A stretch of DNA of 64,000 nt from Mycolicibacterium cosmeticum (GTDB lineage: Bacteria; Actinomycetota; Actinomycetes; Mycobacteriales; Mycobacteriaceae). The stretch spans positions 868,001 through 932,000 of the forward strand of contig NZ_CCBB010000003.1 in assembly GCF_000613185.1 (NCBI RefSeq). The letters are read 5' to 3'. The notes beneath the pieces were generated by a model. It made no database searches and was not told the origin of the DNA. It saw only the letters and a program-made list of their open reading frames with translations. This document shows positions 1 through 64,000 of the stretch, one piece after another (the first letter of the stretch is position 1; each line of letters begins with the position of its first letter). The translations under genes were made by a program, and so were the position numbers.

Positions 1-523
1 CCTTGCCGGGAGGCTCCCGGTGGCGTTGCCGCGCGGGACCGTGGCCGTGCTCACCGGGGCTCGGTCGCTCCCGTTGAGCATGGTGGCCGCGGTGACGGCG
101 GCCGGCGGGCATGCCGCGATCGTCGGGCAGCCCCGGGCCTGCCTGCTGGCCGCGGCCGAGATGGGAGCGGACCTGAGCCGGATCGCGGTGATCCCGGACC
201 CCGGTGCCGATCCGGTCGAGGTGGCCGCGGTCCTGCTGGACGGTCTGGATCTGGTGGTTCTCGACCTGGCCGGCCGGGTGGTTCCGGGCGCCCGGGCCCG
301 TGCGGTGACGGCGCGGGCCCGGCAGAAGGGGTGCACGCTGTTGGTCACCGGCGGGGACTGGCCTGGGGCGCAGGCCCGGCTGGATGCCACCGTCAGTGGA
401 TATGAGGTGATCGGCGCGGGTGCTGCCGGACCGGTGCCCGGGTGTGGGCGGCTCGGCCGGGTGCGGCTGGTGACCCGCAGTCGCGGCCGGATCCCCGGTC
501 TGGCGCGCGCCGTGGGTGGCTAG
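1..523 (+). CDS. imuA': ImuA' mutasome accessory protein, 3' part only
   Basis: The frame is open from the first bases of the window, so the gene begins upstream and only about 173 C-terminal residues are visible; the GTG at 20 is an internal codon rather than a convincing start. The visible part is Ala/Gly/Val-rich with beta-strand runs such as [11 protein letters not shown] that fit the core of a RecA-like fold. Identification rests mostly on context: it overlaps imuB by a few bases, as Rv3395c precedes Rv3394c in M. tuberculosis, and dnaE2 lies 11 kb away. In that family ImuA' acts with ImuB and DnaE2 in SOS-induced error-prone lesion bypass. Any SOS box for this operon would lie outside the window. 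Confidence 0.8.
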
Positions 524-2099
524 CGTGTCCCGGGTTCTCGCGCTCTGGTGCATGGATTGGCCCGCGGTGGCCGCGGCCTCGGCCGCCGGTCTGGCGGCCA
601 CCGATCCGGTCGCGGTGACGTTGGCCAACCGGGTCATCGCGTGTTCGGCATCGGCGCGGGCCGTCGGGGTACGGCGCGGTCTGCGCCGGCGCGAGGCCCA
701 GGCCCGGTGCCCGCAGTTGCACGTCAGTACCGCCGACCCGGCACGCGACGCCCGGCATTTCGAGGGGGTGACGGCGGCGGTCGACGAGGTGGTGCCCCGC
801 GCGGAGGTGCTGCGGCCCGGCCTGCTGGTCATGCCGGTGCGGGGAGCGGCCCGCTATTTCGGATCCGAGCATGCCGCGGCGGAACGGTTGGTCGACGCGG
901 TCGCCGCGGCCGGGGCCGAATGCCAGACCGGGATCGCCGACCGATTGGCCACGGCGGTGTTCGCGGCGCGGGCCGGCCGGATCGTCGAACCGGGAGAGGA
1001 TGCCCGATTCCTGGCCGATCTGTCCATCCGGGAATTGGCCACCGAACCGAGCCTGGCGTCACCCGGCCGGGACGAGCTCGCGGACCTGTTGTGGCGCATG
1101 GGGATCCGGAGCATCGGTCAGTTCGCCGAACTGTCCCGCACCGATGTGGCGTCCCGGTTCGGCGCGGATGCGATCGCCGCGCACCGATTCGCCTGCGGTG
1201 AGCCGTCCCGCGGGCCGTCGGGGCGCGAACCGGAACGTGACCTCGATGCCGTGATGCACTGTGATCCGCCGATCGACCGGGTGGACGCGGCGGCTTTCGC
1301 CGGCCGGTCGCTGGCCGGTGAGCTGCACCGCAGCCTGGAGTCGGCCGGTGTGGGTTGCACCCGGCTGGCCATTCAAGCGGTCACCGCCAACGGTGAGGAG
1401 CTGCAACGGGTTTGGCGGTGCGCCGAACCGCTGACCGAGGATGCCACCGCCGATCGGGTGCGCTGGCAGCTCGACGGCTGGCTCACTCGCCGTGGTCTCG
1501 GCCACGCTGGTCCAACGGCTCCCATCACCATGCTGCGGCTGCATCCGGTCGAGGTGGTGTCGGCGGGTGCACTGCAGTTGCCGCTGTGGGGATCCTCGGG
1601 TGACGACGACCGCCTGCGGGCCCGGCGCGCGCTGGTGCGGGTGCAGGGCCTGCTGGGGCCGGAAGCGGTGCAGGTGCCGGTGCTCAGCGGTGGGCGCGGG
1701 CCGGCCGAGCGCATCACGTTCACGGCGCTGGGTGACGAACCGGTGCCCGCGGCCGACCCGGACCAGCCGTGGCCGGGACAATTGCCCGAGCCCGCGCCTG
1801 CGGTCCTGCTCGACGATCCGGTGGAACTTCTTGACGCCGAGGGTAATCCGGTACGGGTGACGGCTCGCGGACTGTTCTCCACCGACCCGGCCCAGCTGAG
1901 ATCACCGGAACATTCCGCGGCGTTGCAGTGGTGGGCCGGGCCGTGGCCGGTCGACGAACGGTGGTGGGATCCGGGATCGGCGCGGGCCGGCCGCACCGCG
2001 CGGGCGCAGGTGCTGCTCGGCGGCCGAGCCGACCCGGGGCCGGCCATGCTGCTGTGTTACCGGCAGCGCCGCTGGTATGTGGAGGGGATCTACGAATAG
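516..2099 (+). CDS. imuB: ImuB, inactive Y-family polymerase-like mutasome hub
   Basis: A 527-residue protein with a Y-family polymerase fold. It carries the beta-clamp binding motif QLPLWG at residues 354-359, the same motif known in M. tuberculosis ImuB. The usual SIDE-type catalytic motif of active Y-family enzymes is absent: the corresponding stretch (about 100-117) reads [15 protein letters not shown], consistent with a non-catalytic scaffold. The family role is to bring DnaE2 and ImuA' to the sliding clamp during SOS mutagenesis. It overlaps the end of imuA' (stop at 521-523), so the two are co-transcribed and probably translationally coupled. Start is the GTG at 516 or the GTG at 525 ([12 protein letters not shown]); the latter fits the family N-terminus slightly better. 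Confidence 0.93.
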
Positions 2100-2117
2100 T
2101 GCTGCCGCGCAGCGGCT

Positions 2118-3176
2118 TCAGGCGAGTCGCTGCGCAAACGGGCCCACCCGCGCGATGAACCGGTCGAAGAAGGCGGCCGGATCGACCTCCACCCCGACGT
2201 GCGCATTGAGGTCGCGCCCCCACCGGCCGTTCCAGTCGGCCACCGTCATGGCACGGGTCAGGGTGCCGGTCAGCTCGACGTCGACGGTGGCCTGCCGGCA
2301 GCGCACCAGGTCCGGGTCCAGGGCCACTGCCGCGGCCAGCGGGTCGTGCAGATGCGCGAGATAACCCTCGCCCTGGTCGAAATGGAACTCGAAGTAGAAC
2401 CGCATCGCGTCCTCGAGCACCCGGATCAACGGATTCGCCGCCGTGGACCGGGTACCGCGATCGTCGAGCACGCTCATCTGCGCCGACGGCGCCCCCGCCG
2501 CGGCCGCGAGCCGGGCCAGGATGGACGGTGTCATCACCGCGTTCTCGGTCAGGTTGAGGCCCAGGATGATCGGCAGGTGGGTCGGTTTGTGCAGACCCCA
2601 CGCCGCACCCCAGACCGCGAACACCTCGGCCGCCGCCTCCGGATCGACACTGATGTTCCACTCCGCGACGGCCGTGGTGTTGCCGCGATAGTCGAACGCC
2701 CCGCCCATGATCACCAGCCGGCGCAACAGCCGCGGCAACGCCGGTTCCTTGCGCAGCGCCAGCGCCAGATTGGTCAGTGGTCCGGTGACCAACCCGATCA
2801 GCTCACCGGGATACGCATGGGCGGCGCCCACCCAGGCTTCGGCGGCGTCGTAGGGCGCCGGCGCCTGATCGCCGGCCGGTAACCGGGCATAGCCCAAACC
2901 CTCTGGGCCATGGGTGTCCTCGGCCGTGCGCAACGGGATGCTCAGGGGGTTCTCGGCACCCTTGGACACCTCGACACCGGTGATGCCGCACAACGTCAGC
3001 AGGCCCAGATTGTTGACGCACACCCGATCCACCGGCACATTGCCCGCCGTCGACGCGATGCCCACCACCTCGGCGTCGGCACTGGCGAACAGGTACGCCA
3101 GGGCCATCGCATCATCGACACCGGTGTCCACGTCGGCGAACACCGGCTGCCTCGTTGTGCCCGTCACGTCGCCCAC
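2118..3176 (-). CDS. iunH: Inosine-uridine preferring nucleoside hydrolase
   Basis: A 352-residue protein of the nucleoside N-ribohydrolase family, which cleaves the N-glycosidic bond of ribonucleosides to release ribose and base for salvage. The N-terminal motif DVDTGVDDAMAL (about residues 15-26) is the Asp-rich calcium and ribose binding motif of the family. M. tuberculosis has the same gene (Rv3393) beside imuB. It is convergent with imuB (18 bases between stops) and follows acrA1 by 15 bases on the same strand, so it may be the second gene of an acrA1-iunH unit. The chosen start is GTG; a second in-frame GTG four codons on is possible. Confidence 0.9.
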   Translation of the reverse strand: MGDVTGTTRQPVFADVDTGVDDAMALAYLFASADAEVVGIASTAGNVPVDRVCVNNLGLLTLCGITGVEVSKGAENPLSIPLRTAEDTHGPEGLGYARLPAGDQAPAPYDAAEAWVGAAHAYPGELIGLVTGPLTNLALALRKEPALPRLLRRLVIMGGAFDYRGNTTAVAEWNISVDPEAAAEVFAVWGAAWGLHKPTHLPIILGLNLTENAVMTPSILARLAAAAGAPSAQMSVLDDRGTRSTAANPLIRVLEDAMRFYFEFHFDQGEGYLAHLHDPLAAAVALDPDLVRCRQATVDVELTGTLTRAMTVADWNGRWGRDLNAHVGVEVDPAAFFDRFIARVGPFAQRLA

Positions 3177-3191
3177 CCTAGGACCCGGCCG

Positions 3192-5213
3192 TTACCAGTG
3201 CACCCCCGGTATCAGCCGGACGGCCCGCTTGACCGGCCGCGGCACCCGCGCGGTGCGGGTGGCGCGGACGGCACGCTTGGGATGACGCGTCGCTTGCGGC
3301 GCTGCGTCGACGCGCGGTGCCATGGGTTCGGCCGGCGCCTCGCCTCTGGCGGCCGCGGAGTCGGGATAACCGAGATAGATCTGATGCAGCACCCGCCGGG
3401 ACAGCCGCGGCGTGAAGTAGGTCCCGAGATCGGCCAGCGTGCCGACCGGGGTGTCGATCCGGGCCGGCTTCTCGATCAGGCCGCGCACCACCATGGCGGC
3501 GGCATGCTCGGCGGTAATCGGCGGCATCGGGTTCAGCCGCTTGGACGGCGCGATCATCGGTGTGCTCACCAGCGGCATGTGGATGTTGGTGAAGGTGATG
3601 TGATCCGAGAGCGTCTCGGTGCCGACCACCTCGGCGAAGGCGTCCAAGGCGGCCTTGCTCGGCAGGTAGGCGCTGTACTTCGGGCTGTTGGCCTGTACAC
3701 CCGCGCTCGACACGTTGACCACATGCCCGAAACGCCTTTCCCGCCAATGCGGTAGCAGCGCCAGCACCATGCGGACCGCACCGAAGTAGTTGACGGCCAT
3801 CACCCGCTCGTAATCGTGCAGACGGTCCGTGGAGGCCGCCACCGACCGGCGGATGGACCGGCCGGCGTTGTTCACCAAATAGTCCACGTGCCCGAACCGG
3901 CCGAGGATGTCCTTGACGGTGTGCTCCACCGACGCCGAATCGGTGACGTCACAGGTGAAGGCGTGGGCCTGGCCGCCGGCAGCGCGGATCTCGTCGATCA
4001 GCTCGTCGAGCGCATCGGCGTTGCGCGCCAGGGCGAAAACCGTCGCCCCGCGTTGCGCGACGGCGATCGCGGAAGCCCGGCCGATACCACTGGAGGCCCC
4101 GGTGATGATGACGTGCCGCCCGACCAGCGGCCCGTCCGGGTCGTCCCGGCGGGCCCGGTCCGGGTCCAGGTGTTGCGCCCAGTAACGCCACAGCTTCGGT
4201 GCGTACGACGCGAACTCGGGCACCTCGATTCCGGTGCCGCGCAGCGCTTCTGCCGTGCGCTCGGCGGTGAAGGTGGGGGCCAGGTCTACGACGTCGAGGA
4301 TCTCGGCCGGGATCCCGAGCTGGACGGCCGCCATGTTGCGCAGGATCTTGGCCCGGCCGGTCGCTTTGAGCACCGGCGTCACCGTCGCGGTGGGCAGTGC
4401 ACCGCGCAGCGGCGGCAGACCCGCCTCCCTCGCCACCCCGCGGTAGATGCCGCGCAGGCCGATGGGTTTGGGTGCGGTCAGGTGGAACGTCTGGCCGTCG
4501 CGGTCGGGGCTGTGCATCAGGTGGACGACGGCCTCGACGACGAAGTCCACCGGCACGATGTTGGTGCGACCGGTGTCCGGCAGCAGCATCGGGGTGAAAC
4601 TGGGCAGCGCTGCCAACTTCGCGAGCAGTCCGAAGAAGTAGTACGGACCGTCGACCTTGTCCATCTCACCGGTCCGGGAGTCGCCGACGACCACCGCGGG
4701 CCGATAGACCCGGTAGCGCACCCCGCCGGCCCGGACCAGTTGTTCGGCCTCGAACTTGGTCTGGTGATACGGCGTCGGCAGGTCCTGGGCGACGTCGAAA
4801 TCGTCCTCGGTGTAGACGCCCGGATAGCTGCCGGCGACCGCGATCGAGGACACGTGTTCCAAGGTGGCGTCCAAGCGCCGGGTCAGCTCGATGACGGCGG
4901 CGGTGCCCTCCACATTGGCGGCCCGCTGCTGCGCGGCGGGCGCGGTGATGTCATAGATCGCCGCGCAGTGCACCACGTGGTCGACGGTCCCCAGTTCGGC
5001 GAGCGCGTCGTCGGCGAGCCCCAAGCCGGGCGCGGCCAGGTCTCCCACCAGTGGTTTGACCCGCGGACCCCAGGACTGGGCGAGTTGCTCGAAGCGGCCG
5101 AGCGACCCCCGCCGCACCAGCACCCAGACCTGCGCCGCGTCGTCGCGCTGCAGCAGTCGGGACACGATACGGCGGCCGATAAACCCGGTACCGCCGGTAA
5201 CGACATAATTCAT
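3192..5213 (-). CDS. acrA1: Two-domain fatty acyl-CoA reductase (Rv3391/AcrA1-like)
   Basis: A 673-residue fusion of two Rossmann domains. The N-terminal half is an extended short-chain dehydrogenase/NAD-epimerase type domain with GGTGFIG at residues 7-13 and YHQTK (Y149, K153). The C-terminal half is a classical SDR with TGASSGIG at 371-378, S502 and Y516-x3-K520. This architecture matches Rv3391 and bacterial enzymes that reduce fatty acyl-CoA to aldehyde and alcohol for wax esters; an Arg-rich tail follows. It starts at ATG 5213 and is followed closely by iunH. The substrate cannot be read from sequence, so the acyl-CoA assignment is by family. Confidence 0.87.
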   Translation of the reverse strand: MNYVVTGGTGFIGRRIVSRLLQRDDAAQVWVLVRRGSLGRFEQLAQSWGPRVKPLVGDLAAPGLGLADDALAELGTVDHVVHCAAIYDITAPAAQQRAANVEGTAAVIELTRRLDATLEHVSSIAVAGSYPGVYTEDDFDVAQDLPTPYHQTKFEAEQLVRAGGVRYRVYRPAVVVGDSRTGEMDKVDGPYYFFGLLAKLAALPSFTPMLLPDTGRTNIVPVDFVVEAVVHLMHSPDRDGQTFHLTAPKPIGLRGIYRGVAREAGLPPLRGALPTATVTPVLKATGRAKILRNMAAVQLGIPAEILDVVDLAPTFTAERTAEALRGTGIEVPEFASYAPKLWRYWAQHLDPDRARRDDPDGPLVGRHVIITGASSGIGRASAIAVAQRGATVFALARNADALDELIDEIRAAGGQAHAFTCDVTDSASVEHTVKDILGRFGHVDYLVNNAGRSIRRSVAASTDRLHDYERVMAVNYFGAVRMVLALLPHWRERRFGHVVNVSSAGVQANSPKYSAYLPSKAALDAFAEVVGTETLSDHITFTNIHMPLVSTPMIAPSKRLNPMPPITAEHAAAMVVRGLIEKPARIDTPVGTLADLGTYFTPRLSRRVLHQIYLGYPDSAAARGEAPAEPMAPRVDAAPQATRHPKRAVRATRTARVPRPVKRAVRLIPGVHW

Positions 5214-5357
5214 GCGGTCATGGTCGTCCTCGAGGCGCCGCGCGTCAACCGTGGGTTCTCGGGACCCGTGTCATCGCCTCGCGATGAACGGCGCATCGAT
5301 GTCATGGATGCGCCTGCGTCAACGGAACAAACCCGGGCGTCGACGCCGGCGACGGCG

Positions 5358-5729
5358 TCAGTGATCGGGGCCGACGACTGTGGCGCCGTTGGCCAACTGA
5401 TGCACGAACCGCGGGCAATACGACTGCGCGGCAAGGACCGTGATGACGACTCCGGTCTGTTGGTCGATGCCTGAGTTGGCGGCGGCCAGGTGCCGGCTGA
5501 TGTCGCTGGGCTCCATCCCGCCGGCCAGGGCGTCGCAGACATGATGCGCGACCGCGGTCGCCGACTGCGAATTTCCGAAGCCGATGCCCTGCTGGGCGAG
5601 AGCGGCGAGGAACTGATCGTCTGCCGGCGCCGCAGTGGCCGCTCCTGCCGCGAGGACTGCGGCCACGCCGAGCGTCCCTGCGGTGAGGGCAGCGCGAGCG
5701 GCGGTCTTGCTGATTCGCGTGGTGGTCAT
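5358..5729 (-). CDS. Secreted DUF732-family protein
   Basis: A 123-residue protein with a signal peptide: charged start MTTTRISKTAAR, an Ala/Leu/Val hydrophobic core and a likely AxA cleavage near residue 33 (ATAAPADD). The mature part has the DUF732 pattern: FLAALAQQGIGF near the N-terminus, one central Cys (HHVCDAL) and a second near the end (AQSYCPRF), which could form one disulphide. Proteins of this family are small, exported and very common in mycobacteria; their function is unknown. It is divergently oriented to the lipoprotein genes that follow and separated from acrA1 by about 140 bases in which I see no gene. Confidence 0.85.
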   Translation of the reverse strand: MTTTRISKTAARAALTAGTLGVAAVLAAGAATAAPADDQFLAALAQQGIGFGNSQSATAVAHHVCDALAGGMEPSDISRHLAAANSGIDQQTGVVITVLAAQSYCPRFVHQLANGATVVGPDH

Positions 5730-5967
5730 CTGCGGTGAGCTCTTTTCCGTGAGTGGGGATCGGGAATGCGCTCAGCATTCGGGGCCGTGCTTGGCGAATT
5801 CTCAACGGATCCTCGGCATCGACCCCCGGTGGCGGTGTCCAAGGATCCGCCAAGGCGATCACCGCAATCTGGGCGCCGACATGTTCGACCAACGAGGGAC
5901 AACCATGGACGTTTCGGTTCCGGAGCCGACGGTGGACGGCGCAGATCGCCGCGATGGCGGCAAGCTG

Positions 5968-6870
5968 ATGAGGAGCGTCATGGCAACGCTTGTGGTGTTC
6001 GCGGCCGGCCTCACCGGATGCGGTCACGCCTCCGCCCCCGCAGCGGAGCCACCGCCGGCGGCGCCCATCCAGTCGGTGCTGCCCTTCACCGGTCTGAACG
6101 GACCCTACGACGTCGCCGTCGACGCCGCGGGCAACGTGTTCGTCACCGATATCGAAGAGGGCAGAAACGGATCCAATCGGGTGATCGAGTTGCCCGCCGG
6201 CTCCGACACCCAACGGGTGCTGCCGTTCACCCGCGCCACCGTGATGACTGATGCCGGCGGGCAGGTGTGGGTCATCGACGGCGGACACCGTGACAGCCGT
6301 CTGGTGAAACTCGCGCACGACGGTGAGCAGCAGACCGTGCTGCCGGTGCCCGAGCTGGGTCGCGCTTACCGCGGTGTGATTCAGGCCGTGGACGGCGCAG
6401 GCACGCTTTACGGCCTCATCGGCGGGGGACAGGACTCAGGCGGCGGATGCTGTCTGCCCGTTCAGGTGGCCGAGCAAGCGCCGGGATCACGCAGCCCCGA
6501 GGCCTTGCCGTTTCAGCACATGAACATCGTCGCGGGGATGACCGTCGACGGCGCGGGCAACCTGTACGTCGGAGACGGCAATGGCAAGCGCGTCCTGAGA
6601 TTGGCGCCGGGGGCCGGCAGTCCGACGGAGCTGTCCTTCCACGCGCTGCACAGCCTGATCAACATCGCTGTCGACGCGAAGGGCGCGGTGTATGTGGTTG
6701 ACGGACAACAGAATCAAATCCTGAAACTCAATCCCGGATCGGGCACGCCCACGGTGTTGCCGTTCACCGGGCTCAACCGCCCCGTCGGCGTGGCCGTGGA
6801 CGCAACGGGCGCGGTGTACGTCGCCGACGACGGTAACCGCCGCATCGTCAAACTCCAGGGCCTCCGATGA
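5968..6870 (+). CDS. NHL-repeat beta-propeller lipoprotein, PknD-sensor-like
   Basis: About 300 residues. A short signal peptide ends in the lipobox LTGC (Cys18 from the start used), so the protein should be anchored on the outside of the membrane. The rest is built from NHL repeats of the form VLPFTGLN-P-GVAVDAAGNVYVTD, seen at the start, middle and end, consistent with a six-bladed propeller. The repeats closely resemble the extracellular sensor domain of the mycobacterial Ser/Thr kinase PknD, but here there is no kinase or transmembrane domain. Alternative starts are ATG 5905 (behind GAGGGA), 5881 and 5980 (behind AGGAG); 5968 gives a positively charged n-region. It ends in an ATGA overlap with the next lipoprotein gene, so the two are coupled. 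Confidence 0.82.
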   Translation: MRSVMATLVVFAAGLTGCGHASAPAAEPPPAAPIQSVLPFTGLNGPYDVAVDAAGNVFVTDIEEGRNGSNRVIELPAGSDTQRVLPFTRATVMTDAGGQVWVIDGGHRDSRLVKLAHDGEQQTVLPVPELGRAYRGVIQAVDGAGTLYGLIGGGQDSGGGCCLPVQVAEQAPGSRSPEALPFQHMNIVAGMTVDGAGNLYVGDGNGKRVLRLAPGAGSPTELSFHALHSLINIAVDAKGAVYVVDGQQNQILKLNPGSGTPTVLPFTGLNRPVGVAVDATGAVYVADDGNRRIVKLQGLR

Positions 6871-7364
6871 CCAAACGAAAACTGTTGACCGTGCTCATCT
6901 GTGCCGCCGGCGTCACCGGGTTCACTGCGTGTCATTCACCGACGGCTCCGGCAACCGCGGCACCGACACGGCAGCCGTGTGACCTGCTGACCCCGGCCAT
7001 TGCCGAGAAATACGTGGGTGCAGACGCCCGACGTCAGCTCGCCTACGACGCCCGCCCGCCGGTGCCCGTCGCCGACAACGCGTGCTACTACACGGGCGCG
7101 ACCCGAGAGATCGAAGTGGTGATCTACCCGCGACCGACCGACCCCACCGCCCCCGTCAACCATTTCAACGTGATCAACCCCGACAACCGCGTCGAGGCCC
7201 TCGCCTTCGAGGCCTATTGGTTCGGGCCGGCCGAGAGCATCGTGGCGGTAAAAGACGGACTGCTGATCGCGGTGAAGGTGGCCGGCATCAAGGGCGGCTG
7301 GACCGATCAGGACCGCGCGGACGACATCGACCTGGCCAATCTGGTCTTCCCGCGCGTCGGCTGA
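6867..7364 (+). CDS. Small lipoprotein, DUF3558-like
   Basis: A 165-residue protein with a basic n-region (MTKRK), hydrophobic core and lipobox FTAC (Cys22). The mature part begins with CDLLTPAIAEKYVG and has a second Cys in NACYYTG, a pattern seen in DUF3558-type mycobacterial lipoproteins, where the first motif is often PCDLL. The assignment to that family is tentative. Its start codon overlaps the stop of the NHL lipoprotein by four bases, so both proteins are likely made together and may act together outside the membrane. No catalytic residues are recognisable. Confidence 0.75.
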   Translation: MTKRKLLTVLICAAGVTGFTACHSPTAPATAAPTRQPCDLLTPAIAEKYVGADARRQLAYDARPPVPVADNACYYTGATREIEVVIYPRPTDPTAPVNHFNVINPDNRVEALAFEAYWFGPAESIVAVKDGLLIAVKVAGIKGGWTDQDRADDIDLANLVFPRVG

Positions 7365-7496
7365 CGCTCGTGCAGGTCCGTCACCGACGGTCTACCGAGC
7401 TGGGCAGCCGGGCTTGCCGGCGTGAGTGTTCCCCCGCGCCGACCACATCAACTAGCGTCTCGACCGGAGGTCGTCACACCAGCAAGGGAGCCCCGT

Positions 7497-8366
7497 ATGC
7501 CGATCGATCCGGGCGCCGTCGGCGCCAAGACCGAACCCCAGGACTTCACCTGGACCGACCGCGAGACGCTGCTGTACGCGCTCGGCGTGGGTGCCGGCGT
7601 CGACGATCTGGCGTTCACCACCGAGAACAGCCACGACATCGACCAGCAGGTGCTGCCCACGTTCGCCGTGATCGCCTGCTCGCCGTTCGCGGCCGCCCTG
7701 CTGATCGGCACCTTCAACTTCGGCATGCTGTTGCACGGCTCGCAGGAGATCCGGTTGCACCAGCCGCTGGCACCGGCCGGCCGGTTGCGGGTGCACTCCG
7801 AGGTCGCCGACATCCAGGACAAGGGTGAAGGCAAGAACGCCGTGGTGATGCTCAAGGGCTACGGCGCCGACCCGGACAGCGGCGCGGTCGTGGTGGAAAC
7901 ACTGACCACCGTGGTGATCCGCGGCGAGGGCGGCTTCGGTGGGCAGCCCGGCCAGCGCCCACCCGCCCCCGAGTTTCCCGACCGCGCCCCCGACGCCACG
8001 GTGGCGCTGCCGACCCGCGAGGACCAAGCGCTGCTGTACCGGCTGTCCGGCGATCGCAACCCGTTGCACAGCGACCCGTGGTTCGCGCAGACGCTGGCCG
8101 GGTTCCCCAAGCCGATCCTGCACGGGTTGTGCTCCTATGGGGTCGCGGGCCGCGCGCTGGTGGCCGAACTCGGCGGCGGTGACGCGACCAAGGTTCATGC
8201 CGTCGCCGCGCGGTTCAGCTCCCCGGTGTTTCCCGGCGAGACGTTGACGACCGCCATCTGGCGTACCGGTCAGGGGCGCGCGGTGTTTCGCACCGAGGCG
8301 GCCGCACCGGACGGTTCGGGCGCACGGGTGGTCCTCGACGACGGGGCCGCGGAATTCTCCGCCTGA
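7497..8366 (+). CDS. htdY: MaoC-type (R)-3-hydroxyacyl-CoA dehydratase, HtdY-like
   Basis: A 289-residue double hot-dog protein. The C-terminal half holds the hydratase-2 motif YRLSGDRNPLHSDP with its catalytic Asp and His; the N-terminal half lacks it, as in other two-domain MaoC enzymes. Length and sequence match Rv3389c (HtdY, 290 residues), which hydrates trans-2-enoyl-CoA to (R)-3-hydroxyacyl-CoA. The ATG at 7497 is preferred because AAGGGAG lies about eight bases upstream and the length then fits the family; the frame extends further upstream to 7422. It stands alone between the lipoproteins and a universal stress gene. Confidence 0.87.
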   Translation: MPIDPGAVGAKTEPQDFTWTDRETLLYALGVGAGVDDLAFTTENSHDIDQQVLPTFAVIACSPFAAALLIGTFNFGMLLHGSQEIRLHQPLAPAGRLRVHSEVADIQDKGEGKNAVVMLKGYGADPDSGAVVVETLTTVVIRGEGGFGGQPGQRPPAPEFPDRAPDATVALPTREDQALLYRLSGDRNPLHSDPWFAQTLAGFPKPILHGLCSYGVAGRALVAELGGGDATKVHAVAARFSSPVFPGETLTTAIWRTGQGRAVFRTEAAAPDGSGARVVLDDGAAEFSA

Positions 8367-8422
8367 ACCGGAGAAATCGTGAAGCGCCGGTGTCCGTCCC
8401 GCCGCATTGACAAGATGGCGCA

Positions 8423-9310
8423 ATGAGACTCGTTGTCGGATATCTGGCCACTCCCGGTGGAGCGGATGCTCTGGCGCTCGGCGTCCGGCTGGCCAGGACA
8501 CTGGGCGCCGAGATCGAACTGTGCATCGTGCTGCCGCCGGATCGTCCGTTGCCCACCCTGGTGAACACCGGTGGTTACCAACAGATGCTGGCCGGCCAGG
8601 CCAGGGAATGGCTGGACGACGCCCGGGCCACCGTGCCGGCCGGCGTGGTGGTCACCCCGCACGTGAGTTTCAGCGATTCGTTCGCCGGCGGGCTGATCGG
8701 TGCGGCGGTCCGGCTGGATGCGGCGGGCATCGTGGTGGGCGGCGCCGGCGGCGGGTTGGCCGGCAGTTTCTCCCTGGGCTCGGTGGTCAACGAGTTGCTG
8801 CATTCGGCACCGGTTCCTGTGGCCGTGGCGCCCAGGGGGATTCGGCTCTCCGAGGTGGACCGGGTGCGGGAGGTGACCTGTGCGATAGGGGAGCGCACCG
8901 GGGCCGACCTGTTGCTGGAAACCGCGGTGGCGGCCAGCCGGGCCGCGGGCACCCCGCTGCGGTTGGTGTCGCTGGTGGCGCTGGACCCGGTGTTCGGTGT
9001 GCTGCGCAGCGATCCGGACGCCGTGCGCGAACATGCGCTCACCCATGCCCGGCGGATGCTGGAGGCGGCGAAAGAGTCGTTGCCGCAGGGCTTCCCGGTG
9101 ACGGCGGCGGTGACCGACGGCGCGACGGTAGAGGACGCGGTGAACAAGCTGGCATGGCGTGACGGTGACCTCATCATGGTCGGGTCCAGCCGGCTGGCCG
9201 CCCCGCGCAGGTTGTTCCTCGGATCGACGGCGGCCAAGATCCTGCGCGTCGTCGAGGTGCCGATCGTCGTCGTCCCGCGAAGCCAGGATCGCGAGGAGAA
9301 GCCGCGGTGA
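8423..9310 (+). CDS. Universal stress protein, tandem UspA domains
   Basis: A 295-residue protein with two UspA domains. The first begins MRLVVGYLATPGGADAL and ends around VPVAVAPRG (about 135); the second ends with GSSRLAAPRRLFLGSTAAK followed by VPIVVVP. The G-x2-G-x9-GS/T ATP-binding signature is recognisable in the second domain (GSSRL...LGST) and in weaker form in the first. M. tuberculosis carries several two-domain proteins of this kind, many linked to hypoxia, but nothing near this gene indicates its regulation. It is convergent with the Asp23-like gene (17 bases between stops). Confidence 0.88.
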   Translation: MRLVVGYLATPGGADALALGVRLARTLGAEIELCIVLPPDRPLPTLVNTGGYQQMLAGQAREWLDDARATVPAGVVVTPHVSFSDSFAGGLIGAAVRLDAAGIVVGGAGGGLAGSFSLGSVVNELLHSAPVPVAVAPRGIRLSEVDRVREVTCAIGERTGADLLLETAVAASRAAGTPLRLVSLVALDPVFGVLRSDPDAVREHALTHARRMLEAAKESLPQGFPVTAAVTDGATVEDAVNKLAWRDGDLIMVGSSRLAAPRRLFLGSTAAKILRVVEVPIVVVPRSQDREEKPR

Positions 9311-9327
9311 CCGATCCCGGACCGGGT

Positions 9328-9783
9328 TCAGTGCAGCGGATCGCCGTCGACGATATCGGTGATGGTGACGTCGATCGATGCCGTCGCTGGCCGCCCGGTG
9401 TCGTCGAGGATGTCCAGCACGCGGTGGACGGTGTCGACGACGGCTCGGCGGACATCGTCGCCGAGGTCGGGTAGCCGGGTCCCGTAGCTGCCGGTGATAT
9501 CGATGTCGACGGCTCGCAGAAGCGCACCCTCCACGGTGAAGGCGATCCGGGTGGGCTGGCAGACGAACCTGCGTCGAAGTTCGTGAGCCAGCAGGCCGCG
9601 CAGTGCGCCATCGCTGATGTAGAGCAGACCGCGGGCGGCGTCACCGGATGCGCGGATGGGCCATCCGGTGCGCGCCGCGGCATGCACGGCCGCGCGGACT
9701 TGTGCGCTGATCGCCTCCCACCCGGGTTCGGGTGCGGTGCGCAGATACGAGGCCGCGCGCTGCAAGAGCGAATCTGACTGCAT
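9328..9783 (-). CDS. Asp23/Gls24-like protein coupled to an ECF sigma factor
   Basis: About 151 residues. The central and C-terminal parts (SDGALRGLLAHELRR, then IAFTVEGALLRAVDIDITGSYG and RRAVVDTVHRVLDIL) alternate short strands and helices in a way that resembles the Asp23/Gls24 envelope stress family. This match is by pattern only. The ATG at 9783 is chosen because it overlaps the sigma factor stop (TGATG) and follows AGGTGG; an in-frame GTG at 9792 is possible. Coupling to the sigma gene suggests a partner, target or modulator of that regulator, but there is no membrane segment or zinc motif as in classical anti-sigma factors. Confidence 0.55.
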   Translation of the reverse strand: MQSDSLLQRAASYLRTAPEPGWEAISAQVRAAVHAAARTGWPIRASGDAARGLLYISDGALRGLLAHELRRRFVCQPTRIAFTVEGALLRAVDIDITGSYGTRLPDLGDDVRRAVVDTVHRVLDILDDTGRPATASIDVTITDIVDGDPLH

Positions 9784-10352
9784 CACTGCCACCTCGTCAA
9801 CAGCACCCGTAATGTCTTGGTGGCGCGTAGATGATGTCCCCGCGCCGCATCGGGGCTCAGCGAGAGCACCTCACCGATCTCCGGGAACGTCAGTAGTTCG
9901 ATTTCCCGCATCATCCACACGGCGCGCTGACGGATCGGTAACTCGGCGAGCGCGGACTCCAGGGCCGCGAGGAACTCCGTATTCGAGGCTGCGGTGAAGG
10001 GGTCGGCCGCCGTGTCCGAACTCGCCAATGGTTCGAGCACCCAATCCTCGACCGGCCTGGCATGTTTGAGTCGATGCGTGTCCGCGATTTTGCGATAGCA
10101 GATGGCGAATAGCCAGGTCCGCAGGGTGGAGGTGCGGCGGAAGCCACCGATCTGGCGCCACGCCGCGACGAAGGTGTCCTGGACGACGTCGGCGATATCG
10201 GCTTCGGACGCCAGCAGCCGTCGCGAGTACCGGTACAAGATGGGCCCATAGCGGTTGACGATGGCGTCGAATGCCTCTCGATCACCGATCATGGCCGCAG
10301 TGCAGAGGGTGTCGTCGTCAGCATCGCGTAAGTCGGTGCCCGTCAGGGACAT
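9783..10352 (-). CDS. ECF-type RNA polymerase sigma factor
   Basis: A 189-residue sigma-70 family protein of the extracytoplasmic function group. Region 2 is visible in VNRYGPILYRYSRRLL, EADIADVVQDTFVAAW and TLRTWLFAICYRKIAD; region 4 in LAELPIRQRAVWMMREIELLTFPEIGEVL followed by the helix-turn-helix SPDAARGHHLRATKTL. The ATG at 10352 follows a strong GGAGGAGG ribosome site; a GTG one codon upstream is also possible. The downstream gene is translationally coupled. No obvious anti-sigma factor is adjacent, and which of the known mycobacterial ECF groups it belongs to cannot be decided here. Confidence 0.9.
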   Translation of the reverse strand: MSLTGTDLRDADDDTLCTAAMIGDREAFDAIVNRYGPILYRYSRRLLASEADIADVVQDTFVAAWRQIGGFRRTSTLRTWLFAICYRKIADTHRLKHARPVEDWVLEPLASSDTAADPFTAASNTEFLAALESALAELPIRQRAVWMMREIELLTFPEIGEVLSLSPDAARGHHLRATKTLRVLLTRWQ

Positions 10353-10384
10353 CACCCTCCTCCGCTTTGATCAGCGCGGCTTTC

Positions 10385-10404
10385 GTGGCCGGTGTACCGG
10401 CCAC
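10385..10404. promoter_or_regulatory. 20-bp inverted repeat between sigma factor and unknown gene
   Basis: GTGGCCGGT and ACCGGCCAC form a perfect 9-bp inverted repeat around GT. It lies 30 bases after the unknown gene (minus strand) and about 35 bases before the sigma factor start, so it could be a weak terminator for the first or an operator for the second. No T-run follows on either strand. Confidence 0.45.
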
Positions 10405-10433
10405 CGGGTTCGGGGCTGTAATTGATCGTCGTA

Positions 10434-11039
10434 TCAGTGAGTTCGCTTATGGCGCAGCAGTATCCGCTGCCGCCAACCGATGGTGGTGTTGCCGATCGCC
10501 CTGGTGAAGCCCGAATCGTCGGGCAGCAGCACCGTGACGTCGCTGGGGCCGGAGACGGGGTACTCCCCAGGGGGATCGGTGAAGCGCACGACCTCGACCT
10601 TGTCGGTGACGAAGATGCGGACGTGGATGCGACCGGGCCGGCCGAACAGCAGCTTGCGGTCCGGATCACGCGCGTCCCCGATGGCGATGACACCGCTGGC
10701 GACGGTCAGGTACCCGTCGAATACGAGGTCGCCGGCACCGCTCGCGCGGGATCCGGCCAGCACCTGCACGCGGACTCGGCGGCCGACGGTGTCGCATTCG
10801 TGCGCACCCATGGTGTGCACCCACAGCGCATGCACCGGTGTCCCGGGTGTGAGCGCGCCATCCTGGCGGACATAGGCCGCGGGCGTCCCGTTACAGCCGA
10901 CATCTTCGATGGTGACGATGCATCCGTCAGGGGTGATGGCGGTGTCGCACAGCAGCTGGTTACCGACGATCCTCACGAGATTTCCCGTCGCTGTGCCCGC
11001 TCCGGGCGGCAAATCTCGATATAGCCGTTCAATGTGCAT
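10434..11039 (-). CDS. Conserved-looking protein of unknown function
   Basis: A 201-residue protein that I do not recognise. It has no signal peptide or membrane segment. It is rich in beta-forming stretches, with two Cys in the first 50 residues (LLCDTAI, DVGCNG) and a His-rich middle (HALWVHTMGAHECD) that could bind a metal. It starts at an ATG divergent from the EspR paralogue and lies upstream of the ECF sigma factor on the same strand, separated from it by an inverted repeat. Codon use is like that of its neighbours, so it is probably a real gene. Function is open. Confidence 0.65.
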   Translation of the reverse strand: MHIERLYRDLPPGAGTATGNLVRIVGNQLLCDTAITPDGCIVTIEDVGCNGTPAAYVRQDGALTPGTPVHALWVHTMGAHECDTVGRRVRVQVLAGSRASGAGDLVFDGYLTVASGVIAIGDARDPDRKLLFGRPGRIHVRIFVTDKVEVVRFTDPPGEYPVSGPSDVTVLLPDDSGFTRAIGNTTIGWRQRILLRHKRTH

Positions 11040-11297
11040 GATGATCGGCGAGAACGGGGCAGGGGATCGGCCGAGGCCCGTACGCGGGGGTGGGGTTCGT
11101 GACTCATCGGACGCTCAATTCTCCTGCTCGGGGTACTGCTGTGGCGTGCCACCGCGTGATGTCCGGTCGACGCGGCCGAGATGGCTAATTACGTGACTGA
11201 TGTGTCATACTAATAATATGTCGCACGTGCGGCAAACTTTCATCGGTAATCCGTGGTCAGGGGAAGTGTTGAGGCAGCGGTCGAGCGGGGTGAAGCG
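11040..11297. promoter_or_regulatory. Divergent promoter region of the EspR paralogue and unknown gene
   Basis: A 258-base non-coding stretch between divergent genes. Near its right side is an unusually AT-rich island at about 11205-11219 (CATACTAATAATATG), flanked by TACGTGACTGATGTGTC, which stands out in this GC-rich sequence and is a plausible minus-10 region or protein-binding site. EspR-type proteins bind and often regulate their own promoters, so an autoregulatory site here is likely but not shown. Confidence 0.4.
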
Positions 11298-11720
11298 ATG
11301 ATCGACATGAGGGCGCGGGGGAAGCTGCGCGATGACGGGCGGGGGGTGGCCGCGGACAGCTTCGCGGCCCGGCTGAACAGGCTGTTCGACACGATCTACC
11401 CGCCCGGTCGCGGCCCGTATGCCAGCAGCGAGTTGGTGCGCGCCGTCGAATGCCGCGGCATGGAGTTGTCGGCGCCGTATCTCTCCCAGTTGCGCTCGGG
11501 GCGGCGGGAGAACCCGTCCCGGGAGACGATGGAGCTGATCGCCGAATTCTTCGGTATCCGAAGCGATTACTTCACCGGGCGGGACGAGGCTTACCGCCGG
11601 CGACTCGAAGAAGAGCTGGATTGGATCGAGCTGTCCCGCAACCCCGATGTTCGCCGGCTGACATCCGCGTTGATCGAGCTGCCTCCCGGTCGGCGGGAAC
11701 AGCTGCTGGCCGGCCTCTGA
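11298..11720 (+). CDS. EspR-like nucleoid-associated helix-turn-helix regulator
   Basis: About 140 residues. Residues near 22-100 (FAARLNRLFDTIYPPGRGP, SAPYLSQLRSGRRENPS, FFGIRSDYF) match the HTH domain of EspR (Rv3849), including the YPPGRGP loop and the recognition helix SAPYLSQLRSG. The C-terminal part, with RRLTSALIELPPGRREQLL, corresponds to the EspR dimerisation region. It differs from EspR in an N-terminal extension rich in charged residues. EspR is a DNA-looping regulator of ESX-1 and lipid genes; this paralogue is beside an ECF sigma factor and an unknown gene rather than ESX genes. Start ATG 11298 is chosen; GTG 11253 and ATG 11307 are in frame. Confidence 0.85.
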   Translation: MIDMRARGKLRDDGRGVAADSFAARLNRLFDTIYPPGRGPYASSELVRAVECRGMELSAPYLSQLRSGRRENPSRETMELIAEFFGIRSDYFTGRDEAYRRRLEEELDWIELSRNPDVRRLTSALIELPPGRREQLLAGL

Positions 11721-11853
11721 TCGTCCGGGTGGGATATGCCTCGCGCTCGAAACATCGTCGGAATGGGCACCATTCGGGCCGAAATGCGGCACCCGGACGC
11801 TCCGGGCCTGCGGTTGGCTGAGGGCACGACCGTGAACGCCACGAGGAGACCCG

Positions 11854-12924
11854 ATGCTGATGCGCGCCGCCCGGATGTACGGATACCACGAGCCGTTGCG
11901 GATCGAAGAGATCCCCGTGCCCGACATCGGCGCAACCGATGTCCTGGTGAAGGTCGCGGCCACGGGTATGTGCCGCAGCGACTGTCAGCTCATCGAAGGT
12001 TATTTCACGCAGGGCGCTCCGCTGGCCGCCCCGATCACGCCGGGCCATGAGGTCGCCGGCCGGATCGCGGCGATAGGGGGCGAAGTCCCGGGCACCGCCG
12101 GACTGTCGGAGGGCGATCTCGTGGTGGTGAACCCGAACTGGGGCGACGGGACCTGCCGGCAATGTCGGGAGGGCAACGAGCAGATCTGCGGAAACGGCCA
12201 GATGGCCGGGTTCGGCCCGCCGGGCGGATTCGCCGAGTACATGCCCGTCCCGTATCGGCACGTCATCAAGGTGCCCGACACGCTGGACCCGCGGCCCGAG
12301 ACGCTGGCACCCCTGACCGACGCGGGGCTCACGCCGTACCGCGGCATGAAGAAGTTGCGCGCCGCGGGCAAGCTCGGCGCCGGCCGCACGGTGGTGGTGA
12401 ACGGCATCGGCGGCCTGGGCAGTTACGGGGTGCAGTACGCCCGGTTGCTCGGCGGCGGTGCCACCGTGGTGGCTTTTGCGAGAAGCGCCGAAAAGCTGGC
12501 TCTGGCAACGGAGAACGGCGCGCATCACGCCGTCAACACCCGAGGCAAGACGGCCGAGCAGGTCGGCGACGAGCTGGAACAACTGACCGGTCGGCGGGAA
12601 GCCGACGCGGTACTCGACTGCGCCGCCGCCGAAGAATCGCTGGCACTGGGCGCCCAGATCCTGGCCAGGGAGGGCGCCCTGACGTCCGTCGGCCTGATGG
12701 GGCAGAAGGTGGTGCTGCCACTGCTGCCGTTCACCAACGGCGAGAAATCGTACTTCGGCTCGTTCTGGGGCAACTACGACGATCTGTCCGAGGTGCTGGC
12801 CCTGGCGGCCGCGGGCCTGATCAAACACACCGTCACCCCGGTCACCCTCGACGACGTGAACGACAATCTGGCGGCGCTGGCACGCGGCGACATCGTGGGT
12901 CGTGCCGTGATCGTCTTCGACTAG
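11854..12924 (+). CDS. Zinc-dependent medium-chain alcohol dehydrogenase
   Basis: A 356-residue MDR-family enzyme. The catalytic zinc site is shown by GMCRSDCQ (Cys about 38), GHEVAGRIAAIG (His/Glu) and the structural zinc lobe by GDGTCRQCREGNEQIC with its four spaced cysteines. The Rossmann motif GIGGLGSYG lies near residue 187. LTDAGLTPYRGMK is typical of secondary or aliphatic alcohol dehydrogenases of actinobacteria such as Rhodococcus ADH-A. It should oxidise alcohols with NAD(P)+; the substrate is unknown. The ATG at 11854 follows GAGGAG. It ends just before the SOS box of dnaE2. Confidence 0.88.
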   Translation: MLMRAARMYGYHEPLRIEEIPVPDIGATDVLVKVAATGMCRSDCQLIEGYFTQGAPLAAPITPGHEVAGRIAAIGGEVPGTAGLSEGDLVVVNPNWGDGTCRQCREGNEQICGNGQMAGFGPPGGFAEYMPVPYRHVIKVPDTLDPRPETLAPLTDAGLTPYRGMKKLRAAGKLGAGRTVVVNGIGGLGSYGVQYARLLGGGATVVAFARSAEKLALATENGAHHAVNTRGKTAEQVGDELEQLTGRREADAVLDCAAAEESLALGAQILAREGALTSVGLMGQKVVLPLLPFTNGEKSYFGSFWGNYDDLSEVLALAAAGLIKHTVTPVTLDDVNDNLAALARGDIVGRAVIVFD

Positions 12925-12927
12925 CGT

Positions 12928-12943
12928 TCGAACGCGTGTTCGA
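12928..12943 (+). promoter_or_regulatory. LexA binding site (SOS box) of dnaE2
   Basis: TCGAACGCGTGTTCGA is a perfect match to the mycobacterial SOS box TCGAAC-N4-GTTCGA and is fully palindromic. It ends 14 bases before the dnaE2 start codon, so LexA bound here should block transcription directly. DnaE2 is known to be DNA-damage inducible in mycobacteria, which agrees. Confidence 0.95.
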
Positions 12944-12957
12944 TTAGCCTGAACGGG

Positions 12958-15900
12958 GTGGGCTGGCATAACGGACCGCCGACCTGGTCGGAGATGGAGC
13001 GGGTACTGACCGGCCGGGACCGCCGTATCGAGCCGCCGCCCGCGGACGGCGGGGACAGTCCGGCCTGGTCGCGCAAGCGTGCCCCGTACCGGCCTGCGGG
13101 CATCGAACGCAACGGTTCCCGCGTCCCGTACGCCGAGTTGCACGCGCACTCCGCGTACAGCTTCCTCGACGGGGCCAGCACGCCGGAGGAACTCGTCGAG
13201 GAGGCGGCCCGGCTGGATCTGCGCGCCATCGCGCTGACCGACCACGACGGGCTCTACGGCGTGGTGCGGTTCGCCGAGGCGGCCCGCGAACTGGACGTGG
13301 CCACCGTGTTCGGGGCCGAACTGTCGCTGGGTAACGTGCCCCGCACCGAGGACCCCGACCCGCCCGGCCCGCATCTGCTGGTATTGGCCCGGGGCACCGA
13401 GGGTTACCGGCGGCTGTCCCGGACGCTGGCCGCGGCGCATCTGGCCGGCGGGGAGAAGGGCAAACCGCGCTACGACTTCGACGCGCTCACCGAGGCCGCG
13501 GGCGGCCATTGGCACATCCTCACCGGGTGTCGCAAAGGCCATGTCCGCCAAGCGCTCTCGGAAGGTGGTCCGGATGCCGCGGCCCGGGCGCTGGCCGATC
13601 TGGTGGACCGGTTCGGCAGCGACCGGGTCAGCATCGAACTGACCCAGCACGGCCAACCGTGCGATCACGAACGCAATGCCGCACTGGCCGAGCTGGCACC
13701 CCGGTTCGGGGTGGGCGTGGTGGCCACCACCGGCGCGCATTTCGCCGAACCGTCCCGGGGCCGGCTGGCCATGGCGATGGCGGCCATCCGGGCCCGCAAC
13801 TCGCTGGATACCGCGGAAGGCTGGCTGGCCCCGCTGGGTGGCGCACATCTGCGTTCGGGGGAGGAGATGGCCAGGCTGTTCGGCGACGACGCCGTCACCG
13901 CCGCAGCCGATCTCGGCGAGCAGTGCGCCTTCGGGTTGAGTCTCATCGCGCCCCAGTTGCCGCCCTTCGACGTCCCGCCCGGGCACACCGAGAACAGTTG
14001 GCTGCGCCACCTCGTCGAGGCCGGCGCCGCCGAACGGTACGGGCCACCGGCACACGCCCCCAAGGCATACGCGCAGATCGAACACGAGCTGCGGATCATC
14101 GAGCAGCTGAACTTCCCGGGCTACTTCCTGGTGGTGCACGACATCACCCGGTTCTGCCGGGAGAACAACATCCTGTGTCAGGGCCGGGGGTCGGCGGCCA
14201 ACTCGGCGGTCTGTTACGCGCTCAAGGTCACCAACGTCGACCCGGTCCGCAACGAGTTGTTGTTCGAACGGTTCCTGTCCCCGGTGCGCGACGGCCCACC
14301 CGATATCGACATCGACATCGAATCGGACCTGCGCGAGAAGGCCATCCAGTATGTCTACGACCGCTACGGGCGGGACTATGCCGCCCAGGTCGCCAACGTC
14401 ATCACCTACCGCGGCCGCAGCGCGGTCCGGGACATGGCGCGTGCGCTGGGCTTCTCGCAGGGCCAGCAGGACGCATGGAGCAAGCAGATCAGCCGGTGGA
14501 ACGGATTGGCCGATTCGCCCGACGTGGAGGACATCCCCGAGCAGGTGGTCGACCTGGCCACCCAGATCACCAACCTGCCCCGGCACATGGGCATCCATTC
14601 CGGCGGCATGGTGATCTGCGACCGGCCGATCGCCGACGTCTGCCCGGTGGAATGGGCCAGGATGGAGAACCGCAGTGTGCTGCAGTGGGATAAAGATGAC
14701 TGCGCGGCAATAGGTCTGGTGAAGTTCGACATGCTGGGTCTCGGCATGCTCTCGGCGCTGCACTATGCCATCGACCTGCTGGCCGAACACAAGGGCATCG
14801 CCGTCGACCTGGCGCAACTGGACCTGTCCGAGCCCGCGGTGTACGAGATGTTGCAGCGCGCCGATTCGGTCGGGGTGTTCCAGGTGGAGTCCCGCGCCCA
14901 GATGGCCACCCTGCCGCGGCTGAAACCGCGTGAGTTCTACGACCTGGTGGTCGAGGTGGCGCTGATCCGTCCGGGCCCCATCCAGGGCGGGTCGGTGCAT
15001 CCCTACATCCGGCGCCGCAACGGCCAGGAGGAGGTCACCTATGACCACCCGTCGATGGAACCGGCGCTGCGCAAGACGCTGGGGGTGCCGCTGTTCCAGG
15101 AGCAGTTGATGCAGCTGGCGGTCGACTGTGCCGGCTTCAGCGCCGCCGAGGCCGACCAATTGCGCCGCGCCATGGGGTCCAAACGGTCCACCGAGCGGAT
15201 GCGGTTGCTGCGCAACCGGTTCTACGACGGCATGCGCGAAAAGCACGGTATCACCGGTGCGATCGCCGACCGCATCTACGACAAGATGGAGGCCTTCGCG
15301 AATTTCGGTTTCCCGGAGAGTCATTCGCTGAGTTTCGCCTCGCTGGTGTTCTACTCGTCCTGGTTCAAACTGCACCATCCCGCGGTGTTCTGCGCGGCGC
15401 TGCTGCGCGCCCAGCCGATGGGCTTCTATTCGCCGCAATCACTGGTCGCCGACGCCCGCAGGCACGGGGTGCAGGTGCACGGGCCCGATATCAACGCCAG
15501 CCTGGTACACGCCACCTGTGCGAACCGGGGGCTGGATGTGCGGCTGGGGCTCGGTGCGGTCCGGCACATCGGTGACACGCTGGCCCAGCGGATCGTCGAC
15601 GAACGGACGGCGCACGGGCCGTTTGCCTCCCTGCTGGACCTGACCGCGCGGGTGCAGCTGTCGGTGCCGCAGACCGAGGCGCTGGCGACGGCCGGTGCGC
15701 TGGGCTGTTTCGGGATCACCCGCCGCGAAGCGCTGTGGGCGGCGGGTGCGGCCGCGACCCAGCGGCCGGACCGGCTCCCCGGGGTGGGGGCCTCCTCGCA
15801 TGTGCCGGCGCTGCCCGGGATGACCGAACTCGAGCTCACCGCGGCCGATGTGTGGGCCACCGGGGTTTCGCCGGAGCGCTATCCCACCGAGTTCCTGCGG

Positions 15901-16233
15901 GAGAATTTCGACGAGCTGGGGGTGATTCCCGCGGGCCGGCTGCTCGAGGTGCCCGACGGGAGCCGAATCCTGGTGGCGGGGGCGGTGACTCATCGGCAGC
16001 GTCCGGCGACGGCGCAGGGCGTGACGTTCATGAACCTGGAGGACGAAACCGGCATGGTCAATGTGCTGTGCTCACCGGGGGTGTGGTCACGGCACCGCAA
16101 GCTCGCGCAGACGGCCTCGGCGTTGGTGGTGCGCGGCATCGTGCAGAACGCCAGTGGGGCGGTCACGGTGGTGGCCGACCGGATGGCCCCGGTGCAATTG
16201 CGGGTGGCGTCGCGGTCCCGCGATTTCCGGTGA
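12958..16233 (+). CDS. dnaE2: Error-prone DNA polymerase DnaE2
   Basis: A 1091-residue C-family polymerase alpha subunit. In order: PHP domain (AELHAHSAYSFLDGAS and ALTDHDGLYGV, about 60-110), palm with the catalytic acidic motif PDIDIDIE (D449, D451, D453), the fingers (SHSLSFASLVFYSSWFKLHHP, about 788-808) and a C-terminal OB fold (ILVAGAVTHRQRP to MVNVLCSP, about 1005-1045). It is shorter than the replicative DnaE1, as expected for DnaE2. In mycobacteria it performs SOS mutagenesis together with ImuA' and ImuB, both at the left end of this window. The GTG start sits 14 bases after a perfect LexA box, so the gene is SOS-controlled and has a very short or absent leader. Confidence 0.96.
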   Translation: MGWHNGPPTWSEMERVLTGRDRRIEPPPADGGDSPAWSRKRAPYRPAGIERNGSRVPYAELHAHSAYSFLDGASTPEELVEEAARLDLRAIALTDHDGLYGVVRFAEAARELDVATVFGAELSLGNVPRTEDPDPPGPHLLVLARGTEGYRRLSRTLAAAHLAGGEKGKPRYDFDALTEAAGGHWHILTGCRKGHVRQALSEGGPDAAARALADLVDRFGSDRVSIELTQHGQPCDHERNAALAELAPRFGVGVVATTGAHFAEPSRGRLAMAMAAIRARNSLDTAEGWLAPLGGAHLRSGEEMARLFGDDAVTAAADLGEQCAFGLSLIAPQLPPFDVPPGHTENSWLRHLVEAGAAERYGPPAHAPKAYAQIEHELRIIEQLNFPGYFLVVHDITRFCRENNILCQGRGSAANSAVCYALKVTNVDPVRNELLFERFLSPVRDGPPDIDIDIESDLREKAIQYVYDRYGRDYAAQVANVITYRGRSAVRDMARALGFSQGQQDAWSKQISRWNGLADSPDVEDIPEQVVDLATQITNLPRHMGIHSGGMVICDRPIADVCPVEWARMENRSVLQWDKDDCAAIGLVKFDMLGLGMLSALHYAIDLLAEHKGIAVDLAQLDLSEPAVYEMLQRADSVGVFQVESRAQMATLPRLKPREFYDLVVEVALIRPGPIQGGSVHPYIRRRNGQEEVTYDHPSMEPALRKTLGVPLFQEQLMQLAVDCAGFSAAEADQLRRAMGSKRSTERMRLLRNRFYDGMREKHGITGAIADRIYDKMEAFANFGFPESHSLSFASLVFYSSWFKLHHPAVFCAALLRAQPMGFYSPQSLVADARRHGVQVHGPDINASLVHATCANRGLDVRLGLGAVRHIGDTLAQRIVDERTAHGPFASLLDLTARVQLSVPQTEALATAGALGCFGITRREALWAAGAAATQRPDRLPGVGASSHVPALPGMTELELTAADVWATGVSPERYPTEFLRENFDELGVIPAGRLLEVPDGSRILVAGAVTHRQRPATAQGVTFMNLEDETGMVNVLCSPGVWSRHRKLAQTASALVVRGIVQNASGAVTVVADRMAPVQLRVASRSRDFR

Positions 16234-16298
16234 GCGTTGACTCGTCCTACAGGGCGTTGATTACTCGCACTTCTGCGCCATGGTCGCCGAGTCAACGG

Positions 16299-16325
16299 CT
16301 GTCCCTTCCCCCGATCGGGGGACAG
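16299..16325. terminator. Hairpin with a 14-bp GATC-centred palindrome after dnaE2
   Basis: CCCCCGATCGGGGG (16308-16321) is a perfect palindrome enclosed by CTGTC and GACAG arms (16299-16303 and 16321-16325). It is about 65 bases after dnaE2 and 125 bases before the small secreted gene. It may act as a terminator without a T-run or as a regulatory site of the next gene; the 16234-16452 stretch holds no other gene that I can see. Confidence 0.5.
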
Positions 16326-16452
16326 GCGGTTCATCCCCGTCATCCACCGGTCACCGGACAGACCCCGCGGGTGAATCCGGGCATTCTTTTCTCAACGGCG
16401 AAACAAGCCGACAACAGAAACCGAAAGCCCACTCACACAAAGGATTACAGAA

Positions 16453-16683
16453 ATGATCGCGATCTTCCGCACCCTGGCCCTGCCCGTCGTCGCCGCCGGC
16501 GTCATCGGCGCCGGAGCGCTCGGCCTGGCCGGCACCGCCAGCGCAGCCACCCAGGTGGCCCCCGGCGACCATGGCAGCCACTCCTTCAGCCCCGAGGTCA
16601 AGGCCCACCCGGCTCCGACCATGGCGCCCGGCTGGCACGCCCACCACGGGCCGGCCCGGGTCGCGATCCTGCAGAACCGCTGA
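16453..16683 (+). CDS. Small secreted His-rich protein
   Basis: A 76-residue precursor with a clear signal peptide (MIAIFRTLALPVVAAG and onward, cleaved near TASAA-TQ, about residue 32). The mature peptide is only about 44 residues and contains six histidines (DHGSHSF, KAHP, WHAHHGP), so metal binding or a pH-dependent role is possible but unproven. No Cys is present. An AAAGGA ribosome site precedes the ATG. A strong terminator hairpin follows directly. I cannot assign a family; similar short exported peptides are common in mycobacteria. Confidence 0.7.
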   Translation: MIAIFRTLALPVVAAGVIGAGALGLAGTASAATQVAPGDHGSHSFSPEVKAHPAPTMAPGWHAHHGPARVAILQNR

Positions 16684-16694
16684 TCCACCCACGG

Positions 16695-16724
16695 CGAGCC
16701 CCACCCGCGAGCGGGTGGGGCTCG
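16695..16724. terminator. Bidirectional hairpin terminator
   Basis: CGAGCCCCACCCGC and GCGGGTGGGGCTCG form a perfect 14-bp stem around GA, between the end of the small secreted gene (plus strand) and the end of the PPOX-type gene (minus strand). It is placed to end transcription from both sides. There is no T-run, as is usual in mycobacteria. Confidence 0.75.
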
Positions 16725-16731
16725 GCGCGTA

Positions 16732-17145
16732 TCAGGCCTCGGTCGGGGTGGTCCACACCTTGTCGATGGAGATCTTGATGCGGGTGCTGTAGCCGGCCAT
16801 CGCCTCGGTGAGCCCGAACTGAGCGGCGGCCTTCTCGTACTTGGCCCAGTACGGTGCGTCCTCGCGACCGTCCACGCCCTCGGCATCGATGCGGGCGGTG
16901 CCGCCGATCGCGATGATGCCACTGCCGTTGCCGTCGGAGTCCAGGTTCAGGCTCACCTGCGGATGGTTGCGGATATGGCGCACCTTGGCCGTCGACGGGG
17001 TGGTGTAGACGACGATGTCGGTGCCGTCGAAGTAGAACCACACCAGTTTGGGTACGGGTTGCCCGGATTTGGCGACGGTGGTCAGCCAGCCGTAGTCGTC
17101 GGAGGTGAGGCGGTCGGTGACATCCTGCGTCAGGTTCGTGGTCAT
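16732..17145 (-). CDS. PPOX-class F420/FMN-dependent oxidoreductase (Rv3369-like)
   Basis: A 137-residue single-domain split-barrel protein of the pyridoxamine-phosphate-oxidase-like group. It shows the usual pattern GWLTTVAKSGQPVPKLVWFYFDG followed by VRHIRNHPQVSLNLDSDG and the strand GGTARID. M. tuberculosis Rv3369 is the same length class and sits next to Rv3368c, as here. Such enzymes bind F420 or FMN and reduce small substrates; the true substrate is unknown. The ATG at 17145 leaves a 23-base gap to the divergent nitroreductase gene, so the two share a promoter region and may be co-regulated. Confidence 0.85.
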   Translation of the reverse strand: MTTNLTQDVTDRLTSDDYGWLTTVAKSGQPVPKLVWFYFDGTDIVVYTTPSTAKVRHIRNHPQVSLNLDSDGNGSGIIAIGGTARIDAEGVDGREDAPYWAKYEKAAAQFGLTEAMAGYSTRIKISIDKVWTTPTEA

Positions 17146-17168
17146 GGCCGAAAATGTAGTCTCGCGAT

Positions 17169-17810
17169 ATGACACTGAACCTGTCCGCGGATGAAGTTCT
17201 GACCACCACCCGCTCGGTGCGCAAGCGGCTCGATTTCGACAAACCCGTGTCGCGTGAGGTGCTGCTGGAATGTCTCGATCTGGCATTGCAAGCGCCGACA
17301 GGTTCAAATTCGCAAGGTTGGCAATGGGTTTTCGTGGAGGACCCGGCCAAGAAGAAGGCCATCGCCGATATCTACCGCACCAATGCCACCCCGTACCTGG
17401 CGTCGGCGAAGGATTCCTTCGGTGATGTCCGCGACGAGCAGATCGACGCCGTGCGGTCGTCGGCGAGCTATCTCAACGACAACATGGAGAAGGCGCCGGT
17501 GCTGCTGATCCCGGTGCTGGAAGGTCGCCCCGACGGCGCGCCGGCCGGGGTGAGCGCATCCTTCTGGGGCTCCTTGCTGCCCGCGGTGTGGAGCTTCATG
17601 CTGGCGCTGCGGTCCCGTGGGCTGGGCTCGGCCTGGACCACCCTGCATCTGCTCGGCGACGGCGAGAAGCAGGCCGCCGAGATCCTGGGCATCCCGTTCG
17701 ACAAGTATTCCCAGGCCGGCCTGTTCCCGATCGCCTACACCAAGGGCACCGATTTCAAGAAGGCCAAGCGGCTGCCCGCCGAGCAGTTCGCGCACTGGGA
17801 CACCTGGTGA
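17169..17810 (+). CDS. Nitroreductase-family FMN oxidoreductase (Rv3368c-like)
   Basis: A 213-residue protein of the nitroreductase fold. The N-terminal TTRSVRKRLDF supplies the FMN-binding Arg/Ser/Arg and is followed by ALQAPTGSNSQGWQWV, the loop that contacts the flavin; the C-terminal part includes GLFPIAYTKG. Length and sequence fit Rv3368c (214 residues), for which the physiological substrate is not settled. It is divergent from the Rv3369-like gene with only 23 bases between them, and convergent with the TetR gene (3 bases between stops). Confidence 0.88.
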   Translation: MTLNLSADEVLTTTRSVRKRLDFDKPVSREVLLECLDLALQAPTGSNSQGWQWVFVEDPAKKKAIADIYRTNATPYLASAKDSFGDVRDEQIDAVRSSASYLNDNMEKAPVLLIPVLEGRPDGAPAGVSASFWGSLLPAVWSFMLALRSRGLGSAWTTLHLLGDGEKQAAEILGIPFDKYSQAGLFPIAYTKGTDFKKAKRLPAEQFAHWDTW

Positions 17811-17813
17811 CCG

Positions 17814-18413
17814 TCAGCCCAAGGCGGCCACGATGCGATCGGTGAGGCTTTCGCAGTAATCGTCGTCGACGGGTAGCTGCATCACGGCCAGCCGCCAGTA
17901 CAGCGGCCCGGCCAACAGGTCCAACGCCATGTCGGGATCGGTGCCGGGCGGCAGCTGCCCGCGTTCGATGGCCCGGGTGAACAGTTCGGCGGCCTTGACG
18001 CGGCGTGGTTCGCGGACGTGCTCGGCCAGCACCGCCGCCAGTTCGGGATTGCGGATGGCCTCGGCCAGCAGGTCCGGCCCGATGCGGCGGACCATCGGAT
18101 GCGACAGGGTGTCGCGCGCGGTGCGCAGGTACTGCAGCACGTCCCCGCGCAGGGTGCCGGTGTCGGGTACGTCGATGGCGGCGACGGCCGTCTTCGGAAC
18201 GAGTGCCATCGTCATGTCCAGTTTGGACCGCCAGCGCCGGTACACCGCCGCCTTGCCGACGCCGGCGCGTTTGGCCACCGCGTCGATGGACAGCCTGCCG
18301 TAGCCGGTCTCGGCGAGTTCGGCGAAGTAGGCCTCCTCGATCGCGGTGGTCACCTCGTCCTGGAGCACCGGCCCACCCGAGGTGCGGCGGCGTGGGGGAG
18401 TGGTCACGAACAC
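17814..18413 (-). CDS. TetR-family repressor
   Basis: About 199 residues. The N-terminal HTH is clear: AIEEAYFAELAETGYGRLSIDAVAKRAGVGKAAVYRRW, with the recognition helix GKAAVYRRW. The C-terminal part is the variable ligand domain (YLRTARDTLSHPMVRRI, PLYWRLAVMQLP). It is divergent from a hydrolase gene and a perfect palindromic site lies immediately upstream of its start, so autoregulation and control of the hydrolase are likely. The start is uncertain: GTG 18413, GTG 18407 or TTG 18425 are in frame; none has a good ribosome site. Confidence 0.88.
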   Translation of the reverse strand: MFVTTPPRRRTSGGPVLQDEVTTAIEEAYFAELAETGYGRLSIDAVAKRAGVGKAAVYRRWRSKLDMTMALVPKTAVAAIDVPDTGTLRGDVLQYLRTARDTLSHPMVRRIGPDLLAEAIRNPELAAVLAEHVREPRRVKAAELFTRAIERGQLPPGTDPDMALDLLAGPLYWRLAVMQLPVDDDYCESLTDRIVAALG

Positions 18414-18425
18414 ACCGTAACTCAA

Positions 18426-18482
18426 ACGGAACGGTTGCGTTCCGTCAACGTCGGTGCGATTATCGAGACGTAACTGTTCCGT
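18426..18482. promoter_or_regulatory. TetR operator pair between repressor and hydrolase
   Basis: ACGGAACGGTTGCGTTCCGT (18426-18445) is a perfect inverted repeat with 8-bp arms around GTTG. A second related site, ACGTAAC-T-GTTCCGT (18468-18482), has 7-bp arms with one mismatch and lies 17 bases before the hydrolase start, next to its AGGAGG ribosome site. The shared half-site GTTCCGT supports one regulator binding both. Confidence 0.75.
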
Positions 18483-18499
18483 TTCGTTTAGGAGGCGTG

Positions 18500-19696
18500 A
18501 TGAAATTCCTGTTCGACGACGAGTCGTTCTCGTTCGAAACCCTGCGTGCCGCCGGTTTCGCCAACTACGGCGGCGCCGACCTCGGCGAAATCCTGGTCAC
18601 GGCCCGAGCCATCCCCGAAGGCGACGAGGTGGCCTGGCACCGCGCGTGGAAGGCCACCGCCCGACGCGTCGAGGCCCTGGGGCGGGAGTCGCTCGGCAAC
18701 GGCCATGTGGTCAGTGCGCGGGAGGCCCTGCTGCGGGCCTCGAACTATTACCGGACCGCCGAGTTCTACCGCCGGGAAGACCCGGTGCACGATCCCGAGG
18801 TGGCCGAGCTGTCGCGGGCCGCGCAAGACAGCTTCCTGGCCGCGATCGACCTGTTCGACTTCACCTTCGAGCGGGTCAGCATCCCGTACCTGGACACCGC
18901 GCTGCCCGGTTACCTCTATCTGGTCGACGGTTCGGGGCAACCGCGGCCGACCGTCATCTACAACAGCGGCTACGACTCGACGTTGGAGGAGTCCTACTTC
19001 GCGATCGCCGCCGCGGCCCTGGCCCGCGGCTACAACGTGCTGGCCTTCGACGGTCCCGGTCAGGGCGGCGCGATCCGCGAACAGCGCCTGGTGTTCCGGC
19101 ACGACTGGGAGGCCGTCATCACGCCGGTCGTCGATTTCGCGCTCACCCGTCCCGAGATCGCCGCCGACCGGATCGCGTTGTCCGGCTACAGCCTGGGCGG
19201 CTATCTGGTGGCCCGCGCGGCGGCCTTCGAGAACCGGCTCGCGGCGGTGATCCTGGACGACGGCGTCTTCGATTTCGGCTCTGCCGTGGCGCGGTTGCTG
19301 CCGCCCTTCCTCGGCCGGTGGATCGCCGACGGCAACACCGGGGCCGCCGATCAGGTGCTCACCCTGCTGATGGCGGCCAACACCCAACTCCGGTGGGCGC
19401 TGCACAACGGCGTGTGGGTGATGGGTGTCGACAGCCCGGCCGAGCTACCGGCGGTGTTCGCCCGCTACACGCTGGCGGGCATCGCCGACCGGATCACCGC
19501 GCCGACCCTCGTGCTCGACGCCGAGAACGATCAGTTCTTCAAGGGCGAACCGCAACGCGTCGCCGACGCCTTGGTGAACGCCAAGGCCACCCTGGTCACC
19601 CTGCGTGAATCGGAAGGCGCGGGCGAACACTGCCACATGGGTGCCATGGGCCGGGCTCATCAGGTCATCTTCGATTGGCTCGATGGTGTTCTGTGA
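18500..19696 (+). CDS. Alpha/beta hydrolase (DUF1100 / pseudooxynicotine-hydrolase-like)
   Basis: A 398-residue hydrolase. An N-terminal helical region (about 1-125: WHRAWKATARRVEALG, ASNYYRTAEFYRRED) precedes the alpha/beta core, as in FrsA-like and 2,6-dihydroxypseudooxynicotine hydrolases. The nucleophile is in SGYSLGGYL (Ser about 236), the acid in APTLVLDAENDQFF (Asp about 341) and the base in EHCHMGAMG. The family cleaves C-C or ester bonds in aromatic or alkaloid-like compounds; the real substrate is unknown. The start ATG follows AGGAGG. Control by the divergent TetR repressor suggests induction by its substrate. Confidence 0.85.
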   Translation: MKFLFDDESFSFETLRAAGFANYGGADLGEILVTARAIPEGDEVAWHRAWKATARRVEALGRESLGNGHVVSAREALLRASNYYRTAEFYRREDPVHDPEVAELSRAAQDSFLAAIDLFDFTFERVSIPYLDTALPGYLYLVDGSGQPRPTVIYNSGYDSTLEESYFAIAAAALARGYNVLAFDGPGQGGAIREQRLVFRHDWEAVITPVVDFALTRPEIAADRIALSGYSLGGYLVARAAAFENRLAAVILDDGVFDFGSAVARLLPPFLGRWIADGNTGAADQVLTLLMAANTQLRWALHNGVWVMGVDSPAELPAVFARYTLAGIADRITAPTLVLDAENDQFFKGEPQRVADALVNAKATLVTLRESEGAGEHCHMGAMGRAHQVIFDWLDGVL

Positions 19697-19709
19697 CAAC
19701 CGAACCGAG

Positions 19710-20174
19710 TCACACCGCGCCGGCGAACCCGTGCTGGCGCCACGCCTCGTAGGCCGCCACCGCCGCGGCGTTGGACAGATTCAACGAGCGCCGGCCGGCC
19801 AGCATCGGGATGCGCACCCGGCCGGTGATGTGCCGGTCGCCCAGCGTCTCGGCGTCCAGGCCGGTCGGCTCGGGACCGAACATCAACACATCGCCGGGCT
19901 GATACGTCACCTCGGCGAACGACCGGTCGGCGTGCGCGGTGAACGCGTACACCGCCGCCGGCAGCAGCGCCGCCCACGCCGAAGCCAGATCGGCGTGCAC
20001 CGTCACCGACGCCAGGTCGTGGTAGTCCAGCCCGGCCCGGCGCAACTTGGGCTCGGACAGATCGAATCCCAGCGGCTCGACCAGGTGCAGTTCGCACCCC
20101 GTCGCCGCCACCATCCGGATGGCGTTGCCGGTGTTGGGTGCGATCCGGGGCGAGAAGAACAGCACGCGAAACAT
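19710..20174 (-). CDS. trmL: tRNA (cytidine/uridine-34 2'-O)-methyltransferase TrmL
   Basis: A 154-residue SPOUT methyltransferase. It begins MFRVLFFSPRIAPNTGNAIR, where the N in PNTGN is the conserved motif of the TrmL branch, and ends with the knot region VLMFGPEPTGL, RIPMLAGRRSLNLSNAAAVAAYEAW, which binds S-adenosylmethionine. It methylates the ribose of the wobble base in certain leucine tRNAs in other bacteria. The M. tuberculosis counterpart is annotated spoU (Rv3366), also next to Rv3365c. It is divergent from the conservon operon. Confidence 0.9.
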   Translation of the reverse strand: MFRVLFFSPRIAPNTGNAIRMVAATGCELHLVEPLGFDLSEPKLRRAGLDYHDLASVTVHADLASAWAALLPAAVYAFTAHADRSFAEVTYQPGDVLMFGPEPTGLDAETLGDRHITGRVRIPMLAGRRSLNLSNAAAVAAYEAWRQHGFAGAV

Positions 20175-20343
20175 CCGACGATGATGTCATCCGCCCCAGC
20201 ACACGGCGGGGCAACATCTCGGTCACGAACTGTGCGCGTTACCTCCTGAACTGTGGAAAGCGCTGCATGCGGCTGTCATACTCGACAAATCGCGACAGGC
20301 GTGCCACGCCGGCCCCCGTGTGGGCAAACGCAGCAGGAAACCG

Positions 20344-22872
20344 ATGAGCAACGAATTCGCGCACGCCACAACGCAAGACGCCGCCGATGCGGTCAAGCGG
20401 CCGTCGCGCTGGGCGCTGAGCAACTGGCCCGTCGGATGGAAAGTGCTTGCCATCGCCCTGGTTCCGCTCGTGCTCGCCGGCGTGCTCGGCGGGCTGCGGA
20501 TCTCCTCCGGGCTGCACGCTGCGGCCGATCTACGCCGCGCTGCCGACCGTGCCGACCTGGTCCCGGCCATCGTCGACTACATGGCCGCGCTGGACACCGC
20601 GCTGCTGGCCACCTCCACCGACACCGATGTCCAGCCCGCCCTCAGCGCCTTCGACACCAGCCGGAAGACCCTGGCCGACAAGCTGGCCGGCACCGACGCG
20701 GTGCCCGACGTCGACAAGGGCGTCACCACGATCCTGCAGGGCGGCCGGCAGCTGCTCGACGGTGTCACCTCGAACGCCATCGGCCTGCGGGACCGGATCA
20801 CCACCTACGCGCCGATCCTGCTGACCGCCGAGGACGCGATCAACGGTTCGGTGCGGGTGGAGGACGAGCGGATCCGCGCGCAGACCGTGGGCCTGTCCCG
20901 CGCCGTCGGCGCGCGCGGCCAGATGACGATGCAGCAGCTGCTGGTCAACCGCGGTGCCGACCTGCCCGAACCGGAACTGCGCACCTCGATGATCACCCTG
21001 GCCGGTACCGAACCCTCGACGCTGTTCGGGATGAGCCAGGCGCTCGGGGTCGGCTCGGCCGACGCGCAGAAGCTGCAGGAGCAGATGGTCCGCCGGATGG
21101 GCATGATGTCCGATCCGGCCGTACCGCTGCCCAACAATCCGGACCTGGCCCAGTCCATCCAGGCCACCAACGAGATCGCCGGCACGATCATCGCCGACAC
21201 CTCCGCGTCGATCACCGCGGCGGTGCACGGTCAAGCCGATCACCAGCGCAGCACCGCGATCCGGGACGCGATCCTGGTCGTGGGCGCCATCCTGGTCGCC
21301 CTGATGGCGGTGGCCCTGGTTGCCCGGTCCCTGGTCCGGCCCTTGCGGCGGCTGCGCGACGGCGCGCTCAAGGTCGCCCATCAGGACCTGGCCCGCGAAC
21401 TGGAGCAGGTCCGTGCCGGCGGCGACCCGGGCCCGATCCGCCCGCTGCCGGTGCCCACCACCGAGGAGGTCGGCCAGGTCGCGCACGCCGTCGACGAGCT
21501 GCACGAGCAGGCGGTCCTGTTGGCCGCCGAGCAGGCCCGGCTGCAGCTGCAGGTCACCGACATGTTCGAGACGCTGTCCCGGCGCAGCCGGTCCCTGGTG
21601 GACCAGCAGCTGGTCCTCATCGACCAGCTCGAACGCGACGAGGCCGACCCGAAACGGCTGCAGAGCCTGTTCCAACTGGACCACCTGGCCGCCCGGATGC
21701 GCCGCAACGGGGCGAACCTGCTGGTGCTGTCGGGCACCCGGTTGTCCCGCGAACAGTCCGGACCGGTCGCGCTGGCGGCCGTCGTCAACGCCGCCGCCTC
21801 CGAGGTCGAGGACTACACCCGGGTGGCCACCGCGGCGCTGCCCGACACGGACATCGACGGCGCCGTCGCCGCCGACCTGGTGCACGTGCTGGCCGAACTG
21901 CTGGACAACGCGCTGCGCTACTCGCCGCCCGCCACCCATGTGCGGGTGTCGGCGGTGCACACCGGGGACGGTGCGCTGGTCATCGAGGTCGGGGACGAGG
22001 GTCTGGGCATGACCGAGGCCGACCTGCGGGTGGCCAACACCCGGCTGCAGTCCGGTGGTGAGGTCAACCCGTACACCGCGCGGCACATGGGTCTGTTCGT
22101 GATCGGCCGGCTGGCCGACACCCACGGTCTGGTGGTGCGGCTGCGCAGCACCGTGGCCGGTGACCCGTCGTCGGGGATCACCGCAGGCATCTACGTCCCC
22201 CAGAACCTGCTGGCCGGGGACGGCGGCAACGCCCCCTTCACCGATTTCGTCCCGGCGCCACCGACGTCCGTCACGCCCCCGGTCGTCGAGCGCCCGGTCG
22301 AACCCGTGGCGAACCCGACGCGACCCGTGCAGTCGACGATGGAGTCCGATTCGCTTCTGCCGCAACGCAATCCGGGGGCGAGTGGGATCGCGGGCGGCCC
22401 GGTGGTCGAGCCGGCCGAGAGGGCGCCAGAGAAGCACACAGACACCTCGGCCTTCTTCGCGGCCCGTGCGCAGGTGCGCGACGAACCGCCGCCGCGTAGC
22501 GAACCCGTGACCGGGTCGGACGACGCGATCTACCAGAAGATGCTCTCGGAATGGCTCGTCGACCCGACCGATCTGGGCTCCAGCACCGACCTGGACTGGA
22601 AGTCGGTCTGGGACAACGGCTGGTCGGCGGCCGCCGCGGCCGAGGACGCCCCGGTGGCCGAACACACTCCCGAGGGGCTGCCGGTCCGCCAGCCGGGCGC
22701 CCGGCTGGTGCCGGGAGCCGGCGGCGACCCACTAGCATCTGAACCCGCCGGCGACGACTTCGACACCGGTCCGCTGCCGGATCCGGCCGCGGTCCGGGCG
22801 AGCATCAGCAGCCACTTCGGGGGTGTGCACGCGGGCCGCACGCACGCGAGCGAGACCGGAGGATTCGAATGA
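20344..22872 (+). CDS. Conservon sensor histidine kinase-like membrane protein (Rv3365c-like)
   Basis: About 842 residues. A transmembrane segment near residues 30-50 ([18 protein letters not shown]) is followed by a nitrate/MCP-type extracellular helical region to about 315, a second membrane segment ([19 protein letters not shown]), a HAMP region, a coiled segment with [13 protein letters not shown] (H of the H-box like helix) and an HATPase domain with [13 protein letters not shown]. The last 170 residues are Pro-rich and low in structure. It heads a Roadblock-DUF742-GTPase-MfpA operon like the conservons of actinobacteria, in which such kinases act as membrane anchors for a G-protein-like complex. 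The ATG at 20344 follows AGGAAA; a GTG at 20320 is in frame. Confidence 0.88.
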
Positions 22873-23270
22873 GCACCACCCGCGAGTCGCTGGACTGGCT
22901 GGTGTCCCGGTTCGCCCGCGAGGTCGCCGGGGTGTCGCACGCCGTCCTGGTCTCCGCCGACGGCCTGCTGATGGCCGCCAGCGAGCACATGCCCATCGAA
23001 CGGGCCGACCAGTTGGCGGCGGTCGCCTCCGGGCTGGCCAGCCTGTCGACCGGGGCCGCGCAGCTGTTCGAGGGCGGCCACGTCATGCAATCGGTGGTCG
23101 AGATGGAGAACGGCTACCTACTGCTGATGCGGGTGGGCGACGGCTCCAATCTCGCCACCCTGGCCACCCGGTCCTGCGATATCGGCCAGATCGGCTACGA
23201 GATGGCGATCCTGGTGGAGAGGGTCGGCACCGTCGTCCAGTCGGCCCGGCGAGCGCGCCAGCACTTGTGA
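22869..23270 (+). CDS. Roadblock/LC7-domain protein (Rv3364c-like)
   Basis: A 133-residue Roadblock/LC7 fold protein: [92 protein letters not shown]. Such proteins are thought to regulate small GTPases, here the coupled MfpB-type GTPase. The start codon overlaps the kinase stop by four bases (ATGA), and the DUF742 gene follows after seven bases. The M. tuberculosis equivalent, Rv3364c, has also been reported outside the cell as a protease inhibitor, which cannot be judged from sequence. Confidence 0.92.
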
Positions 23271-23277
23271 GGCGCCC

Positions 23278-23658
23278 ATGGCCACAGGGGACGGCTGGGA
23301 ACGCGACGACGCCGGTGAACCGAGTCTGGTACGGCCGTACACGCTGACCGCCGGGCGGACCGAACCCGCCGTCGCGCTGCCGTGGGAGGCGCCGATCCGG
23401 ACACGCGATTTCGCCCCCGCACCACGCTGGCCGGCGAACGACGTCCGGGCGCGGATACTGGAACTCGGCAGGGATGGTCCGTCGGTCGCGGAGATCGCGG
23501 CTCGTCTATCGTTGCCGCTCGGCGTGGCGCGGGTGCTGATCGGGGATCTGGTCACCGAGGGGTACCTCACGGTGCACCAGACACTCGGTGACGCCGCCAC
23601 GACCGATGAACGACGCGAACTGATCGGAAGGACGTTGCGTGGCCTACGGGCTCTCTAG
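23278..23658 (+). CDS. DUF742 winged-helix-like protein (Rv3363c-like)
   Basis: A 126-residue DUF742 protein. It has the family start DAGEPSLVRPYTLTAGRT-like segment (here GEPSLVRPYTLTAGRTEP) and a C-terminal helix-turn-helix-like part (GPSVAEIAARLSLPLGVARVLIGDL) followed by GYLTVHQ. This family is always found in conservon operons between the Roadblock and GTPase genes. It may adapt the complex to DNA or to the GTPase; its function is not known. Its 3' end overlaps the GTPase gene by 20 bases. Confidence 0.92.
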   Translation: MATGDGWERDDAGEPSLVRPYTLTAGRTEPAVALPWEAPIRTRDFAPAPRWPANDVRARILELGRDGPSVAEIAARLSLPLGVARVLIGDLVTEGYLTVHQTLGDAATTDERRELIGRTLRGLRAL

Positions 23659-24208
23659 TCACCGAACGAGCTCCACCAAGATCGTCATCTCCGGTGGTTT
23701 CGGTGCGGGCAAGACCACCTTCGTCGGCGCGGTGTCGGAGATCATGCCGCTGCGCACCGAGGCCCTGGTGACCACCGCGTCGGCCGGCGTCGACGGGCTG
23801 GAGGCCACACCCGACAAGAGCACCACGACGGTGGCCATGGACTTCGGCCGGATCACCCTGGCCGAGGATCTGGTGCTGTACCTGTTCGGCACGCCCGGAC
23901 AGCGCCGGTTCTGGTTCATGTGGGACGACCTGGTGCGCGGGGCGATCGGCGCGGTGATCCTGGTCGACGTGCGCAGGCTGCAGGACAGCTTCGCCGCGGT
24001 CGACTTCTTCGAGGCGCGCAAGCTGCCGTTCATCATCGCCGTCAACGAATTCGACGGTGCCACGCGGTATCCGGCCGCGGCGATCCGGCAGGCGCTGGCG
24101 CTGCCCGACGGGATCCCGATCGTCTCGGTCGACGCCAGGGACCGCAACTCGGCGCGCGACGCCCTGATCGCCGTCACCGAATACGCGCTGGCCGCGCTGC
24201 CGTCGTGA
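23639..24208 (+). CDS. mfpB: Conservon small GTPase (MfpB / Rv3362c-like)
   Basis: A 189-residue Ras-like GTPase. P-loop GGFGAGKTTFVG (about 18-29), switch-II motif LFGTPGQRRFW, and base-recognition NEFDG are all present, as is TTVAMDFGRI. In M. smegmatis the neighbouring GTPase is reported to affect the action of MfpA on quinolone resistance, and related proteins in Streptomyces conservons bind GTP. The GTG start lies inside the DUF742 gene, and the stop overlaps the mfpA start (GTGA), so all five proteins are produced in step. Confidence 0.93.
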   Translation: MAYGLSSHRTSSTKIVISGGFGAGKTTFVGAVSEIMPLRTEALVTTASAGVDGLEATPDKSTTTVAMDFGRITLAEDLVLYLFGTPGQRRFWFMWDDLVRGAIGAVILVDVRRLQDSFAAVDFFEARKLPFIIAVNEFDGATRYPAAAIRQALALPDGIPIVSVDARDRNSARDALIAVTEYALAALPS

Positions 24209-24762
24209 CCGAGCCGGTCTGGGTGGATCGCGAGTTCACCGGTCACGATTTCCGCGGCGAGGACCTGAGCCGGGTCCGCACCGAGCGCGCGGTGTTCGAC
24301 GAATGCGATTTCAGCGGCGTGGACCTCACCGAATCCGTGCACGCCGGCTCGGCGTTCCGTAACTGCAACTTCCGCCGGGCCACGCTGTGGCACAGCACCT
24401 TCACCAATTGCAGCCTGCTGGGCTCGGTGTTCACCGAGGCCAGGCTGCGGCCGGTGGTGATGACGGAGGTGGACCTGACGCTGGCCGTCCTGGGTGGTTG
24501 CGATCTGCGCGGCATCGACCTGTCCGGGTCCCGGCTGCGGGAGGCCGGCCTCGTCGGGACCGATCTACGTAAGGCGGTGCTGCGCCAGGCCGACCTGTCC
24601 GGGGTGCGGGCGCAGGACGCGAAATTCGAGCAGGCCGACCTGCGCGGCGCGCGGGTCGACCCGACGTTCTGGACGACGGCGAAGGTGCGTGGCGCCCGGA
24701 TCGACATCCCGCAGGGCCTGGCCTACGCCGCCGCCCACGGCCTCGACATCCACGGCGAATGA
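24205..24762 (+). CDS. mfpA: Pentapeptide-repeat gyrase-protecting protein MfpA
   Basis: A 185-residue pentapeptide-repeat protein with runs of A(D/N)LXX-type units from about residue 12 (FTGHDFRGEDLSRV) to 165 (FEQADLRGARVDP). The family folds as a right-handed quadrilateral helix that mimics DNA and binds gyrase; MfpA of M. tuberculosis (183 residues) protects gyrase from fluoroquinolones. The GTG start overlaps the GTPase stop by four bases, which gives the family length; longer in-frame extensions upstream are shadows of the GTPase gene. A strong hairpin terminator follows at once. Confidence 0.95.
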   Translation: MTEPVWVDREFTGHDFRGEDLSRVRTERAVFDECDFSGVDLTESVHAGSAFRNCNFRRATLWHSTFTNCSLLGSVFTEARLRPVVMTEVDLTLAVLGGCDLRGIDLSGSRLREAGLVGTDLRKAVLRQADLSGVRAQDAKFEQADLRGARVDPTFWTTAKVRGARIDIPQGLAYAAAHGLDIHGE

Positions 24763-24764
24763 GG

Positions 24765-24813
24765 GATTTGTGGAGCCGCACCCGTAATGATTCCGGCTGC
24801 GGCTCCACAAATC
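24765..24813. terminator. Bidirectional 16-bp hairpin terminator
   Basis: GATTTGTGGAGCCGCA (24765-24780) and its exact complement (24798-24813) form a perfect 16-bp stem around a 17-base loop. It fills the gap between the convergent mfpA and FHA-ABC genes and can terminate both. Confidence 0.8.
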
Positions 24814-24814
24814 G

Positions 24815-27448
24815 CTAACCGGCCTTGAGCCGGATCTTCCAGCGCACGAAGCCGACGTAGAACACCGACAACGCCACCAGCATGCCCATGTCGAACAGCC
24901 ATGTCCCGGTGGTGTGCTTCCAGTGCGAGTCGTCCGGTGACAGGGGCGCCGGTACCAGTCCGGTCAGGTCGATGGTCGACGCGGTGGCGGCGAATCCCCA
25001 GCGGGCCGGGGTGATCCAGGACATCTGGTCCAGCACGATGCGCCCGGTCACCGGGATCATGCCGCCGGAGAACACCAGCTGCGACATGATCGCGATGACC
25101 AGCAGCGGCATGATCTGCTCGTTGGACTTGGCCAGCGCCGAGAGTGCCAGGCCGACCATCGCCGCGCAGATCGTGGTCGCGGCCACGTCGACGTAGAGCT
25201 CCAGGCTGCGCGGCAGCAGCACGCCGGTGGCGACCGCCCCTTCGTGCCAGCCCTTGCCGAGGATGGCGATGGTGACCGCGATGGCCGACTGCACCAACGC
25301 GAAGATGGTGAAGATGAACACCTTCGCCAACAGATAGGCCGACGTCGACAACCCGACGGCCTGCTCACGCAGGAAGATGGCGCGTTCACCGATCAGGGCG
25401 CGGATGGTCAGCGCGGTGCCCATGAAGATGGCGCCGACGTTGAGCAGCACCAGGATCTGGCCCGGCTCGTTGGGTGCCTCGCCGCCCTTGATCGCCGGCA
25501 CCGGCAGGCCGAAGCCGACGTCGCCGGGCACCGTCAGTGCCAGCGTGCCCATGATGAACGGCAGCAGCGCCAGGAAGATGAAGTAGCCGCGGTCGGAGAT
25601 GGTCAGCCGGAACTGCCGGCGCGCGATCGTCGAGAACTGGCGCACCAGACTGGTTTTCGCGGGCTTGCCCAGATCGCCGGGCTTCTCCGACGGCGGCGCC
25701 GGGGGAGTCGGGGCGCTGCGCTCCAGGTAGCGGCGGTGTGCCGCGGCCGGGTCACCGGCCACGCTGCTGAAGATGTCGGCCCAGTTGGTGGTGCCCAGCT
25801 GCGGACCGATCTGACTCGGCGGCCCGGCGAACGCGGTCTTGCCGCCGGGCGCCAGCAGCAGCACCTGGTCGCAGACGTCCAGGTAGGTCAGCGAGTGCGT
25901 CACCACCAGCACGACGCGGCCGGCGTCGGCCAGCTGGCGCAGCATCGTCATCACCTGGCGGTCCAGCGCCGGGTCCAGACCCGAGGTCGGTTCGTCGAGG
26001 ATGAGCAGCGACGGACCGGTCAGCAGTTCCAGTGCCACCGAGGCGCGTTTGCGCTGACCCCCGGACAGCTTGTCGACCCGGGTCTCCAGGTGCTTGGTCA
26101 TCTCGAGCTCTTCGAGCACCTGCATGACGACCTGCTCGCGGTCGTCCTTGGTGGTGTCCGGCGGCAGCCGCAGCTCGGCGGCGTACATCAGCGCCTGCTT
26201 GACGGTCAGCTGCCCGTGCACCACGTCGTCCTGGGGGACCATGCCGATCCGGGAACGCAGCGAGGCGTACTCGGCGTGGATGTCGTGGCCCTCGAAGGTG
26301 ATCGTGCCGCTGGTCGGGTGGGTGTACCCGGCGACCTGCTTGGCGAAGGTGGACTTGCCGGCACCGGACGGCCCGATCACCGCGGTGAGGGTGCCGGGCC
26401 GGGCGTCCAGCGAGATGTTGTCCAGCAGGGTCTTGTTGCCCTCGATGGTCCACGTCAGCCCGCGGACCTCCAGGCCACCGGTGCGGGTGTCGGCCTCGGT
26501 CTCGGTGCGCCGGGCCAGGGTGCCGCCGGCGAAGACCAGGTCGACGTTACCGATGGTGACGACGTCGCCGTCGCGCAGCGTCGCCTCGTCGACGCGCTGA
26601 CCATTGACGAAGGTGCCGTTGATGCTGCGGTTGTCGCGGATCTCGGTGGCGCCGCCGACCGGCACCAAGGTGGCGTGGTGCCGCGAGGCCAGCACATCGG
26701 GAATGACGATGTCGTTGTCGGTGGCGCGACCGATCTTGATCCCGCCCGCCGGCACCTCGGGGGCGCGACCCGGCCGCAGGATCTTGAGCATCGTCGTGCC
26801 GATGTTGCCGTCGCTGGTCCGCGGAACCGCGGTGGGACCGAAGGTGGTCGGCGGCGCGGCGGGCGCCGGCGGCTGGTAGGTCGGGTACGGCGCGCTCTGC
26901 TGAACGCCGGAGGGGTACTGCGGCATCGGTGCGCTCGGCTGCGGGGCCGACGGATAGTGCGGGCCGGTCGGATAGCTGGGTTGCGGTCCCGACGGGTACT
27001 GCGGGTGCGGCCGCGACACCGGCGGCGCTCCCGCGGTCGGCCACGGACTGGACGACGGAGGTTGGGTCGGCCATGCCGTGCTCTGCCGCTGCGTGACCGG
27101 CATCGAGGTGGTCTGCGGTGGGGTGCCTGCCGAACCCTGGTGGCGGCCCACCTCGAAGGTGAGCTGCGGGCCGTCCGGGTTGCCGATGTTGATCCGCTGC
27201 CCGTCGGCGATGTCCACCGTGGGCACCCGCTGACCGTTGACGTACATCCCGTTGAGCGAGCCGTTGTCGATGGCGATCCATCGACCCTGGTCGAAGCGCA
27301 GCACCAGGTGCGCGCGGGAGATCAACGGGTGGGCGATCCGGACGTCGGCGCGCAGATCGCGACCGACGACGACATCGTTGCCAGCGGAGAAGGTCCGTGC
27401 GGACCCGTCGTAGCGAACGGACAGGGCGGGCGCTGCGGGTCGGCTCAT
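24815..27448 (-). CDS. FHA-ABC transporter fusion (Rv1747-like)
   Basis: About 877 residues in one chain: two FHA domains (about 28-80, with VGRDLRADVRIAHPLISRAH and NGSLNGMYVNG; about 230-290, with IGRATDNDIVIPDVLASRHH and NRSINGTFVNG), a Pro/Tyr/Ser-rich linker between them, an ABC ATPase (Walker A GPSGAGKST, signature LSGGQRKRASV, Walker B LLILDEPTSGLD) and a C-terminal ABC-2 type membrane domain with six hydrophobic segments. This is the layout of Rv1747, an exporter whose FHA domains bind threonines in its own linker after phosphorylation by PknF; no kinase gene is adjacent here. ATG 27448 is used; a TTG three codons upstream is possible. Confidence 0.92.
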   Translation of the reverse strand: MSRPAAPALSVRYDGSARTFSAGNDVVVGRDLRADVRIAHPLISRAHLVLRFDQGRWIAIDNGSLNGMYVNGQRVPTVDIADGQRINIGNPDGPQLTFEVGRHQGSAGTPPQTTSMPVTQRQSTAWPTQPPSSSPWPTAGAPPVSRPHPQYPSGPQPSYPTGPHYPSAPQPSAPMPQYPSGVQQSAPYPTYQPPAPAAPPTTFGPTAVPRTSDGNIGTTMLKILRPGRAPEVPAGGIKIGRATDNDIVIPDVLASRHHATLVPVGGATEIRDNRSINGTFVNGQRVDEATLRDGDVVTIGNVDLVFAGGTLARRTETEADTRTGGLEVRGLTWTIEGNKTLLDNISLDARPGTLTAVIGPSGAGKSTFAKQVAGYTHPTSGTITFEGHDIHAEYASLRSRIGMVPQDDVVHGQLTVKQALMYAAELRLPPDTTKDDREQVVMQVLEELEMTKHLETRVDKLSGGQRKRASVALELLTGPSLLILDEPTSGLDPALDRQVMTMLRQLADAGRVVLVVTHSLTYLDVCDQVLLLAPGGKTAFAGPPSQIGPQLGTTNWADIFSSVAGDPAAAHRRYLERSAPTPPAPPSEKPGDLGKPAKTSLVRQFSTIARRQFRLTISDRGYFIFLALLPFIMGTLALTVPGDVGFGLPVPAIKGGEAPNEPGQILVLLNVGAIFMGTALTIRALIGERAIFLREQAVGLSTSAYLLAKVFIFTIFALVQSAIAVTIAILGKGWHEGAVATGVLLPRSLELYVDVAATTICAAMVGLALSALAKSNEQIMPLLVIAIMSQLVFSGGMIPVTGRIVLDQMSWITPARWGFAATASTIDLTGLVPAPLSPDDSHWKHTTGTWLFDMGMLVALSVFYVGFVRWKIRLKAG

Positions 27449-27575
27449 CGCTCCCAACTCTATCGGTAGCGGGGGGCACGCACGGGTCGGTACACCATTG
27501 CGTTACCCGCCGAGTGTGGGCCGCAGGCCCGGTTCACGCGCGAAACGGGTACAGGGGCCCCACAGTGGTCGGAGG

Positions 27576-28790
27576 TCAGTGCACCAGCGCGTCCGGGGCG
27601 CCGGTGAGCACGCAGTGCGTGTGGGTGTAGATCGTCGGCATGCACAGGTTGCAGTGCGTGCACCCCGACCGGGTGTCGCGATCGGCCTTGATCCGGTTGA
27701 CCAGGCCGGGCTCGGCCAGCAGGGCGCGGCCCATCGCAACGAAGTCGAAGCCCTCGGCCATCGCCAGGTCCATGGTCTCGCGGTTGGTGATGCCGCCGAG
27801 CAGGATCAGCGGCATCGTCAGCTCGGCGCGGAACAGCCGGGCCTCGCGCAGCAGGTACGCCTCCCGGTACGGGTACTGCCGCAGGAAGTTCTTGCCCGTC
27901 ATCCGCACACCCCAGCGGATGGGCGGTTTGAACGCGCCGGCGAACTCCTTGATCGGTGCGTCGCCGCGGAACAGGTACATCGGGTTCACCAGGGAGCTGC
28001 CCGCGGTCAGCTCGATGGCGTCCAGGCCACCGTCTTCTTCGAGCCATTTCGCGGTCTGCAGGGCTTCGGAGTTGCTGATCCCGCCGCGCACCCCGTCGCT
28101 CATGTTCAGCTTCGCGGTGACGGCGATCTGCTTGGCGCCGTGCTTGTCGACGGCATCGCGGACCGCACGCACCACCCCGCGCGCCACCTTGGCCCGGTTC
28201 TCCAGCGAACCCCCGAACTCGTCGGAGCGGCGGTTGAGCAGCGGGGACAGGAACGCACTGGCCAGATAGTTGTGGCCCAGGTGCACCTCGACGGCGTCGA
28301 AGCCGGCGTCGATGGCCAGGCGCGCGGCATCGGCGTGCGCGGCCAGCACGTCACGGATGTCGTCCTTCGTCGCCTTCTTGGCGAAGCGCATCGACAGCGG
28401 GTTGAAGAACCGGCCGGGTGCCAGGGCCTGCGCCTTGTTGGTCCGGGCGTTGGCCACCGGCCCCGCATGGCCGATCTGCGCGCTGATCGCCGCGCCCTCG
28501 GCGTGGATGGCGTCGGTGAGCCGGCGCAGTCCGGGCACCGCCTCGGGGCGCATCCACAGCTGCCAGCCGTCGGTGCGCCCACCGGGGGACACCGCGCAGT
28601 AGGCGACCGTGGTCATCCCGACGCCGCCGGCCGCGGGCAGCCGGTGATAGGTGATCAGGTCGTCGGTGACCAGCGCATTCGGTGTGGACGCCTCGAAGGT
28701 GGCGGCCTTGATGATGCGGTTGCGCAGGGTCACCGGACCGAGCTTGGCGGCGCCGAACACGTCGGTGGACACATTCTGCGAACTGTTCAT
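27576..28790 (-). CDS. NADH:flavin oxidoreductase / old yellow enzyme family (Rv3359-like)
   Basis: A 404-residue TIM-barrel flavoprotein. FMN-binding features include LRNRIIKAATFE at the N-terminus, AQIGHAGPVA, and GFDAVEVHLGHNYLASAFLSP with the His pair of the active site; GGITNRETMDLAM and VAMGRALLAEPGLV bind the phosphate. The C-terminal CTHCNLC-x9-HC segment suggests a 4Fe-4S site like that of 2,4-dienoyl-CoA reductase, though the second domain of that enzyme is missing. Rv3359 has the same length and position. The ATG at 28790 is used rather than an upstream in-frame start at 28826 that would overlap folD. The 118 bases before the next gene hold nothing I can identify. Confidence 0.87.
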   Translation of the reverse strand: MNSSQNVSTDVFGAAKLGPVTLRNRIIKAATFEASTPNALVTDDLITYHRLPAAGGVGMTTVAYCAVSPGGRTDGWQLWMRPEAVPGLRRLTDAIHAEGAAISAQIGHAGPVANARTNKAQALAPGRFFNPLSMRFAKKATKDDIRDVLAAHADAARLAIDAGFDAVEVHLGHNYLASAFLSPLLNRRSDEFGGSLENRAKVARGVVRAVRDAVDKHGAKQIAVTAKLNMSDGVRGGISNSEALQTAKWLEEDGGLDAIELTAGSSLVNPMYLFRGDAPIKEFAGAFKPPIRWGVRMTGKNFLRQYPYREAYLLREARLFRAELTMPLILLGGITNRETMDLAMAEGFDFVAMGRALLAEPGLVNRIKADRDTRSGCTHCNLCMPTIYTHTHCVLTGAPDALVH

Positions 28791-28819
28791 AGTCGGAGCC
28801 TGCCACGGCTCCTGACACA

Positions 28820-29689
28820 ATGGCACCCGTGGGTGCGATTACGTTGGACGGCAAGGCCACGCGCGACGAGATTTTCGTCGATCTCAAGCAGCGCGTCGCG
28901 AAACTGACCGAGGCGGGCCGGACGCCCGGGCTCGGCACGATCCTGGTCGGCGACGATCCGGGTTCGCAGGCCTATGTGCGCGGCAAGCACGCCGACTGCG
29001 CCAAGGTCGGCATCAACTCGATCCGCCGGGACCTGCCCGCCGACATCAGTCAGGCCACCCTCGACGAGACCATCGACGAGCTCAACGCCAACCCCGAGTG
29101 CACCGGCTACATCGTCCAGCTCCCGCTGCCCAAGCACCTGGACGAGAACGCCGCGCTGGAGCGCGTCGACCCGGACAAGGATGCCGACGGCCTGCACCCG
29201 ACCAACCTGGGCCGGCTGGTGCTCGGCAAAGAGGCGCCGTTGCCGTGCACCCCGCGCGGCATCGTGCACCTGCTGCGCCGCTTCGACGTGCCGATCGCCG
29301 GCGCGCACGTGGTGGTGATCGGCCGCGGGGTGACGGTGGGCCGCCCGCTCGGCCTGTTGCTGACCCGCCGGTCGGAGAACGCGACGGTGACGTTGTGCCA
29401 CACCGGGACTCGTGATCTGCCGGAGCTGACCCGGCAGGCCGACATCATCGTCGCCGCCGTCGGTGTGCCCTACATGGTCACCGCGGACATGGTGAAACCC
29501 GGTGCCGCGGTGGTCGATGTCGGGGTGAGCCGGGTGGAGGGCAAGCTGACCGGCGATGTCGCCCCGGACGTGTGGGACGTGGCGGGTCACGTGTCGCCCA
29601 ACCCGGGCGGGGTCGGTCCGCTCACCCGGGCGTTCCTGCTGACCAATGTGGTCGAGCGCGCCGAAATGGGCCTGAGTCAAACGCCATGA
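28820..29689 (+). CDS. folD: FolD methylene-tetrahydrofolate dehydrogenase/cyclohydrolase
   Basis: A 289-residue bifunctional enzyme that interconverts 5,10-methylene- and 10-formyl-tetrahydrofolate with NADP+. The catalytic Tyr and Lys are in AYVRGKH (Y52, K56), [14 protein letters not shown] and [16 protein letters not shown] line the folate site, [14 protein letters not shown] is the dinucleotide-binding loop and [18 protein letters not shown] is the C-terminal signature. The start is ATG 28820 or GTG 28829 (MGAITLDGK, closer to the usual N-terminus). The next gene overlaps its stop by four bases. Confidence 0.95.
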
Positions 29690-29979
29690 CACCCAAGGAG
29701 TTCGCCCGCAAGGTGTTCGGTGGTCAGTGGCCCATCCTGACCGTCGGGGCGATCTTCGTGCTGGCGTTCGTGTTGGTGGTGGCCGGGTATTGGCGCCGCG
29801 GAGCGCTGGTCATCGCGATCGGTGTCGGGGTGGCCGCCGCGCTGCGGCTGGCGCTGACCGACGACCGCGCCGGCCTGTTGGTGGTGCGGTCCAAGGTGAT
29901 CGACGTCGCCACCACCGCCACGGTCAGCGCGATCGTGCTTTACATCGCCTGGACCATCGACCCGCTGGGCACCAGCTAG
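29686..29979 (+). CDS. DUF3017 small membrane protein (Rv3355c-like)
   Basis: A 97-residue protein with three predicted membrane segments (about 15-34, 38-54 and 75-90) and the conserved cytoplasmic loop [22 protein letters not shown]. Length and position directly after folD match Rv3355c. The ATG overlaps the folD stop (ATGA). Function is unknown; the tight coupling to folD is conserved in mycobacteria, which may reflect shared expression rather than shared function. Confidence 0.88.
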
Positions 29980-29988
29980 CAGGTCAGT

Positions 29989-30009
29989 GCTGGTTCAGCG
30001 CTGGTTCAG
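29989..30009. repeat. Short direct repeat at the end of the DeoR gene
   Basis: GCTGGTTCAG occurs twice, at 29989-29998 and 30000-30009, separated by one base, between the convergent DUF3017 and DeoR genes; the second copy overlaps the DeoR stop codon. It marks the left boundary of the accessory sugar region. Significance unknown. Confidence 0.5.
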
Positions 30010-30791
30010 TGCTCGCCCGCGTCGACGACGTGTACCTGCACCCCGGCCGCGGTGATACGCGCCAGTTGATCGGGGTCGGCGGTGGAGTCGGTCACCAGAT
30101 GATGAATCTGGCTCAGCGGCACCATCTTTGCCAAGGTGACCTTGCCGATCTTGGAGCCGTCGACGGCGACCACCACGCGTTGGGCGTTGGCGGCCATCGC
30201 AATTGCGGTCCGGGCCTCGGCCTCGTCGAAGGTGGTGGCGCCCACCTCGGCCGACATGCCATCCGCGCCGAGAACCGCGGTGCCGACCGTGATCACCTGA
30301 AAGGCGTGCTCGGACATCGGGCCAACGGCCTCAAGCGAATTGCCGCGCACCACGCCGCCGGTCATGATCACCTTCATGTGCGCGTCGACGGCGCATTCGC
30401 CGGCGATGGTCAACGAGTTCGTGACGATGGTGATCTGGGGCCGGCCCCGTAACGCCTGGGCCACCTCGCCGGTCGTGATGCCCCCGGTGAGGGCGACCGC
30501 CTGCTGACCGGCGGGCACCAGCGCGGCGGCGTGCCGGGCGATCCGCCGTTTGATGGCGACCATCCGGTGATCGCGCAGTCGCACCGGGATCTCGGTGCTG
30601 CCCGGGTCGAGCGCCCGCGCGCCTCCGTGGGTGCGCACCAGCAGCCCCTGGTCCTCGAGCTCGGACAGGTCGCGGCGCAGCGTCGCCGCCGAGACGCGCA
30701 ATTCGGCGCACAGCACGTGCGAGGCGACCTCGCCGCGATCGTGCAACAGCGCCAGCACGGTGCGCATCCGGTCGGTCCGCTTCAGCGACAT
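30006..30791 (-). CDS. DeoR-family regulator of the sugar operon
   Basis: A 261-residue DeoR-type repressor. The N-terminal winged HTH is visible in DRMRTVLALLHDRGEVASHVLCAELRVSAATLRRDLSELEDQGLLVRTHGGA, with the family signature RRDLSELEDQGLLVRTHGG. The C-terminal domain is the sugar-phosphate isomerase-like sensor (VALTGGITTGEVAQAL, TIVTNSLTIAGECA, GADGMSAEVGATTFDEAEA), which usually binds a phosphorylated sugar. It is divergent from the aldolase operon and has direct repeats upstream, so it very likely represses the operon until a pathway sugar phosphate appears. The ATG at 30791 has GGAG upstream; longer in-frame extensions run into the operator region and are rejected. Confidence 0.9.
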   Translation of the reverse strand: MSLKRTDRMRTVLALLHDRGEVASHVLCAELRVSAATLRRDLSELEDQGLLVRTHGGARALDPGSTEIPVRLRDHRMVAIKRRIARHAAALVPAGQQAVALTGGITTGEVAQALRGRPQITIVTNSLTIAGECAVDAHMKVIMTGGVVRGNSLEAVGPMSEHAFQVITVGTAVLGADGMSAEVGATTFDEAEARTAIAMAANAQRVVVAVDGSKIGKVTLAKMVPLSQIHHLVTDSTADPDQLARITAAGVQVHVVDAGEH

Positions 30792-30815
30792 CGGTGGGGA
30801 CTCCTGGTTCGATGC

Positions 30816-30853
30816 GATCAGTTTTGTTGATCGTTTTGTGGATTCGTATTGCG
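30816..30853. promoter_or_regulatory. Direct-repeat operator of the DeoR regulator
   Basis: Two near-identical units, GATCAGTTTTGT (30816-30827) and GATCGTTTTGTG (30829-30840), are followed by a weaker third, GATTCGTATTG (30841-30851). The spacing of 12-13 bp and the GTTTTGT core are typical of DeoR-family sites, which are often direct repeats. The block is AT-rich in a GC-rich genome and lies between the divergent regulator and aldolase genes. Confidence 0.65.
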
Positions 30854-30921
30854 CGTGTTGAGCGAGCTTCTCATGATCGACGGATGTTCGACACGACTTC
30901 TCCCCGCTCGAGGATGACCCG

Positions 30922-31845
30922 GTGACCCTGGCCTCCACCGCGGCGCTCGTCGCCGCCGCCGGCAACAGGCAGGCGGCGGTCTTCGCGTTCAACGTCATCA
31001 CCATCGAGCACGCCGAGGGCATCGCCGAGGGCGCCGAGCGGACCGGTGTGGCGGTGCTGCTCCAGGTCAGCGAGAACACCGTCGGATTCCACGGCGGCCG
31101 GATCGCACCGCTGGTGTCGGCCTGCGCCCGGGTCGCGGAAGCCTCCGCCGTGCCGATCGCGGTGCACCTGGACCACTTTCAGGATCCCGGCCTGCTCGGC
31201 GAGGCCATCGACACCGCCACGACGCTCGGCGTCAGCTCGATCATGATCGATGCCGCCCACCTGCCGTACCGCGACAACGTCGAACGCACCAGGTCGTTCG
31301 CCGACGCCGCGCGCCGGGCCGGACTGTGGGTGGAAGCCGAACTCGGCGAGATCGGCGGCAAGGGGCAGGCCGGCAAGGGTCAGGCCGGCAAGAGTCAGGC
31401 CATGGTCAGCGCGCACACCGCGGGCGTGCGTACCGACCCGGCCGAAGCACTGGCCTTCGCCGAGCAGACCGGCGTCGACGGCCTCGCGGTGGCCGTGGGC
31501 AACACCCACGCGATGACCACCCGGGACGCCCACCTCGATATCGACCTCATCCGGCGGCTGGCCGCCCGCGTGCCGATTCCCCTTGTGCTGCATGGATCTT
31601 CGGGCGTGTCCGACGATCAGCTGCGCGCCGCCGTCGCGGCCGGGATGCGCAAGATCAACGTCGGCACCGCACTCAACGTCGGCTACACCGCCGCGCTGCG
31701 CCAAGCGCTGTCCGCCGACACCACCGGCACCGACCCGCGCCGCTACCTGAGCGCCGGACGGCAGGCCGTCGCCGACACCGTGGCCGCGCTGTGTGCCGAC
31801 GCGGCACCGCAGCCCGTCGGGGTCGGGGAGCGTGATGCGCGATGA
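30922..31845 (+). CDS. Class II ketose-bisphosphate aldolase (GatY/KbaY-like)
   Basis: A 307-residue zinc-dependent TIM-barrel aldolase. IAVHLDHFQD carries the metal and catalytic Asp-His, VEAELGEIGG the active-site loop, AVAVGNTHAM the second zinc His and VPLVLHGSSGVSD-like IPLVLHGSSGVSDDQL the third; phosphate binding is by MRKINVGTAL. Such enzymes split tagatose- or fructose-1,6-bisphosphate into dihydroxyacetone phosphate and glyceraldehyde-3-phosphate. The flexible loop after EIGG holds three copies of a 15-bp tandem repeat (31357-31401), giving GKGQAGKGQAGKSQA, which is not a usual family feature. First gene of the operon; GTG start behind GAGGA. It overlaps the GatZ-like gene by ATGA. 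Confidence 0.9.
   Translation: MTLASTAALVAAAGNRQAAVFAFNVITIEHAEGIAEGAERTGVAVLLQVSENTVGFHGGRIAPLVSACARVAEASAVPIAVHLDHFQDPGLLGEAIDTATTLGVSSIMIDAAHLPYRDNVERTRSFADAARRAGLWVEAELGEIGGKGQAGKGQAGKSQAMVSAHTAGVRTDPAEALAFAEQTGVDGLAVAVGNTHAMTTRDAHLDIDLIRRLAARVPIPLVLHGSSGVSDDQLRAAVAAGMRKINVGTALNVGYTAALRQALSADTTGTDPRRYLSAGRQAVADTVAALCADAAPQPVGVGERDAR
31357..31401 (+). repeat. Three 15-bp tandem repeats inside the aldolase gene
   Basis: GGCAAGGGGCAGGCC, GGCAAGGGTCAGGCC and GGCAAGAGTCAGGCC follow each other without a gap and keep the reading frame, adding GKGQA-type units to the loop that normally carries conserved residues near the active site. Copy number could vary by slippage. Confidence 0.9.
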
Positions 31846-33218
31846 GCGGGGGCACAGCGGCATCGCTCGGCACGGTGACCGGGGACATCAGCGACACCGC
31901 GCACTGGCTCACCGAGACGATCCGGGCACACAAGGCCGGCGCGCCGGTCGGCGCCTACTCGGTGTGCTCGGCACACCCGACGGTGGTGGCCGCCGCCATC
32001 GCGCAGGCCGCGGCCGACGGCAGTTATGTGCTCATCGAGGCGACGTCGAATCAGGTCGACCAGTTCGGCGGCTACACCGGACTGCGCCCCGCCGAGTTCC
32101 GGGACCTCGTCCACACCATCGCGGACCGGCAGGGTTTCGCACGGGATCGGGTGGTCCTCGGCGGTGATCACCTCGGACCCAACCGGTGGCAGCGTGAAAC
32201 CGCCGGTGCCGCAATGGCCAACGCCGAAGTTCTGGTGGCCTCCTACGTCGCGGCGGGCTACCGCAAGATCCACCTGGACTGCAGCATGTCCTGTGCCGAC
32301 GACCCCGCCGTGCTCTCCGATGACGTGGTGGCCGGACGCACCGCGCGGCTGCTGCGGGTGGCCGAGGACACCGTGCGCGATCTGGGGGCCGACGCGCCGG
32401 TGTACGTCATCGGCACCGAGGTGCCGGTGCCCGGCGGCGCCCACGAAACCCTGGACCACCTCACCCCGACGCCGGCCGACCGGGCCCGGCGCACCATCGC
32501 GGCGCACCGCGCCGCCTTCGCCGCGGCGGACCTGGCCGACGTCTGGCCCCGCATCATCGCCCTCGTGGTGCAGCCCGGGGTGGAATTCGACCATCTCAAC
32601 GTCATCGACTACCGGCGGGACGCGACCGCGGCGCTGCGTCATGTCCTCGACACCGAGGACCATCTGGTGTTCGAGGCGCATTCCACCGACTACCAGCGAC
32701 CCGCCCAACTGCGCGAACTGGTCGAAGATCACTGGGCCATCCTCAAAGTCGGGCCCGCGCTGACCTTCGCCATGCGTGAGGCGCTGTTCGCGCTCAGCCT
32801 GATCGAAGCCGAACTCGTTGCGCCGCAAGACCGATCCGGTCTGGTCGACGTCGTCGAGCGCCGGATGCTGGCCGAACCGGGCTACTGGCAGAGCTACTAC
32901 GAGGGTGACCCGGTGGCCCAGCGCACCGCGCGCCGGTACAGCTACAGCGACCGGTTGCGCTACTACTGGGCCGATGACGACGTCGAGACGGCCCGGCGCA
33001 CGCTGCTGGCCAACCTCGACCGCACCGGCATCCCGCTGCCGCTGGTCAGCCAGTTCCTGCCGGCCCAATACGAGCGGATCCGTTCCGGTGGCCTCACACC
33101 CGACGCCGAAGCACTCGTGATCGACCGGATACGGGATGCGTTACGGCCCTATGCCGCCGCATGCCGTGCCGCCCAAGACCATTCCCGCATCCTGACCCCC
33201 GGAGGTGCCGATGACTAG
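31842..33218 (+). CDS. GatZ/KbaZ-like tagatose phosphate protein
   Basis: A 458-residue protein of the GatZ/KbaZ family. The hallmark IEATSNQVDQFGGYTG is at residues 65-80, followed by LGGDHLGPNRWQ and KIHLDCSMSCADDP. In E. coli these proteins are described as non-catalytic subunits that stabilise the KbaY/GatY aldolase; in Agrobacterium a homologue was shown to be a D-tagatose-6-phosphate 4-epimerase. Either role fits here: it overlaps the aldolase gene by four bases, and the operon has no visible tagatose-6-phosphate kinase. The epimerase reading would give fructose-6-phosphate directly. Confidence 0.9.
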   Translation: MSGGTAASLGTVTGDISDTAHWLTETIRAHKAGAPVGAYSVCSAHPTVVAAAIAQAAADGSYVLIEATSNQVDQFGGYTGLRPAEFRDLVHTIADRQGFARDRVVLGGDHLGPNRWQRETAGAAMANAEVLVASYVAAGYRKIHLDCSMSCADDPAVLSDDVVAGRTARLLRVAEDTVRDLGADAPVYVIGTEVPVPGGAHETLDHLTPTPADRARRTIAAHRAAFAAADLADVWPRIIALVVQPGVEFDHLNVIDYRRDATAALRHVLDTEDHLVFEAHSTDYQRPAQLRELVEDHWAILKVGPALTFAMREALFALSLIEAELVAPQDRSGLVDVVERRMLAEPGYWQSYYEGDPVAQRTARRYSYSDRLRYYWADDDVETARRTLLANLDRTGIPLPLVSQFLPAQYERIRSGGLTPDAEALVIDRIRDALRPYAAACRAAQDHSRILTPGGADD

Positions 33219-34353
33219 CGCCCAGACCCAACCCACCGCCATCCCCGCACAGGAGGACGGCGGCGCCACCATCGTGGAGATCGGTCAGCAGCCAGACGCG
33301 TGGCGGGAGGTCGCCGGTACCGCCGCCGACGACGTCGCCACGTTCGTGCGCGGGATCGTCGAGCGCCCGGACGTGCGGATCGTGTTGACCGGTGCCGGAA
33401 GCTCGGCGTTCATCGGTGACATCGCGGCCCCGGCGCTGCGCCGGCACCTGCACCGCCGGGTCGAGGCCATCGCCACCACCGATATCGTCGCCGCACCCCT
33501 GGATCACCTCGAGCCGGACACCCCGACGCTGATGGTGTCGTTCGGCCGGTCCGGCAACAGCCCGGAGAGCCTGGCCACCACCGCTCTCGCCGACGACCTG
33601 GTCGCCGACGTCTGGCATCTGATCTACACGTGCGACCCGTCGGGTGCGTTGGCCCGCGCTCATCGCGGACGGCCGAACACGCGGACCGTTCTCATGCCGG
33701 AACGCACCAACGACACCGGGTTCGCGATGACCTCCAGCCTGACCTCGATGCTGCTGTCCTGCCTGCTCGATCTGGGACCGGCCCGGCGCGCCGAGGTCGA
33801 ATCACTGGCGCGGGCAGCCGAATACGTCGCCGGCCGGCAAGCGGAGATCCGCAGCCTGGCCCAGGCGAAGAAGCAGCGCTTCGTCTACCTGGGCAGCGGG
33901 CCGCTGGCCGGGCTTGCCCGGGAGTCGGCGCTCAAGCTGCTCGAACTCACCGCGGGTGAGGTCACCACGTACTTCGACTCCCCGTTGGGTTTCCGGCACG
34001 GGCCCAAGTCGGTGCTCGACGGTGACACCGTGGTGCTGGTGTACGTGTCCACCGATCCCTACACGCGCCGGTACGACTTCGACATCATCGCCGAGCTGCG
34101 CGCCCAACTCGGCCGCGACGCCGTGACGGTGATCAGCGCCGCACCCATCCCGCCGGAACTCGGCACGGCGGTCGTGCTGCCCGGGCTGGACGGCCTCGAC
34201 GATTCGCACGTTGCCGTGCCGTATCTGGTGTTCGCGCAATACCTGGCGCTGTTCACCGCTCTGGAACACGGCAAGACACCGGACAATCCGTTCCCCTCCG
34301 GTGAGGTCAGCCGGGTGGTCAAGGGCGTCACGATCCATCCCTGGGCCCGGTGA
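33211..34353 (+). CDS. AgaS-like SIS-domain aminosugar-phosphate isomerase/deaminase
   Basis: A 380-residue protein with two SIS domains: LTGAGSSAFIGDIA (about 59-71) with the phosphate loop SFGRSGNSPES, and YLGSGPLAGLARESALKLLELTAGEV (about 230-255) with DSPLGFRHGPKS. This is the AgaS pattern; AgaS of enteric bacteria converts galactosamine-6-phosphate to tagatose-6-phosphate and ammonia. The companion GatY/GatZ genes agree with that product. A glucosamine-type or other sugar-phosphate substrate is possible. ATG 33211 follows GGAGG and overlaps the end of the GatZ-like gene. Confidence 0.85.
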   Translation: MTSAQTQPTAIPAQEDGGATIVEIGQQPDAWREVAGTAADDVATFVRGIVERPDVRIVLTGAGSSAFIGDIAAPALRRHLHRRVEAIATTDIVAAPLDHLEPDTPTLMVSFGRSGNSPESLATTALADDLVADVWHLIYTCDPSGALARAHRGRPNTRTVLMPERTNDTGFAMTSSLTSMLLSCLLDLGPARRAEVESLARAAEYVAGRQAEIRSLAQAKKQRFVYLGSGPLAGLARESALKLLELTAGEVTTYFDSPLGFRHGPKSVLDGDTVVLVYVSTDPYTRRYDFDIIAELRAQLGRDAVTVISAAPIPPELGTAVVLPGLDGLDDSHVAVPYLVFAQYLALFTALEHGKTPDNPFPSGEVSRVVKGVTIHPWAR

Positions 34354-34359
34354 CCGGCG

Positions 34360-35346
34360 ATGGCGTGTTTTCTCGGGGTTGACGGTGGCGGTTCCAAGAC
34401 CGCGTTCGCGCTCATCGACGGAACCGGCGTGGTTCTCGCCAGGGCCACCGCACCGACGTCCTACTACTTCAACAGTTCCTCGGCCGACGCGGGCTTCCGG
34501 GCCGTCGAAGATGTGCTGACGCAAGGCGTCACCGACGTGTGCCGGCAGGCCGGGGTGGACGCCGCCGACATCGACGCCGCCTTTTTCGGTATCCCGGGTT
34601 ACGGTGAGGCCAGCGCCGACATCGCGCGGCTCGATGCGCTCCCGGCCCGCGTGCTGGGGCATGACCGCTACCGGTGTGACAACGACATGGTCTGCGGCTG
34701 GGCCGGCTCACTGGCCTGCCAGGACGGCATCAACGTCATCAGCGGTACGGGCTCGATGACCTATGGCGAGCGCCGCGGGGTCGGCCACCGCGTCGGCGGC
34801 TGGGGTGAGCTGTTCGGCGACGAGGGCTCGGCGTATTGGGTTGCCATCCAAGGGCTCAACGCGTTCAGCAGGATGAGTGACGGCCGGCTCGCACCCGGAC
34901 CGCTGCATGGGCTGCTGCGCGAACGGCTGGCCCTGGGTGCCGATCTGGACGCCGTCAGCCTGGTGATCGACCAATGGTCGGGCAACCGCGGTTCGATCGC
35001 GGCACTGGCCACCACGGTGTGCGCCGCGGCCCGCGCCGGCGATGCCACGGCGGCACGCATCCTGTCCGCCGCGGTCACCGAGCTGGTCGCCCTCGTCGAC
35101 ACGACCCGCACCCGGATCGGATTCGCCGACGGTGAGACGGTGCCGGTGTCCTACTCCGGCGGCATGTTCTCCGACCCGGATTTTCTCGCGATGTTCGTCA
35201 CCGCGCTGCGCGACCGGCCGGTGGCCTATGACCTGCGGCGCCCGCTGCTGGACCCCGCGGTGGGCGCCGCGCTCTACGCGGCCAGATCCAGCGGGCACGC
35301 GGTGAGTCCGCACCTGGTCGGCCAACTCCGCACGGCCACAGCATGA
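34360..35346 (+). CDS. BadF/BcrA-type sugar kinase (N-acetylglucosamine-kinase-like)
   Basis: A 328-residue ASKHA-fold kinase. The first phosphate motif is FLGVDGGGSKTAFALID (DGGGSKT at 8-14), the second NVISGTGSMTYG (about 127-138) with GGWGELFGDEGSAYW, and the adenosine motif SYSGGMFSD near the C-terminus. This pattern is shared by mammalian and bacterial N-acetylglucosamine kinases. In this operon it most likely phosphorylates the free amino sugar or galactose released by the GH4 enzyme. It starts six bases after the AgaS-like gene and overlaps the EamA gene region at its stop. Confidence 0.85.
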   Translation: MACFLGVDGGGSKTAFALIDGTGVVLARATAPTSYYFNSSSADAGFRAVEDVLTQGVTDVCRQAGVDAADIDAAFFGIPGYGEASADIARLDALPARVLGHDRYRCDNDMVCGWAGSLACQDGINVISGTGSMTYGERRGVGHRVGGWGELFGDEGSAYWVAIQGLNAFSRMSDGRLAPGPLHGLLRERLALGADLDAVSLVIDQWSGNRGSIAALATTVCAAARAGDATAARILSAAVTELVALVDTTRTRIGFADGETVPVSYSGGMFSDPDFLAMFVTALRDRPVAYDLRRPLLDPAVGAALYAARSSGHAVSPHLVGQLRTATA

Positions 35347-35363
35347 TCGAAGAAGGAAGACAG

Positions 35364-36302
35364 ATGACCGAGGTATCGTCCGGGCGGCGCGGCTGGATCG
35401 GCTACGCCACCCTCCTGGTGCTCTTCTGGGGCGTGTGGGGCGCGTTCTCCGCGCTGCCGGCCACCCGGTACGGCTATCCCGACGAGATGATCTACTGCAT
35501 CTGGGCGTTGACCATGATCATCCCCGCCGTGTTCGCGCTGCGGGGCGCCCGCTTCGACCGCAGCCCGCGCGCCGCGGTCTACGGATTGCTCATCGGCTTG
35601 ACGGGAGCCGGTGGGCAGCTGCTGCTGTTCCAGGCGCTCACCATGGGCCCGGCCTACCTGATCTTCCCGATCGTGTCGATCTCACCCGCGGTGACGGTGC
35701 TGATGGCGATGGTGCTGCTGCGCGAACGGATCACCGCGCTCGCGGCGGTCGGCCTGGTCGCCGCGCTGGTCGCCATCGTGCTGTTCAGCATCACCAGCGC
35801 CGAGCCGACCGGCTCGTCGGGTCCCTGGCTGGTGCTGGCCATCCTGATCTGCGTGGCCTGGGGCGTGCAGGCCTACTTCATGCGCAAGGCCGCGACGATC
35901 GGCGTGAACGACGCCACCACCTTCGGCTGGATGGCGATCAGCGCGATCGCCCTGATCCCGGTGGCGGTGCTCTCCATGGGCGGCATCCCGACCGGATTTC
36001 CTTGGCAGGCACCGGCATTGACGGCGATAACCCAGCTGCTCAACGCGGTCGGAGCGCTGTTCCTGGTGATGGCGCTGAGCCGGGGCAAGGCCACCATCGT
36101 CGCGCCCACCACCAACGCGCTGGCGCCCGCCCTGACCATCGTGGTGTCACTGGCCGCCTATCACACCCTGCCCACCCCGTACGGGGCGGCCGGCATCGTG
36201 CTTGCCCTCCTGGGTTCCACGCTGATGGTCTACAGCGACGAGAAGCGCGGTGACCCGTCCAGCGTGACACCCGCGACCGCGGACCTGAGGAGCCGGACGT
36301 GA
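35364..36302 (+). CDS. EamA-family (DMT) permease
   Basis: About 312 residues with ten predicted membrane helices in two repeated EamA halves, for example LIFPIVSISPAVTVLMAMVLL and KATIVAPTTNALAPALTIVVSLA; the conserved helix-end pattern with a charged residue after MVLLRERI is typical. DMT permeases move small metabolites, often outwards. Its place between the kinase and the glycosidase in an operon that already has an ABC importer is unusual: it might import or export a sugar, or relieve accumulation of an intermediate. ATG 35364 has AAGGA upstream; ATG 35343, which overlaps the kinase stop as ATGA, is also possible. Confidence 0.85.
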   Translation: MTEVSSGRRGWIGYATLLVLFWGVWGAFSALPATRYGYPDEMIYCIWALTMIIPAVFALRGARFDRSPRAAVYGLLIGLTGAGGQLLLFQALTMGPAYLIFPIVSISPAVTVLMAMVLLRERITALAAVGLVAALVAIVLFSITSAEPTGSSGPWLVLAILICVAWGVQAYFMRKAATIGVNDATTFGWMAISAIALIPVAVLSMGGIPTGFPWQAPALTAITQLLNAVGALFLVMALSRGKATIVAPTTNALAPALTIVVSLAAYHTLPTPYGAAGIVLALLGSTLMVYSDEKRGDPSSVTPATADLRSRT

Positions 36303-37609
36303 AACCCACCATCGTCATCATCGGAGCGGGCAGCGTCGAGTTCACCCGCGAGCTGCTCGGGGACATCCTGTCCTTCCCGGAGCTGCAAACCGTGCGGATC
36401 GTGTTGCACGACATCGACGCCGAACGACTGGAGACCGCGGAGGCGATCGCGCGGGCGACCGCGGACGCGGCCGGCGCCACCCCCGACGTGGTGGCCACCG
36501 TCGACCGGCGCCGTGCCCTCGACGGCGCCGATTACGTCATCAACGTCATCCAGGTGGGCATGCACCAGGCCACCGTGCGTGATTTCGAGATCCCGGCACG
36601 GTACGGGGTCAACCAGACCATCGGCGACACCATCGGCATCGGCGGCATCTTCCGCGGCCTGCGGACCTTCCCGGTACTGGCGGCCATCGCCAGGGACATG
36701 GAGCAGGTATGCCCGGACGCCTGGCTGCTCAACTACACCAACCCGATGGCCATGAATGTCACCTACCTGCACCACATCGCGCCGAGGTTGAAGGTGCTCG
36801 GGCTGTGTCACTCGGTGTACTGGACGATGGTCGGCCTGTGCGAGCTGATCGATGTGCCCTATGACCAGGTGTCGTACTGGTCGGCCGGCGTCAACCACCA
36901 GGCCTGGGTGCTGCGCTGGGAGCGCGACGGCCAGAATCTGTATCCCCAGTTGGATCAGCGCATCGCCGCCGACCCGGAACTGCAGCGCCGCGTGCGGGTG
37001 GACATGTACCGGCGACTGGGCTATTACCCGACCGAGACGAGTGAGCACTCCAGTGAGTACGTCCCGTGGTACGTCCGGCACCCGGCCGAGGTCGATCGGC
37101 TCCGCATCAACATCGGTCAGTACGTGTCCATCAGTGCGGCCAATCTCGCCGAATACCAACGCGTGCGTGCGGAATTGGCCGAGAGCCGGCCGCTGCCCAT
37201 CGACACCGGGTCCACCGAGTACGCACCCCAGGTGATCCACTCGCTGGAAACCGGTCACACCCGGGTCATCTCGGCCAACGTCGTGAACCAGGGACTCATC
37301 ACCAACCTGCCGGACGGCGTGGCCGTCGAGGTCCCCACCACGCTCGACGCGTTGGGTGCCCATCCGATGCGGGTCGGCGACCTGCCGCCGCAATGCGCCG
37401 CGCTGAACCGGAACTTCCTCGGACCCGTCGATCTGGCGGTCCGCGCCGCCGTCGACGGTGATCCACGCCTGGTGCGGGCGGCCGCGATGGTCGACCCGAA
37501 CACCGCGGCGACGCTGACCGTCGACCAGATCGGGGAACTGTGCAACGAGCTGACGGCCGCCCATGCGGCCTTGCTGCCCGAGCCGCTGCGGTCGCCGGTA
37601 TGGCCATGA
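36299..37609 (+). CDS. GH4 glycosidase, MelA-type alpha-galactosidase
   Basis: A 436-residue family-4 glycoside hydrolase. The NAD+ site is IVIIGAGSVEFTREL (5-19), then NYTNPM (145-150), the metal ligands Cys170 in GLCHS and His200 in GVNHQAW, and ETSEHSSEYVPWY. The sequence follows E. coli MelA through its length (SSEHFAEYTPW, GLIDNLPQG-like GLITNLPDG, DPNTAATL). GH4 enzymes use NAD+ and Mn2+ in a redox elimination mechanism and act inside the cell; the MelA branch hydrolyses unphosphorylated alpha-galactosides. Start GTG overlaps the EamA stop (GTGA). Alpha-glucosidase or alpha-N-acetylgalactosaminidase activity cannot be excluded. Confidence 0.88.
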   Translation: MKPTIVIIGAGSVEFTRELLGDILSFPELQTVRIVLHDIDAERLETAEAIARATADAAGATPDVVATVDRRRALDGADYVINVIQVGMHQATVRDFEIPARYGVNQTIGDTIGIGGIFRGLRTFPVLAAIARDMEQVCPDAWLLNYTNPMAMNVTYLHHIAPRLKVLGLCHSVYWTMVGLCELIDVPYDQVSYWSAGVNHQAWVLRWERDGQNLYPQLDQRIAADPELQRRVRVDMYRRLGYYPTETSEHSSEYVPWYVRHPAEVDRLRINIGQYVSISAANLAEYQRVRAELAESRPLPIDTGSTEYAPQVIHSLETGHTRVISANVVNQGLITNLPDGVAVEVPTTLDALGAHPMRVGDLPPQCAALNRNFLGPVDLAVRAAVDGDPRLVRAAAMVDPNTAATLTVDQIGELCNELTAAHAALLPEPLRSPVWP

Positions 37610-37674
37610 GAGCGGATGCCCACCCAGCAGATCCACCCACTCGTCCAGATGTCGCCAACAAAGGAGTGTCCACC

Positions 37675-38955
37675 GTGATCCGACACCGGCTGTGCATCGC
37701 AATGGTTGTCGTCCTCAGCTGTCTGCTGGCCGCGTGCGGGGGTGGGAGTTCGTCGTCGTCCGGCCCGATCGAGATCGCGGTGTGGCACGGTTATCAGGAC
37801 ACCGAAGGCGAGGTCTTCAAGAGCCTGATCGACCGGTACAACAAGGAGCATCCCGAGGTGAAGGTCAGTGAGCTGTACTCCAGCAACGACCTGGTGTTGC
37901 AGAAGGTGCTCACCGCGGTGCGGGGTGGCAGTGCCCCCGACGTGGCCTACATGTTCGGCTCGTGGTCGCCCAACATCGCCAAGATCCCGCAGGTCGTCGA
38001 CATGTCCTCGGTGGTGTCACAGCCGGAGTGGAACTGGCAGGACTTCTATCCGGCCGAACGCGAGGCGGCGACCGTGGGCGACAAGATCGTCGGTGTCCCC
38101 GCGCTGGTGGACAATCTCGCGATCGTCTACAACAAGAAGCTCTTCGCCGACGCCGGCGTCGCACCCCCGAGCCCGACCTGGACCTGGGACGATTTCCGTT
38201 CGGCCGCAGCCAAACTGACCGACCCCGCCAAGGGCCAGTACGGCTGGCTCATCCCCGCCGACGGCAGCGAGGACACCGTCTGGCACTACGTCCCGATGCT
38301 GTGGGAAGCCGGTGGCGACATTCTGTCCGCCGACCGTCAACACGCCGCGTTCAATTCCGAATCCGGTTCGCGCGCACTGACGGTGCTGCAGCAGATGGCG
38401 GTCACCGACAAGTCGCTCTACCTCGACACCACCAACGAGAACGGCCCTAAACTGATGAACAGCGGAAAGGTCGCGATGCTCGTCACCGGTCCGTGGGACC
38501 TGAGTCAGCTCTCCGATATCGAGTACGGCGTGCAGGTGATGCCCACCTTCGCCGGCTCGGCCGGTGCGCACCAGACCATCTCCGGCCCGGACAACTGGGT
38601 GGTGTTCGACAACGGCGACCGGCGCAAGCAGGCGGCGACCGACTTCGTCCGATGGTTGACCGCCCCCGAGCAGGTCAAGACGTTCTCGTTGGGCACCGGT
38701 GACCTGCCCACCCGGCAGTCCGTCGGCCAGGACCCGGCGTTCCGTCAGCAACTCAACGAAAAGCTCGACGGCAGTGCCACCTTCGTGGAGAACCTGGCCA
38801 ACGTGCGCAAGGTCAGGCCGGCGGTGGAGCAGTATCCGGCGATCTCCGAGGCGCTGGGGCAGGCCATCGTGTCGGTCATGCTCGGCAAGGAGCAATCCGC
38901 GGCCGCCCTGGACGCCGCGGCCCAAGCCGCCGACGCGGCCCTGGCCGGGAAGTAG
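37675..38955 (+). CDS. Sugar ABC transporter substrate-binding lipoprotein
   Basis: A 426-residue family-1 extracellular solute-binding protein. The signal peptide ends in lipobox LAAC (Cys21) followed by GGGSSSSS, a flexible tether. The mature part shows IEIAVWHGYQDTEGEVFKSL, VYNKKLFADAGV, WTWDDFRSAAAKL and AMLVTGPWDLSQL, typical of binding proteins for malto- and galacto-oligosaccharides or glycerol phosphates. GTG 37675 is chosen for its AAGGAG site eight bases upstream and the charged n-region MIRHR. It begins 65 bases after the GH4 gene, and supplies the specificity subunit of the importer. Confidence 0.92.
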   Translation: MIRHRLCIAMVVVLSCLLAACGGGSSSSSGPIEIAVWHGYQDTEGEVFKSLIDRYNKEHPEVKVSELYSSNDLVLQKVLTAVRGGSAPDVAYMFGSWSPNIAKIPQVVDMSSVVSQPEWNWQDFYPAEREAATVGDKIVGVPALVDNLAIVYNKKLFADAGVAPPSPTWTWDDFRSAAAKLTDPAKGQYGWLIPADGSEDTVWHYVPMLWEAGGDILSADRQHAAFNSESGSRALTVLQQMAVTDKSLYLDTTNENGPKLMNSGKVAMLVTGPWDLSQLSDIEYGVQVMPTFAGSAGAHQTISGPDNWVVFDNGDRRKQAATDFVRWLTAPEQVKTFSLGTGDLPTRQSVGQDPAFRQQLNEKLDGSATFVENLANVRKVRPAVEQYPAISEALGQAIVSVMLGKEQSAAALDAAAQAADAALAGK

Positions 38956-38963
38956 CGGCTGCG

Positions 38964-39854
38964 GTGATGGCCCTGCTCCGGCTGCGGCACTCGGACAGCG
39001 TGGCGGGCTGGACGCTGGTCAGCCCGGCGGCGGCACTCATCGGCGTCTTCGGTCTGCTGCCCGTGTTGATGTCGTTGGTGCTGTCGTTTCAGCACTCGGA
39101 TCTGCTCACGCCGGAGACGCCGTGGGTCGGGCTGGACAACTATCGCAAGCTGGCGCAGGACCCGGTATTCGTCGAGGCGATCAAGCACACCATCGTCTAC
39201 ACCACGCTGTTCGTGCCCGGCACGATGCTGGTCGGGTTGCTGGTCGCGGCGGCACTCAACCGCCCGTTGCGGTTCATGGCGGTGTACCGCACGGCCGCCT
39301 ACATCACGATGGCGGTCTCGACCATCTCGCAGGGCATCATCTTCCTGTGGCTCACCGACCGGGACTACGGCCTGGTGAACGCGGCGCTGAACGCCGTCGG
39401 CGCCCCGTCCCAGCCGTTCCTGGCCTCCCCGTCGCAGGCGATGTACGTGATCGTGGCGATGACGATCTGGGGCTGGACCGGATTCTCGGTCATCGTGTAC
39501 CTGGCTGCGCTGCAAGGAGTTCCGGCCGAACTGCACGAGGCGGCCGCGATCGACGGAGCGAGTGCCTTCACCCGGTTCCGCACCATCACGGTGCCGTTGC
39601 TCGGCCCGGCGAACCTGTTCCTCGTCGTCTGGCTGACCATCAACGCGCTGCAGTTGTTCGACGAGGTCTACGCCACCACGCGGGGCGGGCCGCTGCGGGC
39701 GACCACCGTCATCGTGTACTACCTGTGGGACCGCGCCTTCGTGCAGTTCGACGCCGGCTACGCCGCGGCGATGGCCTACGCGCTGTTCGTGGTCATCCTG
39801 GTGATCACCGCGATCCAATTCCGGCTCGCGCGTATGCACGTGTACGCCTCATGA
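38964..39854 (+). CDS. Sugar ABC transporter permease (UgpA/MalF type)
   Basis: A 296-residue inner-membrane permease with six hydrophobic segments. The cytoplasmic EAA loop that docks the ATPase reads ELHEAAAIDGASAFTRFRTITVP (about 188-210). It begins eight bases after the binding-protein gene (GTG 38964, or ATG one codon later) and ends in an ATGA overlap with the second permease, so the two halves of the channel are translated together. Confidence 0.92.
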   Translation: MMALLRLRHSDSVAGWTLVSPAAALIGVFGLLPVLMSLVLSFQHSDLLTPETPWVGLDNYRKLAQDPVFVEAIKHTIVYTTLFVPGTMLVGLLVAAALNRPLRFMAVYRTAAYITMAVSTISQGIIFLWLTDRDYGLVNAALNAVGAPSQPFLASPSQAMYVIVAMTIWGWTGFSVIVYLAALQGVPAELHEAAAIDGASAFTRFRTITVPLLGPANLFLVVWLTINALQLFDEVYATTRGGPLRATTVIVYYLWDRAFVQFDAGYAAAMAYALFVVILVITAIQFRLARMHVYAS

Positions 39855-40765
39855 CCGCCGTCCAGTCCCGCCCCGCGGCCGCACCGGCGCGGCAACCGGA
39901 TCCGGCGCCGCCGCGCCGGCGGTGGCGGTGGCGGCTGCCGTTCAGCCCGTGGCACCTGGTGCTCATTCCGCTGACCTTCCTGCTGCTGGTTCCGCTGCTG
40001 TGGATGCTCGTCACGTCGCTGGAGACCGAGGGGGAGGCCAACCGCTTCCCGCCGGTGCTGGTGCCCGAGCGGCCACGCTTCGAGAATTACGCCGAGGCCT
40101 GGTCCGCCGCGCCGTTCGGCCACTTCTTCGCCAACAGCGTCATGGTCACCGCGGTGGTGCTGGTCAGCAACCTCGTCGTCTGCAGCCTGGCCGGGTACGC
40201 CTTCGCCCGGATCCGATTCCTGGGCCGGGGTGCCCTTTTCGTGACGCTGATGGCCACGCTCATGGTGCCGTTCCAGGTCACCATGATCCCCGTCTTCCTC
40301 ATCGTCAAATGGTTCGGCGACAACGTGTGGGCCGGCCTGGGCATCGATCACATCGGGGCGTTGATGCTGCCCAATCTGGCCACCGCCTTCGGGATCTTCT
40401 TCCTGCGCCAGTTCTTCCAGACGGTGCCGGTGGAGCTCGAGGAGGCGGCGCGGGTGGACGGGACGTCGCGTCTGGGGGTGCTGTTCAAGATCGTCCTCCC
40501 GCTGTCGTTACCGGCACTGTCGACCCTGGCGGCGCTGACGGTGCTCACCTCCTGGAACGACTTCCTGTGGCCGTTGATCGTGATCACTTCCCAGGATCAG
40601 ATGACGATCCCGTTGGGGCTCAGCTACTTCCAGGGGGCGCATCGGGTGAAGTGGCCGTTGCTGATGGCGGCCAACGTGATGAGCCTGTTGCCGATGCTGC
40701 TGGTCTTCGTCGGTGCGCAACGGTATTTCGTGCAATCGGTGGCCAGCACCGGACTGAAGGGATGA
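39851..40765 (+). CDS. Sugar ABC transporter permease (UgpE/MalG type)
   Basis: A 304-residue permease with an Arg/Pro-rich cytoplasmic N-terminus (PAPPRRRWRWRLPF) and six membrane segments. Its EAA loop is ELEEAARVDGTSRLGVLFKIVLPLS (about 195-220). It is coupled to the first permease by a four-base overlap, and the ATPase gene follows after three bases. With its partner it forms the membrane channel of a CUT1-type importer. Confidence 0.92.
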   Translation: MTAVQSRPAAAPARQPDPAPPRRRWRWRLPFSPWHLVLIPLTFLLLVPLLWMLVTSLETEGEANRFPPVLVPERPRFENYAEAWSAAPFGHFFANSVMVTAVVLVSNLVVCSLAGYAFARIRFLGRGALFVTLMATLMVPFQVTMIPVFLIVKWFGDNVWAGLGIDHIGALMLPNLATAFGIFFLRQFFQTVPVELEEAARVDGTSRLGVLFKIVLPLSLPALSTLAALTVLTSWNDFLWPLIVITSQDQMTIPLGLSYFQGAHRVKWPLLMAANVMSLLPMLLVFVGAQRYFVQSVASTGLKG

Positions 40766-40768
40766 GCG

Positions 40769-41857
40769 GTGGCAGAAGTAGAGTTCCGTGACGTCAGCCG
40801 CCGATTCCCCGGCGGTGTACACGCCCTCAAAGGGCTGAATCTCACGGTGGCCGACGGGGAGTTCCTGATCCTGGTCGGACCGTCGGGTTGCGGTAAGAGC
40901 ACCGCGCTGCGCATGTTGGCCGGACTCGACAAACCCACCTCAGGGGAGATCCGGATCGGAGGCACCGTCGTCAACGACCTCACTCCCGGCCAGCGGGACA
41001 TTGCGATGGTGTTCCAGAACTACGCGCTCTACCCGCACATGTCGGTGTACCGCAACCTGGCGTACGGTCTGCGGCAGCGTCGCACGCCGCGCGCCGAAAT
41101 CGACCGCAGGGTGCGGGAAACGGCCGAGCTGCTGCAGATCACCGCGCTGCTGGACCGCAAGCCGGGGCAGTTGTCGGGCGGTCAGCGGCAGCGGGTGGCG
41201 ATGGGCCGGGCGCTGGTGCGCGAACCGCAGGCGTTCCTGCTCGACGAGCCGCTGTCGAATCTGGATGCCAAGCTGCGCAACCAGGTTCGCGGTGACCTCA
41301 AGCGGTTGCACCGAGAGGTTCCGGTGACCTCCATCTACGTCACCCACGACCAGGTGGAGGCGATGACGCTGGGGGACCGGCTGTGCGTGATGTCCGAGGG
41401 CGAGGTGCAGCAGATCGGCACCACCGACGATATCTACAACCGGCCGGCCAACACGTTCGTCGCGGCGTTCATGGGCAGCCCGCCGATGAACCTGATGCCG
41501 GGGGTGATCCGGTCCGGCCTGCTGCACATCGGTGGTGCCGAGGTGACGCCGGCGGCATCGGAGGACGGCCCGGTCACCGTCGGCGTGCGGCCCGAGCATC
41601 TGCAGCTGCACCGCCAGCGCGCGCCCGGCATGATGGCGGCGCGCGTCGACTTCGTCGAGCCCCTGGGCAGTCACGTACTGGTGACCGCCGTCGTCGGCAC
41701 CGGTGACGAACAGACCCGGGTGATCGCGCAGGCCCCGGCCGATACCGTGCTGGCACCGGGCACCGACATCGGTTTCGTGCTGCCGCCGGAGCGGACGTAC
41801 TTCTTCGATGCGCAGACCGGCGTCGCCCGACGGGACCGGGAACGCGTCGCGCTGTAG
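40769..41857 (+). CDS. Sugar ABC transporter ATPase (UgpC/MsmK/MalK type)
   Basis: A 362-residue CUT1 ATPase. Walker A GPSGCGKST (37-45), Q-loop FQNYALYPHMSV, signature LSGGQRQRVAMGRALV, Walker B AFLLDEPLSNLD and the switch His in VTHDQVEAM are all intact. The C-terminal regulatory OB-like domain follows (PVTVGVRPEHL). ATPases of this type can serve several importers, but here it completes the operon's own transporter. GTG start with AAGGGA upstream. It is the last gene of the operon: a new promoter and operator precede the next gene. Confidence 0.93.
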   Translation: MAEVEFRDVSRRFPGGVHALKGLNLTVADGEFLILVGPSGCGKSTALRMLAGLDKPTSGEIRIGGTVVNDLTPGQRDIAMVFQNYALYPHMSVYRNLAYGLRQRRTPRAEIDRRVRETAELLQITALLDRKPGQLSGGQRQRVAMGRALVREPQAFLLDEPLSNLDAKLRNQVRGDLKRLHREVPVTSIYVTHDQVEAMTLGDRLCVMSEGEVQQIGTTDDIYNRPANTFVAAFMGSPPMNLMPGVIRSGLLHIGGAEVTPAASEDGPVTVGVRPEHLQLHRQRAPGMMAARVDFVEPLGSHVLVTAVVGTGDEQTRVIAQAPADTVLAPGTDIGFVLPPERTYFFDAQTGVARRDRERVAL

Positions 41858-41872
41858 CCCTTCCGGGAAATC

Positions 41873-41887
41873 TTGCCCGGCGGGCAA
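41873..41887. promoter_or_regulatory. Palindromic operator of the TetR gene
   Basis: TTGCCC-GGC-GGGCAA is a perfect 6-bp inverted repeat 20 bases before the TetR-type start codon, followed by an AT-rich minus-10-like stretch (AAAAATATGTACGCT). It is well placed for autoregulation and control of the coupled monooxygenase. Confidence 0.65.
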
Positions 41888-41907
41888 AAATATGTACGCT
41901 GGGTGGC

Positions 41908-42531
41908 ATGGCAGCCGGACTGCGTGAACGCAAAAAGCTCGATACCCGCCGCGCTCTCAGCGACGCCGCGCTGGAACTGACCTTCAGGCACGGCCTGGAG
42001 AACGTCACCCGGGAGGACATCGCCCGGCTTGCCGGGGTGTCGCTGCGCACCTTCAACAACTACTTCACCGGTAAGTACGAGGCGCTCGCCTACCGGCAGA
42101 CCGAGCGGTTACGCCGCAGCATCACCGAACTACGCGCGCGTCCGGCCACCGAACCCCTGTGGACGGCAATCACCGAATCCGTGCTACTCCCGCTGGAGCA
42201 GGATTTCGCCGACGCCGGGCCTGAATCCGGTGTGCCCACCCGCGAGGAACTCCTCGAGGTCCGAAAACTGTTGATGAGCCCAGAGGTTCGTGGGGCCGTG
42301 GGCAAGGCGTTGCTCGAGGAGTGGATCGCGGTGATCGCCGAACGCACCGGCACCGACCCGCATACCGACATGTACCCGCGGCTGGTCGCCGGTGTGGTGC
42401 ACGCCGTCGGCGACGCGGCCGCCGACGCCTACGCGAAGGCAGACCCACCGGTCGCCTTTCCGCAGCTACTGCGGCAGGGATTCGCGGCCGTCGCCGCCGG
42501 TCTGGCCGACCCGGAGAGCAGTCGTGGCTGA
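41908..42531 (+). CDS. TetR/AcrR-family regulator
   Basis: A 207-residue regulator. The N-terminal HTH is LRERKKLDTRRALSDAALELTFRHGLENVTREDIARLAGVSLRTFNNYF, the standard TetR layout, with SLRTFNNYF as recognition helix. The C-terminal domain is variable (SPEVRGAVGKALLEEWIAVIAERTG). The monooxygenase gene starts inside its 3' end, so repressor and enzyme share a transcript. The typical function would be repression until an aromatic or drug-like inducer binds. Confidence 0.9.
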   Translation: MAAGLRERKKLDTRRALSDAALELTFRHGLENVTREDIARLAGVSLRTFNNYFTGKYEALAYRQTERLRRSITELRARPATEPLWTAITESVLLPLEQDFADAGPESGVPTREELLEVRKLLMSPEVRGAVGKALLEEWIAVIAERTGTDPHTDMYPRLVAGVVHAVGDAAADAYAKADPPVAFPQLLRQGFAAVAAGLADPESSRG

Positions 42532-44056
42532 GCCGGTGGTGATTGCCGGCGCAGGCCCGAACGGCCTGATGCTGGCCTGCGAACTGGCGCTGGCGGGTGT
42601 GCGGGCGGTGGTGCTGGACCAGCTCCCCGGGCCCAGCTCCGAGCCGAAGGCCAACGGGCTTGTCGGCCAGGTCATCCGCCAACTCGACATGCGCGGCCTC
42701 TATCACACGTTCGGTGGCGAGGGCGGCCCCCCGAAGCCTTCCGCGGGTTGGATGTTCGCCGGAATGGCGCTGAGCTTCCTTGGGCTGCAGGACAACCCGA
42801 TGTACGCCTTGCTGGTGCCGCAACCACGGCTGGTGCGCCTGCTGGAACGGCGGGCCCACGAGCTCGGGGTGGACATCCGGTGGGGCCATGCACTCACCGA
42901 TTTCCGACACACCGACGACGAGGTCACCGTGACCGTGCGCGCGCACGGCCGTTCTTACGAACTGACCGCCCGATACCTGGTCGGCGCCGACGGTGGCCGC
43001 AGTACGGTGCGCAAGAACCTCGGCGTCGGCTTCACCGGCCACACCTCCGACATCGTCAGCAGGATCGCCCACGTGCACCTGCCCGAGCACCTGCTGGTGC
43101 CTGGTCGCGGCTATGAAGTGCCGGGTTTCGGGCTGCTGCCGTTCGGCTACAGCAGGTTCGAGCGCGGCTCGATCGTCGTGTTCCCGCTGGAACCCCACCG
43201 TCCCATGGTGGGCACCGTCGAATACGGCTGGACCGTCGGCAGCTCGGCAAGCCCCATCTCACTGGATGAGCTCCGGGACAGCCTGCGGCGCATCCTCGGT
43301 GTCGACGTTCCGCTGGAAGCGCCGAGGAAGCCCGGGGAGCATGCCCTGCGCCGGCTCGACGGCATCAACACCCGCCAGGCCGAGCGCTACCGGGTGGGCC
43401 GGGTGCTGTTGCTCGGCGACGCGGCGCACGTGCATTCGCCGATGGGTGGTCCCGGCTTGAACCTCGGTATGCAGGACGCCGTCAACCTGGGGTGGAAACT
43501 GGCCGCGGCGGTCAACGGCTGGGCGGGTGACGCCCTGCTGGACAGCTACCACAGCGAGCGGTATCCGGTGGGGGAGCGAGTGATGATGCACTCGATGGCG
43601 CAGCTGGCACTCGCCGCGCCTGGACCTGAAGTCGCCGCGCTGCGAACACTTTTCGCCGAGCTGGTCGGCAAGCCCGCGGTGGCTGCCCACCTCGCCGGGC
43701 TGCTGGCCGGCTCCGACGTCCGATATGACGTCGGTGACGACCATCCGCTGGCCGGCCGGATGGTGCCCGACGTGACCCTCGACGATGGCCGGCGGGTCGC
43801 CGACCTGCTGCACGAGGCGCGGCCGGTGCTGCTCGACCTGTCCGGTGGCGTACTCGACGTGACGGGGTTGCCGGACCGCGTCAACGTGGTGACCGGTGCA
43901 TGCGCAGCAGCGCCCGCGGCGCTCCTGCTGCGGCCCGACGCTTACGTCGCTTGGGCAGCCGACACTGTCGACGCGGCAGCGGCCGGCGCTCTGGCGGCGG
44001 CGACGGCCCGCTGGTGCGGTCAGCCCAGCGTCGCGCGGATACCCACCGTCACATAG
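42524..44056 (+). CDS. FAD-dependent aromatic-type monooxygenase
   Basis: A 510-residue flavoprotein of the p-hydroxybenzoate hydroxylase group. FAD dinucleotide motif VVIAGAGPNGLMLACELA (5-22), the DG motif VGADGGRSTVRKNLGV (about 150-165) and the GD motif RVLLLGDAAHVHSPMGGPGLNLGMQDAVNLGWKLAA (about 300-335) are intact. The C-terminal about 110 residues form the thioredoxin-like tail without its redox cysteines. Relatives hydroxylate phenols, polyketides or rifamycins; the substrate here is not known. The GTG at 42524 follows GGAGAG and overlaps the TetR stop by eight bases. The 3' end overlaps the convergent methyltransferase by 37 bases. Confidence 0.88.
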   Translation: MAEPVVIAGAGPNGLMLACELALAGVRAVVLDQLPGPSSEPKANGLVGQVIRQLDMRGLYHTFGGEGGPPKPSAGWMFAGMALSFLGLQDNPMYALLVPQPRLVRLLERRAHELGVDIRWGHALTDFRHTDDEVTVTVRAHGRSYELTARYLVGADGGRSTVRKNLGVGFTGHTSDIVSRIAHVHLPEHLLVPGRGYEVPGFGLLPFGYSRFERGSIVVFPLEPHRPMVGTVEYGWTVGSSASPISLDELRDSLRRILGVDVPLEAPRKPGEHALRRLDGINTRQAERYRVGRVLLLGDAAHVHSPMGGPGLNLGMQDAVNLGWKLAAAVNGWAGDALLDSYHSERYPVGERVMMHSMAQLALAAPGPEVAALRTLFAELVGKPAVAAHLAGLLAGSDVRYDVGDDHPLAGRMVPDVTLDDGRRVADLLHEARPVLLDLSGGVLDVTGLPDRVNVVTGACAAAPAALLLRPDAYVAWAADTVDAAAAGALAAATARWCGQPSVARIPTVT

Positions 44057-44751
44057 GGCAGTGCCAGCCCGGTCGTATTCGCCAGCGCCGGATGGGTTCT
44101 CAACAACTCGCGGACCTCGTCGAGCGTGCGGGTGCGGACCTCGGCCGGTGAGGTGATGCAGTAGCTGCGCGAGGCCACCAGGTCGACCAGTGCCTGCGGG
44201 GTCAGGTAACTCGTCCATTCGAAGTGCGCCCGCTCGACCGCGGCGAACGGTTCGGGCAGGGTCACCTTCTGCTCGAGGGCGTGATCCTCGTGGCCGATGA
44301 TCCGGCCCAGGTCTTTCACCCAGCCCATCCGTTCGTCGCGGGTGTTCCACACCAGCCCGAGCCGGCCGCCGGGGCGCAGCACCCTGGCGATCTCGGCCAC
44401 CGCGCGGTCGGCGTCGAACCAGTGCCAGGCCTGGGCCACCAACACCGAATCCACGCTGTCGTCGGGCAGCGGGATCTCCTCGGCCGTCCCCAGCAGGGCC
44501 GGGATGTCGGGCAGCGAGGTGGAGAGGACTTCCAGCATCTCGGGGATCGGGTCGACGGCGATCACGTCGAGTCCGCGTTCGGCCAGCCGGATGGTCAGCT
44601 TGCCGGTACCGGCACCCAGGTCGAGCACGGTGTGCGCGCCCGGCGGGAGCAGCCAGTCGATCGCCTCCGGCGGGTAGGACGGCCGGCCGCGCTCGTAGGC
44701 GGCGGCCTCCTCCCCGAAGGACAGCGACCGGGGCCGGGTCGACTCGCTCAC
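44020..44751 (-). CDS. SAM-dependent methyltransferase (Rv3342-like)
   Basis: A 243-residue class I methyltransferase: the SAM-binding motif [19 protein letters not shown] (about 42-60), the acidic loop [32 protein letters not shown] and [14 protein letters not shown]. Length and position after metX match Rv3342. The GTG start overlaps the metX stop (GTGA), so it is the third gene of the metY-metX unit and thus also downstream of the SAM riboswitch. Substrate unknown; coupling to methionine synthesis may simply link SAM supply and use. Confidence 0.87.
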
Positions 44752-45860
44752 TGCGATGCGAGCTTCAGCGTCTGCCGGATCAGGGCACCCACCGAGTCGG
44801 TCTCGACCAGGAAGCCGTCGTGGCCGTAGATCGAATCGACGACGTTGAGCCCCGCGCACCCGGGGAGCAGGTCGGCCAATTCCTGTTGCAGGCGAATGGG
44901 ATACAGCCGATCGGAGGTGATGCCCCCGACGATCACCGGCACCTGGCAGGACTCCAGCGCCGCGGCCACCCCGCCCCGGCCGCGGCCGACGTCGTGGCTG
45001 GACAGCGCGTCCGTCAGCGCCACATAGGTGCCCGCGTCGAACCGGGACACCAGCTTCGCGCCCTGATACTCCAGATAGCTCTCGATGGCGAAGCGGGCGT
45101 CATCATCACCCTGGACATCGTTGCCGAACCGCGAATCCAATTCGGCCTCACCGCGATACGTCAGGTGCGCGAACCGCCGCGCGATCTCCATCCCGGCGCT
45201 GGGCAGGCGCCCAGTGCCGTGGTAGTCACCGCCCTGCCAGTTCGGGTCGGCCTTGATGGCGGCCACCTGACTGCTCTGCGTACCGATCTGGTCGGCGGTC
45301 GCGCGCGCGCCGACGGCCAGGACCAGTGCCGTGCGCACGGTGTCCGGGTGCCCGATGATCCACTCCAGGGCCCGGGCCCCGCCCATGGAACCGCCGATCA
45401 CCGCCGCCACCCGGGTGATGCCCAGCGCGGCCAGCGTCGCCAGGTCGGCGTTCACCTGGTCGCGGATCGTGATGGTCGGGAACCGGGAACCCCACGGACG
45501 GCCGTCCCTGGCCAGCGAGCTGGGACCGGTGGAGCCGCGGCAGCCACCCAGCACGTTGGTCGAGATGGCGCACCAGCGGTCGGTGTCGATCGGGGCGCCC
45601 GGCCCGGCCACACCGTCCCACCAGCCGGGGGTGGGATGGCCGGGGCCGGCCGGACCGGTCACGTGTGAATCACCGGTCAGGGCGTGCAGCACCATCACGA
45701 CGTTGTCGCGCTCGGGGGACAGCTCACCCCAGCGCTGCACGGCGATGGTGACGTCGTCGAGCACCGCGCCGCTCTCCAGCGGCAGCGAGCCGATGTCGAC
45801 GAGGGCGGTTTCGCCTTCGGCCGGCAGGGACACGGCGGGGCGGGTATCTGACACGGTCAC
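44748..45860 (-). CDS. metX: Homoserine O-acetyltransferase MetX
   Basis: A 370-residue alpha/beta hydrolase-fold acyltransferase that makes O-acetylhomoserine from homoserine and acetyl-CoA, the activated precursor of methionine. The nucleophile is Ser158 in [13 protein letters not shown], the acid lies in [12 protein letters not shown] and the base in [10 protein letters not shown] near the C-terminus; [11 protein letters not shown] and [12 protein letters not shown] are family signatures. Called metA in M. tuberculosis (Rv3341). The GTG overlaps the metY stop by four bases. Confidence 0.95.
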
Positions 45861-47185
45861 ACTGCCGCCGCCGTGTCGGACAACACCTGCCGGGCCGCCG
45901 CGAAGCCCTGTTCCAGATCGGCCAGGATGTCGTCGATGCCCTCGATGCCGACGGCCAACCGCACCAGGCCCGGCGTGACACCGGTGGTCAGCTGCTCCTG
46001 CGGGGTCAGCTGCTGGTGGGTGGTGGACGCGGGATGGATGACCAGCGAGCGCACATCACCGATGTTGGCGACGTGGCTGTGCAGGGTCAACGCGTCGACG
46101 AACGCCTTTCCGGCCGCGATACCGCCGGCCAGTTCGAAGGCCAGCACCGCGCCGGTGCCCTTCGGGGCGATCCGGCGGCCCACCTCGTACCACGGCGAGG
46201 TGGGCAGACCCGCGTAGTTCACCGAGAGGACGTCGGGATGCCCGGCCAGGTACTCGGCCACTCGCTGCGCATTGGACACGTGACGTTCAACACGCAGGCT
46301 CAGCGTTTCCAATCCCTGCGCGATGAGAAAGGCGTTGAACGGCGACAGCGCGCTGCCCAGGTCGCGCAGCAACTGCACGCGTGCCTTGAGCGCGTACGCG
46401 GGTGCGCCCAGGTCGGCGAACACCACACCGTGATAGCTGGGGTCCGGCTCGGTGAAGCCGGGGAACCGCCCGTTCGTCCAGTCGAAGGTGCCGCCGTCGA
46501 CGATCACGCCGGCGATCGCCGACCCGTGGCCGCCCAGGTACTTGGTGGCCGAGTGCACGACGATGTCGGCACCGTGCGCGATCGGCTGGATCAGGTACGG
46601 GGTCGCGATGGTGTTGTCGACGATCAGCGGCACGCCGTTGTCGTGCGCCACCCCGGCCACCGCGGGAATGTCGAGCACGTCGATCTGAGGGTTGGAGATG
46701 GTCTCGGCGAAGAAGGCCTTGGTGTTGGGCCGCACGGCCGCGCGCCAGGACTCCGGGTCGTCGGGGTTGTCGACGAAGCTGACCTCGATGCCGAGCTTGG
46801 GCAGCGAGTAGTGGAACAGGTTGTAGGTGCCGCCGTAGAGCCGCGGGCTGGACACGATGTGATCGCCGGCCGAGGCCAGGTTCAGGATGGCGAACGTCTC
46901 GGCCGCCTGCCCGGAGGACAGGAACAGCGCGGCCACACCGCCTTCCAGCGCGGCGACCCGCTGCTCGATGACGTCGGTGGTGGGGTTGCCGATGCGGGTG
47001 TAGATGTTGCCCGGCTCGGCGAGCCCGAACAGCGCGGCGGCGTGGTCGGTGCTGTCGAACGTGTACGACGTGGTCTGGTAGATCGGCAGGGCCCGCGCGT
47101 TCGTGGCGGCGTCGGGGGTCTGGCCGGCGTGCACCTGCTTGGTCTCGAAGGACCAGCTTGCGAGCTTTTCTTCTGGCGTGCTCAT
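45857..47185 (-). CDS. metY: O-acetylhomoserine sulfhydrylase MetY (Rv3340)
   Basis: A 442-residue PLP enzyme of the Cys/Met metabolism family, which condenses O-acetylhomoserine with sulfide to homocysteine. The PLP lysine is K215 in [36 protein letters not shown] and [13 protein letters not shown] are family signatures. Annotated metC in M. tuberculosis. It is the first gene of the metY-metX-methyltransferase unit and is preceded by a SAM-IV riboswitch, so it should be shut down when S-adenosylmethionine is plentiful. The ATG has GGAGG upstream. Confidence 0.95.
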
Positions 47186-47212
47186 GGGAAACGAACCTCC
47201 ATCTGTGTCTGG

Positions 47213-47236
47213 GGGTCCGTCCGTCAGTACGGACCC
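47213..47236 (-). promoter_or_regulatory. Candidate expression-platform hairpin of the SAM riboswitch
   Basis: GGGTCCGT and ACGGACCC form a perfect 8-bp inverted repeat with an 8-base loop. It lies between the aptamer and the metY ribosome site and shares bases (ACCC side) with the 3' edge of the aptamer, so its formation could depend on ligand binding. No T-run follows, so termination would have to be of a non-classical type. Confidence 0.5.
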
Positions 47237-47350
47237 GCGCTTGCCGGTAGCCGCTTTCGGCTACACAACCTGGTCCTCACCCGGAGCACCCCACCGCGGT
47301 TGGAGGGTTGCCGGCCAGCAAGCCGGGGCTTGGTGCTGGCACTCATGACC
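47232..47350 (-). ncRNA. SAM-IV riboswitch aptamer
   Basis: Read on the minus strand, the segment begins GGTCATGAGTGCCAGC, continues through CAAGCCCCGGCTTGC, GGCAACCCTCCAACCGCGG, GGGTGAGGACCAGGT and a GTAGCC-x5-GGCTAC hairpin, and ends GCAAGCGCGGGTC. This is the SAM-IV consensus known from actinobacteria, including the pseudoknot-forming loop, and very close to the mycobacterial SAM-IV RNA used for structure work. It is immediately upstream of metY, the usual target. The RNA senses S-adenosylmethionine and lowers expression of methionine genes. Confidence 0.93.
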
Positions 47351-47628
47351 GATGCAAAGCCTAGCTCACCGCCTCGACCGAAGGCCACTGGGTTCACCGG
47401 GATGTCGGCCGCCGCGGGACGAAAGCTACTGGTCAGTAGTCAAGGTTGGCCCGTCACGCGGTACGCGGCCCTTGTAGTGTTGCGCTCGAGCGCTGCCGGA
47501 ACCCGGACAGCCTCAGCAGACAGTGACACGCCAAGGGAAAAGGCACCCACCACCAATGGGCACGTCGCTTTTGGGCCCGTGTCGCACGCCGCATATCTGA
47601 CACCGACAGTGAGGCCGTAAGAACAACC
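47351..47628. promoter_or_regulatory. Intergenic promoter region between metY riboswitch and icd2
   Basis: A 278-base stretch with no convincing gene, between the divergent metY leader and the isocitrate dehydrogenase gene. It must hold the metY promoter near 47355-47400 (minus strand) and the icd2 promoter. I cannot place the promoter elements with confidence; no palindrome of note was seen. Confidence 0.4.
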
Positions 47629-49866
47629 ATGAGCGCCCAGCAGCCGACCATCATCTACACGCTGACCGACGAAGCCCCGCTGCTTGCCACCTACGCCTTC
47701 CTCCCGGTGATCCGAACTTTCGCCGGCGCCGCCGGTATCGACGTGCAGACCAGTGATATCTCCGTGGCCGCGCGCATCCTGGCCGAGTTCGGCGACTACC
47801 TGACCGATGAGCAGAAGGTCCCCGACAACCTGGCCGCGCTTGGCGAGCTGACCCAGGACCCCAGCGCCAACATCATCAAGCTGCCCAACATCAGCGCCTC
47901 GGTGCCCCAGCTGCTGGCCGCCATCAAGGAGCTCAAGGGCAAGGGCTACAACCTGCCCGAATACCCCGGCGATCCGAAGACCGACGAAGAAAAAGAGATC
48001 AAGGCCCGCTACGGCAAGATCCTGGGCAGCGCCGTGAACCCGGTGCTGCGGGAGGGTAACTCCGATCGCCGTGCCCCGAAGGCCGTCAAGGAGTACGCCC
48101 GCAAGCATCCGCACAGCATGGGCGAGTGGTCGCAGGCCTCCCGGACGCATGTCGCGACCATGAAGACCGGCGACTTCTACCACGGCGAGAAGTCGATGAC
48201 GCTGGACAGGGACCGCAACGTCCGCATGGAGCTCAAGACCGCGGGTGGTCAGACCATCGTGCTCAAGCCCGAGGTCAAGCTCGACAACGGTGACGTGATC
48301 GACAGCATGTACATGAGCAAGAAGGCGCTGATCGACTTCTACGAAGAGCAGATCGAAGACGCTTACAAGACGGGCGTGATGTTCTCGCTGCACGTCAAGG
48401 CGACCATGATGAAGGTCAGCCACCCGATCGTGTTCGGTCACGCGGTGAAGGTCTTCTACAAGGACGCGTTCGCCAAGCACGGCAAGCTGTTCGACGAGCT
48501 CGGCGTCAACGTCAACAACGGCCTGTCCGACCTCTACGACAAGATCGAGTCCCTGCCCGCCTCGCAGCGCGAGGAGATCATCGAGGACCTGCACCGATGC
48601 CACGAGCACCGGCCCGAACTGGCGATGGTGGACTCGGCCAAGGGCATTTCCAACTTCCACTCCCCGTCCGACGTCATCGTGGATGCGTCGATGCCGGCGA
48701 TGATCCGCCTCGGCGGCAAGATGTACGGCGCCGACGGCCGCACCAAGGACACCAAGGCGGTGAACCCGGAGTCGACCTTCTCCCGCATGTACCAGGAGAT
48801 GATCAACTTCTGTAAGACGAACGGTCAGTTCGATCCGACCACCATGGGCACCGTTCCCAACGTCGGGCTGATGGCGCAGAAGGCCGAGGAGTACGGCAGC
48901 CACGACAAGACCTTCGAGATCCCGGAGGACGGCGTCGCCGACATCGTGGACAACGACACCGGTGAGGTGCTGCTGAGCCAGAACGTCGAAGCCGGCGACA
49001 TCTGGCGCATGCCCATCGTCAAGGACGCCCCGATCCGGGACTGGGTCAAGCTGGCCGTCAACCGGGCCCGGCTGTCCGGGATGACGACGGTGTTCTGGCT
49101 CGACGACGAGCGCCCGCACGAGAACGAGCTGCGCAAGAAGGTGAAGGCCTACCTCAAGGAGGAGGACACCGAGGGTCTGGACATCACGATCCTGCCGCAG
49201 GTGTGGGCCATGAGGTACACGCTGGAGCGGGTCATCCGGGGCAAGGACACCATCGCGGCGACCGGCAACATCCTGCGCGACTACCTCACCGACCTGTTCC
49301 CGATCCTGGAGTTGGGTACCAGCGCGAAGATGCTCTCGATCGTGCCGTTGATGGCCGGCGGCGGGCTGTACGAGACCGGTGCCGGCGGTTCGGCGCCCAA
49401 GCACGTCAGCCAACTGGTCGAGGAGAACCACCTGCGCTGGGACTCGCTCGGCGAGTTCCTGGCCATCGGTGCCAGCCTCGAGGACCTGGGCAACAAGACG
49501 GACAACGCGAAGGCCAAGGTGCTGGCCGACACACTGGACGCCGCTGTCGGAAAGTTGTTGGACGAGAACAAGTCTCCGTCGCGTAAGGCCGGTGAACTGG
49601 ACAACCGGGGTAGCCAGTTCTACCTGTCCCTGTACTGGGCGCAGGCACTGGCCGAGCAGACCGAGGACCAGGAGCTGGCCGAGCATTTCGCGCCGCTGGC
49701 CAAGACGCTGGCCGACAGCGAGGCCGCGATCGTCGACGAGCTCAACGCGGTGCAGGGTGGGCATGCCGACATCGGCGGCTACTACTACCCGGATCCGGAG
49801 AAGACGGCGGCGGTGATGCGTCCGAGCAAGACGTTTAACGCCGCGCTGGAGGCCGCCAACAGCTGA
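47629..49866 (+). CDS. icd2: Monomeric NADP-dependent isocitrate dehydrogenase
   Basis: A 745-residue monomeric-type isocitrate dehydrogenase (IDH-II), which converts isocitrate to 2-oxoglutarate and NADPH in the TCA cycle. The start [21 protein letters not shown] and internal blocks such as [47 protein letters not shown] and [16 protein letters not shown] are characteristic of this family, which is unrelated in size to the dimeric Icd1. In M. tuberculosis icd2 is elsewhere (Rv0066c) and the dimeric icd1 (Rv3339c) is next to metC; here the monomeric gene occupies that slot. A long palindrome follows the stop. Confidence 0.95.
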
Positions 49867-49869
49867 GCG

Positions 49870-49935
49870 GCGCCGACACTACGGTTTGTGGCGCGATTTC
49901 CGTGAATTCGCGCGATGAACCGTAGTTTCGGCGTC
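49870..49935. terminator. Long bidirectional hairpin
   Basis: CGCCGACACTACGGTT and AACCGTAGTTTCGGCG are nearly perfect complements (one mismatch) enclosing a second inner pair, GGCGCGA and TCGCGCG. The whole fills the gap between the convergent icd2 and hydrolase genes and touches the stop codon of the latter. Confidence 0.7.
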
Positions 49936-50773
49936 ACCCGGCCGGCGGTGCCGCGCGCCGGGGTTCGGTGTGGGCGTCGACGAACTCGGTGATCAGCTGG
50001 GTGACCCGGCCGGGCGCCTCGAGCATGGGGACGTGCCCCAAGCCGGGCAGCCGGGTGACCCGGGTGTCGGGTGGCAGGTGGTCGACGAAGTAGCGAGTGC
50101 CGCGCGGGGTGGGGAATACCCGGTCCTTCTCGCACAGCACCAGGTGGGTGGGCACGCCGACGTCGGCGAGTTCCAGCAGACCGGGCAGCCGCAGCGTTTT
50201 GACCAGCAACTGCAGGTAGGCGGTGCAGTGGGTGGCGTCCTGCACCAGCAGGTCCAGGTCGGTGCGGCTGGGACCGTCGGCGGGTCCGCTGACGGGAAGC
50301 GTGGCGATGCGGGTGCCGAACGGCACGTCCAGGATCCGCGGGCCGATCAGCCGGGCGGCGAGCAACGCCGGGCCGCCGAGCACGAACTTGAGCACGGTCT
50401 CGTACTTGGTGAGCGAATGCCGACCCCAGCCGCCCGCGGGGGCGATACCGGTCAGGGTGCGTGCCCGGCCCCGACGTTCCAGTTCGAAGGCCACCCAGCC
50501 GCCCAGTGAGTTCCCGACGATATGGGCTGTGTCCCAGCCGATTTCGTCCATCCGGCGCTCGACATCGTCGACCAGGGTGGCGGTGTCGAGCAGCCAGCCC
50601 GGCGCACGCGGTCCGCCGTGGTGGCCGATCATGGTCGGGGCCAGCACCTCGAACCGGCCGGTCTCGGCCAGTTGGGGTGCCACCGTCCGCCAGACGTTCT
50701 GCGAGCACAGGAACGGATGCAACAGCAGGATCGGTTCACCCGACCCGAGGTGGAACGGCGCGCGTTCGGTCAT
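49934..50773 (-). CDS. Alpha/beta-fold hydrolase
   Basis: A 279-residue hydrolase. The oxyanion motif is LLLHPFLCSQNVW, the nucleophile Ser is in VGNSLGGWVAFEL (about 92), the acid Asp in VLCEKDRVFPTP (about 223) and the base His in LPGLGHVPMLEAPG (about 251). Likely an esterase, lipase or epoxide-type hydrolase; substrate unknown. The ATG at 50773 matches the family N-terminus; longer open extension upstream overlaps xthA and is rejected. It is convergent with icd2 and divergent from xthA by 81 bases. Confidence 0.83.
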   Translation of the reverse strand: MTERAPFHLGSGEPILLLHPFLCSQNVWRTVAPQLAETGRFEVLAPTMIGHHGGPRAPGWLLDTATLVDDVERRMDEIGWDTAHIVGNSLGGWVAFELERRGRARTLTGIAPAGGWGRHSLTKYETVLKFVLGGPALLAARLIGPRILDVPFGTRIATLPVSGPADGPSRTDLDLLVQDATHCTAYLQLLVKTLRLPGLLELADVGVPTHLVLCEKDRVFPTPRGTRYFVDHLPPDTRVTRLPGLGHVPMLEAPGRVTQLITEFVDAHTEPRRAAPPAG

Positions 50774-50854
50774 ACGGCCCGACACTAAAACGGTACCGCC
50801 GGTACCGCAAGATCCGGCGGGCTGCTTGTCGGTGGGCTGCACTAGGGTGCTGGC

Positions 50855-51652
50855 GTGATCGTCACCACCGTCAACGTCAACGGCATCCGCGCCGCGGTCA
50901 AGCAGCGTTCCAGCGAGAACCTGGGGTTGCTGCCCTGGCTGAAGGAGTCCCGCGCCGACATCGTTTGCCTGCAGGAGACCCGGGCCGATGACGAGCAGCT
51001 GCGCGACGCCCTGGCCCCCGCCTTGGCCGACGATTGGCACCTGGCGTCGGCGGAACCACATGTCAAGGGCCGCAACGGCGTTGCCGTGCTCTCGCGCACC
51101 CCGTTCAGCGCGGTGCGGATCCTGGAGTCCGAGGAGTTCGCCACCCACGGCCGCTATATCGAGGTCGAGACCGGCGGCGCCACCGTCGCCAGTGTCTACC
51201 TGCCCACCGGTGAGGCCGAGACGGAACGGCAGCTGGAGAAGGAACGGTTCATGGCCGCCATCGAGGCCAGGATGGCCCAGCTACTGGCCGGCAACCGGGA
51301 CACCGTGCTGTGCGGTGACTGGAACATCGCGCACACCGAGAACGACATCAAGGCCTGGAAGAACAACGTCAAGAAGGCCGGGTTCCTGCCCAGTGAACGG
51401 CAGTGGCTGACCGATCTGATGGCCACCGGCTGGGTGGATGTGGTGCGCCGGCTGCACCCCGACGTCGCCGGCCCGTACAGCTGGTGGTCCTGGCGCGGCA
51501 AGGCCTTCGACAACGACGCCGGCTGGCGCATCGACTATCACCTGGCCAACGCGGGCCTGGCCGAGCGCGCGGTGTCGGCCCGGGTGGAGCGGGCCGAGCT
51601 CTACGCGTTGCGCTGGTCCGATCACGCCCCGGTGACCGTCGAATTCTCCTAG
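50855..51652 (+). CDS. xthA: Exodeoxyribonuclease III / AP endonuclease
   Basis: A 265-residue enzyme of the ExoIII family, which nicks DNA at abasic sites in base excision repair and has 3' exonuclease activity. Motifs: VTTVNVNGIRAAV, IVCLQETRADDE (metal Glu), CGDWNIAHTENDI (catalytic Asp and Asn), YSWWSWRGKAFDNDAGWRIDYHLA and SDHAPVTVEF (catalytic His). Similar to M. tuberculosis XthA (Rv0427c), though in another genomic place. GTG start without a strong ribosome site. Confidence 0.92.
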   Translation: MIVTTVNVNGIRAAVKQRSSENLGLLPWLKESRADIVCLQETRADDEQLRDALAPALADDWHLASAEPHVKGRNGVAVLSRTPFSAVRILESEEFATHGRYIEVETGGATVASVYLPTGEAETERQLEKERFMAAIEARMAQLLAGNRDTVLCGDWNIAHTENDIKAWKNNVKKAGFLPSERQWLTDLMATGWVDVVRRLHPDVAGPYSWWSWRGKAFDNDAGWRIDYHLANAGLAERAVSARVERAELYALRWSDHAPVTVEFS

Positions 51653-51661
51653 CAGACCCGT

Positions 51662-52684
51662 TCAGCATCCCTGCCGGTTGGGAACCGGGGCCGGGTCCTC
51701 GGTCAGCGCGGCGCGGACCGCCTCGAACACCCGCGGATCCCAGGTGAGCGCGGTGTCCCAGGGCAAACCGGCGGCGTCGGAGACGTAGATGCTGTGCGTG
51801 TCATCGAATACCGCGCAGCGGCGGCGGGGCAGGATGCGTTCGTCGACGTCGGTGGCGAGCGCGCTGCGCCGACTGACCAACCCGTCGTTCGGCCATACCG
51901 TCGGGTTCGCCGATCCCGGTACGTCGAACCGGTCGCCCGCGATGAGGGTCACCGGGACGGTGTCGAGCACGCCCGCCTGGAATTCGTTCCAGCCGCCGGG
52001 GCCCATCAGGTAACCCTGGTTGACTTCGCGACCCGATCCGCTCATCAACCGGGTCACCTCGTCACCGAAGGCGCGCATGTTCTGCTCACAGAACGTGTCG
52101 CCGAGGCAGTCCGACAGCGGGGTGATGCCGTTGGCATAGTCGGACAGGAAGGAACCCTGCCATGGGGTGCCGAGTGTCGTCAGCGAACGGATCCGGATCG
52201 GCGAGTGCAGGGTTTGCAACACACGGATCGCCGCGCGGGAGTACAACCCGCCCATCGAGTGCCCGATGATGTCGACGGTGCCGACCGCTCGAGTGTCGTG
52301 CAGGTATGTCAGGAAGCGGGCAAGGTGCTCGCCGGCGAGGTCGATCGAGGCGGTGGAGTCGACGGTCATGTTGTCGGGCAACGTCGTTGGGCAGTCGCCG
52401 AAGGCGCCGAAGCCGCCCTGGTCGACGACGACGCCGCGCCCCGCCATCGCGGGCGAGGTGTACACGACATGGCCCGCGTCCAACAACATCTGCCGCAGCG
52501 CCGTGTCGGTGTTGCCTGCGGCCAGGCCGGATCGGCATGCGCTTGCGGGCTCGGTGAACGGCGTGACCGCGGCCCCGCCGGAAACGATGACCACCACCCG
52601 TTCCGGCTGCGGCGCGGCCGCCGCTGGAACGGGCGCGAGCAGGCTCAGCACCAGAAAGACGCAGTACATCAGGCTGATTCGCAC
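51662..52684 (-). CDS. Secreted triacylglycerol lipase/esterase
   Basis: A 340-residue precursor. The signal peptide MRISLMYCVFLVLSLLAPVPAAAA is cleaved about residue 24. The lipase nucleophile is Ser143 in DIIGHSMGGLYSR, the acid is probably in LIAGDRFDVPG and the base in FDDTHSIYVSD. Six Cys in the mature part (CRSG, GDCPTT, DCLGDTFC, RRRCAV and the C-terminal C) suggest disulphides, as in exported enzymes. Resembles class 2 lipases of actinobacteria, which hydrolyse lipid esters outside the cell. GTG start; convergent with xthA (9 bases between stops). Confidence 0.83.
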   Translation of the reverse strand: MRISLMYCVFLVLSLLAPVPAAAAPQPERVVVIVSGGAAVTPFTEPASACRSGLAAGNTDTALRQMLLDAGHVVYTSPAMAGRGVVVDQGGFGAFGDCPTTLPDNMTVDSTASIDLAGEHLARFLTYLHDTRAVGTVDIIGHSMGGLYSRAAIRVLQTLHSPIRIRSLTTLGTPWQGSFLSDYANGITPLSDCLGDTFCEQNMRAFGDEVTRLMSGSGREVNQGYLMGPGGWNEFQAGVLDTVPVTLIAGDRFDVPGSANPTVWPNDGLVSRRSALATDVDERILPRRRCAVFDDTHSIYVSDAAGLPWDTALTWDPRVFEAVRAALTEDPAPVPNRQGC

Positions 52685-52754
52685 GGCTGGGATGGTATCC
52701 CGGGTATCGGATTACTGCGCCCTATCGAGAAAGGGCGATGGTGCGCAAGGGAAT

Positions 52755-53387
52755 TCAGTGTGTCGCGGGTGGACGTGATGGCTGCCAATGCGGGTCCCGG
52801 CCCAGATGGGCGACGATTCGGTCGAGAACGTCGGCGGCCGGGCCCTGGTGGGCCGGCCCGAACGGCGCGTCGGGGATGCTGCGGTAGTCGCCGTCGGGCA
52901 CCATCAGCGCCAGTGGCAGGGCCGCCTCGAGCACGTCGGTGGGCAGGTGGTAATCCTGGCCGAGAGTGGCTGCCACATCCCACCCGTGCACGACGTAGTC
53001 GATGAGGTGGAAGCCGATCGCGACGGCCCCGGGAAACACCGCTCCCGGCCCGAATTCCGGTAGCGCGAACGGTATTTGCGCCGCTTCGGGAGCGGCGAAC
53101 GCCTCCAGTACGTCATGGGCGGCCGCGGCGTAGGTGTCGCCGGGTGCGCGGGTCAGCGCGTCGCGAACCGCGGTGGCGTCCCAGACCCCCGCGTCGGCGC
53201 CGTTGCCGCGGGCCGCCGCCGCGAAACCGCGATGCTGCACGGTCATGTGGGCGAGTAGATCGGTCAGGTCCCAACCGGCGCACGGGGTGGGCCGGCGCAG
53301 GTCCTCGGCGCTGACCGCCGCGACGACGGGGACGGTGGCCAGGACGGCGGTGCGATGGGCGGGGCGAAGATCATCAATAGTATGCAT
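52755..53387 (-). CDS. TIGR03086-family protein (DinB / maleylpyruvate-isomerase-like fold)
   Basis: A 210-residue protein of a large actinobacterial family with the DinB-like four-helix fold. The N-terminus MHTIDDLRPAHRTAVLATVPVV leads into RPTPCAGWDLTDLLAHMTVQHRG, with the TPCxxWdl and LxxHm motifs that bind a metal in mycothiol-dependent relatives; FHLIDYVVHGWDVA holds the other His residues. Members may be mycothiol S-transferases but most are uncharacterised. Divergent from a MarR gene; its start codon (ATG 53387, or ATG 53393) lies inside a palindromic site, so MarR binding would block it directly. Confidence 0.85.
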   Translation of the reverse strand: MHTIDDLRPAHRTAVLATVPVVAAVSAEDLRRPTPCAGWDLTDLLAHMTVQHRGFAAAARGNGADAGVWDATAVRDALTRAPGDTYAAAAHDVLEAFAAPEAAQIPFALPEFGPGAVFPGAVAIGFHLIDYVVHGWDVAATLGQDYHLPTDVLEAALPLALMVPDGDYRSIPDAPFGPAHQGPAADVLDRIVAHLGRDPHWQPSRPPATH

Positions 53388-53412
53388 CCGCATACGATAT
53401 GCGTCTGCATAC
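53380..53412. promoter_or_regulatory. Tandem palindromic MarR operators
   Basis: GTATGC-ATCC-GCATAC (53380-53395) is a perfect palindrome; ATATGC-GTCT-GCATAC (53397-53412) repeats it 17 bp further on with one mismatch. A degenerate third dyad, GTATGGC-AAT-GCCTAC, lies at 53414-53429, just before the MarR start. The sites cover the start codon of the TIGR03086 gene and the promoter of marR. Confidence 0.8.
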
Positions 53413-53438
53413 GGTATGGCAATGCCTACCATGTTCGG

Positions 53439-53864
53439 ATGGCTGCCCGGCGCCCCGACCTCGCGGCGATGCTGGCCCCGCTGCTGCGCGACACCGTCGC
53501 CGCCGAGGAACCCGTGCTGCGCAAGCACGGCCTGACCATGTGGGGCTATGTCGTGCTGACCGCGCTGGACGGCGCACCGATGCGCACCCAGGCCGCGCTG
53601 GCCGAGGCGATCGGCGCGGACAAGTCACGGATCATCCCCACCCTCGATCAGCTCCAGCGGGCCGGGTACATCGAGCGCCACCCCGACCCCGACGACCGCC
53701 GGGTTCGGCTGCTGGCCATCACCGCCGACGGCAGGCGGGTCAAGGACGCCGTCCAGGCCGAGATCCAGCGGGGGGAGGAGCGGTGGCTCGGCGAACTGGA
53801 CCCGGCCGACCGGCGCACCTTCCTGCGGGTGCTGCGTCAGCTGACCCGCGGGGAATTCGGATGA
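53439..53864 (+). CDS. MarR-family regulator
   Basis: A 141-residue winged-helix regulator: LTMWGYVVLTALDGAPMRTQAALAEAIGADKSRIIPTLDQLQRAGYIERHPDPDDRRVRLLAITADGRR contains the recognition helix (DKSRIIPTLDQL) and the beta wing with the DPDDRR motif of MarR proteins. ATG 53439 gives the usual family length; in-frame ATGs upstream lie within the operators. It most likely represses itself and the divergent TIGR03086 gene, and may sense a reactive or phenolic compound. trpS follows after 24 bases. Confidence 0.9.
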   Translation: MAARRPDLAAMLAPLLRDTVAAEEPVLRKHGLTMWGYVVLTALDGAPMRTQAALAEAIGADKSRIIPTLDQLQRAGYIERHPDPDDRRVRLLAITADGRRVKDAVQAEIQRGEERWLGELDPADRRTFLRVLRQLTRGEFG

Positions 53865-54905
<1,041 letters not shown>

Positions 54906-54922
54906 CACCCGGGAGAGACCGC

Positions 54923-55945
54923 ATGGCCGAGCCGGACGACAAACCGGGTGTGCTGGATCGACTGCGCAGCCGCTACCCCTGGTTCGACCGGGTGATGCGG
55001 GCGCAGGAACGCTACAACGACTGCAAGGGCGACTTCTACGCCGCGGGCATCACCTACTTCACGGTGTTCGCGTTGTTCCCCTTGCTGATGGTCGGTTTCG
55101 CCGCCGGCGGCTTCATCCTGGCCAGCCGGCCGGATCTGATGGATCAGATCGAGCAGCGGATCCGGCAGACCGTGTCGGGGGACTTCGGCAGCCAGTTGGT
55201 GCAACTGATGGATTCGGCCATCGCCTCGCGCGGCACCGTCGGCGTCATCGGGCTGGCCACCGCGGCATGGGCGGGCCTGGGCTGGATGTCCAACCTGCGC
55301 GAGGCGCTCAGCCAGATGTGGGAACAGCGCGGCGAGAAAGACGGCTTCCTGCGCACCAAGCTGTCCGACCTGATCGCCCTGCTGTCGGTGTTCGTGGCCA
55401 TGGTGCTCACCATCGGCCTGACCGCGCTGGCCAACAAATCGGTGATGACCCGGGTGCTGGATTGGCTGGGCCTGCACGACATCACGACGCTCGGAGGGCT
55501 GCTCGGCGTCGTGTCGTGGTTGATGTCGGCGCTGGTGTCGTGGCTGCTGTTCACCTGGATGATCGCCCGCTTGCCCCGTGAGCCGGTTGCGTTCGGCAGT
55601 TCGGTGCAGGGCGGGCTGCTGGCCGCGGTCGGCTTCGAGATCTTCAAACTGGTTGCCTCGCTGTACTTGTCCTCGGTACTGCACGGCCCGGCCGGCGCCA
55701 CCTTCGGCCCGGTGCTCGGTCTGATGGTGTTCGCCTATGTCACCGCCCGGCTGGTGCTGTTCGCGACGGCGTGGGCGGCCACCTCGAAGGAGAGCATGCT
55801 GTTGGTTTCCGTGGAACCGCCGGGGCCGGTGGCCATCACGCCCCGAGTCCAGGTGCGCGAGGGCATCGGCGTCCCTGGCGCGGTGGCCGCGTTCGCGGCG
55901 GGAGCGCTTGGCGCGCTGGGTCTCTCACGGCTACGCCGACGCTAG
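54923..55945 (+). CDS. YihY/BrkB-family membrane protein (Rv3335c-like)
   Basis: A 340-residue protein with about six membrane helices. The conserved N-terminal block CKGDFYAAGITYFTVFALFPLLMVGFA and the central SNLREALSQMW and VLGLMVFAYVTARLVLFATAWAA are hallmarks of the YihY/BrkB family, formerly called ribonuclease BN. Role unknown, possibly membrane transport. The end is a Gly/Ala-rich hydrophobic stretch followed by LSRLRRR. GGGAGAG precedes the ATG. The stop overlaps the next start by one base (TAGTG). Confidence 0.9.
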   Translation: MAEPDDKPGVLDRLRSRYPWFDRVMRAQERYNDCKGDFYAAGITYFTVFALFPLLMVGFAAGGFILASRPDLMDQIEQRIRQTVSGDFGSQLVQLMDSAIASRGTVGVIGLATAAWAGLGWMSNLREALSQMWEQRGEKDGFLRTKLSDLIALLSVFVAMVLTIGLTALANKSVMTRVLDWLGLHDITTLGGLLGVVSWLMSALVSWLLFTWMIARLPREPVAFGSSVQGGLLAAVGFEIFKLVASLYLSSVLHGPAGATFGPVLGLMVFAYVTARLVLFATAWAATSKESMLLVSVEPPGPVAITPRVQVREGIGVPGAVAAFAAGALGALGLSRLRRR

Positions 55946-56787
55946 TGGCCCACCGCTGTCAGCCCGGCGATGCAGGGTGCCGGCGCCTCGGCATCGAGGT
56001 GCCGATCGTGAACGCGCCGATGGGCGGGGTGGCGGGCGGCCGGCTGGCCGCCGCGGTGTCGCGGGCCGGCGGGTTGGGGATGATCGGCATGGGCAGTGCG
56101 GCGACACCGGATGTGCTGCGCCGCGAGCTGGCCGAGCTGGAGCGCTGTGGTGGCTCGGCGCGCCCGTTCGGGGTCGGGCTGGTGCATTGGGTGATGACCG
56201 ATCGGCCCGAACTGTTCGAGATCGCGCTGGCCGCCCGGCCGGCCCTGCTGTCGGTGAGTTTCGGCGCGGACTGGTCCTGGGTGGCCGATGCCCACGCCGC
56301 CGGCGTCCGGGTGTGCACGCAGGTGGCGCGCCCGGCGGACGCGCGGCGCGCGGCGGCTGCCGGGGTGGACGTGCTGGTGGCCCGCGGCGCCGAGGGGGGC
56401 GGGCACGGCGAACCGGTGATGGCGACGCTGCCGCTGCTCGCCGAAGTCCTTGAGGCGGTCGACGTTCCGGTGCTCGCGGCGGGTGGGATCAGCTCGGCCC
56501 GGGCGGTCACCGCGGTACTGGCCGCCGGCGCGGTCGCCGCCTGGGTGGGCACCGCGTTCACGGTGAGCCACGAGGCGCTGACGCCGGCGGCGGCCCGCGC
56601 GGAGTTGCTGGCCGGCACCGAGACCGAACTCACCCGCGAATTCGACATCGCCGCCGGATACCGATGGCCCGCGACGATGCCCGAGCGGGTGCTGCGCGGC
56701 TCGGCGGTCAATGCGGGTCAGGGCGTGGCCGAGGTGCGCGAGGAGCTGTCCGCGGCCGAGGTGCTGGCCCGGTTGGTTCAGGCCTGA
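55945..56787 (+). CDS. Nitronate monooxygenase / 2-nitropropane dioxygenase family
   Basis: A 280-residue FMN TIM-barrel enzyme. [31 protein letters not shown] is the family N-terminus, [10 protein letters not shown] binds the flavin phosphate and carries the catalytic His, and [21 protein letters not shown] is the second phosphate loop. The class oxidises toxic nitronates such as propionate-3-nitronate; some members are enoyl reductases. GTG 55945 overlaps the YihY stop by one base. The 3' end overlaps the convergent dacB1-like gene by 10 bases. Confidence 0.85.
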
Positions 56788-58010
56788 GGCCGGCGGTTCA
56801 TCGACCGGGCGGCCATGATCAGTGCGAACACGATGATCGCGCCGACCACGCCCACGCCCACCCGCACCGGCACCGCGTCGGCGGGCGGCAGCGCGGTGGC
56901 CGCGACCGCGGTGGGATCCGGCGTGTCCGGCTTCTGCTTGGGCAGCAGCGACGGGTCGGGCTCGATCAGCTTGCCCACCTTGGTGCCCGGCGCGGTGGCG
57001 AAGCCGTAGTCGAGCAGGTGGGCGGCCTGCTCCCACGGCGCGATGGGCTCGCGGGTGCCGCGCAGCAGCACCGCCACCAGGCGCCGACCGTCGCGTTCGG
57101 CGGCGCCGACGAAGGTCTGGCCGGCGTCGTCGGTGTACCCGGTCTTGCCGCCCAACGCGCCCGGATAGTTGTAGAGCAGCTTGACGTCGTTCTCCAGGTC
57201 GTAGCCGGGATGGTCGTTGTCCTCACCGGGCCGGGCCGGATATCCGGGGAACGGGTACTTCTCGGTCCCGACGATGCGGGTGAAGGTGTCGTTGCCGAAC
57301 GCGTACCGGTAGAACAGCGCGATGTCGTAGGCCGAGGTGCTCATGCCGGGGCCGTCCAGACCCGACGGTGTCGCCGCGCGGGTGTCGCGGCCGCCGAGTT
57401 TGTTGGCCAGCGCGTTGATCTTCTGCAGCGCGGTGTCCATGCCGCCGACCTGCACGGCCAGGGCATGCGCCGCATCGTTGCCGGAATGCATCAGCAGGCC
57501 GTGCAGCAGATCGTTGACGGTGTAGCGACCGCCCTGGTCGACGCCGACCCGGGTGCCCTCCGCGGCCGCATCGTCGGACGTGCCGATCACCTGCCGGTTC
57601 AGCGGGAGTTCGTTGATCGCCTGCATGGCGATCAGCACCTTGATGACGCTGGCCGGGCGGTGCCTGCCGTGCGGGTCCTTGGCGGCGATGACGTCACCGC
57701 TGTCCAGATCGGCCACCACCCAGGCCTCGGCGGAGACGTCGTTGGGCAGCGGCGGGGTGCCCGGTGCCGTCACCACGCCACAGTTGCCCATGGCGTCGCC
57801 GCCCAGCGGCGTGGCCGGCACCGGCAGCGGCGCCGGCGGATCACCGGCCTTGGGCACCTCGGAGGAGTCCACCGCGGGCGGGGTGGTCACCCGGAAGGGA
57901 CACGGATCCGGTGGGCCCGGTTCGGCGTGCGCCAAGGCCGGTCCCGCGGCCAGGAAAAGCGCCGCGGCCAGGGCCGTAGCGCGGCGGAGCGGGGTTTTCG
58001 TGGTCGCCAT
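56778..58010 (-). CDS. dacB1: D-alanyl-D-alanine carboxypeptidase (DacB1-like)
   Basis: A 410-residue penicillin-binding protein of the S11 family that trims peptidoglycan stem peptides. The catalytic triad motifs are SVIK (121-124), SGN (176-178) and KTG (289-291). A signal peptide (cleaved near ALAHA, residue 29), a Pro-rich linker and a C-terminal membrane anchor ([18 protein letters not shown], about 386-403) place it on the outer face of the membrane. Matches Rv3330 in position and layout. Single divergent or isolated unit on the minus strand. Confidence 0.94.
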
Positions 58011-58078
58011 CGTGTCAGCAGATTAGGTGACGACGATGCCGATCGGCGGGAGCCGCGCTGTGACAGGTGGGGTTTGTG

Positions 58079-59128
58079 TTACGAAGGTGACCATTCCGGC
58101 AGTGCGCAATGCGCCAGCGCGTCCGAGCCGATGGTGCTCAACCACAGCCGGCCGTCCCGCTCCACCACCCCGGTCACCTGACCGAAGCGCGGGTCTTTAC
58201 CGCGGATGCCCCCGACCGCCCGCCCGGAGTCCGGGTCGAACGCCACGGCCCACACCTCCGAGGGCATGTCGGGTTGCAGGGCGGCGGGGAGTTTCCACAC
58301 CAACTTGCGCAGCGCGGGCGAACGCGGGGCCAGCCAGTCGGCCGGTTTGTTGACCGGGCACACGAACGCGACCCAGATCCGGCCGTCACCGCCGGTGGAG
58401 ATGTTGTCCGGCATGCCGGGCAGATGCCGCGCCAGCGGGGTGACGGTGCCGGCCTGCGGGCCGGTCAGCCAGTACTTGGACAGCCGCCGGCCCTGGGTCT
58501 CGGCGAACACCAGCGCCGACCCGTCGTCGGTCACGGTCAGCCCGTTGGCGAAGTACAGCCCGCTGACCAATGTCTCGACGCCGCCGTCGGCGTTCAGCCG
58601 GTACAAGCCGCCGGTGCCGCGCGCCTCGAAGATGGCCGCCTTGAACCACTCGTAGTGGAAGTCGCTGGTCGACTCGGTGAAATAGATTGTGCCGTCCGCT
58701 GTTTCGGTGACATTGGAACAGAACCGCAGGGGGCGCCCGCGCGGCGCGCAGCCTTGCGAGCCGACGCCGTCGACGGGGACGGTCCGGGTCAGCGTGGTCA
58801 ACTCGCCGCTGCCCGGGTCCAGGGCCAGCAGGCCGCGATAACTGTCGCAGATCAGCACCCGGCCGTCGCGGGCCACGTGCAACCCGAGCGGGCGCCCACC
58901 GGTGTCGGCGACCACGGTCGACTCGCCGTCGGGGGTCAGGCGCACGATCCGGCCGTCCACCAAGCCGGTCCACAACGAGCCTCCGGCATCGGTGACCACG
59001 TCCTCGGGTCCATGGCCCGGCATCGGCACCAGGGTCAGTTCGGGGAGCGTGAACTCGGGCAGCGGCTGCACCGGTGGCGGCTGCCAGCGGACGGGGTTGA
59101 TGGCGGGTTTGGCGCGCGCGGCAGACAC
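58079..59128 (-). CDS. SMP-30/gluconolactonase/strictosidine-synthase-like propeller protein
   Basis: A 349-residue six-bladed beta-propeller protein without a signal peptide. PMPGHGPEDVVTDAGGSLWTGL, CSNVTETADGTIYFTEST, YFANGLTVTDDGSALVFAET and LPGMPDNISTGGDGRIWVAF follow the pattern of strictosidine-synthase-like calcium-dependent hydrolases and lactonases. The Asn-rich segments (FANGL, PDNI) supply metal ligands in relatives. Substrate unknown. The GTG at 59128 is chosen; the upstream frame contains the terminator of the neighbouring gene. Confidence 0.85.
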   Translation of the reverse strand: MSAARAKPAINPVRWQPPPVQPLPEFTLPELTLVPMPGHGPEDVVTDAGGSLWTGLVDGRIVRLTPDGESTVVADTGGRPLGLHVARDGRVLICDSYRGLLALDPGSGELTTLTRTVPVDGVGSQGCAPRGRPLRFCSNVTETADGTIYFTESTSDFHYEWFKAAIFEARGTGGLYRLNADGGVETLVSGLYFANGLTVTDDGSALVFAETQGRRLSKYWLTGPQAGTVTPLARHLPGMPDNISTGGDGRIWVAFVCPVNKPADWLAPRSPALRKLVWKLPAALQPDMPSEVWAVAFDPDSGRAVGGIRGKDPRFGQVTGVVERDGRLWLSTIGSDALAHCALPEWSPS

Positions 59129-59153
59129 GCACCCGACGGTAGCCCGCAGACGA

Positions 59154-59185
59154 CGACGGCCGGGCGGTTTCCCGCCCGGCCGTCG
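59154..59185 (-). terminator. Hairpin terminator of the aminotransferase unit
   Basis: CGACGGCCGGGCGG and CCGCCCGGCCGTCG form a perfect 14-bp stem around TTTC, 15 bases after the aminotransferase stop and before the SMP-30-like gene, both on the minus strand. It separates the two transcription units. Confidence 0.75.
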
Positions 59186-59199
59186 CGTGCATCCGTGAT

Positions 59200-60585
59200 C
59201 TAGAGGCGGCGTCCGGCCTCGCTGAGCACCCCGTGCAGGATGTCGTAGATCGCGTCGAACTCCTTCTGCCCGCTGATCAGCGGGGGAGCCAGCTGCACCA
59301 CTGGGTCGCCACGGTCGTCGGCGCGGCAGTACAGACCGGCCTCCCACAGGGCGGGGGTGAGGAACCCGCGCAGCAGCCGCTCGGACTCCTCGTCGTTGAA
59401 GGTCTCCTTGGTGGTCTTGTCCTTGACCAGTTCGATGCCGTAGAAGAAGCCCTCGCCGCGGACGTCACCGACGATCGGCAGGTCGTACAGCTTCTCCAGG
59501 GTGGCCTTGAACACCGGTGCCTGCTCCTTGACGTGGGCGTTGATGCCCTCGCGCTCGAAGATGTCCAAGTTGGCCAGCGCGACCGCCGACGACACCGGGT
59601 GCCCGCCGAAGGTGTAGCCGTGCCCGAACACCGTCTTGCCGTCGTTGAACGGCTCGAACAGCCGGTCGCTGGCGATCATCGCGCCGATCGGGGAGTAGCC
59701 CGAGGTCAAACCCTTTGCGCTGGTGATGATGTCGGGAACGTAACCGAAATCGTCGCAGGCGAACATGGACCCGATGCGGCCGTAGGCGCAGATCACCTCG
59801 TCGGACACCAGCAGCACGTCGTACTCGTCGCAGATCTCGCGGACCCGCTCGAAGTATCCCGGCGGCGGCGGGAAGCAACCACCGGCGTTCTGCACCGGCT
59901 CCAGGAACACCGCGGCGACCGTGTCCGGTCCCTCGAACTCGATGGCCTCGGCGATGCGGTCGGCGCAGTACTGCCCGAAAGCCTTCTCGTCGTGCGCGTA
60001 GGCCTCCGGCGCCCGGTAGAAGTTGGTGTTCGGTGCCCGGAACCCACCCGGGGTGAGCGGCTCGAACGGCGCCTTGAAGGCCGGGATGCCGGTGATGGCC
60101 AGCGCGCCCTGCGGGGTGCCGTGGTAGGCGATCGAACGCGAAACCACCTTGTGCTTACCGGGTTTCCCGGTCAGCTTGAAGTACTGCTTGGCCAGTTTCC
60201 AGGCGCTCTCCACCGCTTCGCCGCCACCGGTGGTGAAGAAGACGCGGTTCAGGTCGCCCGGTGCGTAGTTGGCGATCCGCTCGGCCAGCTCGACGGCCGT
60301 CGGCGTGGCGTAGGACCACAGCGGGAAGAAGGCCAGCTGCTCGGCCTGGCGGGCTGCCGCGGCGGCCAGCTCCTCGCGGCCGTGCCCGACCTGCACCACG
60401 AACAGGCCCGAGAGCCCGTCGATATAGCTGCGGCCCTGGTCGTCGAAGATGGTGACACCCTCACCACGGGTGATGATCGGCGGGTTGATATCGGCACCGT
60501 GCCGGGCGAAGTGGCCCCACAGGTGGCGTTTGGCCTTGGCGGCCAGATCTGTCGAAATGGATTGTGCTACATCAGTAGTTGTCAT
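59200..60585 (-). CDS. Class III aminotransferase (Rv3329; omega-amine:pyruvate type)
   Basis: A 461-residue PLP enzyme. GLSGLFVVQVGHGREELA, FTTGGGEAVESAWKLAKQY, VSDEVICAYGRIGSMFACD and ITSAKGLTSGYSPIGAM with the PLP lysine K291 are class III signatures. The N-terminal part resembles putrescine/polyamine:pyruvate and other omega-transaminases. The ATG overlaps the stop of the Lrp-type regulator by four bases, and an aminobutyraldehyde-type dehydrogenase is divergent, so a role in putrescine or related amine breakdown is plausible. An open upstream extension belongs to the regulator region and is rejected. Confidence 0.9.
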   Translation of the reverse strand: MTTTDVAQSISTDLAAKAKRHLWGHFARHGADINPPIITRGEGVTIFDDQGRSYIDGLSGLFVVQVGHGREELAAAAARQAEQLAFFPLWSYATPTAVELAERIANYAPGDLNRVFFTTGGGEAVESAWKLAKQYFKLTGKPGKHKVVSRSIAYHGTPQGALAITGIPAFKAPFEPLTPGGFRAPNTNFYRAPEAYAHDEKAFGQYCADRIAEAIEFEGPDTVAAVFLEPVQNAGGCFPPPPGYFERVREICDEYDVLLVSDEVICAYGRIGSMFACDDFGYVPDIITSAKGLTSGYSPIGAMIASDRLFEPFNDGKTVFGHGYTFGGHPVSSAVALANLDIFEREGINAHVKEQAPVFKATLEKLYDLPIVGDVRGEGFFYGIELVKDKTTKETFNDEESERLLRGFLTPALWEAGLYCRADDRGDPVVQLAPPLISGQKEFDAIYDILHGVLSEAGRRL

Positions 60586-61103
60586 CGCGTGCCCCAATTG
60601 TATTGCTGTTTGACAAGTTTGAGATAGACGAGAGTCTCGGTTGATATCACCCCTGGTACGGCACGGATCTTGGTGTTGAGCAGGTCGAGTAGGTCGTCGT
60701 CGTCCTCGCAGACGACTTCCGCGATGGCGTCGAAGGTGCCCGCGGTGAGCACGACGTAGTCCACCGATTCGATGGCGGCGATCTTGTCGGCGACCTTGGT
60801 GGTGTCGCCGGTGCAGCGGATGCCGATCATGGCTTGGCGCGCGAAGCCCAGCTGCATCGGGTCGGTGACCGCGACGATCTGCATGACGCCCGCGTCGACC
60901 ATGCGCTGGACGCGTTGGCGCACCGCGGCTTCGGACAGGCCGACGGCCTTGCCGATCCCGGCGTAGGACCGCCTGCCGTCCTGCTGCAGCTTCTCGATGA
61001 TCGACTTGGACAACTCGTCGAGCTGAAAGGCCGCCCCGGGACGGGACTGATTGATTCGCAGGGAGACGGCGGATGCGCCGGGCTGTGAATCTGGGTTCGA
61101 CAT
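60582..61103 (-). CDS. Lrp/AsnC-family regulator
   Basis: A 173-residue regulator: the N-terminal HTH (LDELSKSIIEKLQQDGRRSYAGIGKAVGLSEAAVRQRVQRMVDAGVMQIVAV) is followed by the RAM ligand domain (IGIRCTGDTTKVADKI, VVLTAGTFDAIAEVVCEDDDDLLDLL). There is a 28-residue N-terminal tail not typical of the family. It is coupled to the aminotransferase gene (ATGA) and divergent from the aldehyde dehydrogenase, so it probably controls both in response to an amino acid or amine. Confidence 0.92.
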   Translation of the reverse strand: MSNPDSQPGASAVSLRINQSRPGAAFQLDELSKSIIEKLQQDGRRSYAGIGKAVGLSEAAVRQRVQRMVDAGVMQIVAVTDPMQLGFARQAMIGIRCTGDTTKVADKIAAIESVDYVVLTAGTFDAIAEVVCEDDDDLLDLLNTKIRAVPGVISTETLVYLKLVKQQYNWGTR

Positions 61104-61218
61104 GCTGACGATTGTGCACGGAATCCGTAGTTTGGGGCAACCATTTCCATTAAATCGCGCGTTTTCGATGTCTCAGACCGGTGGAATGCGCAGCGGTCCT
61201 CGGGTAGCGTGTGACCTC
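61104..61218. promoter_or_regulatory. Divergent promoter region of the Lrp regulator and aldehyde dehydrogenase
   Basis: A 115-base gap with an AT-rich patch (CCATTTCCATTAAATCGCG, about 61139-61157) unlike the surrounding GC-rich DNA. Lrp-type proteins favour such sequences, so this is the likely binding site, but no clear inverted repeat was found. Confidence 0.45.
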
Positions 61219-62712
61219 GTGACCACCACCCAAACCCCTGTTGTCGCTGGTAGCTGGATCAACGGCGCGGCGGTGCAGACGGGCGGGCAGCCCTTCACGG
61301 TGATCAGCCCGGCCACCGGCGAGGTGGTGGCGAGCTACGCGCTGGCCACCCCCGCCGACGTGGATGCCGCCGTCGCCGCCGCCCGCGCCGCCCAGCCCGG
61401 CTGGGCCAAGGCCGCGCCGGTGGAGCGGGCCGGTGTGCTGGCCAAGCTCGCCGAACTGATGGAGGCCAACGCGGCCACCTTCATCGCCGAGGAGGTGGCC
61501 CAGTGCGGTAAGCCGGTGCGGCTGGCCACCGAGTTCGATGTCCCGGGCAGCATCGACAACGTGGCCTTCTTCGCCGGTGCGGCACGGCATTTGGAGGGCA
61601 AGGCGACCGCCGAGTATTCGGCCGACCACACCTCCGGTATCCGGCGTGAGGCCGTCGGCGTGGTGGCCACCATCACGCCGTGGAACTACCCGCTGCAGAT
61701 GGCGGTGTGGAAGGTCATCCCCGCGCTGGCCGCCGGCTGCGCCGTCGTCATCAAACCCGCCGAGATCACCCCGCTGACCACGCTCACGCTGGCGCGGATC
61801 GCCGCCGAGGCGGGGCTGCCGGCCGGCGTGCTCAACGTGGTCACCGGGTCCGGGGCCGATGTCGGCACCGCGCTGGCCGGGCACCGCGACGTCGACGTCG
61901 TGACCTTCACCGGGTCGACGGCGGTGGGCCGCAAGGTGATGGCGGCCGCGGCCGTGCACGGCCACCGCACCCAACTGGAACTCGGTGGCAAGGCGCCGTT
62001 CGTGGTGTTCGACGACGCGGACCTGGACGCGGCCATCCAGGGCGCGGTCGCCGGCGCGCTGATCAATTCCGGTCAGGACTGCACGGCGGCCACCCGCGCG
62101 ATCGTGGCCCGCGACCTCTACGACGACTTCGTCGCCGGGGTGGGCGAGGTGATGAGCAAGATCGTGGTCGGCGACCCGCACGATCCCGACACCGATCTGG
62201 GCCCGCTGATCACCACCGCGCACCGCGACAAGGTGGCCGGCATGGTCTCCCGCGCCCCCGCCCAGGGCGGGCGCATCGTCACCGGCGGAGTCATCCCGGA
62301 TCTGCCGGGGTCGTTCTACCGGCCGACGCTGATCGCCGATGTCGCAGAGGATTCCGAGATCTACCGCGACGAGGTGTTCGGCCCGGTGCTGGTGGTGCGC
62401 GCCTTCACCGACGACGACGACGCGCTACGGCAGGCCAACGACACCGACTACGGGTTGGCCGCGTCGGCCTGGACCCGCGACGTCTACCGCGCGCAGCGCG
62501 CGTCCCGCGAGATCAACGCCGGCTGTGTGTGGATCAACGACCACATCCCGATCATCTCGGAGATGCCGCACGGTGGTGTCGGGGCGTCCGGGTTCGGCAA
62601 GGACATGAGCGACTACTCGTTCGAGGAATACCTGACGATCAAGCACGTGATGAGCGATATCACCGGGGTGGCCGACAAGCCCTGGCACCGGACGATTTTC
62701 ACGAAGCGCTGA
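61219..62712 (+). CDS. NAD-dependent aldehyde dehydrogenase (aminobutyraldehyde type)
   Basis: A 497-residue aldehyde dehydrogenase. GVVATITPWNYPLQMAVWK is the cofactor region, FTGSTAVGRKV binds NAD, Glu255 in LELGGKAPF is the general base and Cys288 in NSGQDCTAATR the nucleophile. The SGQDCTA sequence and WINDHIPIISEMPHGGVGASGFGKDMS resemble gamma-aminobutyraldehyde and betaine aldehyde dehydrogenases. With the divergent class III aminotransferase it could oxidise the aldehyde formed from putrescine to 4-aminobutyrate. GTG 61219 starts the family N-terminus; an upstream open stretch overlaps the regulator gene. Ends in a 14-base overlap with the convergent last gene. Confidence 0.9.
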   Translation: MTTTQTPVVAGSWINGAAVQTGGQPFTVISPATGEVVASYALATPADVDAAVAAARAAQPGWAKAAPVERAGVLAKLAELMEANAATFIAEEVAQCGKPVRLATEFDVPGSIDNVAFFAGAARHLEGKATAEYSADHTSGIRREAVGVVATITPWNYPLQMAVWKVIPALAAGCAVVIKPAEITPLTTLTLARIAAEAGLPAGVLNVVTGSGADVGTALAGHRDVDVVTFTGSTAVGRKVMAAAAVHGHRTQLELGGKAPFVVFDDADLDAAIQGAVAGALINSGQDCTAATRAIVARDLYDDFVAGVGEVMSKIVVGDPHDPDTDLGPLITTAHRDKVAGMVSRAPAQGGRIVTGGVIPDLPGSFYRPTLIADVAEDSEIYRDEVFGPVLVVRAFTDDDDALRQANDTDYGLAASAWTRDVYRAQRASREINAGCVWINDHIPIISEMPHGGVGASGFGKDMSDYSFEEYLTIKHVMSDITGVADKPWHRTIFTKR

Positions 62713-64000
62713 GCGCCGGCGCGGCGGTGACCGTGATCGCGATGGCCGCCACCCTGGTGTGGTTGCCGGTGTAGTCGAAGATCGTGGTGCCCTGGTGGTA
62801 GTGGTTGCCGCTGTCGGTGGCGCCGATGTACACCGTGTCCGTGCCGCTGTACCCGGGAGTGGCCAGATAGGTGAACGTCCCGTCGAGGTTCTTGGTGAAC
62901 GCCGCGCCGGTGATGGTGCTGGTGGAGATCGGATCCCCGTCGTAGTCGCTGACGTCGACGGCGAGATCCACGGCGACGTACCCGTCGTCGGTCCAGCGGG
63001 TGCCCAGGACCCGGACCGCGTCGATATCCGGCGCGATGTTGTCGAAGATCGCCTCCAGCTTGCGGTAACCGTTCCAGATCGCTTGTAACACCGGGTTGTT
63101 GGTGTGCCCCGGCTCGGGGTTGAACCCGAACGCCCCCAGCGCGTTGAGCACGAACGTGCGCAGCGGGGACGACGGCCGGCTCGGCGCCGGGTTGACCGCG
63201 GTGATGGTCGCGGTCACCGACGGCAGGTCGATCGCCGATGCCGTCAGCGAGGCGGGGGCCTGCCCACCGGTGTCGACGACGACCGGCTCACCGGAGATAC
63301 CCGGTGTCGTGGCGGTGGGCAGGTGGGTGTGCACCGCCGCGGTGACGGCCGAGCCGTTGTCGCCCGTCCGGTCGAAGAGCGACTCGATGCGCCGGTATCC
63401 GGCCCACATCGCTTCCAGGAGCGGGTTGTTGGTGTGACCGGGCACCGGATTGGGGCTGAACCCGAACACCCCGAGCACACCGAGGACCAGCGCTCGGATG
63501 CCAGGAGCCGGCGCGCTCTGCGCGGGCGCCACCGCGGCGGGGACGACCGTTGCCGCGCTCGCCACGCTGACCTGACCCGCCGTGTTGCCCGGCGCCGCGA
63601 CCGGCCGGTCGGGCGGGGTGTCGGATGTCGGCGGCTCTTTCACCGGCTCTTTCACCGCCGCCGGCGCCGGTGCGTCGCGCACCGCGGCGGTCTTGGCGGT
63701 GCTCAGCCGGGCGGTGGCGCGCCTGCTGTCGCGGCGGGTGTGGCGCACGGTGCGATGGTCGGCCGGGTCCTCGGACTCCGTGCCGCTCTTGGGTTCTGCG
63801 TCGGCGATCGGGCTCTGTGGCGTGGCGGTGCCGGTCGGCCCGGCCGCTCCGGTGCCCGTCGTGGTGGCGCCGGTGGTCGCGCCGGTGGTCGCGCCCGAGG
63901 TTCCGGACGGCGTCGAATCCGTCCCGCCACCGGGGTCACCGGCGGACGACGAGCCGCCGGTTGTGCCGTCGTCGGCCCAGGCGACGTGCGGAACGGTGAG
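62699..64000 (-). CDS. Secreted Ig-like/cadherin-type protein, 3' part, with internal repeat
   Basis: The frame is open to the end of the window, so the 5' end, with the expected signal peptide, is missing; the first visible residues VPHVAWADDG look like a signal-peptide end as in exported mycobacterial proteins. A Thr/Gly/Ser-rich linker follows, then a basic patch (VRHTRRDSRRATAR). Two copies of a segment GVFGFSPNPVPGHTNNPLLEAMW and GAFGFNPEPGHTNNPVLQAIWNG, each followed by a YRxxExxFD helix, are separated by about 115 residues. The C-terminal part (YDGDPISTSTITGAAF, DGTFTYLATPGYSGTDTV) is a cadherin/VCBS-type beta-sandwich. Probably a cell-surface or secreted protein; function unknown. Confidence 0.8.
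   Translation of the reverse strand, partial: LTVPHVAWADDGTTGGSSSAGDPGGGTDSTPSGTSGATTGATTGATTTGTGAAGPTGTATPQSPIADAEPKSGTESEDPADHRTVRHTRRDSRRATARLSTAKTAAVRDAPAPAAVKEPVKEPPTSDTPPDRPVAAPGNTAGQVSVASAATVVPAAVAPAQSAPAPGIRALVLGVLGVFGFSPNPVPGHTNNPLLEAMWAGYRRIESLFDRTGDNGSAVTAAVHTHLPTATTPGISGEPVVVDTGGQAPASLTASAIDLPSVTATITAVNPAPSRPSSPLRTFVLNALGAFGFNPEPGHTNNPVLQAIWNGYRKLEAIFDNIAPDIDAVRVLGTRWTDDGYVAVDLAVDVSDYDGDPISTSTITGAAFTKNLDGTFTYLATPGYSGTDTVYIGATDSGNHYHQGTTIFDYTGNHTRVAAIAITVTAAPALSAS

Follow-up and report, generated by a model that had tools for sequence, protein, structure and literature searches.

The window, a 64,000-nucleotide stretch of Mycolicibacterium cosmeticum contig NZ_CCBB010000003.1, contains a catabolic operon that raises the question of which sugar it takes up and degrades. 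The original prediction had described a ten-gene module with GatY-, GatZ- and AgaS-like enzymes, a kinase, a GH4 glycosidase, and a full CUT1 importer under a divergent DeoR regulator. Profile search of the window's open reading frames recovered all of these parts and identified the tenth structural gene, left unnamed there, as an EamA/DMT transporter (Table 1). The ten genes run in one direction from 30922 to 41857, with the regulator in front, and mostly touch: four junctions overlap by 4 bases, the GatZ-AgaS junction overlaps by 14 bases, three are gaps of 3 to 8 bases, and the widest intergenic gap, 56 bases, lies between the genes for GH4 and the solute-binding protein. For the second permease, a frame beginning at 39922 was discarded, and the frame listed is the correct one.

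Table 1. Features of the M. cosmeticum operon and its regulatory region (window coordinates)
Feature	Position	Strand	Evidence or remark
DeoR/AgaR-like repressor	30006..30791	-	PF00455 + PF08220; divergent
Conserved palindromic operator GATCAGTTTTNNTGATCG	30816..30833	+	≤3 mismatches in 38/38 intergenic stretches
GatY-like class II aldolase	30922..31845	+	PF01116, E 4.5e-76
GatZ/KbaZ-like protein, probable tagatose-6-phosphate 4-epimerase	31842..33218	+	PF08013, TIGR02810
AgaS-like protein, putative galactosamine-6-phosphate deaminase/isomerase	33205..34353	+	SIS/AgaS; start may be 33211
BadF-type sugar kinase, probable galactosamine kinase	34360..35346	+	PF01869, E 4.8e-51
EamA/DMT transporter, candidate monosaccharide permease	35343..36302	+	PF00892, two repeats
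GH4 NAD-dependent glycosidase, proposed exo-alpha-galactosaminidase	36299..37609	+	PF02056 + PF11975, CHSV motif
CUT1 solute-binding lipoprotein	37666..38955	+	PF01547, E 2e-40; lipobox LAAC in translation
CUT1 permease A	38964..39854	+	PF00528
CUT1 permease B	39851..40765	+	PF00528 in enclosing frame; family profile match
UgpC/MalK-type ATPase	40769..41857	+	PRK11650, 455 bits (cut-off 432)

Over 253 residues the repressor shares 31% identity with E. coli AgaR, and it scores 162 bits against the NCBIfam AgaR model, below its cut-off of 260. A genome-wide scan found the operator in front of the operon to be the sole exact site, with two further sites carrying 2 mismatches in other places. At the mismatch threshold that all 38 intergenic stretches passed, none of 760 single-base shuffles did. 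The operon itself is patchy within the genus: 32 of 198 genomes give a strong match to the kinase (about 32 carry the set), and the operon occupies several different genomic sites. Since the DeoR, GatZ, and AgaS genes are retained in all 31 genus loci fetched via the kinase, and the operator is conserved as well, we regard the gene set as assembled beyond chance.

The E. coli aga cluster likewise has AgaS, KbaZ, an aldolase, and a DeoR regulator at its core, which we count in favor of galactosamine. The window AgaS-like protein shares 45.5% identity with E. coli AgaS along its full length (378 residues) and matches PDB entry 3c3j with an E value of 1.4e-90; it retains the SIS Glu and His motifs and scores 450 bits against TIGR02815, below the 529 cut-off. 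E. coli AgaS is reported as a proposed galactosamine-6-phosphate deaminase with genetic support (PMC3668189). The top-scoring solved relatives of the BadF-type kinase are a MurNAc/GlcNAc kinase (8zo3), a hexokinase (2e2n), and NAGK. As in the E. coli aga/gam cluster (agaR, kbaZ, agaS, kbaY), where the DeoR-family regulator diverges from kbaZ, a divergent DeoR-type regulator and an aldolase are present. E. coli, however, combines uptake and phosphorylation in a PTS, whereas profile search turned up no PTS component in the ten-gene set, which instead includes an ABC importer, a separate BadF kinase, and EamA. The window operon also adds an intracellular GH4 enzyme, and the same search found no deacetylase among its genes, N-acetylgalactosamine-6-phosphate deacetylase included, so that acetylated residues would require another enzyme. 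Of the hallmarks of an aga/gam-type cluster, the operon has GatZ/KbaZ and lacks a match to the GatY/KbaY aldolase model, PTS genes, and a deacetylase.

The fate of tagatose-6-phosphate is one point at which our reading departs from the original one, which had paired GatY with GatZ. GatZ is 60% identical to E. coli KbaZ and scores 631 bits against TIGR02810 (cut-off 569), but stays below the cut-offs of the individual equivalog models for KbaZ and GatZ. GatZ proteins have been reported to be tagatose-6-phosphate/fructose-6-phosphate 4-epimerases (PMC11907403), and the six published metal-ligand and substrate residues (C20, E44, H88, E171, H257, and K279 in E. coli GatZ) are all present in the window protein as C42, E66, H110, E193, H280, and K302. 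The GatY-like aldolase is 34% identical to E. coli GatY, scores 188 bits against TIGR01858 (cut-off 443.55), and reaches the cut-off of none of the 20 aldolase models listed; among the genus loci that keep GatZ, it is missing from 6 of 31, as counted within the loci themselves. Because the ten genes include no tagatose-6-phosphate kinase, GatY is absent from those six loci, and GatZ proteins are reported epimerases, a two-subunit tagatose-bisphosphate aldolase is unlikely. The conserved epimerase residues and the absences of GatY suggest instead that GatZ probably converts tagatose-6-phosphate directly to fructose-6-phosphate. A GatZ-type protein is described for the same conversion in the Agrobacterium galactitol pathway (PMC11907403), where the substrate is a polyol, not an amino sugar.

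A main doubt about the glycoside concerns the GH4 enzyme, which has the fold and domains of its family. GH4 enzymes act by NAD-dependent elimination, and the CHSV motif is a signature of MelA-type GH4 alpha-galactosidases. The window enzyme carries this motif (C170 H171 S172 V173), as does E. coli MelA, and scores 564 bits against the PRK15076 alpha-galactosidase model that both match (cut-off 486). We count these two features against galactosamine, since the enzyme may be an ordinary alpha-galactosidase. The operon would then import raffinose-type alpha-galactosides, cleave them with a MelA-type GH4, phosphorylate galactose at position 6, and isomerize the product with the SIS protein to tagatose-6-phosphate, the substrate of GatZ; PDB relatives of AgaS do bear the older name tagatose-6-phosphate ketose/aldose isomerase. 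We consider this route unlikely, yet the strongest competitor. The window enzyme is only 39.5% identical to E. coli MelA, falls in a separate tree clade, and has different gene neighbors. At 31 positions, a residue kept in at least 90% of 104 members of its clade is absent from five MelA-type proteins; these positions include Q201 and W203 (beside His200) and S251. MelA loci in a clear galactoside setting (melR-melA-melB in E. coli and Klebsiella, and an E. faecium locus with a second alpha-galactosidase) have no annotated SIS protein or BadF kinase within the few kilobases covered, where plasmid tables may be incomplete. E. coli agaS mutants, moreover, are reported to fail on N-acetylgalactosamine and galactosamine (PMC3668189).

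Linkage outside the mycobacteria also argues against plain galactosides. GH114 is a family of endo-alpha-1,4-polygalactosaminidases, and a GH114 gene lies beside the GH4 and importer core in 29 of the 71 loci that hold the nearest GH4 relatives outside mycobacteria, across 11 named genera. All but one of the 30 GH114 copies have a core gene no more than 1 kb away. The linked proteins themselves had supplied the initial profile; a repeat search with Pfam, covering every copy except that of locus L037, matched PF03537 in all 29. Three Lentzea loci and one Amycolatopsis locus combine GH114, importer, and GH4 with a PfkB-type kinase, a SIS protein, a LacC-like kinase, and GatY. Three pairs of families, AgaS and SIS11, the BadF kinase and PfkB6, and GatZ and the LacC-like kinase, never co-occur in 113 loci, suggesting that the kinase, deaminase, and tagatose-6-phosphate steps in non-mycobacterial loci are supplied by alternative, mutually exclusive families. 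Core-related loci also occur in Streptomyces and Rhizobium, and two rhizobial plasmid loci carry GH4, DeoR, BadF kinase, solute-binding protein, two permeases, SIS, GatZ, and UgpC but lack an annotated GatY; in the tree, their GH4 proteins are placed on the MelA side, which we count against galactosamine. Within the fetched stretches, SIS11 was not seen in 19 of the 29 GH114-linked loci, and 35 of the 71 loci showed neither AgaS nor SIS11, which also counts against galactosamine. No recurring glycosidase or Leloir gene appeared among the 25 commonest of 118 neighbor families, in a scan that took in 88 of 211 other neighbors, from loci L018 to L057. In the reverse direction, 40 GH114 stretches were sampled at class level, several of them ended by contig ends, and just 1 contained the GH4 core, a further point against galactosamine; GH114 in general is therefore not bound to the GH4 system. 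Some GH4 genes have a neighbor encoding a Gfo/Idh/MocA protein, which was weighed separately as a GH109-like alpha-N-acetylgalactosaminidase; of the 80 PDB matches to this protein, the 60 best named no glycosidase.

Unlike the GH114-linked loci, the window's operon has no GH114 gene, nor does any of the 31 genus kinase loci, its own included, which we count against galactosamine. The window genome does encode one protein of GH114, the family of Ega3 and related endo-alpha-1,4-polygalactosaminidases, about 1.55 Mb from the operon on the same contig. Co-regulation of this gene through the operon's operator was considered and dropped, since the GH114 locus has no site with ≤3 mismatches. Across the genus (198 genomes), 13 of the 29 genomes with a window-type GH4 also encode GH114, against 10 of the 169 without it; these are raw counts that ignore genome size and kinship. 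A genus search for GH135/Spherulin4 gave no match, but neither did its control queries, and GH36, searched as a control and as a test of the galactoside route, gave a single strong match in the 198 genomes, too rare for use.

In light of the GH114 linkage, the aga-type core, the Lentzea, Amycolatopsis, and rhizobial loci, the co-occurrence of GH4 and GH114 in the genus, and the genome's own GH114 gene, we think it reasonably probable that the locus serves the breakdown of oligosaccharides of alpha-linked galactosamine under DeoR control. Gene content, conservation, the operator, family membership, and the GH114 linkage of the core in other genera are observed; the substrates and all reactions we infer as follows. 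Galactosamine polymers outside the cell, for example galactosaminogalactan from fungi or Pel from bacteria, would be cut to short chains, which the CUT1 importer would take in. GH4, acting as an exo-alpha-galactosaminidase, would remove non-reducing-end galactosamine by NAD-dependent elimination; the BadF kinase would form galactosamine-6-phosphate, AgaS would deaminate it to tagatose-6-phosphate, and GatZ would epimerize this to fructose-6-phosphate, with GatY as an accessory. The predicted order of import, GH4 cleavage, phosphorylation, deamination, and glycolysis gains comparative support for galactosamine over plain galactose; the GatY/GatZ aldolase step is unlikely and an arabinan source is not supported. 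We know of no exo-alpha-1,4-galactosaminidase activity in GH4. More tentatively, and with our judgment almost evenly divided, we propose that the whole GH4 clade consists of intracellular exo-alpha-1,4-galactosaminidases and that the operon provides the part inside the cell of a modular galactosamine-polymer system of Actinomycetes and rhizobia, with GH114 outside, CUT1 import, GH4 release, and interchangeable kinase, deaminase, and tagatose-6-phosphate modules. The Shewanella N-acetylgalactosamine pathway (AgaP, AgaK, AgaA-II, AgaS) similarly joins a non-PTS permease, a kinase, and AgaS; it takes up a monosaccharide, however, and the available text describes no glycosidase or ABC importer (PMC2996990, PMC12118421).

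N-Acetylgalactosamine glycosides are a still less probable substrate than plain alpha-galactosides. GH4 would free N-acetylgalactosamine, the kinase would form its 6-phosphate, and a NagA-like enzyme encoded elsewhere would deacetylate it before AgaS and GatZ act. The MurNAc/GlcNAc and GlcNAc kinases among the solved kinase relatives fit this scheme, as does a NagA-like gene elsewhere in the genome (C3:1343423) that scores 220 bits, just below the NagA cut-off of 225.65. The operon's lack of a deacetylase speaks against it, as does the expectation that GH114 enzymes act on deacetylated stretches (PMC12054363). Arabinan of some mycobacteria is known to carry galactosamine, but the suggestion that the operon recycles this alpha-linked decoration from the cell's own arabinan is very improbable given the patchy distribution, the varied insertion sites, and the related loci in Streptomyces and Rhizobium. 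The linkage of the core in other genera to GH114, an enzyme predicted to be secreted and to cut polymers, likewise indicates that the polymer comes from outside.

External cleavage of cationic galactosamine polymers, both the galactosaminogalactan of fungi and the Pel of bacteria, is reportedly being studied as a means against biofilms, and the literature searched contained no description of bacterial uptake and use of the pieces. If galactosamine oligosaccharides are indeed the substrate, GH4 would gain a new substrate class, the GH114 genes next to sugar importers in Actinomycetes would be explained, GatZ would be supported as a tagatose-6-phosphate sink in amino-sugar breakdown, and certain soil-type mycobacteria would appear to feed on fungal or bacterial matrix. 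In such a pathway, EamA would probably serve the passage of free galactosamine, inward or outward. An EamA profile match is found in 26 of the 31 genus loci, including all 5 without GH4 and importer, in one of which (L147) the match comes in two pieces.

The operon is a real, conserved and coherent catabolic unit. Profile search recovered each part named in the original prediction (regulator, enzymes and importer). Within this 6.46-Mb genome, whose closest named loci belong to Mycobacterium/Mycolicibacterium, the unit is tightly packed: four junctions are 4-base overlaps, GatZ and AgaS overlap by 14 bases as called, three gaps measure 3 to 8 bases, and 56 bases precede the gene for the solute-binding protein (SBP). 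The best named model for the downstream FAD monooxygenase is rifampin monooxygenase, at a score (364 bits) far short of the 800-bit cut-off.

Genes of the operon and its immediate neighbors, all identified by profile search (window coordinates)
Feature	Position	Placement
folD	28820-29689	upstream neighbor of the DeoR-operon unit
Divergent DeoR regulator	30006-30791	opposite to the ten-gene operon
GatY-like aldolase	30922-31845	co-directional gene 1 of ten
GatZ/KbaZ	31842-33218	co-directional gene 2 of ten
AgaS	33205-34353	co-directional gene 3 of ten
BadF kinase	34360-35346	co-directional gene 4 of ten
EamA transporter	35343-36302	co-directional gene 5 of ten
GH4	36299-37609	co-directional gene 6 of ten
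SBP lipoprotein	37666-38955	co-directional gene 7 of ten
Permease A	38964-39854	co-directional gene 8 of ten
Permease B	39851-40765	co-directional gene 9 of ten
ATPase	40769-41857	co-directional gene 10 of ten
TetR-type regulator (MftR C-terminal domain) and FAD monooxygenase	41908-44056	directly downstream of the operon

The palindrome GATCAGTTTTNNTGATCG lies in the DeoR-GatY intergenic space. All 38 intergenic stretches compared, which come from the named and unnamed sets and may include the same species more than once, have it at three or fewer mismatches, versus 0 of 760 single-base shuffles. The window's genome has one exact site (30816-30833) and two 2-mismatch sites elsewhere. Two genus loci, L145 and L148, have an inverted GH4-importer segment and carry a second copy, with three mismatches, directly ahead of GH4.

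A strong kinase match (E below 1e-130) occurs in 32 of 198 genus genomes, and a strong GH4 match in 3 of 201 sampled family genomes, a majority of them from other genera; all three belong to the window's genus. We compared the 32 kinase loci except for G261, which lies at a contig end; in these 31 the kinase is present by construction. DeoR, GatZ and AgaS are each found in all 31, GatY in 25, EamA in 26, and GH4, the permeases and the ATPase in 26; the SBP of one locus (L132) was overlooked by the profile but is present. EamA and the GH4-importer occur together in 21 loci, each without the other in 5, and neither in 0; one EamA-only locus (L147) has EamA in two pieces. Since every kinase locus has one or both, EamA is likely an alternative way in (or out) for free sugar. 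The flanking genes vary between genome groups, from which we infer that the island moved or was exchanged several times. One genome (G208) has an AgaS-kinase core without GH4 (L147) and a separate locus (L177) with GH4, the importer and SIS11, a short SIS protein, as if two operon types had split and then combined. The GatY-like aldolase is only about 53 to 69% identical to its genus relatives and carries a repetitive insert, GKGQAGKGQAGKSQA (31350-31410), absent from E. coli GatY and KbaY.

AgaS is 45.5% identical to its E. coli namesake; according to PMC3668189, mutants that lack the latter cannot grow on N-acetylgalactosamine or, in the case of E. coli C, on galactosamine. The BadF-type sugar kinase has MurNAc/GlcNAc kinase as its best-scoring solved relative. 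In GatZ, all six GatZ/KbaZ epimerase-site residues given in PMC11907403 are conserved. The same paper reports that, in E. coli without gatZ, tagatose formation was restored by kbaZ and not by gatY, kbaY or fbaA. This rescue, together with loci that have GatZ without GatY, favors tagatose-6-phosphate to fructose-6-phosphate as the route used.

The GH4 enzyme shares 81 to 89% identity with the remaining strong matches in the genus and 39.5% with E. coli MelA; its AlphaFold model is confident (pLDDT 92.7), with a GH4 fold. In a FastTree tree rooted on one Paenibacillus sequence, actinobacterial GH4 proteins form one clade (support 0.99) apart from the MelA group (0.98). Thirty-one positions are conserved in at least 90% of 104 clade members and absent from five MelA-type proteins; they include S251 and three residues around two conserved motifs, CHSV and Asn-His: W175, Q201 and W203. 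At two of the clade-specific positions, R231 and H314, two rhizobial proteins have the same residue. These proteins, 43 to 44% identical to the window's GH4, fall within the MelA group, so galactosamine activity, if theirs too, would not be limited to a single clade. They are encoded on Rhizobium leguminosarum and Pararhizobium plasmids with DeoR, BadF kinase, SBP, two permeases, SIS, GatZ and UgpC; no GatY is annotated within the stretch examined. In E. coli and Klebsiella, the MelA gene has melR and melB as neighbors; in E. faecium, GH4 adjoins a second alpha-galactosidase. No SIS protein or BadF kinase is annotated in the few kilobases examined around these three (plasmid gene tables may be incomplete). 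The window's genome has another, more remote GH4 gene at C1:1035096-1035782 (29% identity), and similarly distant matches occur in eight other genus genomes.

The core was followed further in the best 80 loci of 590 GH4 relatives, nine of them mycobacterial, so counts describe nearest relatives only and include close kin (three Lentzea, many Streptomyces); gene order was reconstructed from ORF calls and purpose-built family profiles. Among the 71 non-mycobacterial loci, the PfkB-type kinase PfkB6 accompanies GH4 and the importer in 49, SIS11 occurs in 35 (best named model GlmD glucosamine-6-phosphate deaminase, far under cut-off), GatY in 29 and a LacC-like kinase in 19. Across 113 loci (80 GH4, 31 kinase and 2 further mycobacterial GH4, with species overlap among sets), AgaS never accompanies SIS11, BadF kinase never PfkB6, and GatZ never the LacC-like kinase. 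In the fetched stretches, some of them short, 35, 22 and 51 of the 71 loci have neither member of these respective pairs; the absent genes may lie elsewhere in the genome. Mycobacterial L014 and L017 combine the same GH4-importer with SIS11, GatZ and GatY, which replace AgaS and BadF kinase.

GH114, the endo-alpha-1,4-polygalactosaminidase family, occurs in 29 of these 71 loci, from Actinoallomurus, Umezawaea, Actinocrispum, Streptomyces, Hamadaea, Nonomuraea, Lentzea, Embleya, Actinacidiphila, Amycolatopsis, Kribbella and one MAG. All 29 copies submitted to Pfam matched PF03537, and 29 of the 30 present lie less than 1 kb from a core gene (stop-to-stop frames), in many Streptomyces loci directly preceding the SBP. 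Four loci (L044-L046, L081) join GH4 and importer with GH114, PfkB6, SIS11, LacC-like kinase and GatY; SIS11 is absent from 19 of the 29 fetched GH114 stretches, some short. Any GH114 is found in 79 of 246 class genomes, mostly at one copy per several megabases, and we roughly estimate the chance of one in a random 21-kb stretch at well under 1%. Viewed in reverse, 1 of 40 stretches around class GH114 genes (87 sites listed) contains the GH4 core.

The window's genome has one GH114 gene (C3:2463800-2464456), near a contig end; it shares its contig with the operon at a distance of about 1.55 Mb. Its product is a probable lipoprotein by its lipobox, and the palindromic operator is absent at the gene. 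This protein and a linked one (L049) match the solved endo-alpha-1,4-polygalactosaminidase 6oj1 over partial length. According to PMC12054363, characterized enzymes in these families are few and just one of the proteins tested in that work was active on Pel, so for the GH114 members here the activity is a predicted one. GH114 is present in 23 of 198 genus genomes (22 besides the window's), namely 13 of the 29 that have this GH4 and 10 of the 169 that lack it (Fisher p 4e-7); the support is weak because kinship and genome size are uncorrected.

The galactosamine reading is the best supported and a moderately probable one. Chances are about even for a stronger version, in which GH114 supplies the products that GH4 cleaves as an exo-alpha-galactosaminidase. 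We found in the open-access literature searched no description of a GH4 galactosaminidase or of a bacterial uptake pathway for galactosaminogalactan pieces, and the operon possibly includes a new enzyme activity.

Neighbors of GH4 in Actinomadura madurae (L041, 5341-9722) include two proteins, probably secreted, whose domains comprise GH64 (beta-1,3-glucanase) and GH3, in both cases alongside F5/8 type C domains; this fits a fungal cell-wall diet. Another probable secreted protein of about 550 to 590 residues (cluster 32) occurs in four GH4 loci, among them L018 (7941-9701) and L041 (11293-12939); its L041 copy matched no Pfam family. Five Nonomuraea and Thermocatellispora loci (L040, L048, L060, L065, L068) have a second GH4, 48 to 50% identical to the window's; the two GH4 genes run divergently, and a DeoR-type regulator (c27) separates them.
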